Shown: in pieces, positions 1 to 64,000 of the stretch
Layout: each line of letters starts with the position of its first letter
Numbering within the stretch: position 1 is the first letter of the stretch
Assembly: GCA_907164885.2 (NCBI GenBank)
Contig: OU015499.1
Span: forward strand, 159,337,489 to 159,401,488
DNA length: 64,000 bases
Direction: 5' to 3'
Source of the DNA: Dolomedes plantarius
Lineage: Eukaryota; Arthropoda; Arachnida; Araneae; Dolomedidae
Notes under the pieces: model-generated
Told to the model about the DNA's origin: nothing
What the model saw: the letters and a program-made list of their open reading frames with translations, nothing else
Database searches by the model: none
Position numbers and translations under genes: made by a program

Positions 1-1001
1 AGACAATTCCAACGAACAAACATCGAAAATATGCTTAGAACTAGAAATTGTTTTGACAGATGGAAAAATAATTCAGAATAATGACCAAATAACATAAAAG
101 AAATGGAAGTATTAAAACCTATTGTTCGGGAAACCTATAAAAATTCTATAATTGCTACAAATAACTGCCATTGACTTATGAAAGTTTTTTCTTTTTTTGT
201 ATATTAGAATTTCAGAGGACCCTGCCAAAATTTCTGCAAATGGGGTCAACAATGACTAAGGCTGGACATGATCAAAAGCATGAATGACAAGAAGTCGGAT
301 GTCAAATTTTCAAATTCCAGCAAAGTAATTTATTGTTATACTCTGTTACCTTTATATATTCAGATAACGTAGAAATTAAAAAAATTTTAAATTTTGAATT
401 GTAGAAGTCCCACAAAATCTTCCAAAAAAAAATGTTTTTAAAGATTTCTATAATGTTTAAAACAAAGTTATTAGTAACTAACTGTAAATGAAACAGACAT
501 TGAGCAATAAACTTCAACATGAAATGTTAAGCTATCAAAATGACTGCAAAGAAAAGTAAAATCTTCTGGTAAATACTCGATTTTTATTGAGATATTATTT
601 TCAAATAGTTTTCATAAAAGAACTTATAAAGAATGTTTAAGCAAATTTCCCTCAAGCAAAATGAAAACTTAACAAACCATAGTTTCACATTTGGGAGAAA
701 GTTATGTTTTACATAAATAGTTTAAAATAAAATCCTCTAATGCCTTTTTAATTTTTTTCCATCTAGAAATATAATTCTTTTCATGCATATTCCATCACAG
801 CACAGTTATACAACACATTTCTGGAGCAGTGAATAAAATATAGAGCAACAAAATTTTCAAAACTATATATTTGACACTTATACTTGAGTTACTTTCTATT
901 CATTAAATGCTTTTTATCTCTAGGAAGGAATAGGATACATAAATCCTAAAACGACAAACATCAATTTGGCTAACATTGATCTTAAGGACCGAAAATATAT
1001 A
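1..1001. other. AT-rich non-coding sequence
   Basis: No gene is recognisable. The stretch is homologous to 45340-46075 and to 26100-26900; the 45-46 kb copy lacks the part corresponding to about 368-1308. Short reading frames on the minus strand here show no conserved motif. Confidence 0.6.
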
Positions 1002-1003
1002 TA

Positions 1004-1254
1004 CAGAGGCTGTTCGCACATTTTTATACAATTTTGGTAAGCGGTAATAAAAAATCGTTTGCTGCAAAAGAAATAATTGCAATTGTACTATGTTTTTAAA
1101 AGTCAAAATTATCGTTTGCAGCTTGAAAGTTTTGTTTTAATTCAAAATCGCGTGTTTAACAAAGCAGTTGTTCGAAGGCTACATATATGCTCTTTCCGAA
1201 GAGAAATATGCATACTCCGTTATCCAAAAAGAGTCATAGTTTTGTGATATCTAA
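1004..1254 (+). mobile_element. 5' end of a DD41D mariner element, truncated
   Basis: It begins after a TA with the same terminal sequence (CAGAGGCTGTTCGCA) as the full element at 21230-22522 and stays collinear into the start of its transposase, including the WFEGYIYALSEEKYAY equivalent, where one substitution alters the first residues. It stops abruptly at about 1254, where sequence homologous to 26985 resumes, so the rest of the element and some flanking sequence were deleted. Only about 250 of 1293 bp remain. Confidence 0.8.
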
Positions 1255-1853
1255 AGAATATGCACATAAGAGAGCAAACAGTTAAAAATCTAGACTGACC
1301 CAAGTATAATTTTTACAATAAAAAAATTTGAAAAACCATATCAAGGCTGTCATAAATATCAGTTTAAACAGATTTTATAAATCTTGAAATGTTTCTTCTG
1401 AAGAAATCTTTAGAATGCATGGTGTAGAGAGAATTAAACATTTCTATATATAACATAATAATTGCATACAGTTATAAAATATTAAATAATGTATTTCTGC
1501 CTGAATAAGAATTTCAATTTTAAATATCAAGTATTACTTTTAAATCATTCTCTTTGAAATACATTGATTTAAAACTTTAAACAAGCAAATTATAATGAAT
1601 GATGTACCTAAAATTATAAATATTTAGGAGTATTGTATTCAATACTGTTAACTTTGTTGCAATGAAAGATGGGCATGAATGTTATTTGTTATATCTTGTC
1701 ATCAAAAATGTTAATACTGAATGAATACAAAATTAAATAACATAATATAAAAAATAGTTTCAAATGCCATCATAAATAAAAAGTTCTAATTTAGAACCAA
1801 TTCATAATTAATGTAGAAAAATTGATTATTATAGATTTATCTATAAGTTTTGC

Positions 1854-2195
1854 ATGAAATTAACAGTGCATATCAATTTCATTGTAATTTTTAAATATTT
1901 AAAGCACATAAATGATGGTTTGTTGACTTCGATAAGACTGGATGTTTTAACAATTTTAATATATTTTAAACATGGAATGAAATTAATAATCACCAAACAC
2001 ATGAATAGTGACGAAAATGCTGAATGTTTTTATAGCCTCGAATTTGGTGACTACATAAGTGGATCCTTTATTTATGTTCTGCTAAAATTGGGTTGTAATC
2101 TTTATAATAAATGTTTTATTATTCAGTTTAATGGCTTAATACTCTGCAATCCTGATCTAGCTAAGCTCCATGCTTACATCATCAAATTTCAATGA
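1854..2195 (+). pseudogene. Unknown conserved reading frame family, copy 1 (truncated)
   Basis: This is the first of three paralogues (others at 27590-27932 and 46618-47088). It encodes 113 residues and stops early compared with the 156-residue copy at 46618; after the stop the homologous sequence continues out of frame. The product is rich in Ile, Leu, Lys and Asn and has no motif I recognise. Nucleotide similarity to the other copies extends well past the frame on both sides, so the similarity reflects segmental duplication and does not by itself prove coding function. It is likely a decayed exon or a chance frame. Confidence 0.35.
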
Positions 2196-2970
2196 TTATA
2201 TCTCAGAAATGTCACTTAGTTTTTTTTCAGTTTTAACAAATCGAATCTGAATGACGATCATTTAGATGTTTTTTGTCAATGACATTTTAAATTACCTTCA
2301 GATAACAAATTATAAGTTCAGTGAATGAAAAATCTTCTGAATTCTTTTTAAAACATTTTTATTTTCTTTCTTTTCTAGGAATACAATCAGGAAGAACAGC
2401 TTAACCTTGTTATTCATACCTGGATTATTACTTTTATAAATTGAATATTATACTTTGGAAATAATTTAAATTTTAATTTTTGTTCTAAAAATTAGCCTGT
2501 AATAATATTGTCATAACTTTCTCATTCTTCTATATGTGCTGAAATTATCTTGCTACAAACTCTTAAATTTTATGTACTATATTTATTTTTTACAATGTTT
2601 GTATTCTTATGTGTCTATCTTGAAGTAACCACATGTTTATTTTCTACCTTTTAAGAAATTTTATGAAAATAACATTCTTGTATTTTTACTTTCTTGTTTC
2701 CACACTATCCAATGACATATCTTTTAAAAATTTAAAATTTGACCTACTTTTAGAAACCGATTGATACATTTTGGAGACTTTGGAAATATTTGGGCTATTT
2801 TAATTATTTACTCCAGATGAATATAGTATTCAATATTTTTTAATTAAATATTCTAATGTTGTTTATTAGCTGCTTATTGTTGAATTTTCATAAAAAGTGA
2901 CGATTGTCTGGCTAAAAGTTTTTAAACAGTAAGAAATAGTATTTTCCTGAATGAGAACTCCCCTTGGTGG
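2196..2970. other. AT-rich non-coding sequence
   Basis: It is homologous to 47089-47729 and 27933-28705. I see no gene. The segment ends at the hAT insertion site CTTGGTGG. Confidence 0.6.
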
Positions 2971-3424
2971 CAGGCCCTGATTTTCCATTAGGCCCGGGCC
3001 TAGGGGCCCCCCTAAAATTTTTATTTTAAAAGAAAAAGAAAAGAAAAATTCCCAATTCAATTATTTTTTTTTTTAATTTTACCTTTTTTAAATATCCTTT
3101 CATATTTGATTGGTTCATCATATGTATAGTTATATGTATAGTTCATCATATGTATGTTATAGTGCATATAGGGGATTAAGTTTTTCTAGTTGCATTGTAT
3201 TGGTGTTTCAATGATGAAGTTAATATGCTGTATTGATTTTTGTTATTTGATAATGTTCTAGGCTTCTACGCTTCAAATAGCCAATTCTTGGTAAAATAGT
3301 ACTTTCACAATGATTCATGATTATATTTTGTATGTCAATTTCGGAAATTTTACACCCACATCAGTGTTAGGGGGCCCCATCCCGAGTTGTGCCTATACTA
3401 AAAAATTTTCTAAATCGGGCCCTG
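2971..3424. mobile_element. Non-autonomous hAT element (454 bp) with 8-bp target duplication
   Basis: The terminal inverted repeats are CAGGCCCTGATTT at the left and its near complement AAATCGGGCCCTG at the right. The element is flanked by perfect 8-bp direct repeats CTTGGTGG (2963-2970 and 3425-3432), the hallmark of hAT transposition. The two paralogous copies (near 28700 and 47735) read straight through the single CTTGGTGG, giving clean empty sites. The interior is AT-rich with no transposase frame, so it is non-autonomous. It inserted after the duplication. Confidence 0.92.
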
Positions 3425-3432
3425 CTTGGTGG

Positions 3433-5487
3433 AGTGTGACAACTTCCGGAACATGCAGTACCTAACGATTTAATAGGTATACGTATTGAATTAACATTCA
3501 GCTTCACTCAAAAAAAAATAGCGTAAAATGTAGAACTTATATAAGAATTTTCAACATCTCAACAAAACAGTTCTGTCATACAATAAAGAAATAAGAACGT
3601 ACAAATTAAACTTACTTGAACACTGTTTATTTTTCTTAGACCTGGATCAAAGTTATTTCAGTACATGATCCATTCTAAAAGGTAGGAAATTTTGCCGCCA
3701 ATGATTTTTCTCTTTTAATTATTTAGATTACAGAGAATTGAACACAATAAACAAAATCATGAAGCTATAACTCTGTAGCTTCATGGCAAATGACAACATA
3801 AACAACGAATGTAAGCGATACCGTTGCCACTCATGAGTATAAATATACTCCGGTGTACGCTACCGAAGTGTAACATCACAAGTGCCGTTTACGTAGGGAA
3901 ACGTTTACATAGGGTTACGATAGGGGAAAATGCAGGGTGGAATTTCGACCCTGTTTCGAACTGGGATAAAACCCGCTAATTACCCATGATGCATTTAGAA
4001 GCAGGAAGCTAGTAGTAAACAAACATGGCGGATTTGAACATGTGCGAATGCATGAAAATGCAGCCAAACGATCGATGGAGGAATCTGGAACCCCTTAACG
4101 ATCGTATAATTTTGAAGAAAACAGTATAAAAGTGCCTATTTTTTTTTCCGGAGGATTTCATTTATTTCTTGATCTGCCACATCTAGTTTTTAAAAAAACC
4201 CATCCCCAATTACATTATAAATAGACTGGTACTGCCATCTGGTATGTGAAATAAGAAATAAAATTTAATTTCAATAAAATTTCAATAACATTTTCATTTA
4301 AAGTGTTATGGTAAAATTAATAAATTTAATAAGTATAATCAATAATTAAACGTAACATTAAAATTTATAAATTAATTATTTTTAATTTAGCGATGAAGCA
4401 ACAGATCGTACGATTATATCTAATATCCGCATCAATCTTCTTGTTCTTATATTCTTTTTTCCAATCTGTTTTCAAAATTTATTTATAAAAACAACAGAAA
4501 AAATCGTAAACGTTCCATGATTATCAACAGCGACTGATATGTGCTGCATTTAAATAATAAATAGACGCAGACGTAATTGTGTTTTAGAAGAGGAGTACGT
4601 TCGTCGTGTCGACTTTATCTCCTGTAAGCACGATATATGTAATCAAGGTGGGAGTGCTCAGTAGTTAAAAATTTTAAGTAATAAATTGAAATATTAAGGT
4701 AAAAATAACACAGGTAAAAGGAAAACAAATTTAACAGTAGAGTTAAATTAAGACAAAAAGTTAATTTTATGAGAAAAAATATAGAGTTACGAGTTAAGAA
4801 AATTTAGAAGAAAAATTAGATAAGACTAATGATCCACGGAAAACAAAAAAGTAATGTTAAGAGGCCCAGAAAAGCAGATATCATAAGAGTACAAAAAATA
4901 TTTTTGTAAGTTTTTCAGTTTTTTTTTTATTTTTAAAGTTTTATGATTTTTTTTTGTTATTTTTAAAATTTGAGAATACGAGGTCAAAAGAACAGCAATT
5001 AAAAAAATAAAAGGCCCTCCCCAGAACCATACACTTCGTAATGAGATAAATGCGGAGTTCGAAGGTGGAAAGCTAAAAATAGAAAGAGTGAGTTTGGAAA
5101 AGTACGACACCGGCTGGGGTCGAACCCCCAACGTGATTTACAAGGAATGATGGTATATGATGATCACTTCCGCCGAATCATGTGATGGCCTTTACTTCCG
5201 GTAAGACGGGTAAATGCAGGACGAAAATGTTGCCCCGTGTAAACGGACTTCAAAAGATTTCCCTGTTAGCGGGTAAATCCCTGGTATTATTGTTGTCGAT
5301 GTAAACGCAGCTACAGAGGCCATGTTAGACACCAGAGAGGAAAAAAATTAATATGTTTTAAACTAAAGAATATTATATCTCTGCACGTAATGAAATCTAA
5401 AATGCAGCAAAACTTACCCTAGCACAAATCATTGAGGAATGCGATTTGGTACGGGATAAGTGCAGATGATGTTTTAAAATTTCATTC
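3433..5487. other. Non-coding sequence with a tRNA-like T-arm
   Basis: This stretch is homologous to 47740-49792 and has no supported gene. On the minus strand, 5112-5133 contains GGGGGTTCGACCCCAGC, which resembles a Pol III B box in a T-arm and may be a SINE remnant. The minus-strand frame at 4826-5131 is not conserved in the other copy and is not called. Confidence 0.5.
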
Positions 5488-5495
5488 CTCTAGAC

Positions 5496-5771
5496 CAGGG
5501 GTGTCAAACTCAAAGGCTAACTTGGGCCAAACAAACAAGGTTAAACTATAGGTGGGCCGCAAGAAAAAAAAAACAATATTAATAGAAACGTAGGTTTATT
5601 ACAGTATATTCAACCTAAATATACTCATTTTGTTTAATAATAGCAAAAAAAGAGTATAATTAAAAAACATTTAGCGAATTCTTCCTATCTTATTATAATT
5701 CTGCGTTGGTTATTTTATTATATATTATTGTGGGCCAATATATTTGCCAGGCCGCCAGTTTGACACCCCTG
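5496..5771. mobile_element. hAT MITE A, copy 1 (276 bp)
   Basis: The termini CAGGGGTGTCAAACTC and GTTTGACACCCCTG form inverted repeats. Perfect 8-bp target duplications CTCTAGAC lie at 5488-5495 and 5772-5779. There is no coding capacity. The same element lies at 52798-53089 at the paralogous position, there beside a second, larger hAT element using the same target. It is mobilised in trans by an unidentified hAT transposase. Confidence 0.92.
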
Positions 5772-5779
5772 CTCTAGAC

Positions 5780-6317
5780 GCTACTTCGACAAATCCAACG
5801 TATACGCCATCGGAGTGAGCCAACACCTTTTCTACTGCACAGTAGAATGGAATAAATTAAGAAATTTAACAATTTTTCTTACTGATTTACCACAACTATG
5901 ATGAAAAATTATCAATTTTCGAATGCTGCTTGTTGTTTCTTTACGGCAACGAGACATTTTTAAATAATAAATATAATATTACGGAGTAGCCCAGCAAAAA
6001 TTAAAGCCAAACGATATTTTGAATGCCACCACAATTCAAAAATAAAAATAGAGCACCAGACGATAACTTTAATTATGAATTTATCCGAAAATATTTCAGT
6101 GTACGATGACTTTTGTGAGATAAAGTTTTTGTCACTTTTTGATTACTGGTTTCTTAAAAATAAAGTTTTACTGTGTTTTCAAAATATTTCATGTAGTTTT
6201 CCGTAGAATAGATTATAGATCTTCTTATTAAATACCCATTCTGATATATTCATCTTAATAAATGGATAGACCGCAATTTCATCAAAAATCGTAAGTGTAT
6301 GAAGCTTTTGGGAGCCA

Positions 6318-6348
<31 letters not shown>
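5780..6348. other. Non-coding sequence ending in a TA microsatellite
   Basis: It is homologous to 53098-53679. A (TA)n tract occupies about 6320-6348. A short frame is open in the other copy (53254-53529) but is broken here, so no gene is called. Confidence 0.5.
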
Positions 6349-6352
<4 letters not shown>

Positions 6353-6859
6353 AAGGATTTAGTGGGAAAAGAATGATTATTCTAAATTTAAAGGGGGCTT
6401 AGGAATTAAATTATATTCGTGGCGTAATTCGCCTCTAATTGTTCGTATTTCAAGACGCGAATTGGGAAAGGGAAATTACCTTTTCATTATATAATCTTGG
6501 CGCGCCTCTGGGTTCTGCGGTCGAGGAGGAAGCATTTACATTTTAGCCTTGAAAGATGTCTGGTTCGGGCTCTGCGCATGTGCAGGGAGAGTTGGCGCGC
6601 GGAGATGCCCGCTATTTTGGGCAGAGCGCGGAATAGAAGTCGATGATATCAGATGTGTATTTCGCCGCGGCTCTAAAAAAGAAATGGCGCAAAATGAACG
6701 CACTGAGTTGGAGCTGTGGTGTACCTGACAAAGAATAAAACTGGATTAAATTGAACTGATGCCTGCTCAATTATTGATTGGATTACTTATTGCTACACCA
6801 CCGGATATACCATGACTGCCATAATTTGTAAGATGACGGGCGTAGCCCTACGCGTGTCA
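6349..6859. mobile_element. Possible solo LTR in a TA tract, copy 1
   Basis: The segment starts with TG (TGTAAAGG) and ends with CA (GCGTGTCA), is flanked on both sides by TATATA, and is distinctly GC-richer than its surroundings, with several GCGC motifs. It contains AATAAA about 120 bp before the end. These are LTR-like traits, but no primer-binding site or coding region adjoins it, and the TA flanks make a target duplication impossible to prove. The same unit lies at 53680-54192. It could instead be a MITE. Confidence 0.35.
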
Positions 6860-7593
6860 TATATATATATATATATCTTGAATGATTACATTTGTCTACA
6901 AAAATAAAAAGGAAACTTTTAAAACACTAAAACGGGAGATCCTCCTTTATTTTGAAGTATTTTAAAACATCCTTTGTTTTGAAGTATAATGCTTTAAGTA
7001 TTACCCCCCCACACACACACACACACTTTCGTATACAAGCCACTGTCAAGTTGAAGACCTCTGCTGCGCAGCAATTTCTGCAGACTCAGACGAGGGTTAT
7101 TTTCCCATGTTCGGCGATGTTGCTTATAGGTCTGGGTGCCGGACGGACAGAACATATCTGCCGATCAAATTGGTCAACCCTGGGCCCCTGTTTTGAAGTA
7201 TAAAAAGTTTTGTTTCAGAATCCGCGGTGAAGCACAATTCAAACAAAATCAGAGTCTCAGATGCATGAGGATTTAATAACGCGCCGCATAATTTAATCCT
7301 TTAGTACCATGCCACATTTTATTTTAAAAACACTTTTTTCAAAAACATGGGCGTTAAGTAATCCTAAGTGCTCTCACGCTACTTCGACGAGTCGTCTGCT
7401 GAAGGGTATATGTACAGTGCATGAAGCTAAAGAAGGAGCATAAGCTTCCATGGGTAATTCTACGAAAAATGGACCAATTATGGTCGCTCACCGGCAGATG
7501 GCACGACATGTTAACAAAGGGCGGATTTTTCATTGCGTTGTATGGCCGTGCGGTTTTTAAAATAATTTTAAAAATTTTAAATATATATATATA
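6860..7593. other. Non-coding sequence with a CA microsatellite
   Basis: It contains a short C-run followed by (CA)n near 7005-7026 and is homologous to 54193-54966. The short frame at 6952-7203 is not preserved in the paralogue. No gene is supported. Confidence 0.5.
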
Positions 7594-9143
7594 AACTGCT
7601 CAAAAAAATTAGGGGAGCAAGCAAAGAAGTTAAGAAAACCGTGCGAGACAGCCACGTATTGGCATAAAATGGATAGTACACGCGTATCAATGCGCAATAC
7701 AGAAAAAAAAGACGTAAAAAAATTTGTAATTAAGCTTTAATTCTTTGAAAATATGGAAAAAACATGAAAAGATGATTTAGGACAACAATTTGCTTACATA
7801 TAAACGATAAAAAAAAGTATTGTTTACAAATGATGCACGATTTTTAATATGGCGTGTGGTCTCCTCCAACAGCTAAGACTGCTGCACACCTGTTTTCCAT
7901 GGATGCGATGATGTTATCGATAAAACTTTGGGGAATACTCTTCCACTCCTCAAGAAGTGCAATCTCCAAGTCTCGGACAGTAAAAGGAGGCCTTTGTCTC
8001 GCAGCAATGCATCGTCCGAACATGTCCCAAACATGCTCGATTGGATTCAGGTCAGGAGAGCACGCTGGCCATTCCATACGCTGAATTGTTTCAGTTACAA
8101 GCATGTTCTCCACAACACGAGCTGTATGCGGTCTGGTATTATCATGCTGAAAAACAAAGGAATCTCTAATGGCTGCAGCGTAAGGTATGGCATAAGGTCT
8201 CAGTATCGTCTGCATACCTTCGGGCCGTAAAAGTACCATTCCGAATGATATGAAGGTCCGTTCGTCCACCTATGCTGATTCCACCCCATACCATAAAACC
8301 AGCTCGTCTGTATTGTGACCTTTCACGAATGAACGAGGGGTTATTTCGATTGCCTCTTTCCCTCCATACCAAAACACGTCGGATGTCACACTCCAGACTG
8401 AATCGGAACTCATCTGTAAACAGCACTTGGCTCCAATCATATTGCTCCCAATCTCGATGTTCAGCGGCCCATCTTCTTCGAGCCGCACGGTGGCGTGAGG
8501 TCAACGGAATGCAGACCATTGGCCTATGTGCATGCAGACCTCCCTGATGAAGCCTAATACGTACTGTTTGGTTGGAAACCCTTCGTCCTGGTGCCAAGAG
8601 CAACTGTCTTTGCAGCTGAGTAGCATTGTCTGTTCTGTATCGACGAGCAGTTAACAGTATATACCGGTCATCAGTTGCTGTAGTGGCGCGTGGCCGACCT
8701 TGCCCTGGTCGACGTCTAACATTCCCTGTTTCTTGGAATCGATTCCACAGCCTTGCAACGACACTTCTGGCGAATCCAACAGCGTCCGCGACACTACGTT
8801 GTGTTTGCCCGGATTCAGGTCTGCCTATAATTGCCATGCCATGAATTCCAGTAAATCACGTTGTTGAGACATTTTCAAGTCACATTTTATCAAAAAGAAT
8901 AATTGAGCAATCGAATTTCACAGTTAAGTCAGTGAAACAGACGTTTCTGCAACATCCCTATTTCCGCCCTTATGTACCTTTTCTGGTTTTTGACGCATGA
9001 ACTTTGATTTGCATATGAAGTTTTCTTCTTCTGTTTCCTGCTAGGCTTTAAATTATGGATCATTTATTTTATGTTACTTATCGGTGCAAGTATTTGCGTA
9101 ATTTCGTTAAAACCATATGTTCTCCTAATTGTTTTGAGCAGTG
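7594..9143 (-). mobile_element. Tc1-like element, copy 1 (about 1.55 kb)
   Basis: Inverted termini (ACTGCTCAAA at the left, TTTTGAGCAGTG at the right) bracket a Tc1 transposase pseudogene on the minus strand. TA dinucleotides at both ends are the expected target duplication. The copy at 54967-56516 is the same length and in the same context, so the insertion predates the block duplication. Confidence 0.88.
7844..8872 (-). pseudogene. Tc1-like transposase, frameshifted
   Basis: A Tc1/mariner transposase would cut and paste the element by binding its inverted repeats. The N-terminal half (8166-8837 frame) has the paired helix-turn-helix region and a basic GRPRATT linker, followed by the DDE core with the first Asp in LFTDE. 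The second Asp (HDNTRPHTAR) and the catalytic Glu (SPDLNPIEHVW, DD34E spacing) lie in another frame (7844-8269). The shift is near 8230 and is shared with the copy at 55215, so it is older than the duplication. A further 1-bp loss near 8833 in this copy separates the ATG at 8872 from the body. It is not functional. Confidence 0.9.
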
Positions 9144-9766
9144 TATATATATATATATATATATTTTAAGTTAAATAAATGAATTCATATTAAATACGCA
9201 CTTAAAAAAACAACACGTTTTCCCTTGAAAAATGCGAAACATATATATTATGGTTTCTCTGTCAAAGCCCTGAGCTGTGCGCGCGCGCCATCTAGTGGCG
9301 GCGACCAAATGTGAGACAAATTTTGAAGACTGAGCTACTCTTCGTTCTGTAGCTTCACGGAACAGTCTTACCTTTCGCCCTGCCACCAGATCCCAATGCT
9401 TGTAATTTCCCTAAATCGAGTTGCGCGCGCTGTTCCTGCAGCCCCAGCGGACCGATAGGGGGTGCAGATCTGAGCGTCTTTATAACATCGACAACATCCG
9501 AAAGGGAACTGAACGATGGTAGAGGGAACTTGCATACGATAAATGTAGGACGCCTTTCAATGTAATTATTAGTTTAGTTTGCAATTGTAACGTGTTCGTG
9601 TAGTTAAATGCTTGTTTAATTGTTAGTTATAGATTTTTTTCGAGTCCGAATTACGGCATTAGATTCGAGAACCGACCGCCCTAGGCACGAGCTCAGATGG
9701 TAAGTGGATCTCTCTTACGTAATGACGAAGATTTGGAAGTAGGGTTTATCATTCTACACAATTTTG

Positions 9767-9784
9767 TGGCGCCCAAAGTGGGGC
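9767..9784 (+). other. Retroelement-type primer-binding site, copy 1
   Basis: TGGCGCCCAAAGTGGGGC follows a sequence ending in ACA and resembles the tRNA-primer site after the 5' LTR of many LTR retroelements. The preceding 500 bp may be an LTR, but its left end was not identified and no gag or pol follows. The same site occurs at 57287-57304. Confidence 0.4.
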
Positions 9785-9851
9785 CGCTTGGTTCTTAATA
9801 TGGATAAAATTAAAATTATCTCTAAGAACAGAGGCCTCTGTAACGAAAATA

Positions 9852-11252
9852 ATGAATACGATAAAAGAAAATATAGAACTTAATAATGAAAATCCCGCAA
9901 TTCAAGATTCTTTAGCTCTGCGAATCGACAAAGAAATTTGTGGTATAATTAAAGATGAAAGAGAGCTGGATAAAGAAATTTACACAACTGTGAACAACGT
10001 GACAAGCGTGTTTTTCAGATTCTCGAGGAAAGTAAAATTATGAAGGAAACTGTTTTGCAAAAAAGTACGAGAAATAGCAGGAGGTTACCATAAAATACTT
10101 GATCTTACATTTGGCGAAGATGTCATTGACATAGGTGTGTCGTATAATGGAACGTGGCGAAAACGAGGACACAGTTACTTATATTGCATTGGATGTGTCG
10201 TTGACATTTTGACAGGCATTGTTATCGACTTTGAAGTCATATCAAAGTATTGTCAAGACTGCGTCAGAACAGCAGCTGACTTAGGGAAGAACTCTGCTGA
10301 ATTTCTTATTTGGCATGAAGCTCACACAAGTTCGGGTACGTGTGAGAAAAATTATGATGGCTCATCTGGTTCTATGGAAATGTTTGCAGTTGAAATACTG
10401 TGGAAAAGATCAATTGCACATTGTAAAATGCGATATACAGTCCTTCTGTCAGATGGAGACTCAAAGACATTCCTGCATTTGTCAAAATGAAAAATTCATG
10501 GTGACAAAACAGTTATAAAAGAAGAATATATTGATGAGGTGGCTAAAATAATGGGTACTGCACTGATTAATAAATTGAAAGAGTGGAGAACAAGAGGTGT
10601 ATGCCTGCGGGGAAAGAAGAAAGGCAATTTGACTGATGCAATGATAACTAAATTAACTAACTATTACAGGAAAGCCACTAAAGATAACATACGTGATGTA
10701 AATAAAATGAAATCTGAACTATTTGCATCTCTATCACAGCATGTCAATGAATAAAAAACCTCAGCACCAAAAATGCCCTTCAGGTTCTCAGTCATGATGT
10801 TTTTATAGTCGAGCTTTAGCAGAGGGTTCAGAAATTCCTGACCATAATAAAATGAAGACAAAACTATCAGAGGATGTAGTCTCAAAGACCAGAGGCTACC
10901 TAGTGGTGAAATTCTAAACAGATGTACTGCTGGGAAAACTCAGAATTCCAATGAAAGCGAACACAGTATTATATGGAAGTACTGCCCAAAAGAAACATTT
11001 ATTTCCAGGAAGCATTTAGAACTTGCTGCAATAAGTGGAATAAGCCAGTTTAGTATGGGTGTTGAAGCAAGTTTAACTGTAAAAAAAAGTGAAACAATAA
11101 AAAGTCGAAGTTTGTTGAAAAAAGATGAGCCGCGGCTAAAACATAGTGTGTATATGAATAAAACCACTCATAAAAATGCTTATAAAAATCAAAGAATCTT
11201 AAAAAGGCAATTGCAAAATGAAGGAACATCATATGCTGCAGGATTATTTTGA
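9852..11252 (+). pseudogene. Mutator-like transposase domain protein, decayed copy 1
   Basis: The best-preserved part (10137-10490) carries SYNGTWRKRGHSYLY, GCVVDILTGIVIDFEV and YCQDC, features of the Mutator-like transposase domain proteins common in arthropod genomes. It continues out of frame through a GTAL...LKEWRTRGVCLRGKKKGNL segment (10539-10754) to a C-terminal lysine-rich end at 11055-11252 with the ending EGTSYAAGLF. At least three frameshifts and several stops separate the pieces. The copy at 57372-58770 is better preserved in its first half but is also broken. It is a transposon relic with no likely function. Confidence 0.8.
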
Positions 11253-11334
11253 TAAATTTTACTATCAAATTCTTTACGATTAAAGGTATTTCAGAATTGT
11301 TTTATTTAAGTTGTTGAAAAACTCAGTAAAATTT

Positions 11335-11446
11335 AAATTTCTTTAAAATAAAATTTTAAAATTAATATAAATATTATGAATTTTTAAAGTAAATTTCTTT
11401 AAAATAAAATTTTAAAATTAATATAAATATTATGAATTTTTAAAGT
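11335..11446. repeat. Tandem duplication, 56-bp unit x2
   Basis: Two adjacent near-identical 56-bp AT-rich units start at 11335 and 11391. The paralogous position near 58855-58910 has a single unit, so this is a copy-specific tandem duplication. Confidence 0.85.
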
Positions 11447-11857
11447 AAATATATTGAAATTATGATTACATGTGATTTTAGTTTAAAATAAGTTGTTTTT
11501 TGTTGTATTTGGTCATGTTAAATCTTAAAAACTGTTTTTCCCACTTTTATATTTTTCTTGTAATTCATTGTTTCTAAATGTTCCATGCGTGTTAATTTTC
11601 TTCTGATTTCTTCCAAATTTCTCTGGACTGTCAGTGGATGTGTTTGTCACAAAACGTTGCATAATTCTTTGAAACCACAAACATTTGCTAAATTTATGCA
11701 CCGTGAAATGAAGTAAAAACATGCGAAACATTAAAAATTAAAAGGAATATTTAATTATTATTTTATGGATTTGAGATAAATATTTGGCAACTTCAGAATA
11801 ATCGTCTGCTATTGTTTTGCTTTGATTGGAATGTAAAGTAAAAGATTTATTTTGAAA
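11447..11857. other. AT-rich non-coding sequence
   Basis: It is homologous to 58911-59318 and holds no recognisable gene. Confidence 0.5.
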
Positions 11858-12909
11858 ATGGCTCCTAAATTTGTTAGATGGCTCGAAGGTTACATAACTG
11901 CACTTTCAGGGGAGAAATCATCGTATCAACATCGGTTATGGCATTTCAAAAATAGGTATTTATAATATATTAAATTTGAAAGGGAAAAAATGTCTAACTG
12001 AAAGTAAAAATGAAAACGTGACCACTTAAACTCTTCCTAAGACTGTTCGAACGTAGGTAAATATCAAGAAAGTGAAGTCTCTGATCCTAAAAGAAAATAC
12101 GCCGACTCAAAGATCCATTGCATTGAAACTAGGAATATCTTCTGGCACTGTAAGTAAAATCATTCATAAAGATTTGAAGTTAAAAACGATGTTTAAACCT
12201 AAAGTTCATCTGCTTTTGTTAAAGCATATTGATGAAAGAAAAAAGAATTGTAGAAAATTATATGACAAACACCTAGGTGCTGAAAAATGGAAATGTGTGG
12301 TAACACTCGATGACGCATGGGTGTATTTAAGTGACTGTCACAAAAAAAGATGAATTTTCTATTGCTCTGGCTGACGGCACATTAAAAATCAAGAAATTCT
12401 CAAGTAAAGCGAAAATTAGTTCCCTCTACTATCAACAGAATATTTTAGAATCAATTCTTGAAGAAATTCCGGACTTATATGGAAAGGACATTGATAAGGT
12501 TAAGCTTCTTATGGACAAAGCCTCTAAACACACGTCTAAATCAACTACCGCGTATTTAGCAAAGAAAGAATCAGAAACAGGAATAAAACTTATCCCATTT
12601 AATGAAATACCTGTAAAATTACCTGACTCTTCTCCGATGGACTTTTGCGATGTCGGTTTTTTAATATGAGACTTAGGAAAACGGCATCCAAGTACACTGA
12701 ACGGACTTAAGAAAACGATCCAAGAGGAATGAGGTAAAACTGACATGACAGTACCAAGCAAAAATTTACTTTCATAGAAAATTCGAGGTAGAGCTATTGT
12801 CAAGAACCATGGCTATGAGATAGAAGCAAATCGCCGCATAAAATACGGCATTTATGCATAAAACTTAACTATCAAAATCGTTTCCATAAAGTGCGAACGA
12901 CCTTCTGTA
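11858..12909 (+). pseudogene. DD41D mariner transposase, decayed copy (Y1)
   Basis: The frame starts MAPKFVRWLEGYITALSGEK, related to the transposase at 21374. A helix-turn-helix segment (12072-12353) reads QRSIALKLGISSGTVSKII and leads to the first catalytic Asp (VTLDDAWVYLSD). The second Asp lies in MDKASKHTSKST and the third in SSPMDF, 41 residues apart by my count, which fits a DD41D arrangement. Frameshifts lie near 11960 and 12345, and residues are missing before IKKFSSKAK. The 3' terminal repeat ends at about 12909 (CGACCTTCTGTA). The 5' end was not found. It is a dead element. Confidence 0.8.
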
Positions 12910-12958
12910 AGTGTCTTCAAAGTAGTAAAAAAGATTAATTATTCTCATTTGGTCTATA

Positions 12959-14617
12959 CCGGGTGGCCATAATTAAACTGACAGTGCTCACAGTGTTCTG
13001 TAGCGCGATCTATTTGCGAGAATGACGCCACATTTTGTAAGAGGAAGATTAAACAAGACGGGGGACGAAGGATTTCGCGAAAAAATAAATTAGTTTCAAA
13101 AGTCACCGCTAGGGTAATATTTGGCGCTGTGTAATAGAAAATAGAGTGTTAACAAATGCAAATCAATACGGAAATTACCTTTTATTTTGCATTCAAATGA
13201 GGTTCAATGTGGCTGCCGTTGTTGTGGACCACATATTGCACAGTATGCACAACAGCAGAAAGTAACATGTCTGCAGGAATCTCCCGTACAGTCCGTGATA
13301 TGTTATCCTTCAACGTAGCCAGGTCCTGAACCACTCCTTGATAGACCTTGGACTTAAGGTAACCCCATAGCGAGAAGTCGCATGGGGTAAGATCAGGCGA
13401 CCGAGGTGGCCATGCAGTTGGAAAGTAGCGGCTACTGACTCTTTCTGTTGCGATATTTCTCTCCGGTAACAGAACAGGTTTCCGGTCCTGTCGGGGTAAT
13501 GTTCTCATAGAAGAATGGACCTACGATAAATTCCGCTGTGAACCCACACCAAACAGTTACCTTTGGTGAATGTAAGGGAATTTCTGTGACTGCATGTGGT
13601 GATTTGTCATCCCAAATTCGACAGTTCTGGGTATTCACAGTTCCATGCAGGTAAAAGTGGGCCTCGTCTCCCCATAAGATTTTCCACGACCAAGCATCAT
13701 CCACCTCCATTCTGGCAAGAAAGGTGAGAGCAAAAGTCAATCGCTTATCATGGTCGGGGTACAGTAACTCCTGTACACGGCTGATCTTGTACGGATAGAA
13801 GTTGATAATCTTTCGTAAGATTTTCCATGCCGTACTGTAAGGCATATCCATATTCCGAGCTAATCCACGAGCGCTAGAGGTGGCAGCAATATTGGTTGGT
13901 CCTCTGTCGACAATCGCCGTGGCAACTGCTTCGATTGTATCCTGTGGTACAGGCTTTCGTCCTCTGCCTGACTGAACCTTCAGAGAACCTGTTTTCTCAA
14001 ACGTCGCAACCATTGCTTTTAGCCCATTAACTGACACAGGACCGTTACCTTTACGCATTTTTTGTGCGTTCTAAAAGCACGAAGAGCGGCTGACGCGTTG
14101 CACTGGTTGAGGTAAAAGAATTTGACTAGTAACGCACGCTCGACTAAAGAAGGAGACATTGCACATAAACTTTCAATCCGATTGATTCGAAACGTAACAC
14201 ATTGCCTTTTAAAACCAAAGCAGCTGGCACTGTGCCAATGGATGTAACGTGAAATCTGAATAAAGAACTTCTTATGCTCAGCGTACGTGATATTGCAGAT
14301 CACGAGACTTTATCGGTGTTTACGTAGAATTTACGCTTTTTTAAAAGTGTTGCCATATTGCACTTGAACTAAATAAGAAAATGTGCATAATAAAAGGTAA
14401 TTTTATTCCGTATTAATTTGCATTTCTTAACATTCTATTTTCTATTACACAGCGCCAAATATTCCCCTAGCTGTGACTTTTGGAACTAATTTATTTTTTC
14501 GCGAAATCCTTCGTCCCCCGTCTTGTTTAATCTTCCTACAAAATGTGGCGTCATTCTCGCAAATAGATCGCGCTACAGAACACTGTGAGCACTGTCAGTT
14601 TAATTATGGCCACCCGG
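12959..14617 (-). mobile_element. Mariner-type element with about 225-bp terminal inverted repeats
   Basis: The ends CCGGGTGGCCATAATTAAAC and its complement are part of long inverted repeats (about 12959-13185 and 14396-14617), flanked by TA on both sides (12957-12958 and 14618-14619). The other Y copy has no such element at the corresponding point near 60478. The transposase inside is defective. Confidence 0.92.
13182..14159 (-). pseudogene. Arthropod mariner-family transposase (DUF4817-type N-terminus), defective
   Basis: The N-terminus starting at 14159 (VERALLVKFFYLNQCNASAA) is the helix-turn-helix region typical of this arthropod family. A frameshift near 14055 leads into KGNGPVSVNGLKAMV and the basic GRGRKPVP linker, then the first catalytic Asp in WGDEAHFYL. 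After VTGEKYRN the frame changes near 13450-13500, and the segment that should carry the second Asp (the DGAPPH-like motif) is missing. The last part has WPPRSPDLTPCDFSLWGYL with the third catalytic position. Loss of the second Asp makes it inactive whatever the frame. Confidence 0.88.
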
Positions 14618-14883
14618 TAGAGTTAAAAATTGAAAATTAAAAATAACGAGTTTGAAAGTCCCTTGTCCCCTTAAGGTTACTCGTGTGGCTGTTTGTCGTG
14701 TCCCCTTCTACTTCACGTGGTTTCGTTCTAAAATTTAACCGTAGAAAAGATTCAGAAAGGGAAACTTCAATTACAGATATTCTTAATTATTCCAGGAAAT
14801 AAATAGAGTCCCACGAGCACACATTTTCTTTAGATCAAAATGTACAGCAGCAAAGTAACACTTACCCAACCCCTGTTTTGAAA
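14618..14883. other. Non-coding sequence
   Basis: I see no gene or repeat. It has no counterpart in the other Y copy, where 60480-61025 holds different sequence. Confidence 0.4.
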
Positions 14884-15156
14884 TTAATTTACCAACGGCA
14901 TAAAGAAATTGCAAATAGAGTCGAAAGAAATAATCTACCCGCCGCTGCCTCATGAAATGCAAACACAGGAAACCGAAATTGCTTATTCTGCAACAGCAAA
15001 GAACATACGCCCGACCAGTGTTCCATGAGCGTAGATGAAAAAAAAAAGAATTCGCTACGTAAAGCGGGCAGATGTTTCAAATGCTTAGCGAAGTACCATA
15101 TTGCTTCAAAGTGTGAAAAAAAAATAAAACGTAAAAATTGCAATCGGGATAATCAT
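14884..15156 (+). pseudogene. BEL/Pao-type gag fragment with two zinc knuckles
   Basis: In a single frame with one TGA stop (near 14951) the fragment carries two CX2CX4HX4C zinc knuckles: CLFCNSKEHTPDQC and CFKCLAKYHIASKC, joined by SVDEKKKNSLRKAGR. The arrangement and linker are typical of the gag end of BEL/Pao retrotransposons. A third, degenerate CxxCxxxxH follows. It is cut at about 15157 by a SINE tail. Only a short relic is left and no LTR or pol is nearby. Confidence 0.75.
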
Positions 15157-15242
15157 AGCCGTTCGGAATCGGCGTTAAGCTGTAGGTCCCGGTCGAATTC
15201 GCCCCTGTGTAGCAAAAAATTACCGTAGAGCTCCAAACCAAC
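15157..15242 (+). mobile_element. tRNA-SINE 3' tail fragment
   Basis: It matches the tail of the full SINE at 51145-51322 (AGCCGTTCGGAATCGGC, GTAGGTCCCGGTC, GTGTAGCAAAAAAT). The tRNA-like head is missing, which fits a 5'-truncated insertion. The fragment is joined directly to the gag relic. Confidence 0.75.
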
Positions 15243-15454
15243 ATGTCTAAATACGCGGGTCACTTCAAAAGTAATGCATACTAAATTAATTTTTTTATAC
15301 CTACTTGATTTATGAAAATTTCTCTCGACAGTCCTTCTATATAGTTTCCCTGCTTCTAAAAAACAGAGTCCTAACATCTAGGAAATTATTCATTCCTTGC
15401 TGAATGCTACTCTAATAAAAATATTTATAATGCAAAATCAATATTTCTACTTCT

Positions 15455-15499
15455 TTGGGGGGGGGCAGTGCCCCCTGCCCCCCCTGAGTGCGCCACTGT
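15455..15499. mobile_element. hAT-like terminal fragment
   Basis: A G/C-run segment ends in CCCCTGAGTGCGCCACTG, the complement of a CAGTGGCGCACTCAGGGG terminus typical of many hAT elements. The other end and a matching 8-bp duplication were not found, so it is probably a truncated element. Confidence 0.4.
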
Positions 15500-16056
15500 A
15501 GTAGTGATAGAGACGTTTTTTCATGAAAATAAAAAAAAAACTGCTCAAGTGATACCCCGTTTCAACAACACCCCCCCATCTCCATCAATGTTAGAAAAAA
15601 TCAACGGTAGGTGGGAAATCCAAGATTTTACGAAGGTAACAAGCATCTACTTTTGATCTCAAATGCCGTGCCACTCTTTCAGCTAGGATTTGGGGGGGAT
15701 AAAAATCATCTTTTTAATTTTTTTTCTTACAGCTTTCTTGTATTTGCAACCTAAGACAATTATCGCTTTTATCACCGTTTAGCTGCACTTATATGAAAAA
15801 TGTAAATTTTCATTACCAAAAAATTTGAAACATTACCTCTATGTATGTGTTATATGAAACATTAATAGTGCATGGTTTTGACATATTATCAGTATTTATT
15901 TCAATATAATATTGCTATAATATATCTTTTATCGCTTAAAAATTAAATTTCATATTATAAAATTTATCATTTAAAAAGTGGCATATACTGGAACATTAAT
16001 CATTTGTTATTATTAACAGTTTATTGTAAAACTTAAATAAAATAATGCCAAAAGTT

Positions 16057-16132
<76 letters not shown>

Positions 16133-16690
16133 AATATATATACATACATACATACATATTGTGTGTGTGTATATAGAATTTAATGCGTTTAAATGAACCA
16201 AATTAAAGTAATATACTAAACATAGACTCAGTATGTGGTAAAAATATTCATTTTAAATCAGATTAAAAAAAGAGACGTGCTGGTTAAATCAGACATTCAA
16301 TCACTTGCACATTTCTGCTTTCCGTTAGAAAGATCGCCTCACGTGTCTACCCTCTCTTTCACTGAATTTCTCAACCTCTGTTGTCTGTCACTCCACCGTG
16401 ACAAATTTCAGTACAATAGTCAGAATGTTCTGTGGTGGAAGGAAAAGTGGCTTTCAGTCTTGGGCCGGTTCGGTCTTTTGGGGTAACCTGCAAAATGGGC
16501 CTCCGGTCGTTAGAGGGTTAAATAAACACCGTCAAACCGGAGTTTGAATTTGATTTTGAAGGACATTTACCCCACGGTGGAACAAAAATTAATTTTCATA
16601 AGATATTAGAAAGTGGGTTACATATCTGAAAGTGTGGGGTGATGCGATTTTAAAGCCCACAGGAAAGAAATCTCCTGTGGGCTTAGAAAT
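15500..16690. other. Non-coding sequence with long TA/TACA microsatellite
   Basis: There is no supported gene. The tract at 16059-16170 is (TA)n followed by TACA and GTGT repeats. The frame crossing it (16013-16201) is repeat-derived. Confidence 0.6.
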
Positions 16691-16703
16691 CTAATAGAAA
16701 TCT

Positions 16704-18227
16704 TTAGAAATCGAATAGAAATCTTTCGTCTCTCACACAGTGAGGACGAAAGATTTCTATTCTGTGCGGGTACGAATATTTTTTTCCATGGTTGATTTCA
16801 GAAAACCTTTTCTTACATTTAGTGCAGCCCAAAAGTCTTTCCTCCATGAACAAGGTGATGCGTTTTAAAGATACCCTGGAAAGAAAATCTTCTGTAACAT
16901 GCATTGCATACAAAAGGTTTCTCTCCCACGTGGGTGCGGAGATGTATTTTTAAACAACCCTGCCCAGAAAACGTTATCTCACAGAGTACAGACGAAGGTT
17001 TTCTTTCCCGTATGGATGTTCAGATGTCTTCTTAAATGACTCTGTTGAGAAAATCTTTTCTCACATACCGTGCAGGTGAAAGGTTTCTCTCCTGTGTGGA
17101 TGCGGAGATGTGTTTTTAAATGACACTGTTGAAAAAATCTTTTCTCACATACCGTGCAGGTGAAAGGTTTCTCTCCTGTGTGGATGCGGAGATGTGTTTT
17201 TAAATGATACTGACGAGAAAATCTTTTCTCACATACCGTGCAGGTGAAAGGCTTCTCTACTGTGTGGATGCGGAGATGTACTCTTAAATGACCGTGTTGA
17301 GAAAATTTTTTCTCACATACAGTGCAGGCGAAAGGTTTCTGTCCTGTGTGGATGCGGAGATGTGTTTTTAAGTCACCCTGTAAAGCAAATTTCTTCTCAC
17401 ATACAGTGCAGGCGAAAGGTTTCTCTCCTGTGTGGATGCGGAGATGTGTTTCTAAAACAAACTGTACAGCAAATTTCTTCTCACATACAGTGCAGGCGAA
17501 AGGTTTCTCTCCTGTGTGGATGCGAAGATGTATTCTCAAATGACCTTGTTGAGAAAATCTTTTATGACATACCGTGCAGGCGAAAGGTTTCTCTCCTGTG
17601 TGGGTGCGGATATGTCTTTTTAAATCCTTCTGTACAGAAAATTTCTTCTCACATACACTGCAGGCGAAAGGTTTCTCTCCTGTGTGGATGCGGAGATGTA
17701 TTTTTAAATTATTCTGCCGAAGAAATCTTCTGTCACATACAGTGCAGTCAAAAGGCATCTCTGGTGTGGGTGCGGAGATGTCTTATTAAATCACTATGTA
17801 CATCAAATATTCTTTCACATACAGTGCATGCCAAAAGGTTCTCTCCTGTGTGGGTACAGGAAGTATTATCAGCAATGTGGTAGGAATGATGCGTTTTTAA
17901 GGAGGCCGACTGTGAAAATCTATCAGAAATTATTCAAAAAATTTCCTCGGTGCGAGAAAGAATCTGTGCACTGCACCTTTTTATATTCAGATTAGTTGTA
18001 CGTCTTACATGGAGAGAATTCCTCTTCAGCTTTAGTAGGGTTTGGTTTGTAGGAATGGCTTTCGTTGCAAGGCTCTTTTAGACTGGAAATGCACATTTCC
18101 ATTTCTGGCATTCCGACGTCACTGTACACGATGATGAGAAAACTAACTGCTGGCAATACGTTGAACTTCAATACTTGTGGATACCTCAAACATTCTAGTA
18201 TCGCATCGTACAATCTGTACCAAGCAC
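16704..18227 (-). pseudogene. C2H2 zinc-finger gene, broken copy 1
   Basis: This is a minus-strand exon entered through a splice acceptor (TTTACAG, exon from 18227). It starts with the same leader as the gene at 61046-62619, including a hydrophobic stretch (VLPAVSFLIIVYS), then stops near 17992 after a frameshift. The first finger lost its cysteines near 17910-17940, and another frameshift near 17765 follows the next finger. A run of nine intact CX2CX12HX3H fingers with TGEKPF linkers fills 16979-17758, and about three decayed fingers continue to 16704. As a whole it cannot make the long protein; a nine-finger product from an internal start is conceivable. Such genes usually encode nuclear DNA-binding proteins. 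Confidence 0.82.
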
Positions 18228-18255
18228 CTGTAAAGACAGGAAAAAGAAACTGACT

Positions 18256-18970
18256 GATATATATATATATATATATAACCATTTTGCCCGCCAAAGTTCC
18301 ATAAATGAAATCTCTTAATTCTGAGAAAAATACTATTCGTATTGCTCTAAAAAATATTAAGTCGACGAAAATTTGGATTGATTTTTTAGCATCGAGGTTA
18401 CGTTAATAAAATTTATAGTGTCTAGGGGGAAATTGTAATTTCGGCTATTTCCTAATTTTCAGCGAACAAAGTACAAAAATTCATATAAAATTCAAAATTT
18501 ATGAAATTTTTTTATAAATGTGAGTAATTAAAAATCATCATTTTGTTGGTAGAACATAAGTTATGACAAAAAGGATTAAATTTTGTTACTATTAGGCAAG
18601 AAATTTGCTTGTTCCAGAAATAGATCATTGGCGTGCAAAGGCTAGTTTATTTAACATGATAAAGTTTAAATGACTACAGTGCATAGAATAATCATAAAAA
18701 GTTGTCGAATTATCGAGAGGTTTTAGTATGCGTCGACGAAGGATGTTTATGACATCGATCTATTTTCGATTCCCCTGCTCCCCCTGTTTCACAAACACAT
18801 TCTACGACGGATCTGAAGCGAATTATTCATAACTGCCCCTCAAAAACGTGTTTGTTGACAGCCGTCGTTTATGACTGAACTGGAGAGGCACATATATTGG
18901 AAATTAACGTTATACGGAGTCTTATTCTTTTCATTTTCTCTGCGAATTTCTTCCGTTAGTAAGGATACGT
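18256..18970. other. Non-coding sequence; TA tract in the zinc-finger gene intron
   Basis: (TA)n lies at about 18257-18279 just upstream of the zinc-finger exon acceptor. The paralogous tract received a mariner element at 62672. No other gene is seen. Confidence 0.5.
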
Positions 18971-19920
18971 CACACTGATTAGATTCAAAACCATTTCGGA
19001 CTGTAGAAGAGGCACTTGATTATTTTTCCACATTATCTAAGGATTCTGAAAAAGAAGAATGTATTGATACTTGTCAACTGCCTCCAGAAGAAAGTGGATG
19101 TTTAACAGACAAGGAAGATATAAATGAGGATATTTTGGGGCCTGTTCTGCCAGGAGATGCTCGTGGTCAAGTTGAAATATCTACAAAAATAGATATTAAT
19201 GGAATATCTAATGAAGACGGATTTGATCCTGAAGTACCTTCAACTTCAAAGGGAAGACCCAATTTGAGCGAAACCTAAAGTCAAAAGAGAAAAATATCCA
19301 ACATTGCGCTGGGAGAAAAATGAAAGTTTTAAAAAAATCCTAAAAACTGATAACATTGAGAATATTTCTGAAATGATTCCTAAGTTGGTTACCTTATCTC
19401 CAGTTGAAATATTTCACAAGTTCAGACCAATAGAATATCGACTGCATTTATCAAATATCTTGGACACTCTTGGATCTAGAGTTATGTGAGAGCGTCTATC
19501 CAGTGTTGAAAATAGAGAAAAGCATGAAATTTTCTTTGACAACTCTTTCGCATTACATAATCTTTTCACGTAGTTGTCTGAAAAAGGTTTCAAAGGAACT
19601 GGCACGATACCGGAATTTCGGACAGGGAGATGTCCTCCCAGATCACCAAATAAAGCCTCAAAATGGCAAAGAGGAAATGTTTAGTACTGAAGTGACGGTC
19701 AATATTTCATTTCCAGCTGAAAAGACAGTACTGTTGCAACTATAGCACGCAATTATTCGACACATGAGCCTATCAGTAAAACCAAGCTATGCTGCCCAGC
19801 ACAAAAAAGAGAACTGATGTTTCTCAGCCACATCTGATAAAAACGTATAGTGAGGGAATGGGAGGTGTGGATTTGCGAGACAGATTTCTTGGATCATATT
19901 CACATGTTTAGAAGCAAAAA
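18971..19920 (+). pseudogene. piggyBac-derived transposase, internally deleted
   Basis: Pieces follow the order of piggyBac (PGBD-like) transposases. There is an acidic N-terminus (LPPEESGCLTDKEDINEDI, about 19080-19150), then the start of the DDD domain (NISEMIPKLVTLSPVEIFHKF, 19350-19430), then a jump to the FFDNSF and KGFKGTGT region (19540-19600), and finally the EGMGGVDLRDRF motif near 19850-19890. The piece between SPVE and FFDN is only about 35 codons where a full transposase has far more, so most of the catalytic core is deleted. Stops and frameshifts are also present. The flanking TTAA sites were not identified. Confidence 0.78.
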
Positions 19921-20892
19921 ATTGTATTGAAATCTGATTAACAGTGCTCTAAACATGGCTGTCACTGTTCGATGAATTTTGTATTTACATTTGCCTAAAG
20001 GTACAACAGCAGAGAAATCATATCTCAGTTTTGGGAGAGAAGTAACTTTGTGTTACCTGAATAACATTTAGAAATTTACTTACAACTACTAAAAAATTGT
20101 GCACGGAAACTGAGATTTTAATTTAAATGACGTTAATCATATTTCATAAAACAATGTGAAAAAACTAAGTGAATCCCACCAATGTTCCATTTCTGGAACA
20201 TGTTATAAATCATGGAGAATTTTTTTAAAATTTACTCATAGTTCTTATGTTTGAGTTTTAATGTGATTTTTATCAATAAATAGTTTGTGTTATCGTTCGA
20301 TCATAGTGCGGCGTGATAAAAGTTAACACTGTACCAAACCTCTTTTGTCGTATTTTTAACGTGAAATTGATAGCAATATATAAAAGTTTGTGCTAAGAAA
20401 TGATATATCTATAAACTAAGTTGTTCTAAATTATGTTCCAGTCTAATTAAATCACTGATCATTTGAAATTTCTTGTAATTAGGTCACCAGGTTCCTTAGC
20501 TATCGTCGTTCTTTTGCCCTGGTAGATCATAAAGACGTGCTGAGATTTGATATGTTTCGGGTTGTAGGACACTCCACAAAACTACTGCAATCGGCCCGAT
20601 CAATAATAGATAAGCAATATTAATATATTTGCCCCTTATATTTATTTTAGTTGTCTGGAAGACATAATAATTTCATCGTTAATTATTAAGTTTAATGCTA
20701 CGAGAAATTCCAGAGATAAATATCTGTTGAAAAACCTTGGTTGCCAACAGATTAAAAAGATTATAAATCTAATAAAATATGTAAAATTTTTACAGGAAAT
20801 AACAAAGATATGTGGCTTTAGGGTTTATTGAGGCATATTTCTTTCGATTGTAGATTGGTGGCTATAGATATTTTTCACCACACTATTTCCAC
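19921..20892. other. AT-rich non-coding sequence
   Basis: I see no gene or clear repeat. It is unique within the window and ends where homology between blocks X1 and X2 begins. Confidence 0.5.
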
Positions 20893-21229
20893 ATATAAAT
20901 CTGTGTGTTGTGTATATAATACATTAGAATTTATAACAGTATATATTCTTCAAATTTCTTTCCGTTTATTTACTGTGCAAGTGCTTTTCTGCGATTCTTC
21001 ACATAATGTGAATCAAACATTTCAAAACAGATATATGTGGACGTCTTGCAGTATATGAGATACACGTCAGGAATACACGGCTGATAAGGTCTTTTCCAGA
21101 CCATCACAAATATTGTATTACGAGGTCTTAAACACGGAATAAAAATTCTAAACAAAATAAATCCACACAGTTTTGATGTGATACTCCTTAAAAATTACTT
21201 GAGAACAATTTTATATTTTCACAGAAATA

Positions 21230-22522
21230 CAGAGGCTGTTCGCAGATTTTTTAGACGATTTTGGTAAGCGGTAATAAAAAATCGTTTGCTGCAAAAGAAA
21301 TAACTGCAATTGTACTATGTTTTTAAAAGTCAAAATTATCGTCTGCGGCTTGAAAGTTTTGTTTTTATCCAAAATGGCGTTTTTAACAAAGCAGTGGTTC
21401 GAAGGCTACATTTATGCTCTTTCCGAAGAGAAATATGCATACTCCGTTATCCAAAAACGATGTGAGAGTCATGGTTTTGTGATATCTAAAGCGTCAATAG
21501 GTAATATCGTCAACAAGAAAGGAAAAAAACGTCAAATTGGAGCCTCAAGTGGGACAAAAATTCCAAACAAGTATCCAAGGAAAAAACGGACATCTTCGAC
21601 TATTGCACAGGTACGTTGTTTAATGTTAAAAGAAAATCCCCCTAGTCAAAGGACAGTTGCAAAATCATTAAAATGGTCGGTGTCCACTGTAAACAAAATA
21701 ATAAACGTTGATTTAAATCTTAAGAAAGGGAAAAAACTCAATGTGCATCGTCTTCTTCCAAATCATATCGCTGAACGCAGGACACGCTGCAGAATTCCAT
21801 ATGAGAAACACTTATCCAAAGAAAAATGGAAAACAATTGTCATAATAGATGAATCATGGGTGTATTTAAATGATTGCAACAAAAAAAGAGCCATTTATTA
21901 TCATAAAAGGGGAGAAAAAAAATTTAAGTACATGGTTCAAAGAATCGAAAGAAAGTTTTTCTAAGGGATTCCTGATTGTTGCTGGTTTTTCTTATAATGG
22001 CAAGTTAAAAATAAAGAGAGTGGAAAAAAATGTGAAGATTAACTCCAAATACTATCAGGAACATATTTTATCGCCAATTTTTCTGAATGAAATACCATCA
22101 ATCTGTGAGACTCCATCAGGACAAAGCTAGCAGTAACACATCAAAATCCACTGTAAATTTCCTAAAAGAAATGGAACAAAAACTTGTATCAAGGCCATAC
22201 CCTTCACTGATATCCCTACTAAATCTCCCGATGTATCACTTATGGATTTTTGTGTTTTCGGACTTCTGCATTATCCAAATTAATCTGCATTATCCAAACG
22301 TCGTCCCCAAACCCTTACAGGACTCTGGAAAGCTGTTCAGGAGGAATGGGATAGAATACCTCTTCTGACACTTCAAAGGGCATTATTATCCTGGAAATTG
22401 CAATGTCGAAAGATAGTTCAGAATAAGGGATGCCAAATAGAACATTTAAAACACAACAATTTTATGTAATTTAGTTTTGTGAATACAGTATACATCGTCT
22501 AAAAATGTATGAACAGCCTCTG
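21230..22522 (+). mobile_element. Full-length DD41D mariner element (1293 bp)
   Basis: The termini CAGAGGCTGTTCGCA and GAACAGCCTCTG are inverted, with TA duplications at 21228-21229 and 22523-22524. Block X2 has the unoccupied site near 40317 with a single TA, so the insertion postdates the X duplication. The ends are short. The transposase has frameshifts. Confidence 0.95.
21374..22290 (+). pseudogene. DD41D Tc1/mariner transposase, frameshifted
   Basis: The start was chosen at MAFLTKQWFEGY. The N-terminal helix-turn-helix is followed by KRQ-rich and RKKRTSS linkers and a second HTH (SQRTVAKSLKWSVSTVNKI). The first catalytic Asp is in IIDESWVYLND, the second in HQDKASSNTSKST, and the third in SPDVSLMDF. 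My count gives 41 residues between the second and third, matching the DD41D (VISITOR-like) lineage rather than mariner DD34D. Frameshifts lie in the A-run near 21915, near 22110 and near 22215. The damage is light, so the element was probably active recently. Confidence 0.85.
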
Positions 22523-22524
22523 TA

Positions 22525-24856
22525 TTAATTCAGAACTGCTTAAAAAAGTTTTACCCCTGTCAGTTCTCCCGCAATTTATTTTTGCAATATTTTTTTGTAC
22601 TCTTCGGGTTGTAAATAAAATATGCCGAATGAATGTGGGGTGTGACTTGAATCTCAACCTGTCACATACTGATTGGACACAGCTCGGAATTATAGTAAAG
22701 AAACAATTTCACAGCCGTCACAGGGAAAACAAATTACATATACACACTTCAGTACAAAAATAATTACATTACATATCTGTCTAACTAAAATTTCGGCTGA
22801 AGTACGATACTCGTACCAATGTGTGAAGTGTGGCAACAAAAATTTCATCGTGGTCACCTCAGACTTCAGGTAACCGAACTTGCTCGTTTCATGATGTGCG
22901 GGAGGGTTTATGTTTATGGACGGTATTTTTTCTTACCAAAATGTCTTCACCACTTCGTAATAAATGATTAATGCATTGATAGATATTGCTTTACCGGTTA
23001 ATTTGTACATTTCAAAGATTTTTTTCGCATTGAAATTTTTTTTTAGAATAATAAAAAAAAGTTTTCAATTGGGAGTAATGGGTGATTTCTGCAAATTTAA
23101 AGTGTCAGATAATCAAAGAAATTTTTGAAAAAATTTGATATTTTTTTTTATATATTTCTATAATTCAAATATATCAGTATATGATATTTTACATTTTATA
23201 TTATCATTTTTTTAAAAATTTATTATTTTTTTCGGGGGTGGTGTATGTGTTTAAATTTATGTAAGGATTTTTAACTAAAGTTCAATTTTTCTAAAAAATT
23301 ATATTTTTGGATTTTGACATTTCTATAAAATGTTACAAACAATTTTATATATCCTGATTTCATCTTCCTCATTTGTCATGAATTTTTAAAACTTTCTCTT
23401 TCTTGAGGGATGGATATTCAATTGTTACGGAAGTTTTTATATTAAATTTTATTCTTATAAATTCTCATTTATGCATTTTCATGGATAAAAGTCTTTATTT
23501 TCTATTGTATTCACATGGATGTTCGGCCAAAGAGTCCTTAAAGTCTATGACTAAAGAGTAATGCCAGCATTTTAAGAAATTCTTTGAGATTGGGTGATAA
23601 GAACCGTAAACACTTTTCCAATTCTGAATTGCATACATCCACTAAGCCAGCTATGTAAAAACAAAGAGGGACTTATTACTACGTAATAAATGTACAAGAA
23701 ATAAATTATCTATTTCTATAAAAATGATCTATACCTATAAAAATGTACACTGGGACCATAAATGTGAATTGACTTATATTATCTTTTAAATACTCTTGAA
23801 ACTTGTTGTAGATAATAAAATAGTTTTACTATAAATCTAAAAAAGCTAAGAGATAAAATTATAAACTAAGAATTAGAATTAGATTGATTACCTGGAATTA
23901 CCTTTCTACTAAAAAATAAAATAAATAAAATGATAGTGTGATTCAGATAATATTGGAAAGCCAATTTGTTCTTACAGTATAATGTAATCTCAAATCATTC
24001 TTCATTTTTTGTATCAAGTCAAATGATTTCCTAATAGACCAGAAATATGTAGGTCAGAACTCTACAATACAGTTCAGCACTACAAGGAATCAGATGAAGT
24101 TTAAGCACTTCTTGGTTAGAGAAAATCACACCATCCTCCTCATAAACAATGAGATAAAAAAAGCAATAAATCATTTTTCATGATACAAATTAAATTTTTT
24201 TAGGGATAAGTAAATAAAAAAACATAATCTACAGTCATATACAATTCCTTACATGATGAAATATAAAACTGTATAGTTCATATACAAACATGGTTATGGT
24301 CTTTTTTAAATTACTTCCCATCAAACTATTTTTTCTTTCCTCGGATATGAAAAAATAATTTTCTATATTAAGTACACATAAGCTCAGGTGAGGATAATAG
24401 CAAAACATTTATTGTCTTTATTTCCAGCAAATGTAACAAAAAGAAAAAGATATTGCCTAACAAACAAGTTATTGATACTTTCAAAATAAATTCTATGCCA
24501 AAATTGTTTTATATAAATATTAAATTTTAGCTACTTCCAGGTTTCTCAACAAAATAATCACTTAAAAGTAGATCAGGAAATATAAAAGGGTTGAAATGCG
24601 GTGCAAAAAAAAGGCCACTTGACACCATGAATATGCCAACATAAATTTGAATTAATTAAGTTGTGAACACCACTGCATATGTAGAGACAAAATAGGCAGA
24701 ACCTAGGACCTTGCGTGGGTGAAACGAATGAAAGTACATATTTACATACATATTTTTGTTATGAGTTTAAATGACATCTGAAAGAAAGATTTTAAATGCT
24801 AATGAATTAAATTTTAATATGAATTCCTCGTTTTAGTAGTAGCATGGCATGATAAA
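22525..24856. other. AT-rich non-coding sequence
   Basis: It is homologous to 40319-43280 and holds no recognisable gene. Low-complexity T-rich stretches occur around 23030-23240. Confidence 0.55.
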
Positions 24857-25604
24857 TTGGCAAAAATTAACTTCATAAGTAAGCTATGGCAAAGAGAATA
24901 CATGAAGCTGCTTTCTGCTATAAAACACTTCGTAAAGTTTATCACTTGGATAGCAGAGTGCAGAAACAGTGAGATGGTGCCCGCAATGATCACAGCAAAT
25001 GAAATTGCTGAAGTACTAAATGTTTTAAAAGAATTTAAGGAAATTCAGAGGAGGAAGAAATAAAACATTTTTTTCAGTACAAAATACCAGATGACAGGAG
25101 TGAAAATTCAAAAGACATGTTCAAAACACAGTATTTTTAGATGATTATCGACATTTCATAGGGCTGTACTTGAAGGTTTTGAGATCAGGAAATATGAACA
25201 AAATTTTAGGTTTATTCATGACATAAATCAGTTAAAGGAAAAACCTGAAGAAATTCTCCATAGTTGCCAGCAACTTCAGGAATTTTTTACTGTGTGAAGT
25301 GAGGGAAAATTGTACACTGTTATACTAACAGAACAACTTTACCAAGAACTGAACATGTTGAGAAGAACTATACCAAGAACTATATAAAGAATATGACTTA
25401 AAAGTTTGTGCCGTTCTAAAGTATATGATTGAGAACCGTATTGACCATGTTTGTCCAAAAATGTACGTGGTTGTAGTTATTTTGACTATTCCAGTATCAG
25501 TATCTAGTGCTAAACAACTGTTCTCAAATTAATCAAGACCTATTTGAGATCCACCATGTGTGAAGAAAGGTTGTCTTCCATTGTAATTTTGTCAATTGAA
25601 TGAT
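24857..25604 (+). pseudogene. hAT transposase fragments, copy X1
   Basis: The first frame (68 codons) encodes a segment before the C-terminal domain. The second part, near 25300-25604, is the broken hAT C-terminal dimerisation region, with a VSVSSAKQLFSN-like motif in place of the usual ASAERSFS and then RSTMCEE. The paralogue at 43281-44008 is better preserved. Stops and small insertions, such as a repeated TATACCAAGAAC-type segment near 25370, destroy the frame. No termini were identified. Confidence 0.7.
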
Positions 25605-27589
25605 AGAATGCTTCAAAATTGGTGTTTTCAACAATTATTGATGATTTTAAGGCTGCCAATAGTAGAAAAGTTGTTTAGTAAATTCCAGGTAAATTCATTA
25701 GTTTTCTATACTGTTAAATTATAAATGTATAGTAATTTTTATCTCATAAAAATAGAATTATACTAGAATAATTATTCTATTGTATAATAATTATCTAACT
25801 AATTCATATAACTATAGAATTGGGAAAACTAAGCTTTTCTACATAAATATCAATTAAAACATACCTGAGGTAAACAATATCACAGGAGAGACTCAACAGC
25901 CTTGCAATACTGTCTATAGAGCATGTAGAAACTAGGAAATAAAAATTAATTTGTAAATGATCTTGCAAATAAAAAATCTAGTAAAATTTGATTGTAAATA
26001 ATTTTAATCTATGAATAAAATATATGAAGTCTATCTATTTCTTAGTTTTCTTTTCTTATAAATGTACATAAAAAAGGAAATATGACCACCTTCCTAATTT
26101 TTCTCTTTGATATTTCACATGAAATGTTATTTCTTTTATTGTATATTAGAACTTTAGAGGACCCCGCCTAAATTTCTGTAATTGGGCTCCACAATGACTA
26201 AGGTTGGCCCTGATCAAAAGCATGAATGACAAGAACTCGGATCTCAAATTTTCCAGTTCCAGCAAAGTAATTTATTGTTATACTCCGTTACCTTCATATA
26301 ATGAGATAATGTAGAAATTTACAAATATTTAAATATTAAAATGTAGAAGTCACAAAAAATCTTCCCAACAAAATTTTTTTTTAAAGATTTCTATAATGTG
26401 AAATAAACTTCATCATGAAATATTAAGCTACCAAAATGACTGCAAAGGAAAGAAAAATCTTCTGGTAAATCATCAACTTTTATTGAGATATTATTTTCAA
26501 ATAGTTTTCATAAAAGAACTTATAAAGAATGTTCAAACAAATTTCCTTCATGCAAAATGAAAACTTACCAGCCTATATTTTCACATTTGGGGCAAAGTTT
26601 TTTTTCACATAAATGGTTTAATATAAAATCCTCTAATGCCTTTTTCAATTTTTTCCATCTAGAAATATAATTCATCTCATGCATATTCCATCATAGCACA
26701 GTTATACAACATATTTCTGGAGCAGTGAAAAAAATAAAGAGCAACAGAATTTTAAAAACTATATATTTGATACTTTTACTACAGTTACTTTCTATCCATT
26801 AAATACTTTTTATCCCTAGGAGGGGATAGGATACATAAATCTTAAAACAACAAACATCAGTTTGGCTAACACTGATCTTAAGGACCGAAAATATATATAT
26901 TAAAATATTACCTTAGACATGAACTGCAAGAACACAGTTATAACTTTTACCAGTATAAAATAATCTATTGAGTATTAAGAATATGCACATAAAAGAGCAG
27001 ACAGTTAAAATCTAGCTCTAAACTGACCGAAGTATAATTTTTACAATGAAAAAATTCGAAAAACCTTACCAAAGCTGTCATAAATATCAGTTTAAACAGA
27101 TTTTATAAATCTTGAAATGTTTCTTCTGAAGAAATCTTTAGAATGCATGGTGTAGAGAGAATTAAACATTTTTATATAAAACATATTAATTGTATACCTT
27201 TATAAAATGTTAAATAATGTATTTCTGTCTTAATAAGAATTTCAATTTTAAATATCAAGTATTACCTTTAAATCATTCTCTTTGAAATGCATTGATTTAA
27301 AACTTTAAACAAGCATATTATAATGAATGATGTACCTAAAATTATGAATATTTAAGAGTATTACATTTAATGCTGCTGCTGTTAACTCTGTTGCAATGAA
27401 AGATGGGCATGAATGTTATTTATTAAATCTTGCCACCAAAATGTTAATACTGAATGAATACAAAAACAAATAACATAATAAAATAAAATAGTTTCAAATA
27501 CCATTATAAATAAAAGTTCTAATTTAGTACCAATTCATAATTAATGTGGAAAATTTGATTATTTAAATAGATTTATCTATAAGTTTTGC
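25605..27589. other. AT-rich non-coding sequence
   Basis: It is homologous to 44009-46617 in part and to 130-1853. No gene is recognised. The piece at about 26880-26990 shows the sequence lost next to the mariner fragment at 1004-1254. Confidence 0.5.
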
Positions 27590-27932
27590 ATGAAATTAAC
27601 AGTGCATATAAATTTCATTGTAAGTTTTAAAAATTTAAAGCACATAAATGATGGTTTGTTGACTTCGATAAGACTGGATGTTTTAACAATTTTAATATAT
27701 TTTAACCATGGAATGACATTAAAAAACCACCAAACACATGAATAGTGGGGAAAATGCTGTGTGTTTTTATAGCCTCGAATTTGGTGATTACATAAGTGGT
27801 TCCTTGATTTAAGTTCTGCAAATAGTGGGTTGTAATCTTTATAATAAATGTTTTATTATTCAGTTTAATGGCTTAATACTCTGCAATCCTGATTCAGCTA
27901 AGCTTCATGCTTACATCACCAAATGTCAATGA
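27590..27932 (+). pseudogene. Unknown conserved reading frame family, copy 3 (broken)
   Basis: It is a paralogue of 46618-47088 with several stops and small frameshifts (for example after the equivalent of FNHGMTLK, near 27720). Since this copy is clearly broken and the one at 1854 is truncated, only the 46618 copy keeps a long frame. Confidence 0.4.
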
Positions 27933-28600
27933 TTATATCTCAGAAATGTCACTTGATATTTTTTCAGTTTTAATAAATCGAATCTGAATGACGATCATTT
28001 AGAGGTTTTTAGCCAATGATATTTGTCATTACCTTCAGATAACAAATTAAAAGTTCAGTGAATGAAAAATCTTCTGAATTCTTTTTAAAACATTTTTATT
28101 TTCTTTCTTTTCAAGGAATACAATCAGGAAGATCAGAGCTTACCCTTGGTTATTCATATCTGGATTAATACTTTTATAAATTTAATTTTATACTTTGGAA
28201 ATATTTTAAATTTTAATTTTTGTTCTAAAAATTAGCCTGTAATACTATTGTTACAACTTTTTTTCATTCATCTATATACCCTGAAATTTTCTTGCTATAT
28301 ACTTCTAAATTTTATGTACTGTATTTATTTTTTTGCAATGTTTGTATTCTTACGTGTCTATCTTGAAGTAATTACATGTTTATTTATACCTTTTAATTAT
28401 TTTTATGAAAATAAAATTCTTGTATTCTTAATTGCTTGATTCAATTCTATCCAATGACATATTTTTAAAAAAATTTAAATTTTGACCTACTTTTAGAAAC
28501 TGATTGATACATTTTGGAAATATTTGGGCTATTTTAATTATTTACTCCAGATAAATGTTGTATTCAAAATTTTTTCATTAAAATATTCTAATGTTGTTTA

Positions 28601-29068
28601 TTAGCTGCTTATTGTTGAATTTTCATAAAAAGTGACGATTGTCAGGCTAAAAGTTTTAAAACAGTAAGAAATAGTATTTTCCTGAATGAGAACTCCCCTT
28701 GGTGGAGTGTGACAACTTCCTGCCAAACGGCACAGAATATGGATCTGTTCCCGGTATATTTTATCTTTTATCGGAATGATTAACAGTTCAAAAACTTTTG
28801 TATAACTCATAACCAGGAAAATTGCTAAACACGGTATGTCTGACTTGTATGATGATATATTAGTACATTTTGGATAAAAATTGTAAATAAAATTATCAGT
28901 GCAACTTTTAGCAGTCTCTTGAAATCGATAAGCGTATATTTTAATAGCATGCCAACATCGACCGGAAAGTAATAATCTACTAATTTGCTGAAAATAACAT
29001 ACTATAGCAGAACAGGCAGTACCTAACGATTTAATAGGTATACGTATTGTATTAACATTTAGCTTCAC
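28601..29068 (-). other. Unrecognised 155-codon open frame over a segment unique to X1
   Basis: The frame spans about 280 bp (28735-29012) that is present only in this copy; both Y copies join across it (CTTCCGGAACATGCAGT). It has several Cys and hydrophobic stretches and no motif I can name. A CAG-G at the right side could be a splice acceptor on the minus strand. It may be an ancestral exon deleted from the other copies, or insertion sequence read by chance. I do not claim it as a gene. Confidence 0.2.
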
Positions 29069-29609
29069 TCAAAAAAAAATAGCGTAAAATGTAAAAATGA
29101 TATATATCATTTTCAACATCTTAACAAAATAGTTCTGTCATACAATAAAGAAATAATAACGTAAAAATAAACTTACTTGAACACTGTTTATTTTTCTTGC
29201 ACCTGGATCAATGTTATTTCAGAACATGATCCATTCTAAAAGGTGGCAAATTTTGTCGCGAACAGTTTTTTTTTTTAAAAAATAATTTAGATTACAGAGA
29301 ATTGAACACAATAAGCAAAATCATGAAGCTATAACATCTATTGATGCATGACAAATGACAACACAAACAACTAACGTAAGCGATACCGTTGCCACTAGTG
29401 AGAATGAATATATTACCGAAGTTTAACGTCGAAGAGGCAATGTTAGGACCAGAGAGGGAAAATATTAAGATGTTTTAAACTGAACAATATTATATCTCTG
29501 CACCTCCTGAAATCTAAAATGCAGCAAAACTTACCCTAGCACAAATTGAGGAATGCGATTTGGTACGGGATAAGTGCAGATGATGTTTTAATATTTCATT
29601 CCTCTAGCC

Positions 29610-29770
29610 CAGTTATTCCGAAAGTGGTCTATATCGACCCCTGAGGGTCGATATATAGTTGCAAGGGGTCCATGCCAGTGAAAAAGAAAATTGGGGGTGC
29701 ATGAGATGTAAATGGGGTCTACGCTTTAGACAGGCCGTCACCAAATTTTTTGCTTCCCGTAAATGTAATA
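29610..29770 (+). mobile_element. hAT-like element left end at the shared target site
   Basis: CAGTTATTCCGAAAGTGG directly follows CTCTAGCC (29602-29609), the same position occupied by other hAT elements in the two Y copies. The following 150 bp (GTCTATATCGACCCCTGAGG, GGGGTCC) resemble hAT interiors. No right end or second target copy was found, so the element is truncated or interrupted where the gene island begins. Confidence 0.55.
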
Positions 29771-29997
29771 ATCCGCCTAACACAGATGGTACCTATGGAG
29801 GTATTTCCGTAATATGAGTACTTTCTTATAATAGATAGATACATTTCCTAATTATATGTATATTTCATAAAATTGTGTAAGAAATCTATTCACTTTTCGG
29901 CCGCAGTACGTGTAACTTGTGTTGCGACATCATGGACTTTTGAACTGGAACGGTTAGAGCGACGGTCAGCAGGTAGCCTTACAGTCGGCCGCAAAAA

Positions 29998-30005
29998 TAT
30001 ATAAG
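29998..30005 (+). promoter_or_regulatory. TATA box on the plus strand
   Basis: TATATAAG is followed by a GC-rich stretch (CACCGGTACC), like the TATA contexts of the minus-strand genes in this island. It points to a perfect hairpin 75 bp downstream rather than to a gene. Confidence 0.45.
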
Positions 30006-30078
30006 CACCGGTACCCCTTTGAAATTTTACAAGATCCATGGTTTGCCAATTTTTTTGGGGAAAGGAAAGGAATAACAA

Positions 30079-30127
30079 TGTATTATGTTTTAGAATAATC
30101 CTGAGGATTATTCTAAAGCATAATACA
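30079..30127 (+). repeat. 24-bp-stem hairpin with 1-nt centre
   Basis: The arms 30079-30102 and 30104-30127 are complementary with one T/C mismatch (G-U in RNA) around a single central G. It sits downstream of the plus-strand TATA at 29998 and upstream of a T-run near 30190. It could be a transcribed hairpin or a small palindrome with a DNA role. Confidence 0.75.
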
Positions 30128-30302
30128 TCGTTGAAAACAGATTGTTGACTGAAAAACACTTTGTAAGTATCACTGGAGTTGCGGTTGAATCTTTTTTTTT
30201 TTTTCTGATAATATAGTTGATATTACAGGAGGTACAATTCTTAAAATAAGCTTATATTTTTAACTCTCAAGCATTTTGTGATTAAAGGTGTTTGGATTTT
30301 TT

Positions 30303-30490
30303 AGGATAGGAATTCTTTCTAATGCCATTCCGTATCACTAGAGTTGTAATATGTTTTGGATTTTTTAGGATAGGAATTCTTTCTAATGTCATTCCGTATC
30401 ACTAGAGTTGCAATATGTTTTAATTTAGGATAGGAATTCTTTCTAATGCCATTCCGTATCACTGAAGTTGCAATATGTTTTAATTTAGGA
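30303..30490. repeat. Tandem repeat, about 60-bp unit x3, left of the activator gene
   Basis: Three units begin GGATAGGAATTCTTTC, with a partial fourth. They are related to the units at 32221-32431 on the other side of the gene (GGATTGGAATGCTTTC). Copies of a shared GATAATATAGTTGATATTAC element also lie near 30210 and 32660. Confidence 0.85.
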
Positions 30491-30569
30491 TGGGAATTGT
30501 TGTGTTTTTTAGGAAGAACAAACAACAGATTAATATATAAAAATAAATCTTTTATTTTGTTCGTTGTTA

Positions 30570-32008
30570 TTAAAAGGACGTTACATAGGTTTCTAAATTT
30601 TTAAAGAGTTCGTCAAAGTCTTCCGACATGTTTAAAAAGTTTGGAGTTTGAGGTTCTTCCAAGCAGGTCTGCATGATCAATTCCTCCGAATTGATTTTTT
30701 CAATATCCATTTGGCTCGTCGACAAGTCCATATCAATTTGTTCCAAATCCGTGTTCTTTGTCGACAAGTCCATAGGTTCAGGGACATAGTCTAATGTCTG
30801 GACATAATCAAGCGGAATCGGGGGTCCCAATTCCCGATTTCGAATGTCATTGTACATGTCGGCGAATTGGGGTATCAGATACAAGACTGTCTGAGGCGGA
30901 TGAAAAGAAGGTATTTCAAGTGGATTCGTCTGTGATTCGGCATCCATGACGACTAACGACGACGGTCCCGGCTCCGGATCCATGACGACTGACGACGACG
31001 GTCCCGGCTCCGGATCCATGACGACTGACGACGACGGTCCCGGCTCCGGATCCATGACGACTGACGACGACGGTCCCGGCTCCGGATCCAGTTGGGGAGG
31101 TTCGAACGAGTGATACACATTACGAACCGGAGGCGGCGGCGGCGGCATCAGCAAATCATCATCTAATCTGTCCAATGCCGGTGTCATGGGGGCCATGTCG
31201 TAAACGTCGATCCTCTTCCGTTTTAATTTGGTAGTCTCCCTCCAATTCCTGCACTCGAAGGGCAATTCTAGGTCGGCTCTCACGACATCCACAGAAAAGA
31301 GAGTCTTTTGGGCAGTCACCAGTACGTAGCACGTTCCCTCCGTCACCCGGTACTTGGATTCGGGTTCCAGGACGAAAAATTTGTAGACGAACTGGTCGGC
31401 GGCTCGGAATCCCCTTTTTCTGCGGACGACATCAAAAGATCTGGTCTTTTTTTCAGGCAACACGTAGAAGAAGAGGGGTACCGTCGTGGTCTGGTAAATG
31501 TGACAGGTCCCAGGTTCCACCACACGTTGTCCAAAAGTAAAATATTGTTTTACCACGAACGTGTTGTCGTACCTGACGAAGAAAGAATGAAAGAAAAAAA
31601 ATATGGAATGAGCTGCAATATATATATATATATATATATATTTTTTAAAAAAATAGGTCGTATTCAAATCCCCATTCGAAATGGTACTTACCGAAAACTC
31701 ACTCGAACGTCCGTGTTTTTTTTCCTGACACGTCGATCCAATTTCAGACGAGCGGCCACGGCGTCCCAGCTGACAGAATCGTAGTCATCCCAGCGGGTAA
31801 AAGATTCTCTGCCAGTCCTGTAGAAATTGGCGATTAAATTTTCACTTCTGTCTTCGAGGGGAGCAAAAAATACCTTGTCGTCCTCCAAATAGGCCGTGGA
31901 AATCAAAAGTTTACGCGAATCAAAAATATTCCGAAATCCTCTCTTTGTTTCGGGGTGCTGCAGCAATTGGACGGTAGTCGATAGCTTGGAAGGGAAAGCG
32001 TCAGCCAT
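30570..32008 (-). CDS. Probable acidic transcription activator, two exons (439 aa)
   Basis: Exon 1 is 32008-31692 and exon 2 is 31572-30570, joined through consensus splice sites (GTAAGT donor, CAG acceptor) that restore a continuous frame. The start was chosen at MADAFPS because it lies about 55 bp below a TATA box. Residues 1-230 are a basic, folded-looking region with no family I can name and may bind DNA. A run of seven prolines lies near 249. Four 12-residue DPEPGPSSSVVM units cover about 267-315. The end is acidic, with FDELFKNL at 425-432, an amphipathic motif like activation domains of p53 type. AATAAA follows the stop near 30551. It is the first gene of the island and a likely regulator of its neighbours; that role is inference. 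Confidence 0.72.
30946..31090 (-). repeat. 36-bp tandem repeat x4 inside the activator gene
   Basis: Four in-frame units with very little divergence encode DPEPGPSSSVVM. The near identity at the DNA level suggests recent expansion. Confidence 0.92.
31573..31691 (-). other. Intron of the activator gene (119 bp) with TA microsatellite
   Basis: The donor is GTAAGT (31691-31686) and the acceptor CAG (31575-31573). It contains (TA)n at about 31618-31641. Removing it joins the two frames without a stop. It is the only intron evident in the island, and it implies nuclear Pol II expression. Confidence 0.75.
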
Positions 32009-32060
32009 ATCGTTCACGAGCGAGCGAGTCGAATGAGAGAATTGCAAATCGGTGTCGTCC

Positions 32061-32067
32061 TTTTATA
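32061..32067 (-). promoter_or_regulatory. TATA box of the activator gene
   Basis: TATAAAA lies in the context GGATCGTATAAAAGG. The same GATCGTATAWAAGG core stands before the structured-RNA unit (38481-38488). A palindromic GATA-type sequence (TTATCTGATAAG) lies about 20 bp upstream. Confidence 0.72.
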
Positions 32068-32220
32068 CGATCCGGAACCCGTTATCTGATAAGATATGAC
32101 TTTCTATTTTTTTTGTTTTGTTTTTGTTTTTAGTTGTCCAATGTTGTGAAATTGTTTTTCATATCAAACAATTTTTTTTTTCCAAGTTTGTTCTCATATT
32201 GATTTTTAATAATTGTTAAA

Positions 32221-32431
32221 AAAAAAAGGTTTCATTTAGGATTGGAATGCTTTCTAATACCATTACTGGAGTTGAATCCTCTGATAATATAGTTGATATT
32301 ACATGTGATACCTTCAAGCATTTGCGATTTTAATAATTGTTAAAAAAAAAGGTTTCATTTAGGATTGGAATGCTTTCTAATACCATTATTGGAGTTGAAT
32401 CCTCTGATAATATAGTTGATATTACATGTGA
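32221..32431. repeat. Dispersed repeat, about 90-bp unit x2, right of the activator gene
   Basis: Two units (32221-32310 and 32342-32431) are nearly identical. They share the GGATTGGAATGC...GTTGAATCCTCTGATAATATAG layout with units at 30180-30490. Their placement on both sides of one gene recalls homologous repeat regions of some DNA viruses. Confidence 0.8.
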
Positions 32432-32968
32432 TCATTTCTAATACCATCCTTTTCTAACACAATTAGCTAAAAATGTATTATAATGGACATTTATTCCATG
32501 ATTTTAGGGGTCATTTGTTAATTATTATAAGGTCGTCCTGTCTATGTTTCACATCTAGCTAACATTCATAAAGTTCTAGATTAAGAGTCCATATAATTTC
32601 GTTAAGATTGTAAGTGCTTGTGGATTAAGATTACAGTAAATGAATTTGGATCCCCTTTGGATAAAAAAAAATATAGTTGATATTACAGGACCATATAATT
32701 TCGTTAAGACTGTAAGTGCTTGGAGGTATTAGATTATTTATTTTAGTATAATTATAAAAGGCATCACATTCGAAAGCCAGAAAGACAGAAAAAATCAAAA
32801 TTAATAAAGTATAAGGATGTATAGAAACATGATTATTCATGTATCTGTTCATCATCGGGTGACTGATTGGAGGAAAGAAATATTGTTACTATTGAAAAAC
32901 ACATTTCTACAAATGAAACAAAGTCTTTTTTATTATTATTTTTCCAAAGTTGGTAATCATTTTGACGC
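32432..32968. other. Intergenic region with a second short repeat pair
   Basis: The segment CATATAATTTCGTTAAG occurs near 32590 and again near 32692, followed each time by a similar 20 bp. No gene is supported. Confidence 0.6.
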
Positions 32969-33021
32969 AAAAAAATGGCCAGAGAACGTCTTTTTTCAAG
33001 ACGTTCTCTGGCCATTTTTTT
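32969..33021 (-). terminator. Perfect 24-bp hairpin 3' of the small RING gene
   Basis: The arms 32969-32992 and 32998-33021 are perfectly complementary with a 5-nt loop. On the gene strand the stem starts A7TGGCC and ends GGCCAT7, and it is preceded by GGGGGTA. It lies 63 bp below the stop codon at 33084, with no AATAAA between. It is the likely 3'-end signal or a processing hairpin; the mechanism is not known from sequence. Confidence 0.65.
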
Positions 33022-33083
33022 ACCCCCTTTTTTTTTTCGAAATAAAAAGGAGAATGAAAAACAAATACAGTGTTTGTTTTTTT

Positions 33084-33326
33084 TTAGTTCAGGAATTTGG
33101 GATTCACATCGGACCAAGGCGGCATGTTTTTCAATCTTTCTAAATCTTTGCTGCTGGGATCGTAACAGTCGGGACAATCCCAATATAAGGATTTTCGGCG
33201 AGCACAATATACGTGGCAAATGTGCCTACATGAAAACATGAAGGCACAATGCGGCGGCACCGGCGTCTGGCATCCCCAACAGTTGAGTACCGGCAGAGCG
33301 GCATAGTGAAGAGCTACTGAACTCAT
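33084..33326 (-). CDS. Small RING-H2-like protein (80 aa)
   Basis: The start at 33326 (MSSVALHY) lies about 45 bp below a TATA box; an upstream ATG in the same frame precedes the expected transcript start. Zinc ligands fit a RING: C16-X2-C19, C33-X-H35, H38-X2-C41 and C51-X2-C54, with a hydrophobic Trp at 49. RING proteins act as E3 ubiquitin ligases with an E2 partner. The protein is little more than the RING itself plus a 25-residue tail, as in many small viral RING proteins. It lies downstream of the larger RING gene in the same direction. Ligase activity is inferred. Confidence 0.75.
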   Translation of the reverse strand: MSSVALHYAALPVLNCWGCQTPVPPHCAFMFSCRHICHVYCARRKSLYWDCPDCYDPSSKDLERLKNMPPWSDVNPKFLN

Positions 33327-33370
33327 TGTGATAAGTTGTCGAATGATTCCGAAGCTCAGACGGGTCGCTC

Positions 33371-33378
33371 TTTTTATA
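33371..33378 (-). promoter_or_regulatory. TATA box of the small RING gene
   Basis: TATAAAAA is preceded by ATCG, as in the activator gene (ATCGTATAAAA). An ETS-type CCGGAAGT lies about 30 bp upstream (33404-33411). Confidence 0.7.
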
Positions 33379-33411
33379 CGATTTTCAAACCGGATGTTAA
33401 GCACCGGAAGT

Positions 33412-33697
33412 CATTTCAAAGTTTGTTCCACAAACTTTTTTTTTTATATATATATACATATATATACAATGTTGGAATTTTTTTTTCTTCTTCTTCCTCT
33501 GCTGTAGCAATCAATATAGTAAAAAATCCAAAATTGGTTTCCATAAATAAAGCAAAGTAGCAATCAATATAGTAAAATCCAAAATTGGTTTTTTAAAATA
33601 ATCTTTTTTTCTGGAAACATCCTCATATCATCTAAAAAAGTAGTAGAGCAAAGCGTGCGACAAGTCCTTATACCAACGTTGTCAGCCCTTTGACCAT
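33412..33697. other. Intergenic region with a direct repeat
   Basis: The sequence GTAGCAATCAATATAGTAAA followed by CCAAAATTGGTTT occurs near 33505 and again near 33559. A TA-rich tract lies at 33446-33468. No gene is seen. Confidence 0.6.
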
Positions 33698-33757
33698 AAA
33701 AAAAATGGGGGCCAAAAAGATGCTTAACTAAGCATCTTTTTGGCCCCCATTTTTTTT
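33698..33757 (-). terminator. Perfect 29-bp hairpin 3' of the larger RING gene
   Basis: The arms 33698-33726 and 33729-33757 match perfectly, with only 2 nt between them. On the gene strand it starts A8TGGGGGCC, ends with the complement and T8, and is preceded by GGGGGTA. It lies 31 bp below the stop codon with no AATAAA between. It has the same architecture as the hairpins at 32969 and 34642 but a different core. Confidence 0.65.
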
Positions 33758-33787
33758 ACCCCCTGTGAGAAAAAACAACAAATGAAA

Positions 33788-34339
33788 TCATCCGAGAGAC
33801 ATTTGTTTCAAGAAACAGAGGTTGAAATAACATTCATCGGAACAGGTGTGATGTTCTCGGACAAATCCTCTCAGATGGACGAATAGAGTACGATCCTTTC
33901 GAGCCTCCTCCAAAAAAAACAGGGCAAAGCTGTTGGGATCCCATTCAGGATACCTGTGCAGATCCGGAAGAGGTTTCGAGTCTGTAAAAGTCTGAATTGT
34001 CATGCATCCCCCGGGGCAGAATCTCCCGCGATCCAATCTTTCCTGGATAATTTCGTGCACTCGCCTCAGAAATTTGCGGTTCCGACTTTTCAGAGGCTCC
34101 CTTTCCATATACATCATAAGGGTCTGGTAGTTGTACAAACTACCCAATTTTTCAAACCAAAATGTCTGATATTCTTTATAGTCGGCCCGACATACAGGGC
34201 ATTGACGTATACCTCCCTTCACGTATGCTGCTGACAGGCAAACGTCGTGCATCCTATGATGTGTCGCACACTCTATCATGACAAAAAATATGCTGGATTC
34301 CAGCACGGGCTCGTGGCAAATAGCACACACGTCCTCCAT
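33788..34339 (-). CDS. RING-H2 protein (183 aa)
   Basis: The RING finger occupies residues 5-50: C5-X2-C8, C24, H27/H28, H31-X2-C34, C47-P-V-C50, ideal for an E3 ubiquitin ligase. The rest (51-183) has aromatic and charged segments (FWFEKLGSLYNY, then RFLRRVHEIIQERLDRGRF) and a second Cys/His group near the end (HHTCSDEC) that may bind zinc; I do not recognise it. The start at 34339 was preferred to the in-frame ATG at 34378, which lies too close to the TATA-like element at 34386. The promoter region has CCAAT and CRE boxes. Viral RING proteins often target host restriction factors; that role is speculation here. Confidence 0.82.
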   Translation of the reverse strand: MEDVCAICHEPVLESSIFFVMIECATHHRMHDVCLSAAYVKGGIRQCPVCRADYKEYQTFWFEKLGSLYNYQTLMMYMEREPLKSRNRKFLRRVHEIIQERLDRGRFCPGGCMTIQTFTDSKPLPDLHRYPEWDPNSFALFFLEEARKDRTLFVHLRGFVREHHTCSDECYFNLCFLKQMSLG

Positions 34340-34385
34340 CTCGAGAGTCAGAATACAAAATGAAATGAATTTTCTCATAAGCGGA

Positions 34386-34453
34386 TTTTTATTGACGCGT
34401 CAGGAGGTTGCTGATTGGCTATGTGACGTCATGTCAAGAGGTTTCTGATTGGT
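34386..34453 (-). promoter_or_regulatory. Promoter of the larger RING gene: TATA-like, CCAAT x2 and CRE
   Basis: AATAAAAA (34386-34393) stands at the TATA position. Upstream on the minus strand are two CCAATCAG boxes (about 34411-34417 and 34446-34452) with a perfect CRE, TGACGTCA, at 34424-34431 between them. This is a well-formed Pol II promoter with inputs from NF-Y and CREB/ATF-type factors. Confidence 0.68.
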
Positions 34454-34641
34454 CAGATCTTTAAACAATTTGAGAATCCAACTTTGGAAACAACAAAAAA
34501 AAAGAAAACAATTTCTGATAGCTGTTGATTAAGAATACAATTTTGGAAACAAATATTAATAAAAGAGGAAATCAACACGCAATTCAAGTCTTATGCAAAA
34601 AAAAAAGTCTTATTCCCAAGGTTGTCAAGCATTTCTGTGCA

Positions 34642-34693
34642 AAAAAAATGGCCGGAACGTCCTTTTTTTTCAGGACGTTCCGGCCATTTTTTT
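34642..34693 (-). terminator. Perfect 22-bp hairpin 3' of the small basic protein gene
   Basis: The arms 34642-34663 and 34672-34693 are perfectly complementary with an 8-nt loop. On the gene strand it begins A7TGGCC and ends GGCCAT7, after GAGAGTA. It lies 41 bp below the stop codon at 34734, with no AATAAA between. Confidence 0.65.
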
Positions 34694-34733
34694 ACTCTCC
34701 CAACGAGGATGTTGGGGGAACCAAAAAAAAAAT

Positions 34734-35069
34734 TTAAAGTTCTTTTGGCACTTTGGGAATTTTGAAAGTCCCCCATTTTATCGGGGGTAATTTCAGAAAG
34801 TTTCTAATAGAATTTTCCTCCTTCATTCGCTCTTCTCGCGATAACTTTCGGGCATCAGGACACTGGAGAACAATTGGATTTGCAAGTTTAGCGGGGCATT
34901 CTTCTGGAATGTCGTCGATGACCGACGCCAATTTCTTACACGCCTCGACCAACAAAGGATTCTCCGGAACTGTTATTGAAAAGTCCAATTTCTTTCGACA
35001 CCTGTCGGTATTCCAAAAAACGCGGCGAACGGCCGGTTTCTTCGGAGCTCTGGGACAACTCGGAGCCAT
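34734..35069 (-). CDS. Small basic protein of unknown function (111 aa)
   Basis: The start at 35069 (MAPSCPRAPKK) lies about 38 bp below a clear TATA box. The N-terminal 30 residues are basic (KKPAVRR, RCRKK) and could be a nuclear localisation signal. The middle is acidic (IDDIPEEC), and the end is KLPPIKWGTF followed by KIPKVPKEL. An LQCPD motif near residue 74 is one residue away from the LxCxE pocket-protein motif. I recognise no family. It ends in one of the three hairpins and has the gene layout of its neighbours, which supports it being real. Confidence 0.62.
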   Translation of the reverse strand: MAPSCPRAPKKPAVRRVFWNTDRCRKKLDFSITVPENPLLVEACKKLASVIDDIPEECPAKLANPIVLQCPDARKLSREERMKEENSIRNFLKLPPIKWGTFKIPKVPKEL

Positions 35070-35106
35070 GACGTGTGAGATATGCAGACTGGAGCGCGAG
35101 CAATCC

Positions 35107-35114
35107 TTTATATA
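35107..35114 (-). promoter_or_regulatory. TATA box of the small basic protein gene
   Basis: TATATAAA in the context GGGTATATAAAGG lies about 40 bp before the start codon, with a C/T-rich initiator region (TCTGCATATCTC) downstream. Confidence 0.72.
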
Positions 35115-35647
35115 CCCAAACTGATATCGCCAAGTAGCCAACAAGTAGCGCCAAATACTAAACGATGATACAATATCTTTAAACCAATATGGGTAGAACA
35201 AGAAATGGCTGTAGACTGGAAGATTGTCGAAGGTTAAAAATCCAAGTTTGACTCTGAATCAATATTGCTTGAGACTATAGGAGATTGACTATGTATAAGA
35301 TACAAAGTTTTGTGGGGGTAGTATAAATCCAAGTATGATTCTGAATAAATATTGCTTGAGACTATAGGAGGTTGAAGATGTCCAAACAATGTCAAAAGAA
35401 TTTGTAATAATGTTTCTTATTTAGAATGTCCAAACAATACTCCAAGAGTTGATACAATATCCTTACTACAAACTAGCTTGATGAACCAATATCGGCAGAA
35501 TAAATGACTGCAGATCAACCGCTCTATATATACTCAGAGAATAGAAAAAAAAAAACAAATTTTTATTTCTGAATTTGGCTGAAAAATATTTTCTAAGATT
35601 TCCAAATCGAGTCCAATCTAAAAATGACGTCATATAAAATAAAACTT
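35115..35647. other. Intergenic region with direct repeats
   Basis: A segment of about 50 bp (TATTGCTTGAGACTATAGGA and flanks) occurs near 35240-35291 and 35327-35375. An AACCAATAT segment with similar flanks occurs near 35182 and 35482. At 35625 on the plus strand a CRE is fused to a TATA-like sequence (TGACGTCATATAAAA). No gene is supported. Confidence 0.6.
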
Positions 35648-35757
35648 TCAATGGCTGATCGGATCGATCGGAAATTTAATGATTCTGGATATGCCCCCGA
35701 CGATAGCCTTCCATCTGTGGCAATCCTCCTCTCTGCAATCACAACAACGTCCTGCAT
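35648..35757 (-). pseudogene. Duplicated 3' end of the 705-aa gene
   Basis: About 35 codons plus stop repeat the C-terminus of the neighbouring gene in frame, including CCDCREEDCHRWKA and the FPIDPISH ending. Similarity extends into the 3' flank to the TGACGTCATATAAAA element, found after both stops (35625 and 35892). It begins where an alternative acceptor (ATGCAG) could lie, but it is more simply a tandem duplication remnant or the end of a deleted paralogue. Confidence 0.72.
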
Positions 35758-35914
35758 TTTTTTTAATGTATATATTTATAAGATAAAAAAGAATTTACAA
35801 ACAATGTCAAGCGAATCTTTATTCAAAAGTTGTAGGTGTATTTACATAAGTTTCCATTCGTGGTTCGAGTAAGTTGTGTTTGGCGCCTAAATGACGTCAT
35901 ATAAAAGAAAACAT

Positions 35915-38032
35915 TCAATGGCTAATCGGATCAATTGGAAACTTAATTACCCTGGATATCCCCCCGACGGTAGCCTTCCATCTGTGGCAATCTTCTTCTC
36001 CGCAATCACAACAAGGTCCAGCATCGAAAGGTGTCATCAGCTTAAATCGTATGTTGTAAAAATAAATTTGAAATGATCGGGCCATCTGTTCGCATCTCCT
36101 CATGGTGTACGGGTCCACGACATGGATCCTGTTCACTTTGAATCTGTCAATGCATTTGGTGACGGAAGTGTTGTTCTGAAATCCGTCCATTGATATGCTC
36201 AATTTCCCGTCGCTTATCGTAAATCCTCCATTTTTCTCGATACTCAATACGGCCGTGGAAAAATGGCGCGTCACTTGTTTCTGAATTGGTTTGCGGTCGT
36301 GCCAGATGGGAGGGACGATGGCGAAAGGAATTATTCTGGCTATCCCGCAGATGGTCGCTTTCCACCTGTGGCAATTGAGTCGAAGGCAATACCTACAGGG
36401 CGTTACATCTGTATCTAGAATCTGTTCTGGAAGCATTTTTGGGAAATGTGAACTCTTATATCGAATCCATACATCCATGGCACACGAGTCTATGAGAAAA
36501 AGTTGTTTTATAACCATGCCGGAAACGTCCTGGTCCAAATGATGAAAAGAGTCGTCGTCTCGCGAGATGGATATTCTTCCGTTTGTGAGGGTGTATCCAT
36601 CTTCCTCAATAGCTAGAACAGCCACAACATTTTTATGAAAAGTCATTTGAAACTGGTTTGTTGTACAATTGGAGTAGTAGTAAGGTTTCTCGATACGACG
36701 CTTGAAAGATCCTCGTGCAGCAGGTGTCTCAGCAGGGGGCCTTCTCGAGTCAGGTGTCTCAGCAGGGGGCCTTCTCGAGTCAGGTGTCTTAGCAGGGAGC
36801 CGTCTCGATTCCTTAGCAGCAGGGGGGCGTCTCGATTCCTTAGCAGCAGGGAGCCTTCTCGAGTCAGGTGTCTCAGCAGGGAGCCGTCTCGAGTCAGGTG
36901 TCTCAGCAGGGAGCCGTCTCGATTCCTTAGCAGCAGGGGTTCGTCTCGATTCCTTAGCAGCAGGGGTTCGTCTCGATTCCTTAGCAGCAGGGGTTCGTCT
37001 CGATTCCTTATCAGCAGGGAGCCGTCTCGATTCCTTAGCAGCAGGGGTTCGTCTCGATTCCTTAGCAGCAGGGGTTCGTCTCGATTCCTTAGCAGCAGGG
37101 GTTCGTCTCGATTCCTTAGCAGCAGGGGTTCGTCTCGATTCCTTAGCAGCAGGGAGCCGTCTCGATTCCTTAGCAGCAGGGAGCCGTCTCGATTCCTTAG
37201 CAGCAGGGGTTCGTCTCGATTCCTTAGCAGCAGGGGTTCGTCTCGATTCCTTATCAGCAGGGGTTCGTCTCGATTCCTTATCAGCAGGGGTTCGTCTCGA
37301 TTCCTTAGCAGCAGGGAGCCGTCTCGATTCCTTAGCAGCAGGGAGCCGTCTCGATTCCTTATCAGCAGGGAGCCGTCTCGATTCCTTAGCAGCAGGGGTT
37401 CGTCTCGATTCTTCAGCAGGGGTTCGTCTCGATTCTTCAGCAGGGGTTCGTCTCGATTCCTTAGCAGCAGGGGTTCGTCTCGATTCCTTAGCAGCAGGGG
37501 TTCGTCTCGATTCTTCAGCAGCAGGGGTTCGTCTCGATTCTTCAGCAGCAGGGGTTCGTCTCGATTCTTCAGCAGCAGGGGTTCGTCTCGATTCTTCAGC
37601 AGCAGGGTCGATACAGGATTCCGATTCTTCAGCAGCAAGGTCGATACAGGATTCCGATTCTTCAGCAGCAAGGTCGATACAGGATTCCGATTCTTCAGCA
37701 GCAGGGTCGATACAGGATTCCGATTCTTCAGCAGCAAGGTCGATACAGGATTCCGATTCTTCAGCAGCAAGGTCGATACAGGATTCCGATTCTTCAGCAG
37801 CAGGGTCGATACAGGATTCCGATTCTTCAGCAGCAGGGTCGATACAGGATTCCGGTTTCTCTTCAAGCGGGGATTCTTCTCCTCCCTCGTCAGATGACAC
37901 ACTTTCATCATAGCAATTTTCTTTCAAATCGTCGGGTCCAAAATCCAATCCATCATGCTCCAATTCCATAGGCATATGGTATGAAAAATCATGATGTTCC
38001 ATGTCTGACAAACTGAGCACTGGCATATCCAT
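35915..38032 (-). CDS. Repeat-rich protein with duplicated Cys/His domain (705 aa)
   Basis: The start at 38032 lies about 77 bp below a TATA box; AATAAA follows near 35818. Residues 1-55 are acidic (HDGLDFGPDDL). About 56-145 is an 11-residue ESESCIDPAAE repeat, and about 146-439 a 9-residue ESRRTPAAK/ESRRLPAAK repeat, strongly basic and surely disordered. The C-terminal 266 residues hold two related units of about 115 residues, each with a GRISIS or GKLSIS strand, a D..TM..-type middle and the motif CX2CX4CHRWKAT (C546, C549, C554, H555; C674, C677, C682, H683). The motif looks zinc-binding and is new to me. An acidic head, basic disordered centre and paired zinc modules suggest a nuclear or nucleic-acid-binding regulator. 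No homologue is recognised. Confidence 0.75.
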   Translation of the reverse strand: MDMPVLSLSDMEHHDFSYHMPMELEHDGLDFGPDDLKENCYDESVSSDEGGEESPLEEKPESCIDPAAEESESCIDPAAEESESCIDLAAEESESCIDLAAEESESCIDPAAEESESCIDLAAEESESCIDLAAEESESCIDPAAEESRRTPAAEESRRTPAAEESRRTPAAEESRRTPAAKESRRTPAAKESRRTPAEESRRTPAEESRRTPAAKESRRLPADKESRRLPAAKESRRLPAAKESRRTPADKESRRTPADKESRRTPAAKESRRTPAAKESRRLPAAKESRRLPAAKESRRTPAAKESRRTPAAKESRRTPAAKESRRTPAAKESRRLPADKESRRTPAAKESRRTPAAKESRRTPAAKESRRLPAETPDSRRLPAETPDSRRLPAAKESRRPPAAKESRRLPAKTPDSRRPPAETPDSRRPPAETPAARGSFKRRIEKPYYYSNCTTNQFQMTFHKNVVAVLAIEEDGYTLTNGRISISRDDDSFHHLDQDVSGMVIKQLFLIDSCAMDVWIRYKSSHFPKMLPEQILDTDVTPCRYCLRLNCHRWKATICGIARIIPFAIVPPIWHDRKPIQKQVTRHFSTAVLSIEKNGGFTISDGKLSISMDGFQNNTSVTKCIDRFKVNRIHVVDPYTMRRCEQMARSFQIYFYNIRFKLMTPFDAGPCCDCGEEDCHRWKATVGGISRVIKFPIDPISH
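36716..37860 (-). repeat. In-frame minisatellite of 24/27/30/33-bp units
   Basis: About 1.1 kb of tandem units all encode variants of ESRRTPAAK and, towards the N-terminal end, ESESCIDPAAE. Every unit is a multiple of 3 bp, so the frame survives unit loss or gain. For the same reason at least two plus-strand frames and another minus-strand frame stay open across it; these are shadows. Assembly length here may be unreliable. Confidence 0.92.
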
Positions 38033-38108
38033 GGCAAAGCAAAACGTCTTGTCCTGTTAACAGTAAAAAATACAATTAGAATGAATGCCAATCCAACCGA
38101 CATCAACA

Positions 38109-38116
38109 TTTATATA
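38109..38116 (-). promoter_or_regulatory. TATA box of the 705-aa gene
   Basis: TATATAAA in the context TAGTATATAAATG lies about 77 bp above the start codon. It lies just downstream of the T-rich tract that ends the structured-RNA unit. Confidence 0.65.
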
Positions 38117-38171
38117 CTACATGATTTGAGAAGAAAGAAAAAAGAAAAAAAAAGAAAAAAAAAAGAAAAAA

Positions 38172-38455
38172 AGATCAACTTTCCATGGGGTGTCTCAGAC
38201 CCTCGAGTCAAACAACTTCGAGGGTCGTCTCAGACCGTCGTCCTCCAGGTCCCTGGCCAGCCCAGAGGGGGGTATGCTTGGGTAGCGCCTGCCCCCCTGG
38301 ACATCCAACCAGGGACCCCGGGAGGTCTCGGACCCTGAGGTCAGGACCATCCCGGTTAGTCCAGAGGGGGGTATGCTTGGGTAGCGCCTGCCCCTCTGGA
38401 CTTGAGGGTTAGTTCTCCATCGGAGAACCACCCGCTCCGGCCGCAGCCGGAGAAC
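38172..38455 (-). ncRNA. Candidate structured non-coding RNA with six or more stem-loops
   Basis: A TATA box at 38481-38488 predicts a minus-strand transcript from about 38455. It would run through tightly packed inverted repeats: 38435-38452 (7-bp stem, 4-nt loop), 38412-38428 (7 bp), 38360-38400 (10-bp stem), its duplicate at 38261-38300 enclosed by a perfect 9-bp stem (38248-38256 with 38309-38317), and 38198-38226 (9 bp). A 34-bp core is identical between the two central hairpins. The unit ends in a long pyrimidine tract with T-runs (38128-38172). Frames across it lack a consistent ATG context and are repeat-derived. It could be a viral-type non-coding RNA or a pri-miRNA; this is unproven. 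Confidence 0.55.
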
Positions 38456-38480
38456 TGAAGATTTCAGCGTTGGAGGCCTC

Positions 38481-38488
38481 CTTATATA
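38481..38488 (-). promoter_or_regulatory. TATA box of the structured-RNA unit
   Basis: TATATAAG in the context CGGATCGTATATAAGGAGG nearly duplicates the activator gene's core promoter (GGATCGTATAAAAGGACG). Confidence 0.7.
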
Positions 38489-38628
38489 CGATCCGAGTGA
38501 AACGCAGCGGCCCCTGGCGGATTTTTGTCAGTATGCCTTCAGATCTCGAAGACAGAAGACGTGCTGGGATTGAACTCCCAATGTTAAAATATACTTTGCG
38601 CTATAACGTTGGAATGCATGGACTGATC

Positions 38629-38990
38629 GACTTGAAATTTTTATAAGGGGTAGGGTTTCGTATAAGGCTCATATTGATCCCTCTACTAGGGGGTACATGA
38701 CCCTTGTAACTTTGCAAAAAATGACTTTAGAAATTTCTTTCTGTAATATCTCTCGAACCAATGATCCCAGGGGCTTGAAATTTTTATAGTATATAGAGTG
38801 TGATAGGATGTTTAAGATGACCCTACAATGGGGTCTCCAGGACCCTTGGAACTTTGCCAAAAATGGCTTTAGAAATTTCTTTCTGTAATATCTCTCGAAC
38901 CAATGACCCCAGGGGCTTGAAATTTTTATAGTATATAGAGTGTGATAGGATGTTTAAGATGACCCTCTACTAGGGGGTCCAGGACCCCCG
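38629..38990. repeat. Tandem repeat, 142-bp unit, about 2.5 copies
   Basis: Units share CTTGAAATTTTTATA, CTCTCGAACCAATGA and TTTAGAAATTTCTTTCTG. The first is diverged, the next two nearly identical, with a period of 142 bp. There is no coding sense. The repeat leads into the palindromic region. Confidence 0.85.
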
Positions 38991-39269
38991 GAAGTGGGTT
39001 AAAACAAAAATTTTGGAATATCACTTGGCCGAGTTGATTTTCGTACTGAGGGGGTCGAGTAGAGTTGAATGGTACTAACCGGAAGTCTCTACTTCCGGTA
39101 AAAGTTCTTTTGGGCCTAGACCCTCCATATTTGGTCACCTTAAAGACCAAGTGAAACCCTATCGAACGCCAAAATTTCAAGTCTCTGCGACAATTAGGAG
39201 CCGAGTTATGACGGTTTTACCGTTTTTTAAGTCGTACTTCCAAATTTTTGTATGGGGGGTCTATACCCC

Positions 39270-39486
39270 CCATGGTCGGCTCATATCGTGAAAGATCTCG
39301 TGAAACTCTATCGATTGGCACAAATCGGAACTCTCTACGACAATTAGAAGCCGAGTTATGACGGATTGAAATTTACCGGAAGTGAGTTTTAATTTTGTCA
39401 TAACTCGGCTTCTAATTATCGTAGAGAGTTCCGGTTACTTTCAATAGATAGAGTTTCACGAGACCTTTCAGATGAGCCGACCATGG
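39270..39486. repeat. Large imperfect palindrome 1, arms about 90 bp
   Basis: The left arm 39270-39362 and right arm 39397-39486 are complementary over most of their length, both ending in CCATGGTCGGCTCAT at the base. They share the core CTCTACGACAATTAGAAGCC. Outside the base are GGGGTCTA-type runs on both sides. Confidence 0.9.
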
Positions 39487-39663
39487 GGGTCTAGGCCCCA
39501 TAGAAAGAAAACCCGGAAGTGAGTAACTCGGCTCCTAATTGTCGTAGAGAGTTCCGGTTTGTACCTACGTACTCTACGGAACCCCCGCAATCCGAAAAAA
39601 ATATCGGCACCACTTGACTATGGAAATTACACTTCCAATGGAAATTAATGCCTGTTGCTCTGG

Positions 39664-39915
39664 ACCTAGACCCCCCCATGGTGAGCTCATCTGAAACGTC
39701 TCGTGAAACTCTTTCGTTTGGCACAAACCGGAAGTCTCTACGACAATTAGAAGCCGAGTTATGCCGATCTAAAGTGTTTTTAAATTTGTTTAAAATTTTT
39801 AAAAACACTTTAGATCGGCATAACTCGGCTTCTAATTGTCGTAGAGACTTGAAATTTTAACCCTAGATAGAGTTTCATGAGACGTTTCAGATGAGCTCAC
39901 CATGGGGGGTCTAGA
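39664..39915. repeat. Large palindrome 2, arms about 110 bp with 53-bp perfect stem
   Basis: The innermost 53 bp of each arm (39732-39784 and 39798-39850) are perfectly complementary with a 13-bp spacer. The outer arms continue with mismatches to GGTCTAGACCCC at the base. It shares its core with palindrome 1, and single copies of the core also occur at about 39183 and 39535. No transposase terminus or target duplication is seen. Confidence 0.92.
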
Positions 39916-40318
39916 CCCCATAGATCTGAACCGGAAAACAGATTATAGGATACCGGAAAACAGATCTATGGGGTCTAGTCCCCAACATATCAATCTGTGT
40001 GTTCTGTATATAATACATTAGAATTTACAACAGTATATATTCTTCAAATTTCTTTCCGTTTATTTACTGTGTAATAATGCTTTTCTCCGATTTTTCACAT
40101 AATGTGAATCAAACATTTCAAAACAGTTATCTGTGGACCTCTTGTAGTCAATCAGATACACGGATGATAAGGTCTTTTCCAGACCAACAGCTTTTAAATA
40201 TTGTATTACGAGATCGTAAACACGGAATAAAAATTCTAAACAAATAAATCCACACAGTTTCGATGTGATACTCCTTAAAAATTACATGTGAGAACAATTT
40301 TATATTTTCACAGAAATA

Positions 40319-43280
40319 TTAATTCAGAACTGCTTAAAGAAGTTTTACCCCTGTCAGTTCTTCCGAAATTTATTTTTGTAATTTTTTTCTACTCTCCGGG
40401 TTGTAAATAAAATATACCGAATGAATGTGGGGTGTGACTTGAATCTCAACCTGTCACATACCGATTGGACACAGCTCGGAATTATAGTAAAGAAACAATT
40501 TCACAACCGTCACAGGAAAAAAAATTACGTATACACACTTCAATACAAAAATAATTACATTACATATCTGTCTAACTAAAATTTCGACTGAAGTACGATA
40601 CTCGTACCGATGTGTGAAGTGTGGCAATAAAAATTTCATCGCGGTGACCTCAGACTTCAAGGTAACCGAACTTGCTCGTTTCATGATGTGCGGGAGGGTT
40701 TTTGTTTATGGACGGCATTTTTTCTTACCGAAATGTCTTCACCACTTCGTAATAAATGATTAATGCATTGATAGATATTGCTTTACCGGTTTATTTGTAC
40801 ATTTCAAAGATTTTTTTCGCATTGAAATTTTTTTCAGAATAAAAAAAGTTTTCAAGTGGGAGTGCTGGATGATTTCTGCTAATTTAAAGTGTCAGATAAT
40901 CAAAGAAATTTTTGAAAAAAATTGGTATTTTTATTTTTATATTTCTATATTTCAAAAATATCGGTATATGATATTTTGCTGATATGTTACATTTTATATT
41001 ATCAATTTTTAAAAAAAAATTCATTAGTTTTTCGGGGGTGGTGTATATGCTTAAATTTATGTAAGGATTTTTAACTAAAGTTTAATTTTTCTAGAAAAAT
41101 TATGTTTTTGGATTTTGGCATTTCTATAAAACGTTGCAAACAATTTTATATATCCTGATTCCGGCACGTCATCCTCATTTGTCATGAATGTTTAAAACTT
41201 TCTCTTTCTTGAGGGACAGATATTCAATGGTTACGCAAGCTTTTATATTAAATGTTATTCTTATAAATGCTCATTTATGCATTTCCATGGATAAAAGTCT
41301 TCATTTTCTACTGTATTTACAGTGGACGTTGGGCCTAACAGCCCTTCACAAAGTCTGACTAAACAGTAATGCTAGCGATTTATGACATTCTTTGAGATTG
41401 GGTTGTAAGAACAGTAAACATTTTTCCAATTCTGAATCGCATACATCCCCTAAGCCAGCTATGTAAGAACAAACGGGGACTTATTATTACATAATAAATG
41501 TGTAAGAAATAAATGATCTATTTCTATAAAAATGTACTTTAAAAATTATCTATACCTAAAAAACTGTACACTGGGACCAAAAATGTGAATTGACTTATAT
41601 TATATTTTAAATATTCTTCAAACTTGTTGTTGATAATAATAAAATAGTTCTACTATAAATATAAAAAAGCTAAGAGATAAAATTAAAAACTAAGAATAAT
41701 TAGAATTAGATTGATTATCTTGAATTACCTTTCTACTGGATAACAAAATAAATAAAATGATAGTGTGATTCAGAAAACATTGGAAAACCAATTTGTTCTT
41801 ACAGTATAATGTAATCTCATAACATTCTTCATTTTTTGTATCAAGTAAAAATGATTTCCTAATAGACTGGAAATATCTAGGTCAGAACTCCACAATACAG
41901 TACAGTGCTACATGAAATCAGATGAAGATTAAGCTATACCTATAATAGCACTTCTTGGTTAGAGAAAATCACACCATGCTCCTCATAAACAATGAGATAA
42001 AAAAAGCAATAAATCATCTTTTATGAAAGTCAAAAATGTTATATGCACTGAGAGAAACTGTAAAAGTGTAATACCATATTTAACAAAACGGTGATTAAAG
42101 AAACATATATACATAGTATACAAAACAGTAATACTCCCACAAATTAAATTTTTTTAGGGATAAGTAAATAAAAAAACAATCTACAGTCATATAAAATTCC
42201 CTACATAATAAAATTTAAACTGCATAGTCCATATACAGACATGATTATTGTCTTTTTATAAATTACTTCCAATCAAACTATTTTCTCTTTCCTGGGATAT
42301 GAAAAAATAAATTTTCTTTATTTTGTACACATAGTAAGCTCAGGTGAGGATAATAGGAAAACATTTACTGTCTTAATTTCCAGCAAATATAACAAAAAGA
42401 AAAAGATATTGCGTAACAGACAAGTTATTGTAACATTTAAAATAAATTCTATGCCAAAATTCTTTTATATAAATCTGATTGGAGTTTCAAATATTTACAG
42501 ACTGGTATAAGGTAGTAAACAATAATAGATTGTTGAGCTTATACCAGAATGCGAAAAATCAGAAAACTCAAATTATCTGGGGTATAGGGTTTGGATTAGG
42601 AGCATTTGGATCTTTAAAACTCATTTCTTGAGGTAGAGAGTTACAATCTATAACATTTGTGATTGGATTACACAGTACAAGAGAGAGAGGATTTAAAGTA
42701 ATTTTATTCAAATTTCATTAACTTTGTCTACAAAGTTCAAGTTTTCATTAAAAGATTTTCATAAAATTCAGAGCCATTTTCAGGTTTCTCAAAATAATCA
42801 TTTAAAAGTATAACAGGAAATATAAAAGGGGTAAAATGAGGTGCAAACAAATGCCACATGACACCATGAATATGCCAAAATAAATTTGCATTATTTAAGT
42901 TGTGAACACCCCTGCGTATAAACGTATGAATACAAAGAACACATTCTGCCCATTTTCAATTACAATGCTTAGGACATGTTAGATTTTCAAGAAGGAACTA
43001 GACATAATTTGGAATTATCTGATTTCCCAAGAAATTATTACTTTTTTTCCCTCGGTTTTTAACATCTTGGAAGCCTCCTGTCAGTGGCAACTCTACTTAG
43101 AGGCAAAACAGGCAGAACCTAGGGCCTTGCGTGGCTGAAACGAATGAAAGTACTTATTTACATCCATATTTTTATTATGAGTTTAAATGACATCTGAGAG
43201 TGAAAGAAAAATATTTTAAATCCTAATCAATTAAATTTTAATAGGAATTCCTCGTCTTAGTAGTAGCATGGTATGATATA
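40319..43280. other. AT-rich non-coding sequence
   Basis: No gene is recognised. Relative to X1 it contains extra pieces near 42025-42140 and 42470-42770 with no obvious transposon structure. Confidence 0.5.
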
Positions 43281-44008
43281 TTGGCAAAAATTAACTTCAT
43301 AAGTAAGCTATGGCAAAGAGAATACATGGAGCTGCTCTCCGTTATAAAACATTTCATACAGTTTATCACTTTGATAGCAGAGTGCAGAAACAGTGGGATG
43401 GTGTCAGCAATGATCACAGAAAATGAAATTGCTGAAATACTTAATGTTTTAAAAGAATTTAAGGAAATTCAGAGGAGGAAGAAATAAATTATTTTTTCAG
43501 TACAAAATACCAGATAACAGTACGAGTGAAAATACAAAAGACATGTTCGAAACAGAGTATTTTTAGATGATTATTGACATTTCACAGGGCTGAACTTCAA
43601 GGTTTTGAGGTGAAGAAATATGAAAAAAATTTTAGGTTTATTCATGACATAAATTAGTTAAACGAAAAACCTGAAAAAATTCTCCATAGTTGCCAGCAAC
43701 TTCAGGAAGTTTTTACTGTGTGAATTGAGGGAAAATTGTACTCTGTTATACTAGCAGAACAACTTTACCAAGAACTGAAAATGTTTAGAAGAACTATACC
43801 TAAAGACTTAAAAGTTTGTGCCATTCTAAAGTACATGATTGAGAACAGTATTGACCATGTTTATCCAAAAATCTACGTGGTTATAATTATTTTGAAAAAA
43901 CCAGTATTTGTAGCTAGTGCTGAACAATCGTTCTCAAAGTTAATCAAGACCTATTTGAGATCCACCATGTATGAAGAAAGTTACCTTGCAATATTGTCAA
44001 TTGAATGA
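43281..44008 (+). pseudogene. hAT transposase C-terminal fragments, copy X2
   Basis: The frame at 43736-44008 encodes the hAT C-terminal dimerisation domain: YPKIYVVIIIL, then VASAEQSFSKL and KTYLRSTMYEE, ending LAILSIE. The upstream frame at 43281-43487 (KINFISKLWQREYMELLSVI) is an earlier part of the transposase. Stops and frameshifts lie between. The N-terminal BED finger and most of the catalytic core are absent. It is closest to the ZMYM1-like group by eye. Confidence 0.78.
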
Positions 44009-46617
44009 TACATTGCTTCAAAATTGGACTTTCCCACAATTATTGATGATTTTAAGGTTGCTAATAGTAGTAAAGTTGTTTAGTTAATTCCAGGTAAATT
44101 CCTTAGTTTTCTATAATGTTAAGTCATAAATGTATTGTAATTTTCATTTCATAAAAATAAATTTACACTAGAATAATTATTCTATTCTATAATCATTATC
44201 TAACTAAATAATGGCACAAGAGTACCAATGTGGACCAAGGCCTGTGTTGCCCATCTCCACTTTGGCTTGGGGTACCATACAGAATATGTCTCGGTCAGGT
44301 AGTACGAATATTGTACTTCAGACATCTGTTCTAACAACAGACTCATTGTATTCAAAGTACAAAGAAATGTGGTGGCTAGATCATAAAAATTTTTCAGGTT
44401 AAAAAGTTATTGCTTATTCTTGTAGCAAGGAAAGAACAATTGTCTTCCCCCGCATTTTCACTGAATTGCAAATAAAATATATTTACATGCATTGCAGTAC
44501 ATAACTTCTCTACAGAAGAAACTGAAGAATTGAAGAGAGAAAATACCAAAATTGGCACTATGGAGTTAAATTTAAACACAACACCATGAATATAGTACTG
44601 CAGGTTCTCTTATGAAAAGAGGCCTGCGAATTTTAAAAGTTTCTGAAAAACTCCTTTAAACAGTTGAATGGTTTAATAGAGCTAAATACCTACTGAAATT
44701 TCACTTACCAGAAGATGATTTGGTGAGATAATATGCAAAGTGAAAGATACAAAATACCCAAAATTTTTCTGATGAAAAGATTTACATGTCTAAATCAAGA
44801 CAATAGATTTTGGCAACTAGTCAAGTGTTCTCTTTATAAAATTTAAAGAAGTCTGTGAAACCAAACTCATAACAGTCCACAACAGAATTAAAACAATATG
44901 AGTACTCATAAGACAGCCTTAGGAATACTATGCATAAAAGGATAGAAAATATGTATAGAATAAATTATCAAAGGCAGGGCTGCTTTGATCCAATTGGACT
45001 CGGATTAGATGTCACTGGACCCGAGCTAGCACAGAGCCAAACACGAAGATATATTTAAAATATGTTTGAAACGAAGTACTGTGATCATTTAGAAACCTTC
45101 TAGAATGCCTGATAAAAGATAGGCATTCAGGTTTTGAAGAAGTCTTAGTTGGAGCCACGGATCTTACGACTTATTTAGTAGTCACTCTTGAATTTCGGGA
45201 AACATATTTACAAAAATGAAAAAGGATATTCAATTATGAGTATATGGATGAACCAATACGTAACTGGAAGGAAATGTTTCAGGTGCATTGTTTTTAACAA
45301 ATACAATAGAAAAAAAGACAGGCTTTGGAAGTTTATTCCAGACAATTCCAACAAACAAACATCGAAAATATGCTTAGAACTAGAAATTGTTTTGACAGGT
45401 GAAAAAATAATTCAGAATAATGACCAAATAACATAGAAGAAATGGAAGTATTAAAACCTATTGTTTGGGAAACCTATAAAAATTCTACAATTGCTACAAA
45501 TAACAGCCACTGGCTTATGAAATGTTTATATATTATATCTTTCTTGATATTTTTAACCATTCCTATAACTATAGAATTGGGAAAACTAAGCTTTTATACA
45601 TAAATATCAACTAAAACATACCAGAGGTCAACAATATCGCAGGAGATACTCAACAACCTTGCAATACTGTCTATAGAGCATGTAGAAACTAGGAAATAAA
45701 AATTAAGTCAATTTGTAAATGATCTTGCAAAAAAAAAATCTAGAAAAACTCGATTATAAATAATTTTGATCTGTGAATAAAATATATGTAGTCTAGCTAT
45801 TTCTTAGTTTTCTTTTCTTATAAATGTACATAAAAAAGATAATATCACCACCTTCCTAATTTTTCTCTTTCATACTTCACATGAAAGCTTTTTCTTTTTT
45901 TGTATATTAGAATTTCAGAGGACCCCGCCAAAATTTCTGCAAATTGGATCAACAATGACTAAGGCTGGACATGATCAAAAGCATGAATGACAAGAAGTCG
46001 GATGTCAAATTTTCAAATTCCAGCAAAGTAATTTATTGTTATACTCTGTTACCTTCATATATTCAGATAATTTTTACAATACAAAAATTTGAAAAACCAT
46101 ATCAAGGCAGACATAAATATCAGTTTAAACAGATTTTATAAATCTTGAAATGTTTCTTCTGAAGAAATCTTTAGAATGCATGGTGTAGAGAGAATTAAAC
46201 ATTTCTATATAAAACATAATAATTGCATACAGTTATAAAATATTAAATAATGTATTTCTGCCTGAATAAGAATTTCAATTTTAAATATCAAGTATTACTT
46301 TTAAATCATTTTCTTTGAAATACATTGATTAAAAACTTTAAACAAGCAAATTATAATGAATGATGTACCTAAAATTATGAATATTTAGGAGTATTGCATT
46401 TAATACTGTTAACTTTGTTGCAATGAAAGATGGGCATGAATGTCATTTGTTAAATCTTGTCATCAAAAATGTTAACACTGAATGATTACAAAATTAAATA
46501 ACATAATATAAAAAATAGTTTCAAATGCCATCATAAATAAAAAGTTCTAATTTAGCACCAATTCATAATTAATGTGGAAAATTTGATTATTTAAATAGAT
46601 TTATCTATAAGTTTTCC
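44009..46617. other. AT-rich non-coding sequence
   Basis: No gene is recognised. From 45340 onward it matches the start of the window. Small frames (44211-44402 and 45188-45436) have no motif. Confidence 0.5.
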
Positions 46618-47088
46618 ATGAAATTAACAGTGCATGTCAATTTCAATGTCATTTTTAAAAATTTAAAGCACATAAATGATGATTTGTTGACTTCGATAAG
46701 ACTGGATGTTTTAACAATTTTAATATATTTTAAGCATGGAATGAAATTAAAAACCACCAAACACATCAATAGTGAGGAAAATGCTGAATGTTTGTATAGC
46801 CTTGAATTTGGTGATTATGCAAATGGTTCCTTTATTTATGTTCTGCTACAATTGGGTTGTAATCTTTATAATAAATGTTTTATTATTCAGTTTAATGGCT
46901 TAATACTCTGCAATCCTGATCCAGCTAAGCTTCATGCTTACATCACCAAATGTCAGCGATTATATCTCACAAATGTCACTTGGTATTTATTCAAGCTCAA
47001 CAAATCAAATCTGAATGACGATCAGATGTTATTAGCCAATGACATTTTAAATTACCTTCAGATAACAAATTATAAGTTCAGTAAATGA
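46618..47088 (+). CDS. Unknown 156-aa open frame, best-preserved of three copies
   Basis: This is the only one of three paralogues with a long open frame. The product is rich in Leu, Ile, Asn and Lys, has four Cys residues and some amphipathic stretches (DDLLTSIRLDVLTILIYFKH; ANDILNYLQITNYKF), and shows no signal peptide or known domain. The frame could be an exon: an AACAG precedes codon 7 and could be an acceptor. Since flanking non-coding sequence is equally conserved between copies, coding status is unproven. Confidence 0.35.
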   Translation: MKLTVHVNFNVIFKNLKHINDDLLTSIRLDVLTILIYFKHGMKLKTTKHINSEENAECLYSLEFGDYANGSFIYVLLQLGCNLYNKCFIIQFNGLILCNPDPAKLHAYITKCQRLYLTNVTWYLFKLNKSNLNDDQMLLANDILNYLQITNYKFSK

Positions 47089-49792
47089 AAAATCTTCTGA
47101 ATTCTTTTTAAAACATTTTTAATTTCTTTCTTTTCAAGGAATACAATCAGGAAGATCAGAACTTAACCTTGGTTATTCATACCTGGATTATTACTTTTAT
47201 AAATTGAATATTATACTTTGGAAATAATTTAAATTTTAATTTTTGTTCTAAAAATTAGCCTGTAATACTATTGTTATAACTTTCTCATTCTTCTATATGT
47301 GCTGAAATTATCTTGCTACAAACTTTTAAATTTTATGTACTATATTTATTTTTTACAATGTTTGTATTCTTATGTGTCTATCTTGAAGTAACCACATGTT
47401 TATTTTCTACCTTTTAAGAAATTTTATGAAAATAAAATTCTTGTATTTTTACTTTCTTGTTTCCACACTATCCAATGACATATCTTTTAAAAATTTAAAA
47501 TTTGACCTACTTTTAGAAACCGATTGATACATTTTGGAGACTTTGGAAATAATTGGGCTATTTTAATTATTTACTCCAGATGAATATTGTATTCAATATT
47601 TTTTAATTAAATATTCTAATGTTGTTTATTAGCTGCTTATTGTTGAATTTTCATAAAAAGCGACGAATGTCTGGCTAAAAGTTTTAAAACAGTAAGAAAT
47701 AGTATTTTCCTGAATGAGAACTCCCCTTGGTGGAGTGTGACAACTTCCGGAACATGCAGTACCTAACGATTTAATAGGTATACGTATTGTATTAACATTC
47801 AGCTTCACTCAAAAAAAAATAGCGTAAAATGTAGAAATTATATATATCATTTTCAACATCTCAACAAAACAGTTCTGTCATACAATAAAGAAATAAGAAC
47901 GTACAAATTAAACTTACTTGAACACTGTTTATTTTTCTTGCACCTGGATCAAAGTTATTTCAGAACATGATCCATTCTAAAAGGTGGGAAATTTTGCCGC
48001 CTATGATGTATCTCTTTTAATTATTTAGATTACAGAGAATTGAACACAATAAGCAAAATCATGTAGCTATAACATCTGTAGCTTCATGGCAAATGACAAC
48101 ATAAACAACGAATGTAAGCGATACCGTTGCCACTGATGAGTATAAATATACTCCGGTGTACGCTACGGAAGTTTAACATCACAAGTGCCGTTTACGTAGG
48201 GAAACGTTTACATAGGGTTACGATAGGGGAAAATCCAGGATGGAATTTCGACCCTGTTTCGAACTGGGATAAAACCCGCTAATTACCCATGATGCATTTC
48301 GAAGCAGGAAGCTAGTAGTAAACAAACATGGCGGATTTTAACATGTGCGAATCCATGAAAATGCAGCCAAACGATCGATGGAGGAATCTGGAACCCCTTA
48401 ACGATCGTATAATTTTGAAGAAAACAGTATAAAAGTGCCGATTTTTTTCCGGATGATTTCATTTATTTCTTGATCTGCCGCATCTAGTTTTTAAAAAATA
48501 AACCATCCCCAATTACATTATAAATAGACTGGTACTACCATCTGGTATGTGAAATAAGAAATAAAATTTCATTTCAATAAAATTTCAATAACATTTTCAT
48601 TTAAAGTGTTATAGTAAAATTAATAAATTTAATAAGTATAATCAATAATTAAACGTAACATTAAAATTTATAAATTAATTATTTTTAATTTAGCGATGAA
48701 GCAACAGATCGTACGATTATATCTAATATCCGCATCAATCTTCTAGTTCTTATATTTTTTTTTTCCAATCTGTTTTCAAAATTTATTTTTAAAAACAACA
48801 GAAAAAATCGTAAACGTCACATGATTATCAACAGCGACTGATATGTGCTGCATTTAAATAATAAATAGACGCAGACGTATTTGTGTTTTAGAAGAGGAGT
48901 ACCTTCGTCGTGTCGACTTTATCTCCTGTAAGCACGATATATGTAATCAAGGTGGGAGTGCTCAGTAGTTAAAAATTTTAAGTAATAAATTATAACATTA
49001 AGGTAAAAATAACAGAGGTAAAAGGAAAACAAATTTAACAGTAGAGTTAAATTAAAACAAAAAAGTTAATTTTATGAGAAAAAATATAGAGTTACGAGTT
49101 AAGAAAATTTAGAAGAAAAATTAGATAAGACTAATGATCAACGGGAAACAAAAAAGTAATAATGTTAAGAGGCCCAGAAAAGCCGATATCATAAGAGTAC
49201 CAAAAAAATTTTTGTAAGTTTTAATTTTTTTTTTTATTTTTAAAGTTTTATGATTTTTTTTGTTATTTTTAAAATTTAAGAATACGAGGTCAAAAGAACA
49301 GCAATTGAAAAAATAAAAGGCCCTCCCCAGGACCATACACTTCGTAATAAGATAAATGCGGAGTTCGAAGGGGGAAAGCTAAAAATAGAAAGAGTGAATT
49401 TGGAAAAGTACGACACCGGCTGGGGTCGAACCCACAACGTGATTTACAAGGAATGATGGTGTATGATGATCACTTCCGCCGAATCATGTGATGGCCTTTA
49501 CTTCCGGTAAGACGGGTAAAAGCAGGACGAAAATGTTGCCCCGTGTAAACGGACTTCAAAAGATTTCCCTGTTAGCGGGTAAATCCCTGGTATTATTGTT
49601 GTCGATGTAAACGCAACTACAGAGTCCATGTTAGACACCAGAGAGGAAAAAAATTAATATGTTTTAAACTAAAGAATATTATATCTCTGCACGTCCTGAA
49701 ATCTAAATGCAGCAAAACTTACCCTAGCACAAATCATTGAGGAATGCGATTTGGTACGGGATTAGTGCAGATGATGTTTTAAAATTTCATTC
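47089..49792. other. Non-coding sequence
   Basis: It is homologous to 2196-5487 without the hAT MITE (empty site CTTGGTGG near 47729-47736). No gene is supported. Confidence 0.55.
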
Positions 49793-51144
49793 CTCTAGAC
49801 CAATGGTCGGCAAACCGTGGCTCGCGAGGCACATGTGGCTCTTTGGCCCCTTGAGTGTGGCTCTTCCACAAAATACCACGTGCGGGCGCGCACGTACAGT
49901 GCGATTGAAACTTCGTGATGACTGGTTTTCTTATTTCTGTTTTTACATACTTGGTGTTTATGTGTCTTAATCTTTAGGCGAGTGCTCTGAAGCGACTTAA
50001 TGAGAAAACATTTCCAGAAAGATTAAATGTCAAAGCGTATCGTCAAGTCGTATCTTTGCATCGTGTTTTACAATGTATTGCTTCCAAGAGCGTCTCCCGG
50101 TAGAAAACACTAGACTAGTCAAAATGGTCTTCGAATATAACCAACCAGGAAGTCGAAGATCTAAATTGGTTTTAGCTTTATCAATAGCAGTTGACGAGTC
50201 TTGTGACATAAATGATACAGCGCTAGTTTCACTTTTTGTACGATTTAGTTCATCTACAGGTTCTAAAGAAGAACATTTAGAATTATTGTCACTCAAAGGT
50301 CAAACACGTGGAGAGGATATAGCAAATGCTTTAATTGAGCGCACTGAAAAACTTCATACTCTACTCGATAAAATTGTCTGAATTTCAACAGATGGGGTGA
50401 AAAGTATGACAGGCGTAAGAAACGGGTTTGTTGCTATTTTGAGAGAAAAATCACGAGGTACTTACAATGAGTCCATTACCATTGCATCATTCATCTAGAT
50501 GCGCATTGTGCGCAGAGATTTTCAGAAGAAATTTGCAAAGTTATGAAATTGGTGATTATCAACTCCATTATAGCTGAAGCTCTTAATCATCGCCAATTTA
50601 AAGAATTTTTAGTTGAAATGGAGAATAAGTACTCAGATCTTCAACGTGCATAATAAGGTACGTTGGTTTTCAAGAGGAAACGTTTCGAAACGTTTCGCTT
50701 TCTTAAAAAACAGAAATTAAAGCATTTCTCCTTAAGAAGAGTGTTCATTATCCAGAACTAACGAAAGATCAGTGGACCCAGAAATTTTATTTCATGGGAG
50801 ACGTTACGTCTCATCTAAATCAGCTCAATCCTAAACCACAGAGGAAAGGATGCACAATATTTTCGATGTTAGAAGTTATTTCATTCAAAAACAAATTATC
50901 TCTTTTTACTCAAGATTTTGGTAGAGAAACTTAGATTCACTTTCCAAGCCTGTTGAAACATCGCCAAGAAAATAATTCTGATATTATTGACATTTGCTAT
51001 TTCAAAACAACACTTTTAAATATTAGGGAAGCTTTTCTCGACAGGTTTCAGGAAGTCAGAAACAGCAAAGCGACGTTAGCTTCTGTTAAAAAACCTCTAA
51101 ATGCTACTGTAACAGAATTAAATTTTTCTCCCTTTAATATTGAG

Positions 51145-51322
51145 CCGGGCGATGGCCGAATGGCTAGGGCGCTGGCCCTCGGTACCAGAGTCTGTGGGTT
51201 CGAGTCCCACAATTGCCATGGATGTTTGTAGCCGTTCGGAATCGGCTTTAAGCAGTAGGTCCCGGTCTAATTATCCCTCGTGTAGCAAAAAATGACGTAG
51301 CGCTCCAAAACCAAACCAAACC
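51145..51322 (+). mobile_element. tRNA-derived SINE (about 178 bp)
   Basis: The head is tRNA-like with an A box (TGGCCGAATGGCT) and B box (GGGTTCGAGTCCC), followed by a conserved tail (AGCCGTTCGGAATCGGC, GTAGGTCCCGGTC) and an end of CCAAA repeats. It is flanked by 12-bp direct repeats TTTAATATTGAG, as produced by LINE-driven target-primed reverse transcription. It splits the hAT transposase. The tail recurs at 15157. Confidence 0.9.
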
Positions 51323-51589
51323 TTTTAATATTGAGATTAAAAACTTTGAAATGCAGTTAGTGGATTTAAAAACAAAGAAATGTGGAGTTCGAAATTTGAA
51401 CGTCTTTGTGCTGATATAAAAATATTGGAGATAAACAAATGTGAACTTGGTTCACAGCACAAGTGGTCTGCTTTGAAAGATCTGGAGAAGGAAGATATGA
51501 TTTTTAACACCTAGAATAGTATTGCTGACTCATATAATCAGCTGGAAAAACTAATGTTTGCTGTTCTTTCTTATTCGGGTCTACATATT

Positions 51590-52122
51590 TGTCGTGAACC
51601 CTCTTTTTTTCACCGGTTCACTTAGGTTCTTTTACTATATGGCATGGGGACAAATGAGGTAGTGTAAAAACGAGTCTCTCTTAACGACACGAACATAAAT
51701 TTATTTACAGTTGAACACTAATATAACAATTGCAAACAACTCTGAGCACGAGGTGGGCAAGCCTACAGCATCTTACCAGATCCCGGGTCTTACTACTACA
51801 ATCTAATCTGCTTACAGCTTAATTAATTCACTGACGAGCCTGCTTTATCTCGCCAGACCTCCCAACACTCTCAGAGACACTCTCTCTGTCCCTATTCTAC
51901 TCACAAAATAATTACTAACCAGAGGCGAGACGGGCCTGCATGTATCTCGCCAGACCTCTGATTCCTTCAAGAGACGCGACCCTTCTGCACTCTTTCTTTC
52001 TGACTGCTCGACGATCCCCTCCACCCACGCATCCAATCCTCTGATTGGTAGGGGGGGGGAGGGAATCACGGGTCACAACGTTTTAGCTTAAACCAGCGCT
52101 CTTAGTCAAACATTACATTACA
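51590..52122. mobile_element. Solo LTR (533 bp) with 5-bp target duplication
   Basis: It begins TGTCGTGAACC and ends CATTACA, with 5-bp direct repeats ATATT at 51585-51589 and 52123-52127. The hAT transposase reading is interrupted precisely here (LHIC before, YEQSFSR after). No internal retroelement sequence is present, so it is the product of recombination between two LTRs. Confidence 0.8.
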
Positions 52123-52445
52123 ATATTCATACGAACAATCATTTTCAAGAATGAATCTTATCAAGAGTAAATTGAGAAGTTATCTTATTGACGAGAACCT
52201 CGAATCGTGCCTAAAATAATAAACAACATACAAACTTGACTTACCCAAACTTTCCAAGGAGATGCGAAGCCATTGTTCATATTGGTGTTTGTCTGTCATT
52301 GTCATGCTTTAATTTTATGGATACTTTACAATTTAATTTTATCAATAAATAATATCGATATTAAGTATGATATCAAGTTTTATTCAACGTACCTATAGTT
52401 CAACGAAGACTTAAAAAAACTTTAAGTACAGTTTATTAAGTTAAT

Positions 52446-52670
52446 GTTAGGGGGCGCTGTGGAGTGATAGAAGATGTAGTGTCGAGGATTGAGAAAGGTA
52501 TGTTGAGATGGTTTGGACATACAGAGAGGATGAACGAAAGGAGATAGACGAAATAAGTATACAAGACGAGTGTGGATGGAGGAGTTGGAAATGGTGGACT
52601 TCAGCGAACGTACCTTATTCAGATTGAGGACGTTTTCAGCAAAGGCCAGCTTTGGAGTATCCTAATAAAA
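52446..52670 (+). mobile_element. Non-LTR retrotransposon fragment (reverse transcriptase C-terminus)
   Basis: The plus strand reads RIEKGMLRWFGHTERMNERR followed by VYKTSVDGG and a QIEDVFSKGQ-type end, the conserved tail after the reverse transcriptase of many arthropod LINEs. Two stops interrupt it. It is inserted in the 3' flank of the hAT transposase. Confidence 0.72.
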
Positions 52671-52797
52671 TTAATAACAATGCACCTACCTATATAGTTT
52701 AAGTTTAAAAAATTTGGCTCTCAAAAGAAATTTCAGTCGTTGTACTGTTGACATTTGGCTCTGTTGACAAATGAGTTTGCCGACCACTGCTCTAGAC

Positions 52798-53089
52798 CAG
52801 GGGTGTCAAACTCAAAGGCTAACTTGGGCCAAACAAACAAGGTTAAACTATAGGTGGGCCGCAAAAAAAAACCAATATTAATAGAAACGTAGGTTTATTA
52901 CAGTATATTACCTAATTACAGTATATTCAACCTAAATATACGCATTTTGTTTAATAATAGCAAAAAAAGAGTATAATTAAAAAAACATTCAGCGAATTCT
53001 TCCTATCTTATTATAATTCTGCGTTGGTTATTTTATTATATATTATTGTGTGCCAATATATTTGTCAGGCCGCCAGTTTGACACCCCTG
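52798..53089. mobile_element. hAT MITE A, copy 2
   Basis: It has the same termini as the copy at 5496-5771, with CTCTAGAC at 52790-52797 and 53090-53097. A short extra duplication near 52900 explains the greater length. The left duplication is shared with the neighbouring 3-kb hAT element. Confidence 0.92.
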
Positions 53090-53640
53090 CTCTAGACTCT
53101 CACGCTACTTCGACAAATCCAACGTATACGACATCGGAGTGAGCCAACACCTTCTCTACAGCACAGTAGAATGGAATAAATTAAGAAATTTAACAATTTT
53201 TCTTACTGATTTACCACAACTATGATGAAAAATTATCAATTTTCAAATGCTGTTTGTTGTTTCTTTACGACAACGAGCCATTTTTAAATAATAAATATAA
53301 TATTCGGAGTAGTCCAGCAAAAATTAAAGCCAAACGATATTTTGAATGCCACCACAATTCAAAACTAAAACTAAAGCACCAGACGATAACTTTAATTATG
53401 AATTTATCCGAAAATATTTCAGTGTACGATGACTTTTGTGAGATAAAGTTTTTGTCACTTTTTGATTACTGGTTTCTTAAAAATAAAGTTTTACTGTGTT
53501 TTCAAAATATTCCATGTAGTTTTCCTTAGAATAGATTATAGACCTTCTTATTAAATAAACATTCTTATATATTCATCTTAATTAATGGATAGACAGCAAT
53601 TTCATCAAAAATCGTAAGTGTACGAAGCTTTTGGGAGCCA

Positions 53641-53679
<39 letters not shown>

Positions 53680-53684
<5 letters not shown>

Positions 53685-54189
53685 AAAGGATTTAGTGGGA
53701 AAAGAATGATTATTCTAAATTTAAAGGAGGCTTGGGAATTAAATTATATTCGTGGCGTAATTCGCCTCTAATTGTTCGTATTTCAAGACGCGAATTGGGC
53801 AAGGGAAATTCCCTTTTCATTATATAATCTTGGCGCGCCTCTGGGTTCTGCGGTCGAGGAGGAAGCATTTACATTTTAGCCTTGAAAGATGTCTGGTTCG
53901 GGCTCTGCGCATGTGCAGGGAGAGTTGGCGCGCGTAGATGCCCGCTATTTTGGGCAGAGCGCGGAATAGAAGTCGATGATATCAGATGTGTATTTCGCCG
54001 CGGCTCTAAAAAAGAAATGGCGCAAAATGAACGCACTGAGTTGGAGCTGTGGTTTACCTGACAAAGAATAAAACTGGATAAAATTGAACTGATGCCTGCT
54101 CAATTATTGATTGGATTACTTATTGCTACACCACCGGATATACCATGACTGCCATAATTTATAGGATGACGGGCGTAGCCCTACGCGTG

Positions 54190-54192
<3 letters not shown>
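53680..54192. mobile_element. Possible solo LTR in a TA tract, copy 2
   Basis: It is the paralogue of 6349-6859: TG...CA ends, TA-rich flanks, and GC-rich interior. TA tracts on both sides are longer in this copy. Confidence 0.35.
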
Positions 54193-54239
<47 letters not shown>

Positions 54240-54966
54240 AAAAATAAAAAGGAAACTTTTAAAGCACTAAAACGGGAGATCCTCCTTTATCTAGAACATA
54301 TTTCCTAAAATTATATAACGCAAGTATCCACGACGATCACGTGTTTTGAAGTATAATGCTTTAAGTATTACCCCCCCCCCCTCCACACACACACACACTT
54401 TCGTATACAAGCCACTGTCAAGTTGAAGACCTCTGCTGCGCAGCAATTTCTGCAGACCCGTACGAGGGTTATTTTCCCATGTTCGGTGATGTTGCTTATA
54501 GGCCTGGGTGCCGGACGGACAGTGCAAATCTGCCGACCAAATTGGGCAACCCTGGGCCCCTGTTTTGAAGTATAAAAAGTTTTGTTTCAGAATCCGCGGT
54601 GAAGCACAATTCAAACAAAATCAGAGTCTCAGATGCATGGGTATTTATAACCGTGCTGCCTAATTTAAACCTTTATTGTCATGCCACATTTTATTTTAAA
54701 AACTCTTTTTTCAAAACATGGGCGTTAAGTAATCCTAAGTGCTCTCACGCTACTTCGACGAGTCGTCTGCTGAAGGGTATATGTACAGTCCATGAAGCTA
54801 AAGAAGGAGCATAAGCTTCCATAGGTAATTCTACGAAAAATGGACCAATTATGGTCGCTCACCGGCAGATGGCACGACATGTCAACAAAGGGCGGATATT
54901 TCATTGCGTTGTATGGCCGTGCGGTTTTTAAAATCATTTAAAAATTTTTAAATATATATATATATA
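54193..54966. other. Non-coding sequence with microsatellites
   Basis: (TA)n lies at about 54193-54236, with a C-run and (CA)n near 54371-54398. The minus-strand frame 54291-54614 is not conserved in the paralogue. No gene is supported. Confidence 0.5.
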
Positions 54967-56516
54967 CAATGCTCAAAAAAATTAGAGGAGGAAGCAAAGA
55001 AGTTAAGAAAACCGTGCGAGACAGCCACGTATTGGCATAAAATGGATAGTACACGCGTATCAATGCGCAATACAGAAAAAAAGACGTAAATAAATTTGTA
55101 ATTAAGCTTTAATTCTTTGAAAATATGGAAAAAACATGAAAAGATGATTTAGGGCAACAATTTGCTTACATATAAACCATAAAAAAAGTATTGTTTAGAA
55201 ATGATGCAAGATTTTTAATATGGCGTGTGGTCTCCTCGAACAGCTAAGACTGCTGCACACCTGTTTTCCATGGATGCGATGATGTTATCGATACAACTTT
55301 GGGGAATACTCTTCCACTCCTCAAGAAGTGCAATCTCCAAGTCTCGGAGAATAAAAGGAGGCCTTGGTCTCGAAGCAATGCGTCGTCCGAACATGTCCCA
55401 AACATGCTCGATTGGATTCAGGTCAGGAGAGCACGCTGGCCATTCCATACGATGAATTGTTTCAGCTACAAGCATGTTCTCCACAAGACGAGCTGTATGC
55501 GGTCTGGTATTATCATGCTGGAAAACAAAGGAATCTCTAATGGCTGCAGCGTAAGGTATGACATAAGGTCTCAGTATCGTCTGCATACCTTCGGGCCGTA
55601 AAAGTACCATTCCGAATGACATGCAGGTCCGTACGTCCACCTATGCTGATTTCACCCCATACCATAAAACCAGCTCGTCTGTATTGTGACCTTTCACGAA
55701 CGAACGAGGGGTTATTTCGAGTGCCTCTTTCCCTCCATACCAAAACACGTCGGATGTCACACTCCAGACTGAATCGGGACTCGTCTGTAAACAGCACTTG
55801 GCTCCAATCATATTGCTCCCAATCTCGATGTTCAGCGGCCCATCTTCTTCGGGCCGCACGGTGGCGTGAGGTCAACGGAATGCAGACCATTGGCCTACGT
55901 GCATGGAGACCTCCCTGATGAAGCCTAATACGTACTGTTTGGTTGGAAACCCTTCGTCCTGTTTCCAAGAGCAACTGTCTTTGCAGCTGAGTAGCATTGT
56001 CTGTTCTGTATCGACGAGCAGTTAACAGTATATACCGGTCATCAGTTGCTGTAGTGGCGCGTGGCCGACCTTGCCCTGGTCGACGTCTAACATTCCCTGT
56101 TTCTTGGAATCGATTCCACAGCCTTGCAACGACACTTCTGGCGAATCCAACAGTGTCCGCGACACTACGTTGTGTTTGCCCGGATTCAGGTCTGCCTATA
56201 ATACGCCATGCCATGAATTCCGGTAAATCACGTTGTTGAGACATTTTCAAGTCACATTTTCTATAAAAGAATAACTGAGCAATCGAATTTCACAGTTAAG
56301 TCAGTGAAACAGACGTTTCTGCATCATCCCTATTTCCGCCCTTATGTACCTTTTCTGGTTTTTGACGTCATGAAGTTTGATTTGCATATGAAGTTTTCTT
56401 CTTCTGTTTCCTGCTAGGCTTTAAATTATGGATGATTTATTTTATGGTACTTATCGGTGCAAGTATTTGCGTAATTTCGTTAAAACCATGTGCTCCCCTA
56501 ATTGTTTTGAGCAGTG
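54967..56516 (-). mobile_element. Tc1-like element, copy 2
   Basis: It is the paralogue of 7594-9143 with TA at both ends (54965-54966 and 56517-56518). The right-hand TA has expanded into a long microsatellite. Confidence 0.88.
55215..56244 (-). pseudogene. Tc1-like transposase, frameshifted (copy 2)
   Basis: The start MSQQRDLPEFMAWRI at 56244 is intact here, unlike the first copy. The HTH region, the GRPRATTATDD linker and the first Asp (FTDESRF) are in one frame. The second Asp (HDNTRPHTAR) and the Glu (SPDLNPIEHVW) follow in another, with the shift near 55600 as in copy 1. Correcting for that single shift, the protein would be near the normal 340-residue length. It is inactive unless the shift is bypassed. 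Confidence 0.9.
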
Positions 56517-56693
<177 letters not shown>

Positions 56694-57286
56694 TTAAATA
56701 AATGAATTCATATTAAATACGCACTTAAAAAAACACGTTTTCCCTTGAAAAATGCGAAACATATATATTATGGTTTCTCTGTCAAAGCCCTGAGCTGTGC
56801 GCGCGCGCCATCTAGTGGCGGCGACCAAATGTGAGACAAAGTTTGAAGACTGAGCTACTCTTCGTTCTGTAGCTTCACGGAACAGTCTTACCTTTCGCCC
56901 TGCCACCAGATCCTAATGCTTGTAATTTCCCTGAATCGAGTTGCGCGAGCTGTTCCGGCATCCCCAGCGGTCCGATAGGGGGTGCGGATCTGAGGGTCTT
57001 TATAACATCGACAACATCCGAAACGGAACTGAACGATGGTAGAGGGAACTTGTATACGATAAATGTAGGACGCCTTTGAATGTAATTATTAGTTTAGTTT
57101 GCAATTGTAACGTGTTCGTGTAGTTAAATGCTTGTTTAATTGTTAGTTATAGATTTTTTTCGAGTCCGAATTACGGAATTAGAATTGAGAACCGACCGCC
57201 CTGGGCACAAGCTCAGAAGGTAAGTGGATCTCTCTTACGTAATGACGAAGATTTGGAAGTAGGGTTTATCATTCTACACAATTTTG

Positions 57287-57304
57287 TGGCGCCCAAAGTG
57301 GGGC
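57287..57304 (+). other. Retroelement-type primer-binding site, copy 2
   Basis: Identical to the site at 9767-9784 (TGGCGCCCAAAGTGGGGC), in the same context. Confidence 0.4.
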
Positions 57305-57371
57305 CGATTGGTTCTTAATATGGATAAAATTAAAATTATCTCTAAGAACAGAGGCCTCTGTAACGAAAATA

Positions 57372-58770
57372 ATGAATACGATAAAAGAAAATATAGAACT
57401 TAATAATGAAGATCCCGCAATTCAAGATTCTTTAGCTCTGCGAATCGACAAAGAAATTTGTGGTATAATTAAAGATGAAAGAGAGCTGGATAAAGAAATT
57501 GACACAACTGTGAACAACGTGACAAGCGTGTTTTTCAGATTGTCGAGGAAAGTAAAATTATGAAGGAAACAGTTTTGCAGAAAGTACGAGAACTAGCGAG
57601 AGGTCACCATAAAATACTTGATCCTACATTTGGCGAAGATGTCATTGACGTAGGCGTGTCTTATGATGGAACGTGGCGAAAACGAGGGCACAGTTACTTA
57701 TATTGCATTGGATGTGTCGTTGACATTTTGACAGGCATTGTTATCGACTTTGAAGTCATACCAAAGTATTGTCAAGACTGCGTCAGAACAGCAGCTGACT
57801 TGGGGAAGAACTCTGCTGAATTTCTTATTTGGCATGAAGCTCACACAAGTTCAGGTACGTGTGAGAAAAATTATGATGGCTCATCTGGTTCTATGGAAAT
57901 GTTTGCAGTCGAAATACCGTGGAAAAGATCAATTGCACGTTGTAAAATGCGATATACAGTCCTTCTGTCAGATGGAGACTCAAGGCATTCCTACATTTGT
58001 CAAAATCAAAAATTCATGATGACAAAACAGTTATAAAAGAAGAATATATTAATGAGGTGGCTAAAAGAATGGGTACTGCACTGCGTAATAAATTGAAAGA
58101 GTGGAGAACAAGAGGTGTATGCCTGCGGGGAAAGAAGAAAGGGAATTTGACTCAGGCAATGATAACTAAATTCACTAACTATTACACGAAAGCCACTAAA
58201 GATAACATACATGATGTAAATAAAATGAAAGCTGCAATATTTGCATCTTTATCACAGCATGTCAACGAATAAAAAACCTCAGCACCAAAACTGCCCTTCA
58301 GGTTCTCAGTCATGATGTTTTTATAGTCGAGCTTTAGCAGAGGGTTCAGAAATTCCTGACCATCATAAAATGAAGATAAAACTATCAGAGGATGTAGTCT
58401 CAAAGACCAGATGCTACCTAGTGGTGAAATTCTAAACAGATGTACTGCTGGGAAAACTCAGAATTCCAATGAAAGCGCACACAGTATTATATGGAAATAC
58501 TGCCCAAAGGAAACATTTATTTCCAGGAAGCGTTTAGAACTTGCAGCAATAAGTGGAATAAGCCAGTTTAGTATGGGTGTTTAAGCAAGTTTAACTGTAA
58601 AAAAAAGCGAAGCAATAAAAAGTCGAAGTTTGTTGAAAAAAGATGAGCCGCGGCCAAAACAAATTGTGTATAGGAATAAAACCACTCATAAAAATGCTTA
58701 TAAAAATCAAAAAATCTTAAAAAGGCAATTGCAAAATGAAGGAACATCATATGCTGCAGGATTATTTTGA
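57372..58770 (+). pseudogene. Mutator-like transposase domain protein, decayed copy 2
   Basis: The longest intact run (57560-58036, 158 codons) includes KILDPTFGEDVIDVGVSYDG, TWRKRGHSYLY, VVDILTGIVIDFEV, YCQDC and SGSMEMFAVEIPWKRS. The next part (57997-58272) carries GTALRNKLKEWRTRGVCLRG and the ITKFTNYYTKA region, shifted by one base. A C-terminal part like 11055-11252 follows but is interrupted by a stop. It is a relic of a once complete transposase of about 450 residues. Confidence 0.82.
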
Positions 58771-59318
58771 TAAATTGTACTATCAAATTCTTTACGATTA
58801 AAGGTATTTCAGACTTGTTTTATTTAAGTTGTTGAAAAACTCAGTAAAATTTAAATTTCTTTAAAATAAAATTTTAAAATTAATATAAATATTATGAATT
58901 TTTAAAGTAAATATATTGAAATTATGATTACATGTGATTCTAGTTTAAAATAAGTTTTTTTTGTTGTATTTGGTCATGTTAAATCTTAAAAACTGTTTTT
59001 CCCACTTTTATATTTTTCTTGTGATTGACTGTTTCGAAATGTTCCATGCGTGTTAATTTTCTTCTGATTTCTTCCAAATTTCTCCGGACTGTCAGTGGAA
59101 GTGTTTGTCACAAAACGTTGCATAATTCTTTGAAACCACAAACATTTGCTAAATTTATAGACCATGAAATGAAGTAAAAAGATGCGAAACCTTAAAAATT
59201 AAAAGGCATTTTTAATTATTATTTTATAGATTTGAGATAAATATTTAGCAACTTCAGAATAATCGTCTGCTATTGTTTTCCTTTGATTGGAATGTAAAGT
59301 AAAAGATTTATTTTGAAA

Positions 59319-60420
59319 ATGGCTCCTAAATTTGATAGATGGCTCGAAGGTTACGTAACTGCACTTTCCGGGGAGAAATCATCGTATCAACATCGGTTAT
59401 GGCATTTCAAAAATAGGTATTCATAATATATTAAATTTGAAAGGGAAAAATGTCTAACTGAAAGTAAAAATGAAAACATGACCACTTAAACTCTTCCTAA
59501 GACTGTTCGAACGTAGGTAAATATCAAGAAAGTGAAGTCTCTGATCCTAAAAGAAAATACGCCGACTCAAAGATCCATTGCATCGAAACTAGGAATGTCT
59601 TCTGGCACTGTAAGTAAAATCATTCATAAAGATTTGAAGTTAAAAAAGATGTTTAAACCTAAAGTTCATCTGCTTCTGCCAAAGCATATTGATGAAGGAA
59701 AAACGAATTGTAGAAAATTATATGACAAACACCTAGTTGCTGAAACACGGTAATTTGTGGTAACGGTCGATGGGGCATGGGTGTATTTAAGTGACTTTTG
59801 GAAAAAAAAATGAATTTTCTATTCTCAACTGACGGGAATGACCATACGAATTGTCAGTGTACAGAAAAGTTCTTAAAGGAGTTCATGATAGTAGCAGGAT
59901 TTTGTTACAACGACAAATTTAAAATAAAAAAGTCTCAAGTAAAGCCAAAATTAATTCACTCTACTATCAGAATATTTTTGAACCCATTTTTGAAGAAATT
60001 CCGGCCTTATATGGAAAGGACATTGATAAGGTTAAGCTTCTTATGGACAAAGCCTCTAGTCACACGTCTAAATAAACTGCCGCTTATTTAGCAAAGAAAG
60101 AATCAGACACAGGAATAAAACGTATCCCATTAAATGTAATACCTGTAAAATTACCTGACTCTTCTCCGATGGACTTTTGAGATTTCGGTTTTTTAATACG
60201 AGCCTTATGAAAGCGGCATCCAAGTACACTGAACGGACTTAAGAAAACGACCCAAGAGGAGTGAGGTAAAACTGACATGACAATACCAAGCAAAAATTTA
60301 CTTTCATGGAAAATTCGAGCTAGAGCTATCGTCAAGAACCATGGCTATCAGATAGAAGCAAATCACCGCATAAAATCTGGCTTTTATACATAAAACTTAA
60401 CTACCAAAATCGTGTCCATA
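59319..60420 (+). pseudogene. DD41D mariner transposase, decayed copy (Y2)
   Basis: It is the paralogue of 11858-12909. Starting MAPKFDRWLEGYVTALSGEK, it keeps the HTH (QRSIASKLGMSSGTVSKII) but has lost the first catalytic Asp context (VTVDGAWVYLSD) and carries a frameshift near 59750 and stops further on. The second Asp region (MDKASSHTSK) is present. It retains a segment after SDFW (59815-59930) that the other copy has lost, so the two have decayed independently. Confidence 0.78.
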
Positions 60421-60608
60421 AAGTGCGAACGACCTTCTGTAAGTCGTCAGTGTAGTAAAAAAGATAAATTATTCTCATTTGGTATACAACAAATAGGTAA
60501 GTGTAAATTAGCATAAAAAGAAATCGCCCAACAATTATGGTGTTACAGAAACTAGCATATGTATACAATGAACAAATCGGATGTGAGTTTGGTATAGGAA
60601 AAGTACCG

Positions 60609-61025
60609 TTAATATGGTGTATGATCTCCCAGAGAAGCAATATAGAACATAAGGCGATGCGTGATGCTGTCAATTATGCGGTCTATGAGTTCGGTAGGAA
60701 GTGAAAGCCATTGCTCTTGCATAGCAGTTGAAAGCGTGGCTAGGGTCCTAGGAGGAGGATTGACAGCAGCTATACGTCGTCCTAAAGCGCCCCAAACATG
60801 CTCGATAGGATTCAGGCCCTGTGATCGAGCTGGCCACTCCATGCGCTGAATTGCTTCCCGCTCAAGATAAGTATCCACGATGCGAGTCCTGTGCGGTCTC
60901 GCGTTATACTCCTGTAGCACGAAAGCATCACCTATTGCCCCGGCATAAGGGCGCACATAAGCATCAAGGATGTCATCTCTATAGGTGTGAGCATTCACAT
61001 TTTCACGGTGAAAGACATGGAGGTC
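60609..61025 (-). pseudogene. C-terminal half of a second Tc1-like transposase
   Basis: It reads NVNAHTYRDDILDAYVRPYA, then AFVLQEYNARPHRTR and SQGLNPIEHVWGALGRRIA. The second Asp has become Tyr in QEYNARPH, so it is catalytically dead. It is cut off at about 61025, where it fuses directly to the zinc-finger coding sequence. This is a different Tc1 subfamily from the elements at 7594 and 54967. Confidence 0.82.
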
Positions 61026-61045
61026 ACTGTTGAGAAAATTTTTTC

Positions 61046-62619
61046 TCACATACTGTGAAAGGCGAAAGTTTTTTCTCCTCTGTGGGTGCGGAGATGTTTT
61101 TCTAAAGGACCCTGTTGAGAAAATCTTTTCTCACATATAGTGCAGGCGAAAGGTTTCTCTCCTGTGTGGATGCGGAGATGTGTTCTTAAACTACTCTGTT
61201 GAGAAAATCTTTTCTTACATACCGTGCAGGCGAAAGGTTTCTCTCCTGTGTGGGTGCGGATATGTCTTTTTAAATCACCCTGTACAGCAAATTTCTTCTC
61301 ACATACAGTGCAAGCGAAAGGTTTCTCTCCTGTGTGGGTGAAAATATGTGTTTTTAACTCATCCTGTCGACAAAATCTTTTCTCACATACAGCGCATGCG
61401 AAAGGTTTCTCTGCTGTGTGGGTGCGGAGATGTGTTTCGAAATTATACCGTCGAGAAAATCTTTTCTCACATACAGTGCAGGCGAAAGGTTTCTCTCCTG
61501 TGTGGATGCGAAAATGACTTCTTAAATGACCCCGTTGAGAAAATCTTTTTTCACATACCGTGCAGGTGAAAGGTTTATCTCCAGTGAAGGTGCGGATATC
61601 TTTTTTAAAATCACCATGAACAGCAAATTTCTTCTCTCCTGAGTGGGTGTGGAGATGTGTTCTAAGTTGACCCTGTTGAGAAAATCTTTTCTCACATACC
61701 GTGCATGCGAAAGGTTTCTCCCCTGTGTGGATGCGGAGATGTGTTCTAAGTTGACCCTGTTGAGAAAATCTTTTCTCACATACCGTGCAGGCGAAAGGTT
61801 TCTCTCCTGTGTGGGTGCGGAGATGTGTTTTTAGCTCATCCTGTCGAAAAAACCTTTTTTCACATACATTGCATGCGAAAGGTTTCTCTGCTGTGTGGGT
61901 GCGGAGATGTCTTACTAAATGACCCTGTTGAGAAAATCTTTTCTCACATACCGTGCATGCGAAAGGTTTCTCTGCTGTGTGGATGCGGAGATGTGTTCTA
62001 AGTCGACCCTGTTGAGAAAATCTTTTCTCACATACCGTGCAGGCGAAAGGTTTCCCTCCTGTGTGGGTGAAGAGATGAGTTTTTAGCTCATCCTGTCGAG
62101 AAAATCTTTTCTCACATACATTGCATGCGAAAGGTTTCTCTCCTGTGTGGGTGCGGAGATGCCTTATTAAATTACTCTGTACATCAAATCTTCTCTCGCA
62201 TACAGTGCATGCGAAAAGGTTCTCTCCTGTGTGGGTACAGGAAGTATTATCAGCAATGTGGTAGGAATGATCAGTATTTAAGGAGGCCGACCGTGAAAAT
62301 CTTCTGTCACATAAATTACATTCAAAAATTTCCTCGGTGCGAGAAAGAATCTGTGCACTGCAACTTTTTATATTTAGACTAATTCGACATCTCTTACATG
62401 GAGAGAATTCATCTTCCGCTTTAGTAGGGTTTGGTTTGTAGGAATGGCTTTCCTTGGAAGGCTCTTTTATACTGGAAATGCCCGACATTTCCTTTTCTAG
62501 CCTGTCGACGTTAATGTACACGATCATGAGAAAACTAACTGCTAGCAATACGTTGAACTTCGAAACTTGTGGACAGCTCAAACATTCTAGTATCGCATCG
62601 TCCAATCTGTACCGAGCAC
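61046..62619 (-). CDS. C2H2 zinc-finger protein, terminal exon(s), 14 fingers
   Basis: The exon begins at 62619 after a TTTACAG acceptor; the upstream exon is not in view. The first 140 residues form a leader with a hydrophobic stretch (FNVLLAVSFLMIVYI) and an acidic/Ser part. Then comes one divergent finger (CNLCDRRF), seven classical fingers, one degenerate unit without its CxxC pair (near 61610-61650), and six more, all with TGEKPF or TAEKPF linkers. Variable recognition positions (QQGRL, RQDEL, RRYNF, VQGDL) imply specific DNA binding in the nucleus. The last finger ends in HRGEKTFAFHSM and is cut short by the Tc1 fragment; the paralogue continues further. It is probably a lineage-expanded regulator. 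Confidence 0.8.
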
Positions 62620-62648
62620 CTGTAAAGACAGGAGAAAGAAATTGAATC

Positions 62649-62679
<31 letters not shown>

Positions 62680-63199
62680 CCACTAAAGTCCCTTCCCACC
62701 CTCTTAACTTCGGAGCGGCTGCTGCTATATTCATAAAAGTGGTGTCTAGGTATAGTAAAGTAACCATGCGCTACTGAATGAAACCACATACCACGCCACC
62801 TGGTGGAAAACTGCGGAGTTAGCATTCCTATCTCGAAACTGGAACGAGATAGGGAAAAAAGTTATTTATAAAGTTGTAGAAAATCATCAATTTAGTACGA
62901 AAAGATACCTTGTGGACATTAATGAGAAGACTACAATGGTTAAAACGCGCATTTGTTTTTCCGTGATTCCCTACACTGTGACGTGACAAAAGGATCTGAG
63001 AAAGAAAAAACAACTAATTTTAACAATATACCTTTATTTGAGATGTTCAAACTTCTCATCGTCAGCTGCAATACAAATTTGGATTCTCGTTTGAATCTCA
63101 CGTTGCACACTTTGGAGCATAGAGCATGATACGTTGCACAAGCGTCCGTAGTGCATAGTTTAAGGACCTGCAATGTTTGTGGAGGGGTCGCATACACCT

Positions 63200-63326
63200 G
63201 CTGTTTGAGGTATCCCCACAGGAAAAAGTCCAGTGGAGTCAGATCAGGCGAACGTGGAGGCCACTCTTCGAAACTGCCATACCCAATTATTTGTTCCCCG
63301 AATTCCTTGACGAGGTATTGCTTCAC
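63200..63326 (-). pseudogene. Arthropod mariner-family transposase, C-terminal remnant
   Basis: The frame carries FEEWPPRSPDLTPLDFFLWG and YLKQQVYATPPQTL, the third catalytic region and following segment of the family also seen at 13182-14159. The N-terminal domain and the first two catalytic Asp residues are missing. Confidence 0.85.
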
Positions 63327-63565
63327 TGGTGATCTCAGCTTTGGAATACTCAGTCATGGCCACGAGCATCAACATACTACAGCTCCAAGAAGATGTCTCT
63401 TTTATAGCTGTCTCATGTGAACAGGCATGACGTTTCTTACGTATTTGAATACTGCAAAAATTTAGAACACCAAGCGCAAGTTGCATTGAGTTGATGCGAC
63501 ACTATTTTACACGATCTAAGTATTGTCTACTCTGTTTATAAAGACAATCAGTACGAGGATGAAAA

Positions 63566-63640
63566 GCTCGAGGTTTGAACCGCGGTCCTTTTGATTGGGG
63601 ATCAAAATCGATATACCACTGTGCACATTAAGGTGTTGTG
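63566..63640 (-). other. tRNA-like sequence inside the mariner element
   Basis: On the minus strand an A-box-like CAGTGGTATATCG, an anticodon-type hairpin (TTTTGATC/GATCAAAA region) and a B-box GGTTCAAACC are spaced as in a tRNA. The acceptor stem does not close, so it is a tRNA pseudogene or a SINE head rather than a gene. Confidence 0.3.
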
Positions 63641-64000
63641 TTTTGCCCGAAAGATAATCATTTCTCCTTTCGTTCAAGTTTCGTGACGCCACAGTGTAGG
63701 AAATCACGAAAAAACAAATGCGCATTTCAACCGTTGTACTCTGCTCATTAATGTCCCCATAAGTATCTTTTCGTACTAAATCGATGATTTTCTACAATTT
63801 GTAAATCACTTTTTTCCCTATCTCGTACCGTTTTCGAGATACGAATGCTAACTCCGCAGTTTTCCACCAGGTGCGCGGTAGGTGGTTTCATTCAGTAGCG
63901 CATGGCTACTTTACTATACCTAGACACCACTTTTATGAATATAGCAGCAGCCGTTCTGAAGTTAAGAGAGTGGGAAGAGACTTTAGTGGGCATACTGTAT

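What the first reader, a model, noticed from the sequence alone, without database searches (positions are those of the whole stretch)
29880..39985. Compact gene island with virus-like organisation between two host duplications
Seen: about 10 kb with five protein frames on one strand, each with its own TATA box, short spacing, one tiny intron, two RING proteins, an acidic activator-like protein, a repeat-rich acidic/basic protein, dispersed repeats, long palindromes and a structured-RNA unit. The flanks are AT-rich and full of transposons; the island has none I can recognise. Known: such clusters (RING proteins, transactivators, non-coding RNA, repeat origins) are typical of early/regulatory regions of large nuclear DNA viruses. 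Inference: an endogenous or integrated large DNA virus or giant mobile element, of a type I cannot assign. No structural or replication gene is visible.
Basis: partly seen in the sequence, partly recalled or inferred. Interest (0 to 1): 0.92.

Follow-up and report, generated by a model that had tools for sequence, protein, structure and literature searches.

The report
Fragment of a spider-genome large virus
The odd 10-kb gene island is one arm of the inverted-repeat end of a large DNA virus, akin to baculoviruses by its infection genes, that sits in many copies in what looks like a spider genome and inserts like a transposon.

Summary
Island 29,980-39,983 is inserted viral DNA that recurs in the 2.78-Gb host genome (45 copies of its 183-aa RING gene at >=96% identity, 44 stop-free; 26 of them in 13 facing pairs). 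A sharp terminus, TACAGTCGGCCGC, occurs at 74 sites (control 0) and abuts different host DNA in all 9 junctions read. The window has that terminus at its left end and stops about 40 bp past a palindrome axis at its right: one arm of a palindrome. Elsewhere the palindrome adjoins gene-dense DNA with PIF-1, a VP91-like protein, DNA polymerase B, Rpb1/Rpb2-like RNA-polymerase subunits, IAP and Bcl-2; a sister lineage has p74/PIF-0. These mark class Naldaviricetes; the RNA polymerase argues against Nimaviridae. All 11 species-named polymerase relatives are spiders. One element sits at a TA; 40 of 40 scored empty sites read through a single TA. The most complete element is 149 kb, palindrome-unique-palindrome. 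Inferred role of the arm: early regulatory region. New as far as I could search: naldavirus in spiders, palindromic ends, TA target, tandemly amplified regulatory cassette. No transposase was seen in the pieces read.

The parts
29980..39983 (.). Whole island: one arm of the end palindrome of the endogenous virus, from outer terminus to just past the palindrome axis
   Evidence: alignment to other copies stops here; host repeat resumes at 39,985
29980..30006 (+). Outer terminus TACAGTCGGCCGCAAAAATATATAAGC at the host edge
   Evidence: 74 genome sites, reversed control 0; 9 of 9 junctions read have different host flanks
30074..30132 (-). Hairpin near the terminus
   Evidence: z -10.3, 0 of 200 shuffles
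30570..32008 (-). Gene E, two exons (about 31692-32008 and 30570-31572) with one small intron; proline- and acid-rich tail, activator-like by composition (inference)
   Evidence: frames, splice signals by eye; exon-2 relatives in the genome, 175 matches; dN/dS 0.30 against the C9 array copy
32969..33021 (-). Hairpin after the 80-aa RING-like gene
   Evidence: z -11.6; stem unchanged among the copies printed
33084..33326 (-). 80-aa RING-like protein (cysteine pattern; Pfam E 0.1 only)
33697..33758 (-). Hairpin after the 183-aa RING gene
   Evidence: z -9.7; nearly unchanged among the copies printed
33788..34339 (-). 183-aa RING protein (Pfam zf-RING_2 E 1.8e-4, under cut-off)
   Evidence: 120 genome matches, 45 at >=96% over full length
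34642..34693 (-). Hairpin after the 111-aa gene
   Evidence: z -8.4; conserved stem
34734..35069 (-). 111-aa basic protein, no family
35915..38032 (-). 705-aa protein: acidic/basic repeats, then a doubled cysteine-bearing C-terminal domain
   Evidence: 461-aa counterparts head to head in L012; C-terminal dN/dS 0.18
38170..38480 (-). Structured-RNA unit behind a TATA-like box, in the palindrome centre
   Evidence: z -6.8, 0 of 100 shuffles; 97% match in L012 centre
38995..39983 (.). Inverted-repeat-rich centre of the palindrome; axis near 39,945
   Evidence: 934-989 bases match C3, C4, C12 and C219 copies in both orientations

Best explanation
The island is one arm of the palindromic end repeat of an endogenous naldavirus (PIF-bearing arthropod large DNA virus) that spread through a spider-like genome as a giant transposon-like element. 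Shown: many copies, a sharp terminus, palindromic arms, linkage to PIF, DNA-polymerase and RNA-polymerase genes, a single-TA empty site for one element, and a break near the palindrome axis in this window. Inferred: the virus entered the germ line; a TA-specific transposase of viral or host origin acted on the terminus; this copy lost its second arm and the rest by breakage at the unstable palindrome centre; and the arm is the virus's early regulatory region, with RING ubiquitin ligases against host defence, a spliced acidic transcription activator, a repeat-rich protein, and hairpin and structured RNAs.
For: 120 genome matches to RING183, 45 full-length at >=96%; common end at 29,976-29,980 in seven host junctions, 9 of 9 junctions with different flanks, 74 termini against 0 control; window end beside the axis; arms joined to unique DNA with PIF-1 (7 of 7 matches over cut-off), polymerase B, VP91-like, Rpb1/Rpb2-like subunits, IAP and Bcl-2; 12 of 15 C-type termini but 0 of 58 T-type have the second RING gene outside; empty site with one TA, 40 of 40 scored; close polymerase relatives, named ones all spiders.
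Against: The window copy itself holds no PIF, polymerase or structural gene. The PIF2-family protein is under its cut-off; p74 was found only in the sister lineage. No transposase or integrase was seen, and the TA site is shown for one element only. Several proviruses seem to hold one side of the unique region; part of that may be gaps (L126 reads N). RING183 window against C9:129 gives dN/dS 0.78 on four changes and RING80 shows 0 synonymous against 5 replacement changes. Early regulatory function has no expression data.
Confidence: 0.88

Rival explanations
1. The palindrome is an independent foldback-type transposon with captured regulatory genes that has itself inserted into the virus; the window holds half of one.
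For: 8 facing T/T terminus pairs of 8.0-21.4 kb; the palindrome alone has inverted TA-flanked ends.
Against: The second RING gene and its surroundings, inside the C-type junction, are an inverted repeat too (L117/L118 92-93%), and 12 of 15 C-type junctions have it, so the arms look like part of the viral genome plan. Solo ends by recombination explain T/T pairs as well.
Confidence: 0.2
2. The arm genes are now host genes (co-opted), kept for antiviral defence or small-RNA production.
For: Tandem arrays of the cassette with intact frames (L120 5.27-kb unit, L121 4.11-kb unit); E dN/dS 0.30.
Against: Constraint is also expected from selection in the virus before integration; copies with stops exist; adjacent array units are 99.4-100% identical, so they are recent.
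Confidence: 0.12
3. Contaminant or infecting virus joined to host contigs by misassembly.
For: Copies are very similar, and some lie on small contigs (C219, C232, C376).
Against: 58 T-type termini on 16 contigs, 9 different flanks, a matching empty site 40 times, diverged and stop-bearing copies, a related polymerase on a 126-Mb Argiope bruennichi contig.
Confidence: 0.02

Closest known systems
Endogenous nimaviruses of crustaceans (Majanivirus, Pemonivirus, Clopovirus, whispoviruses; PMC10871703, first parts and passages read)
   Same: PIF-class large DNA viruses in many near-intact copies in arthropod genomes, behaving as giant transposable elements; host-like genes such as BIR proteins and innexins.
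   Different: There: crustaceans, telomere repeats, 28S rDNA or (AT)n sites, tyrosine recombinases or a Ginger2 transposase, only a 46-bp inverted end in one group. Here: spider-like host, TA site, palindromic ends of about 16-24 kb, Rpb1/Rpb2-like genes, no match to the Phage_integrase profile.
Lefavirales (Baculoviridae, Nudiviridae, Hytrosaviridae; PMC10271883, passages read)
   Same: PIF genes, DNA polymerase B, RNA-polymerase-type proteins; VP91-like and 38K-like proteins by domain and recall.
   Different: Integrated and transposon-like in spiders; large end palindromes; no LEF-specific profile was answered, so membership of the order is not settled.
Teratorn (fish herpesvirus-piggyBac element; PMC10175614, passages read)
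   Same: Works like it: a large virus moving as a giant DNA transposon with inverted ends and a target duplication.
   Different: Other virus class; Teratorn targets TTAA and carries a piggyBac-like transposase; here TA and no transposase seen.

Membership tests
Naldaviricetes | PIF genes (pif0-3, pif5), named as signature genes in PMC10271883 | tested here: met
   PIF-1 over cut-off at 7 of 7 places, whole protein E 9.5e-10; p74/PIF-0 over cut-off at 2 places in the sister lineage only; a PIF2-profile hit under cut-off; pif5 not tested, pif3 by pattern only
Naldaviricetes | Family-B DNA polymerase | tested here: met
   922 aa, E 1.5e-25; same loci
Naldaviricetes | Circular genome, rod-shaped enveloped nucleocapsid, nuclear replication | not testable with these tools
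   integrated copies only
Lefavirales | Late-transcription RNA polymerase genes (lef-4, lef-8, lef-9) | tested here: inconclusive
   900-aa Rpb2_6 and 428-aa Rpb1_2 proteins over cut-off fit LEF-8 and LEF-9, but the Pfam models are general and the LEF-8 model did not complete
Nimaviridae | No viral RNA-polymerase genes (PMC10271883) | tested here: not met
   Rpb1- and Rpb2-like proteins present
Herpesvirales | Herpes major capsid protein | tested here: inconclusive
   PF03122 0 matches, but no control rang
Tc1/mariner-type DNA transposon | TA target duplication | tested here: met
   one element, 40 of 40 scored empty sites
Tc1/mariner-type DNA transposon | DDE transposase inside the element | tested here: inconclusive
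   none in the frames given to Pfam; about 70 kb of pieces from three copies, not all of the unique region
Teratorn (piggyBac fusion) | TTAA target duplication | tested here: not met
   TA, flanks differ from TTAA

The most novel reading that the evidence does not exclude
A separate branch of PIF-bearing viruses lives in spiders as giant TA-targeting elements: each provirus is bounded by large palindromes that hold the regulatory genes, the palindromes persist alone like solo LTRs, and the genome has amplified the regulatory cassette into tandem arrays. This would be another independent fusion of a large virus with a transposon life style, beside Teratorn and the crustacean nimaviruses.
Probability: 0.5. 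Interest if true: 0.92.

Novelty: new variant of a known kind. Interest (0 to 1): 0.85.

Why it matters
It extends PIF-bearing viruses to spiders, gives a multi-copy record of them with some very recent copies, shows a new end structure (large palindromes, fixed terminus, TA target) for virus-as-transposon elements, and warns that spider gene sets hold viral polymerases under host-like names ('DNA polymerase delta catalytic subunit like protein'). Recent copies make it testable whether such viruses still move.

Tried and rejected
Herpesvirus (inverted repeats and RING genes suggested it): no capsid match, without a working control, and PIF genes found instead. Nimavirus: RNA-polymerase genes argue against it. 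Known RNA families: at gathering score only a tRNA-type match outside the island; the 41 rows, listed up to E 1, are under their gathering scores and mostly miRNA-type models that fit any long stem. Relatives of the RING protein: none in phage records, viral contigs or the protein collection; VP91-like protein in viral contigs: none; polymerase in viral contigs: 19-36% best segments only (80 of 98 kept). Sequence search in the PDB with the PIF-like, VP91-like and a third protein: nothing. Single-sequence structure models were useless (mean pLDDT 28.5 and 33.7), so no fold search was run. One search mixed strands and is replaced. I first took one-sided proviruses for true halves; a probe of the C9 copy read only N and another (129,010,000) matches the polymerase-side piece of the C12 copy at 99%, so the C9 case cannot be judged; the C12:33.6-Mb copy meets host repeats by 33.656 Mb.
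Full report
What was checked. The frames, small intron, repeats and hairpins are in the sequence; GC rises from 0.26-0.32 beside the island to 0.34-0.50 in it; hairpins and the structured unit fold far below shuffles. RING assignment is weak by Pfam. The host DNA around is a tandemly duplicated region with C2H2 zinc-finger frames.

The island is repeated. The 183-aa RING protein gave 120 matches in the host genome (the tool calls counts of repeats lower bounds): 45 cover residues 1-183 at >=96% identity, 44 without a stop, and 26 of the 45 make 13 facing pairs 5.7-15.4 kb apart. Exon 2 of gene E gave 175 matches (121 of 256 candidates scored, list cut).

Ends and symmetry. Alignment of the window with other copies stops at 29,976-29,980 in seven host junctions (L013, L020-L023, L025, L026). 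With L024, which carries the terminus 96 bp beyond its aligned stretch, and the window, nine junctions were read; all nine have different host flanks. The pattern TACAGTCGGCCGCAAAAATATATAAGC, up to two mismatches, occurs 74 times, the reversed control 0 times. By first base 58 are T-type, 15 C-type, one other. The second RING gene (196 aa, 25-27% like RING183) lies 5-9 kb outside 12 of 15 C-type sites and outside 0 of 58 T-type sites. So T marks host edges and C the junction with viral unique DNA. At the right edge, window 38,995-39,983 matches the palindrome centres of C3, C4, C12 and C219 copies over 934-989 bases in both orientations, which puts the axis near 39,945; the window runs about 40 bp past it and host repeat starts at 39,985. 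The window copy is one arm, broken at the palindrome centre.

Whole elements. C13 holds a T terminus at 82,379,455, a C terminus at 82,403,209, the 196-aa RING gene, polymerase (82,438,734), PIF-1 (82,467,879), VP91-like (82,490,944), a second pair of arms and a T terminus ending at 82,528,354: 148.9 kb, palindrome-unique-palindrome. The second C terminus expected there was not among the hits. In C11 near 113.14-113.24 Mb the unique region has RING196 on both sides as inverted copies, 92-93% identical. Of 21 facing terminus pairs under 30 kb, 8 are T/T (8.0-21.4 kb), 12 are T/C (one of them nested in a T/T pair) and one has a variant base. Recombination between the two ends of a full element would leave T/T palindromes, as solo LTRs arise; they could also move alone. 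For the C5 T/T pair no arm gene is among the listed matches.

Integration. For the T/T element C11:77,690,721-77,706,196 I joined the two host flanks around one TA. Forty of forty scored sites, copies of a dispersed host repeat, match this empty site over 219-221 of 221 bases at 99% without length change (291 candidates, 40 scored). So this element inserted at TA with its duplication. The genome has no match to the Phage_integrase profile (controls 14 of 14), which need not cover every recombinase, and no transposase was seen in the frames scanned.

Virus identity. Beside the palindromes: PIF-1 at 7 places, all over the cut-off (E 9.5e-10 for the protein); a 172-aa PIF2-family protein under the cut-off; a 732-aa protein with chitin-binding domain that I call VP91-like by size and domain (recalled), with 6 relatives at 29-39% from metagenome sources; DNA polymerase B of 922 aa; Rpb2-like 900-aa and Rpb1-like 428-aa proteins, a Sushi protein and an innexin; BIR-RING IAP, AlkB-like oxygenase, XRN-type nuclease, SF1 helicase and a NIF/HAD protein, 38K-like by recall; Bcl-2. 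p74 was found only in the sister lineage at C6 and C329. PMC10271883 (passages read) calls pif genes signature genes of the Naldaviricetes and says that nimaviruses lack the lef RNA-polymerase genes. PMC10871703 (parts 1 and 2 of 9 and passages read) describes the crustacean endogenous nimaviruses; it holds no mention of spiders or chelicerates.

Host and relatives. A mitochondrial COX1 fragment in the genome reads as arthropod, chelicerate-like by recall. The polymerase profile found 122 proteins at E <= 1e-10 (120 listed): 64 at >=39% identity, of which 11 carry species names, all spiders (Araneus ventricosus 4, Argiope bruennichi 2, Trichonephila 2, Nephila pilipes, Caerostris extrusa, Oedothorax gibbosus; lineage looked up for two of these species). 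The other 56 listed are distant, 22-26%; those with organism names are archaeal. WSSV polymerase is too long for that search's length filter (recalled), so this does not test nimaviruses. In the tree four of the host's polymerase copies fall in three places, so at least three lineages colonised it.

Age and selection. The two arms of the C9:129-Mb copy differ at 5 sites and 9 gaps in 7,322 aligned bases: recent. Among 9 copies RING183 differs at 0-8 of 552 sites (0-6 synonymous and 0-3 replacement codons per pair), flanks by up to 8%, or 15% downstream in one copy. dN/dS: RING183 0.14 and 0.16, but 0.78 for window against C9:129 on four changes; E 0.30; 705-aa C-terminus 0.18; polymerase 0.09 for the one unsaturated pair of six; RING80 0 synonymous and 5 replacement changes. 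So constraint is shown for some genes, not for RING80.

Function. RING-type proteins, a spliced gene with an acidic tail, a repeat protein and structured RNAs fit an early regulatory block; this is inference from kinds of gene. Three genes are each followed by a hairpin whose stem is nearly unchanged among the copies printed, and two of these by a TGACAAC.TTGG motif: 3'-end formation, miRNA-like or dsRNA roles are open.

Amplification. On C9 at 23.25-23.41 Mb 11 of the 45 close RING183 copies lie on one strand, with partial ones between; the sampled unit is 5.27 kb, neighbours 99.4% identical. At C9:146.25-146.27 Mb six copies of gene E stand 4.1-4.3 kb apart, two sampled units identical over 1,489 bases, inside a pair of termini.

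Literature. Nine answered searches of the open library, seven of them with spider or arachnid terms, listed no paper on PIF-bearing viruses in spider genomes; I saw only the listed best rows, and preprints and most subscription journals are not held.

Noticed in passing
G000:C9:23253590-23410486 (L120): Tandem array of the viral regulatory cassette, 5.27-kb unit with intact RING80, RING183 and 111-aa frames and a shortened gene E with another tail; a T terminus stands at 23,252,940.
   Followed up: partly
G000:C9:146252306-146274235 (L121): Six tandem copies of gene E alone (4.1-kb unit, 84-85% identical to the window's exon 2) inside a pair of termini 24.9 kb apart.
   Followed up: partly
window 38170-38480: Structured RNA unit with two near-identical hairpins sharing the loop CAGGCGCUACCCAAGCAUACC; no Rfam family at gathering score.
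   Followed up: partly
window 32969-33021, 33697-33758, 34642-34693: Gene-end hairpins with A-run/T-run stems and almost no change among copies.
   Followed up: partly
window 16833-17888 and 60987-62267: C2H2 zinc-finger arrays (84-bp unit) in the two host duplications that flank the island.
   Followed up: no
window 51148-51218: tRNA-like match (Rfam 37.9 bits), not called by ARAGORN; perhaps a SINE head.
   Followed up: no
window 8166-8837, 55537-56250, 13432-14058: Tc1- and mariner-like transposase frames in the host flanks (named by eye).
   Followed up: no
G000:C6:7336503-7364465 and C329: Sister lineage of the virus with PIF-0 and PIF-1 about 3.4 kb apart and its own polymerase (51% identical) and VP91-like protein (33%).
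   Followed up: partly
L126 (G000:C9:128985000-128986500): Reads only N, a gap or a withheld stretch; limits what can be said about that provirus.
   Followed up: no
G000:C8:10599900-10600817: Polymerase-B match inside a 2,308-aa open frame, unlike the virus loci; perhaps another mobile element.
   Followed up: no
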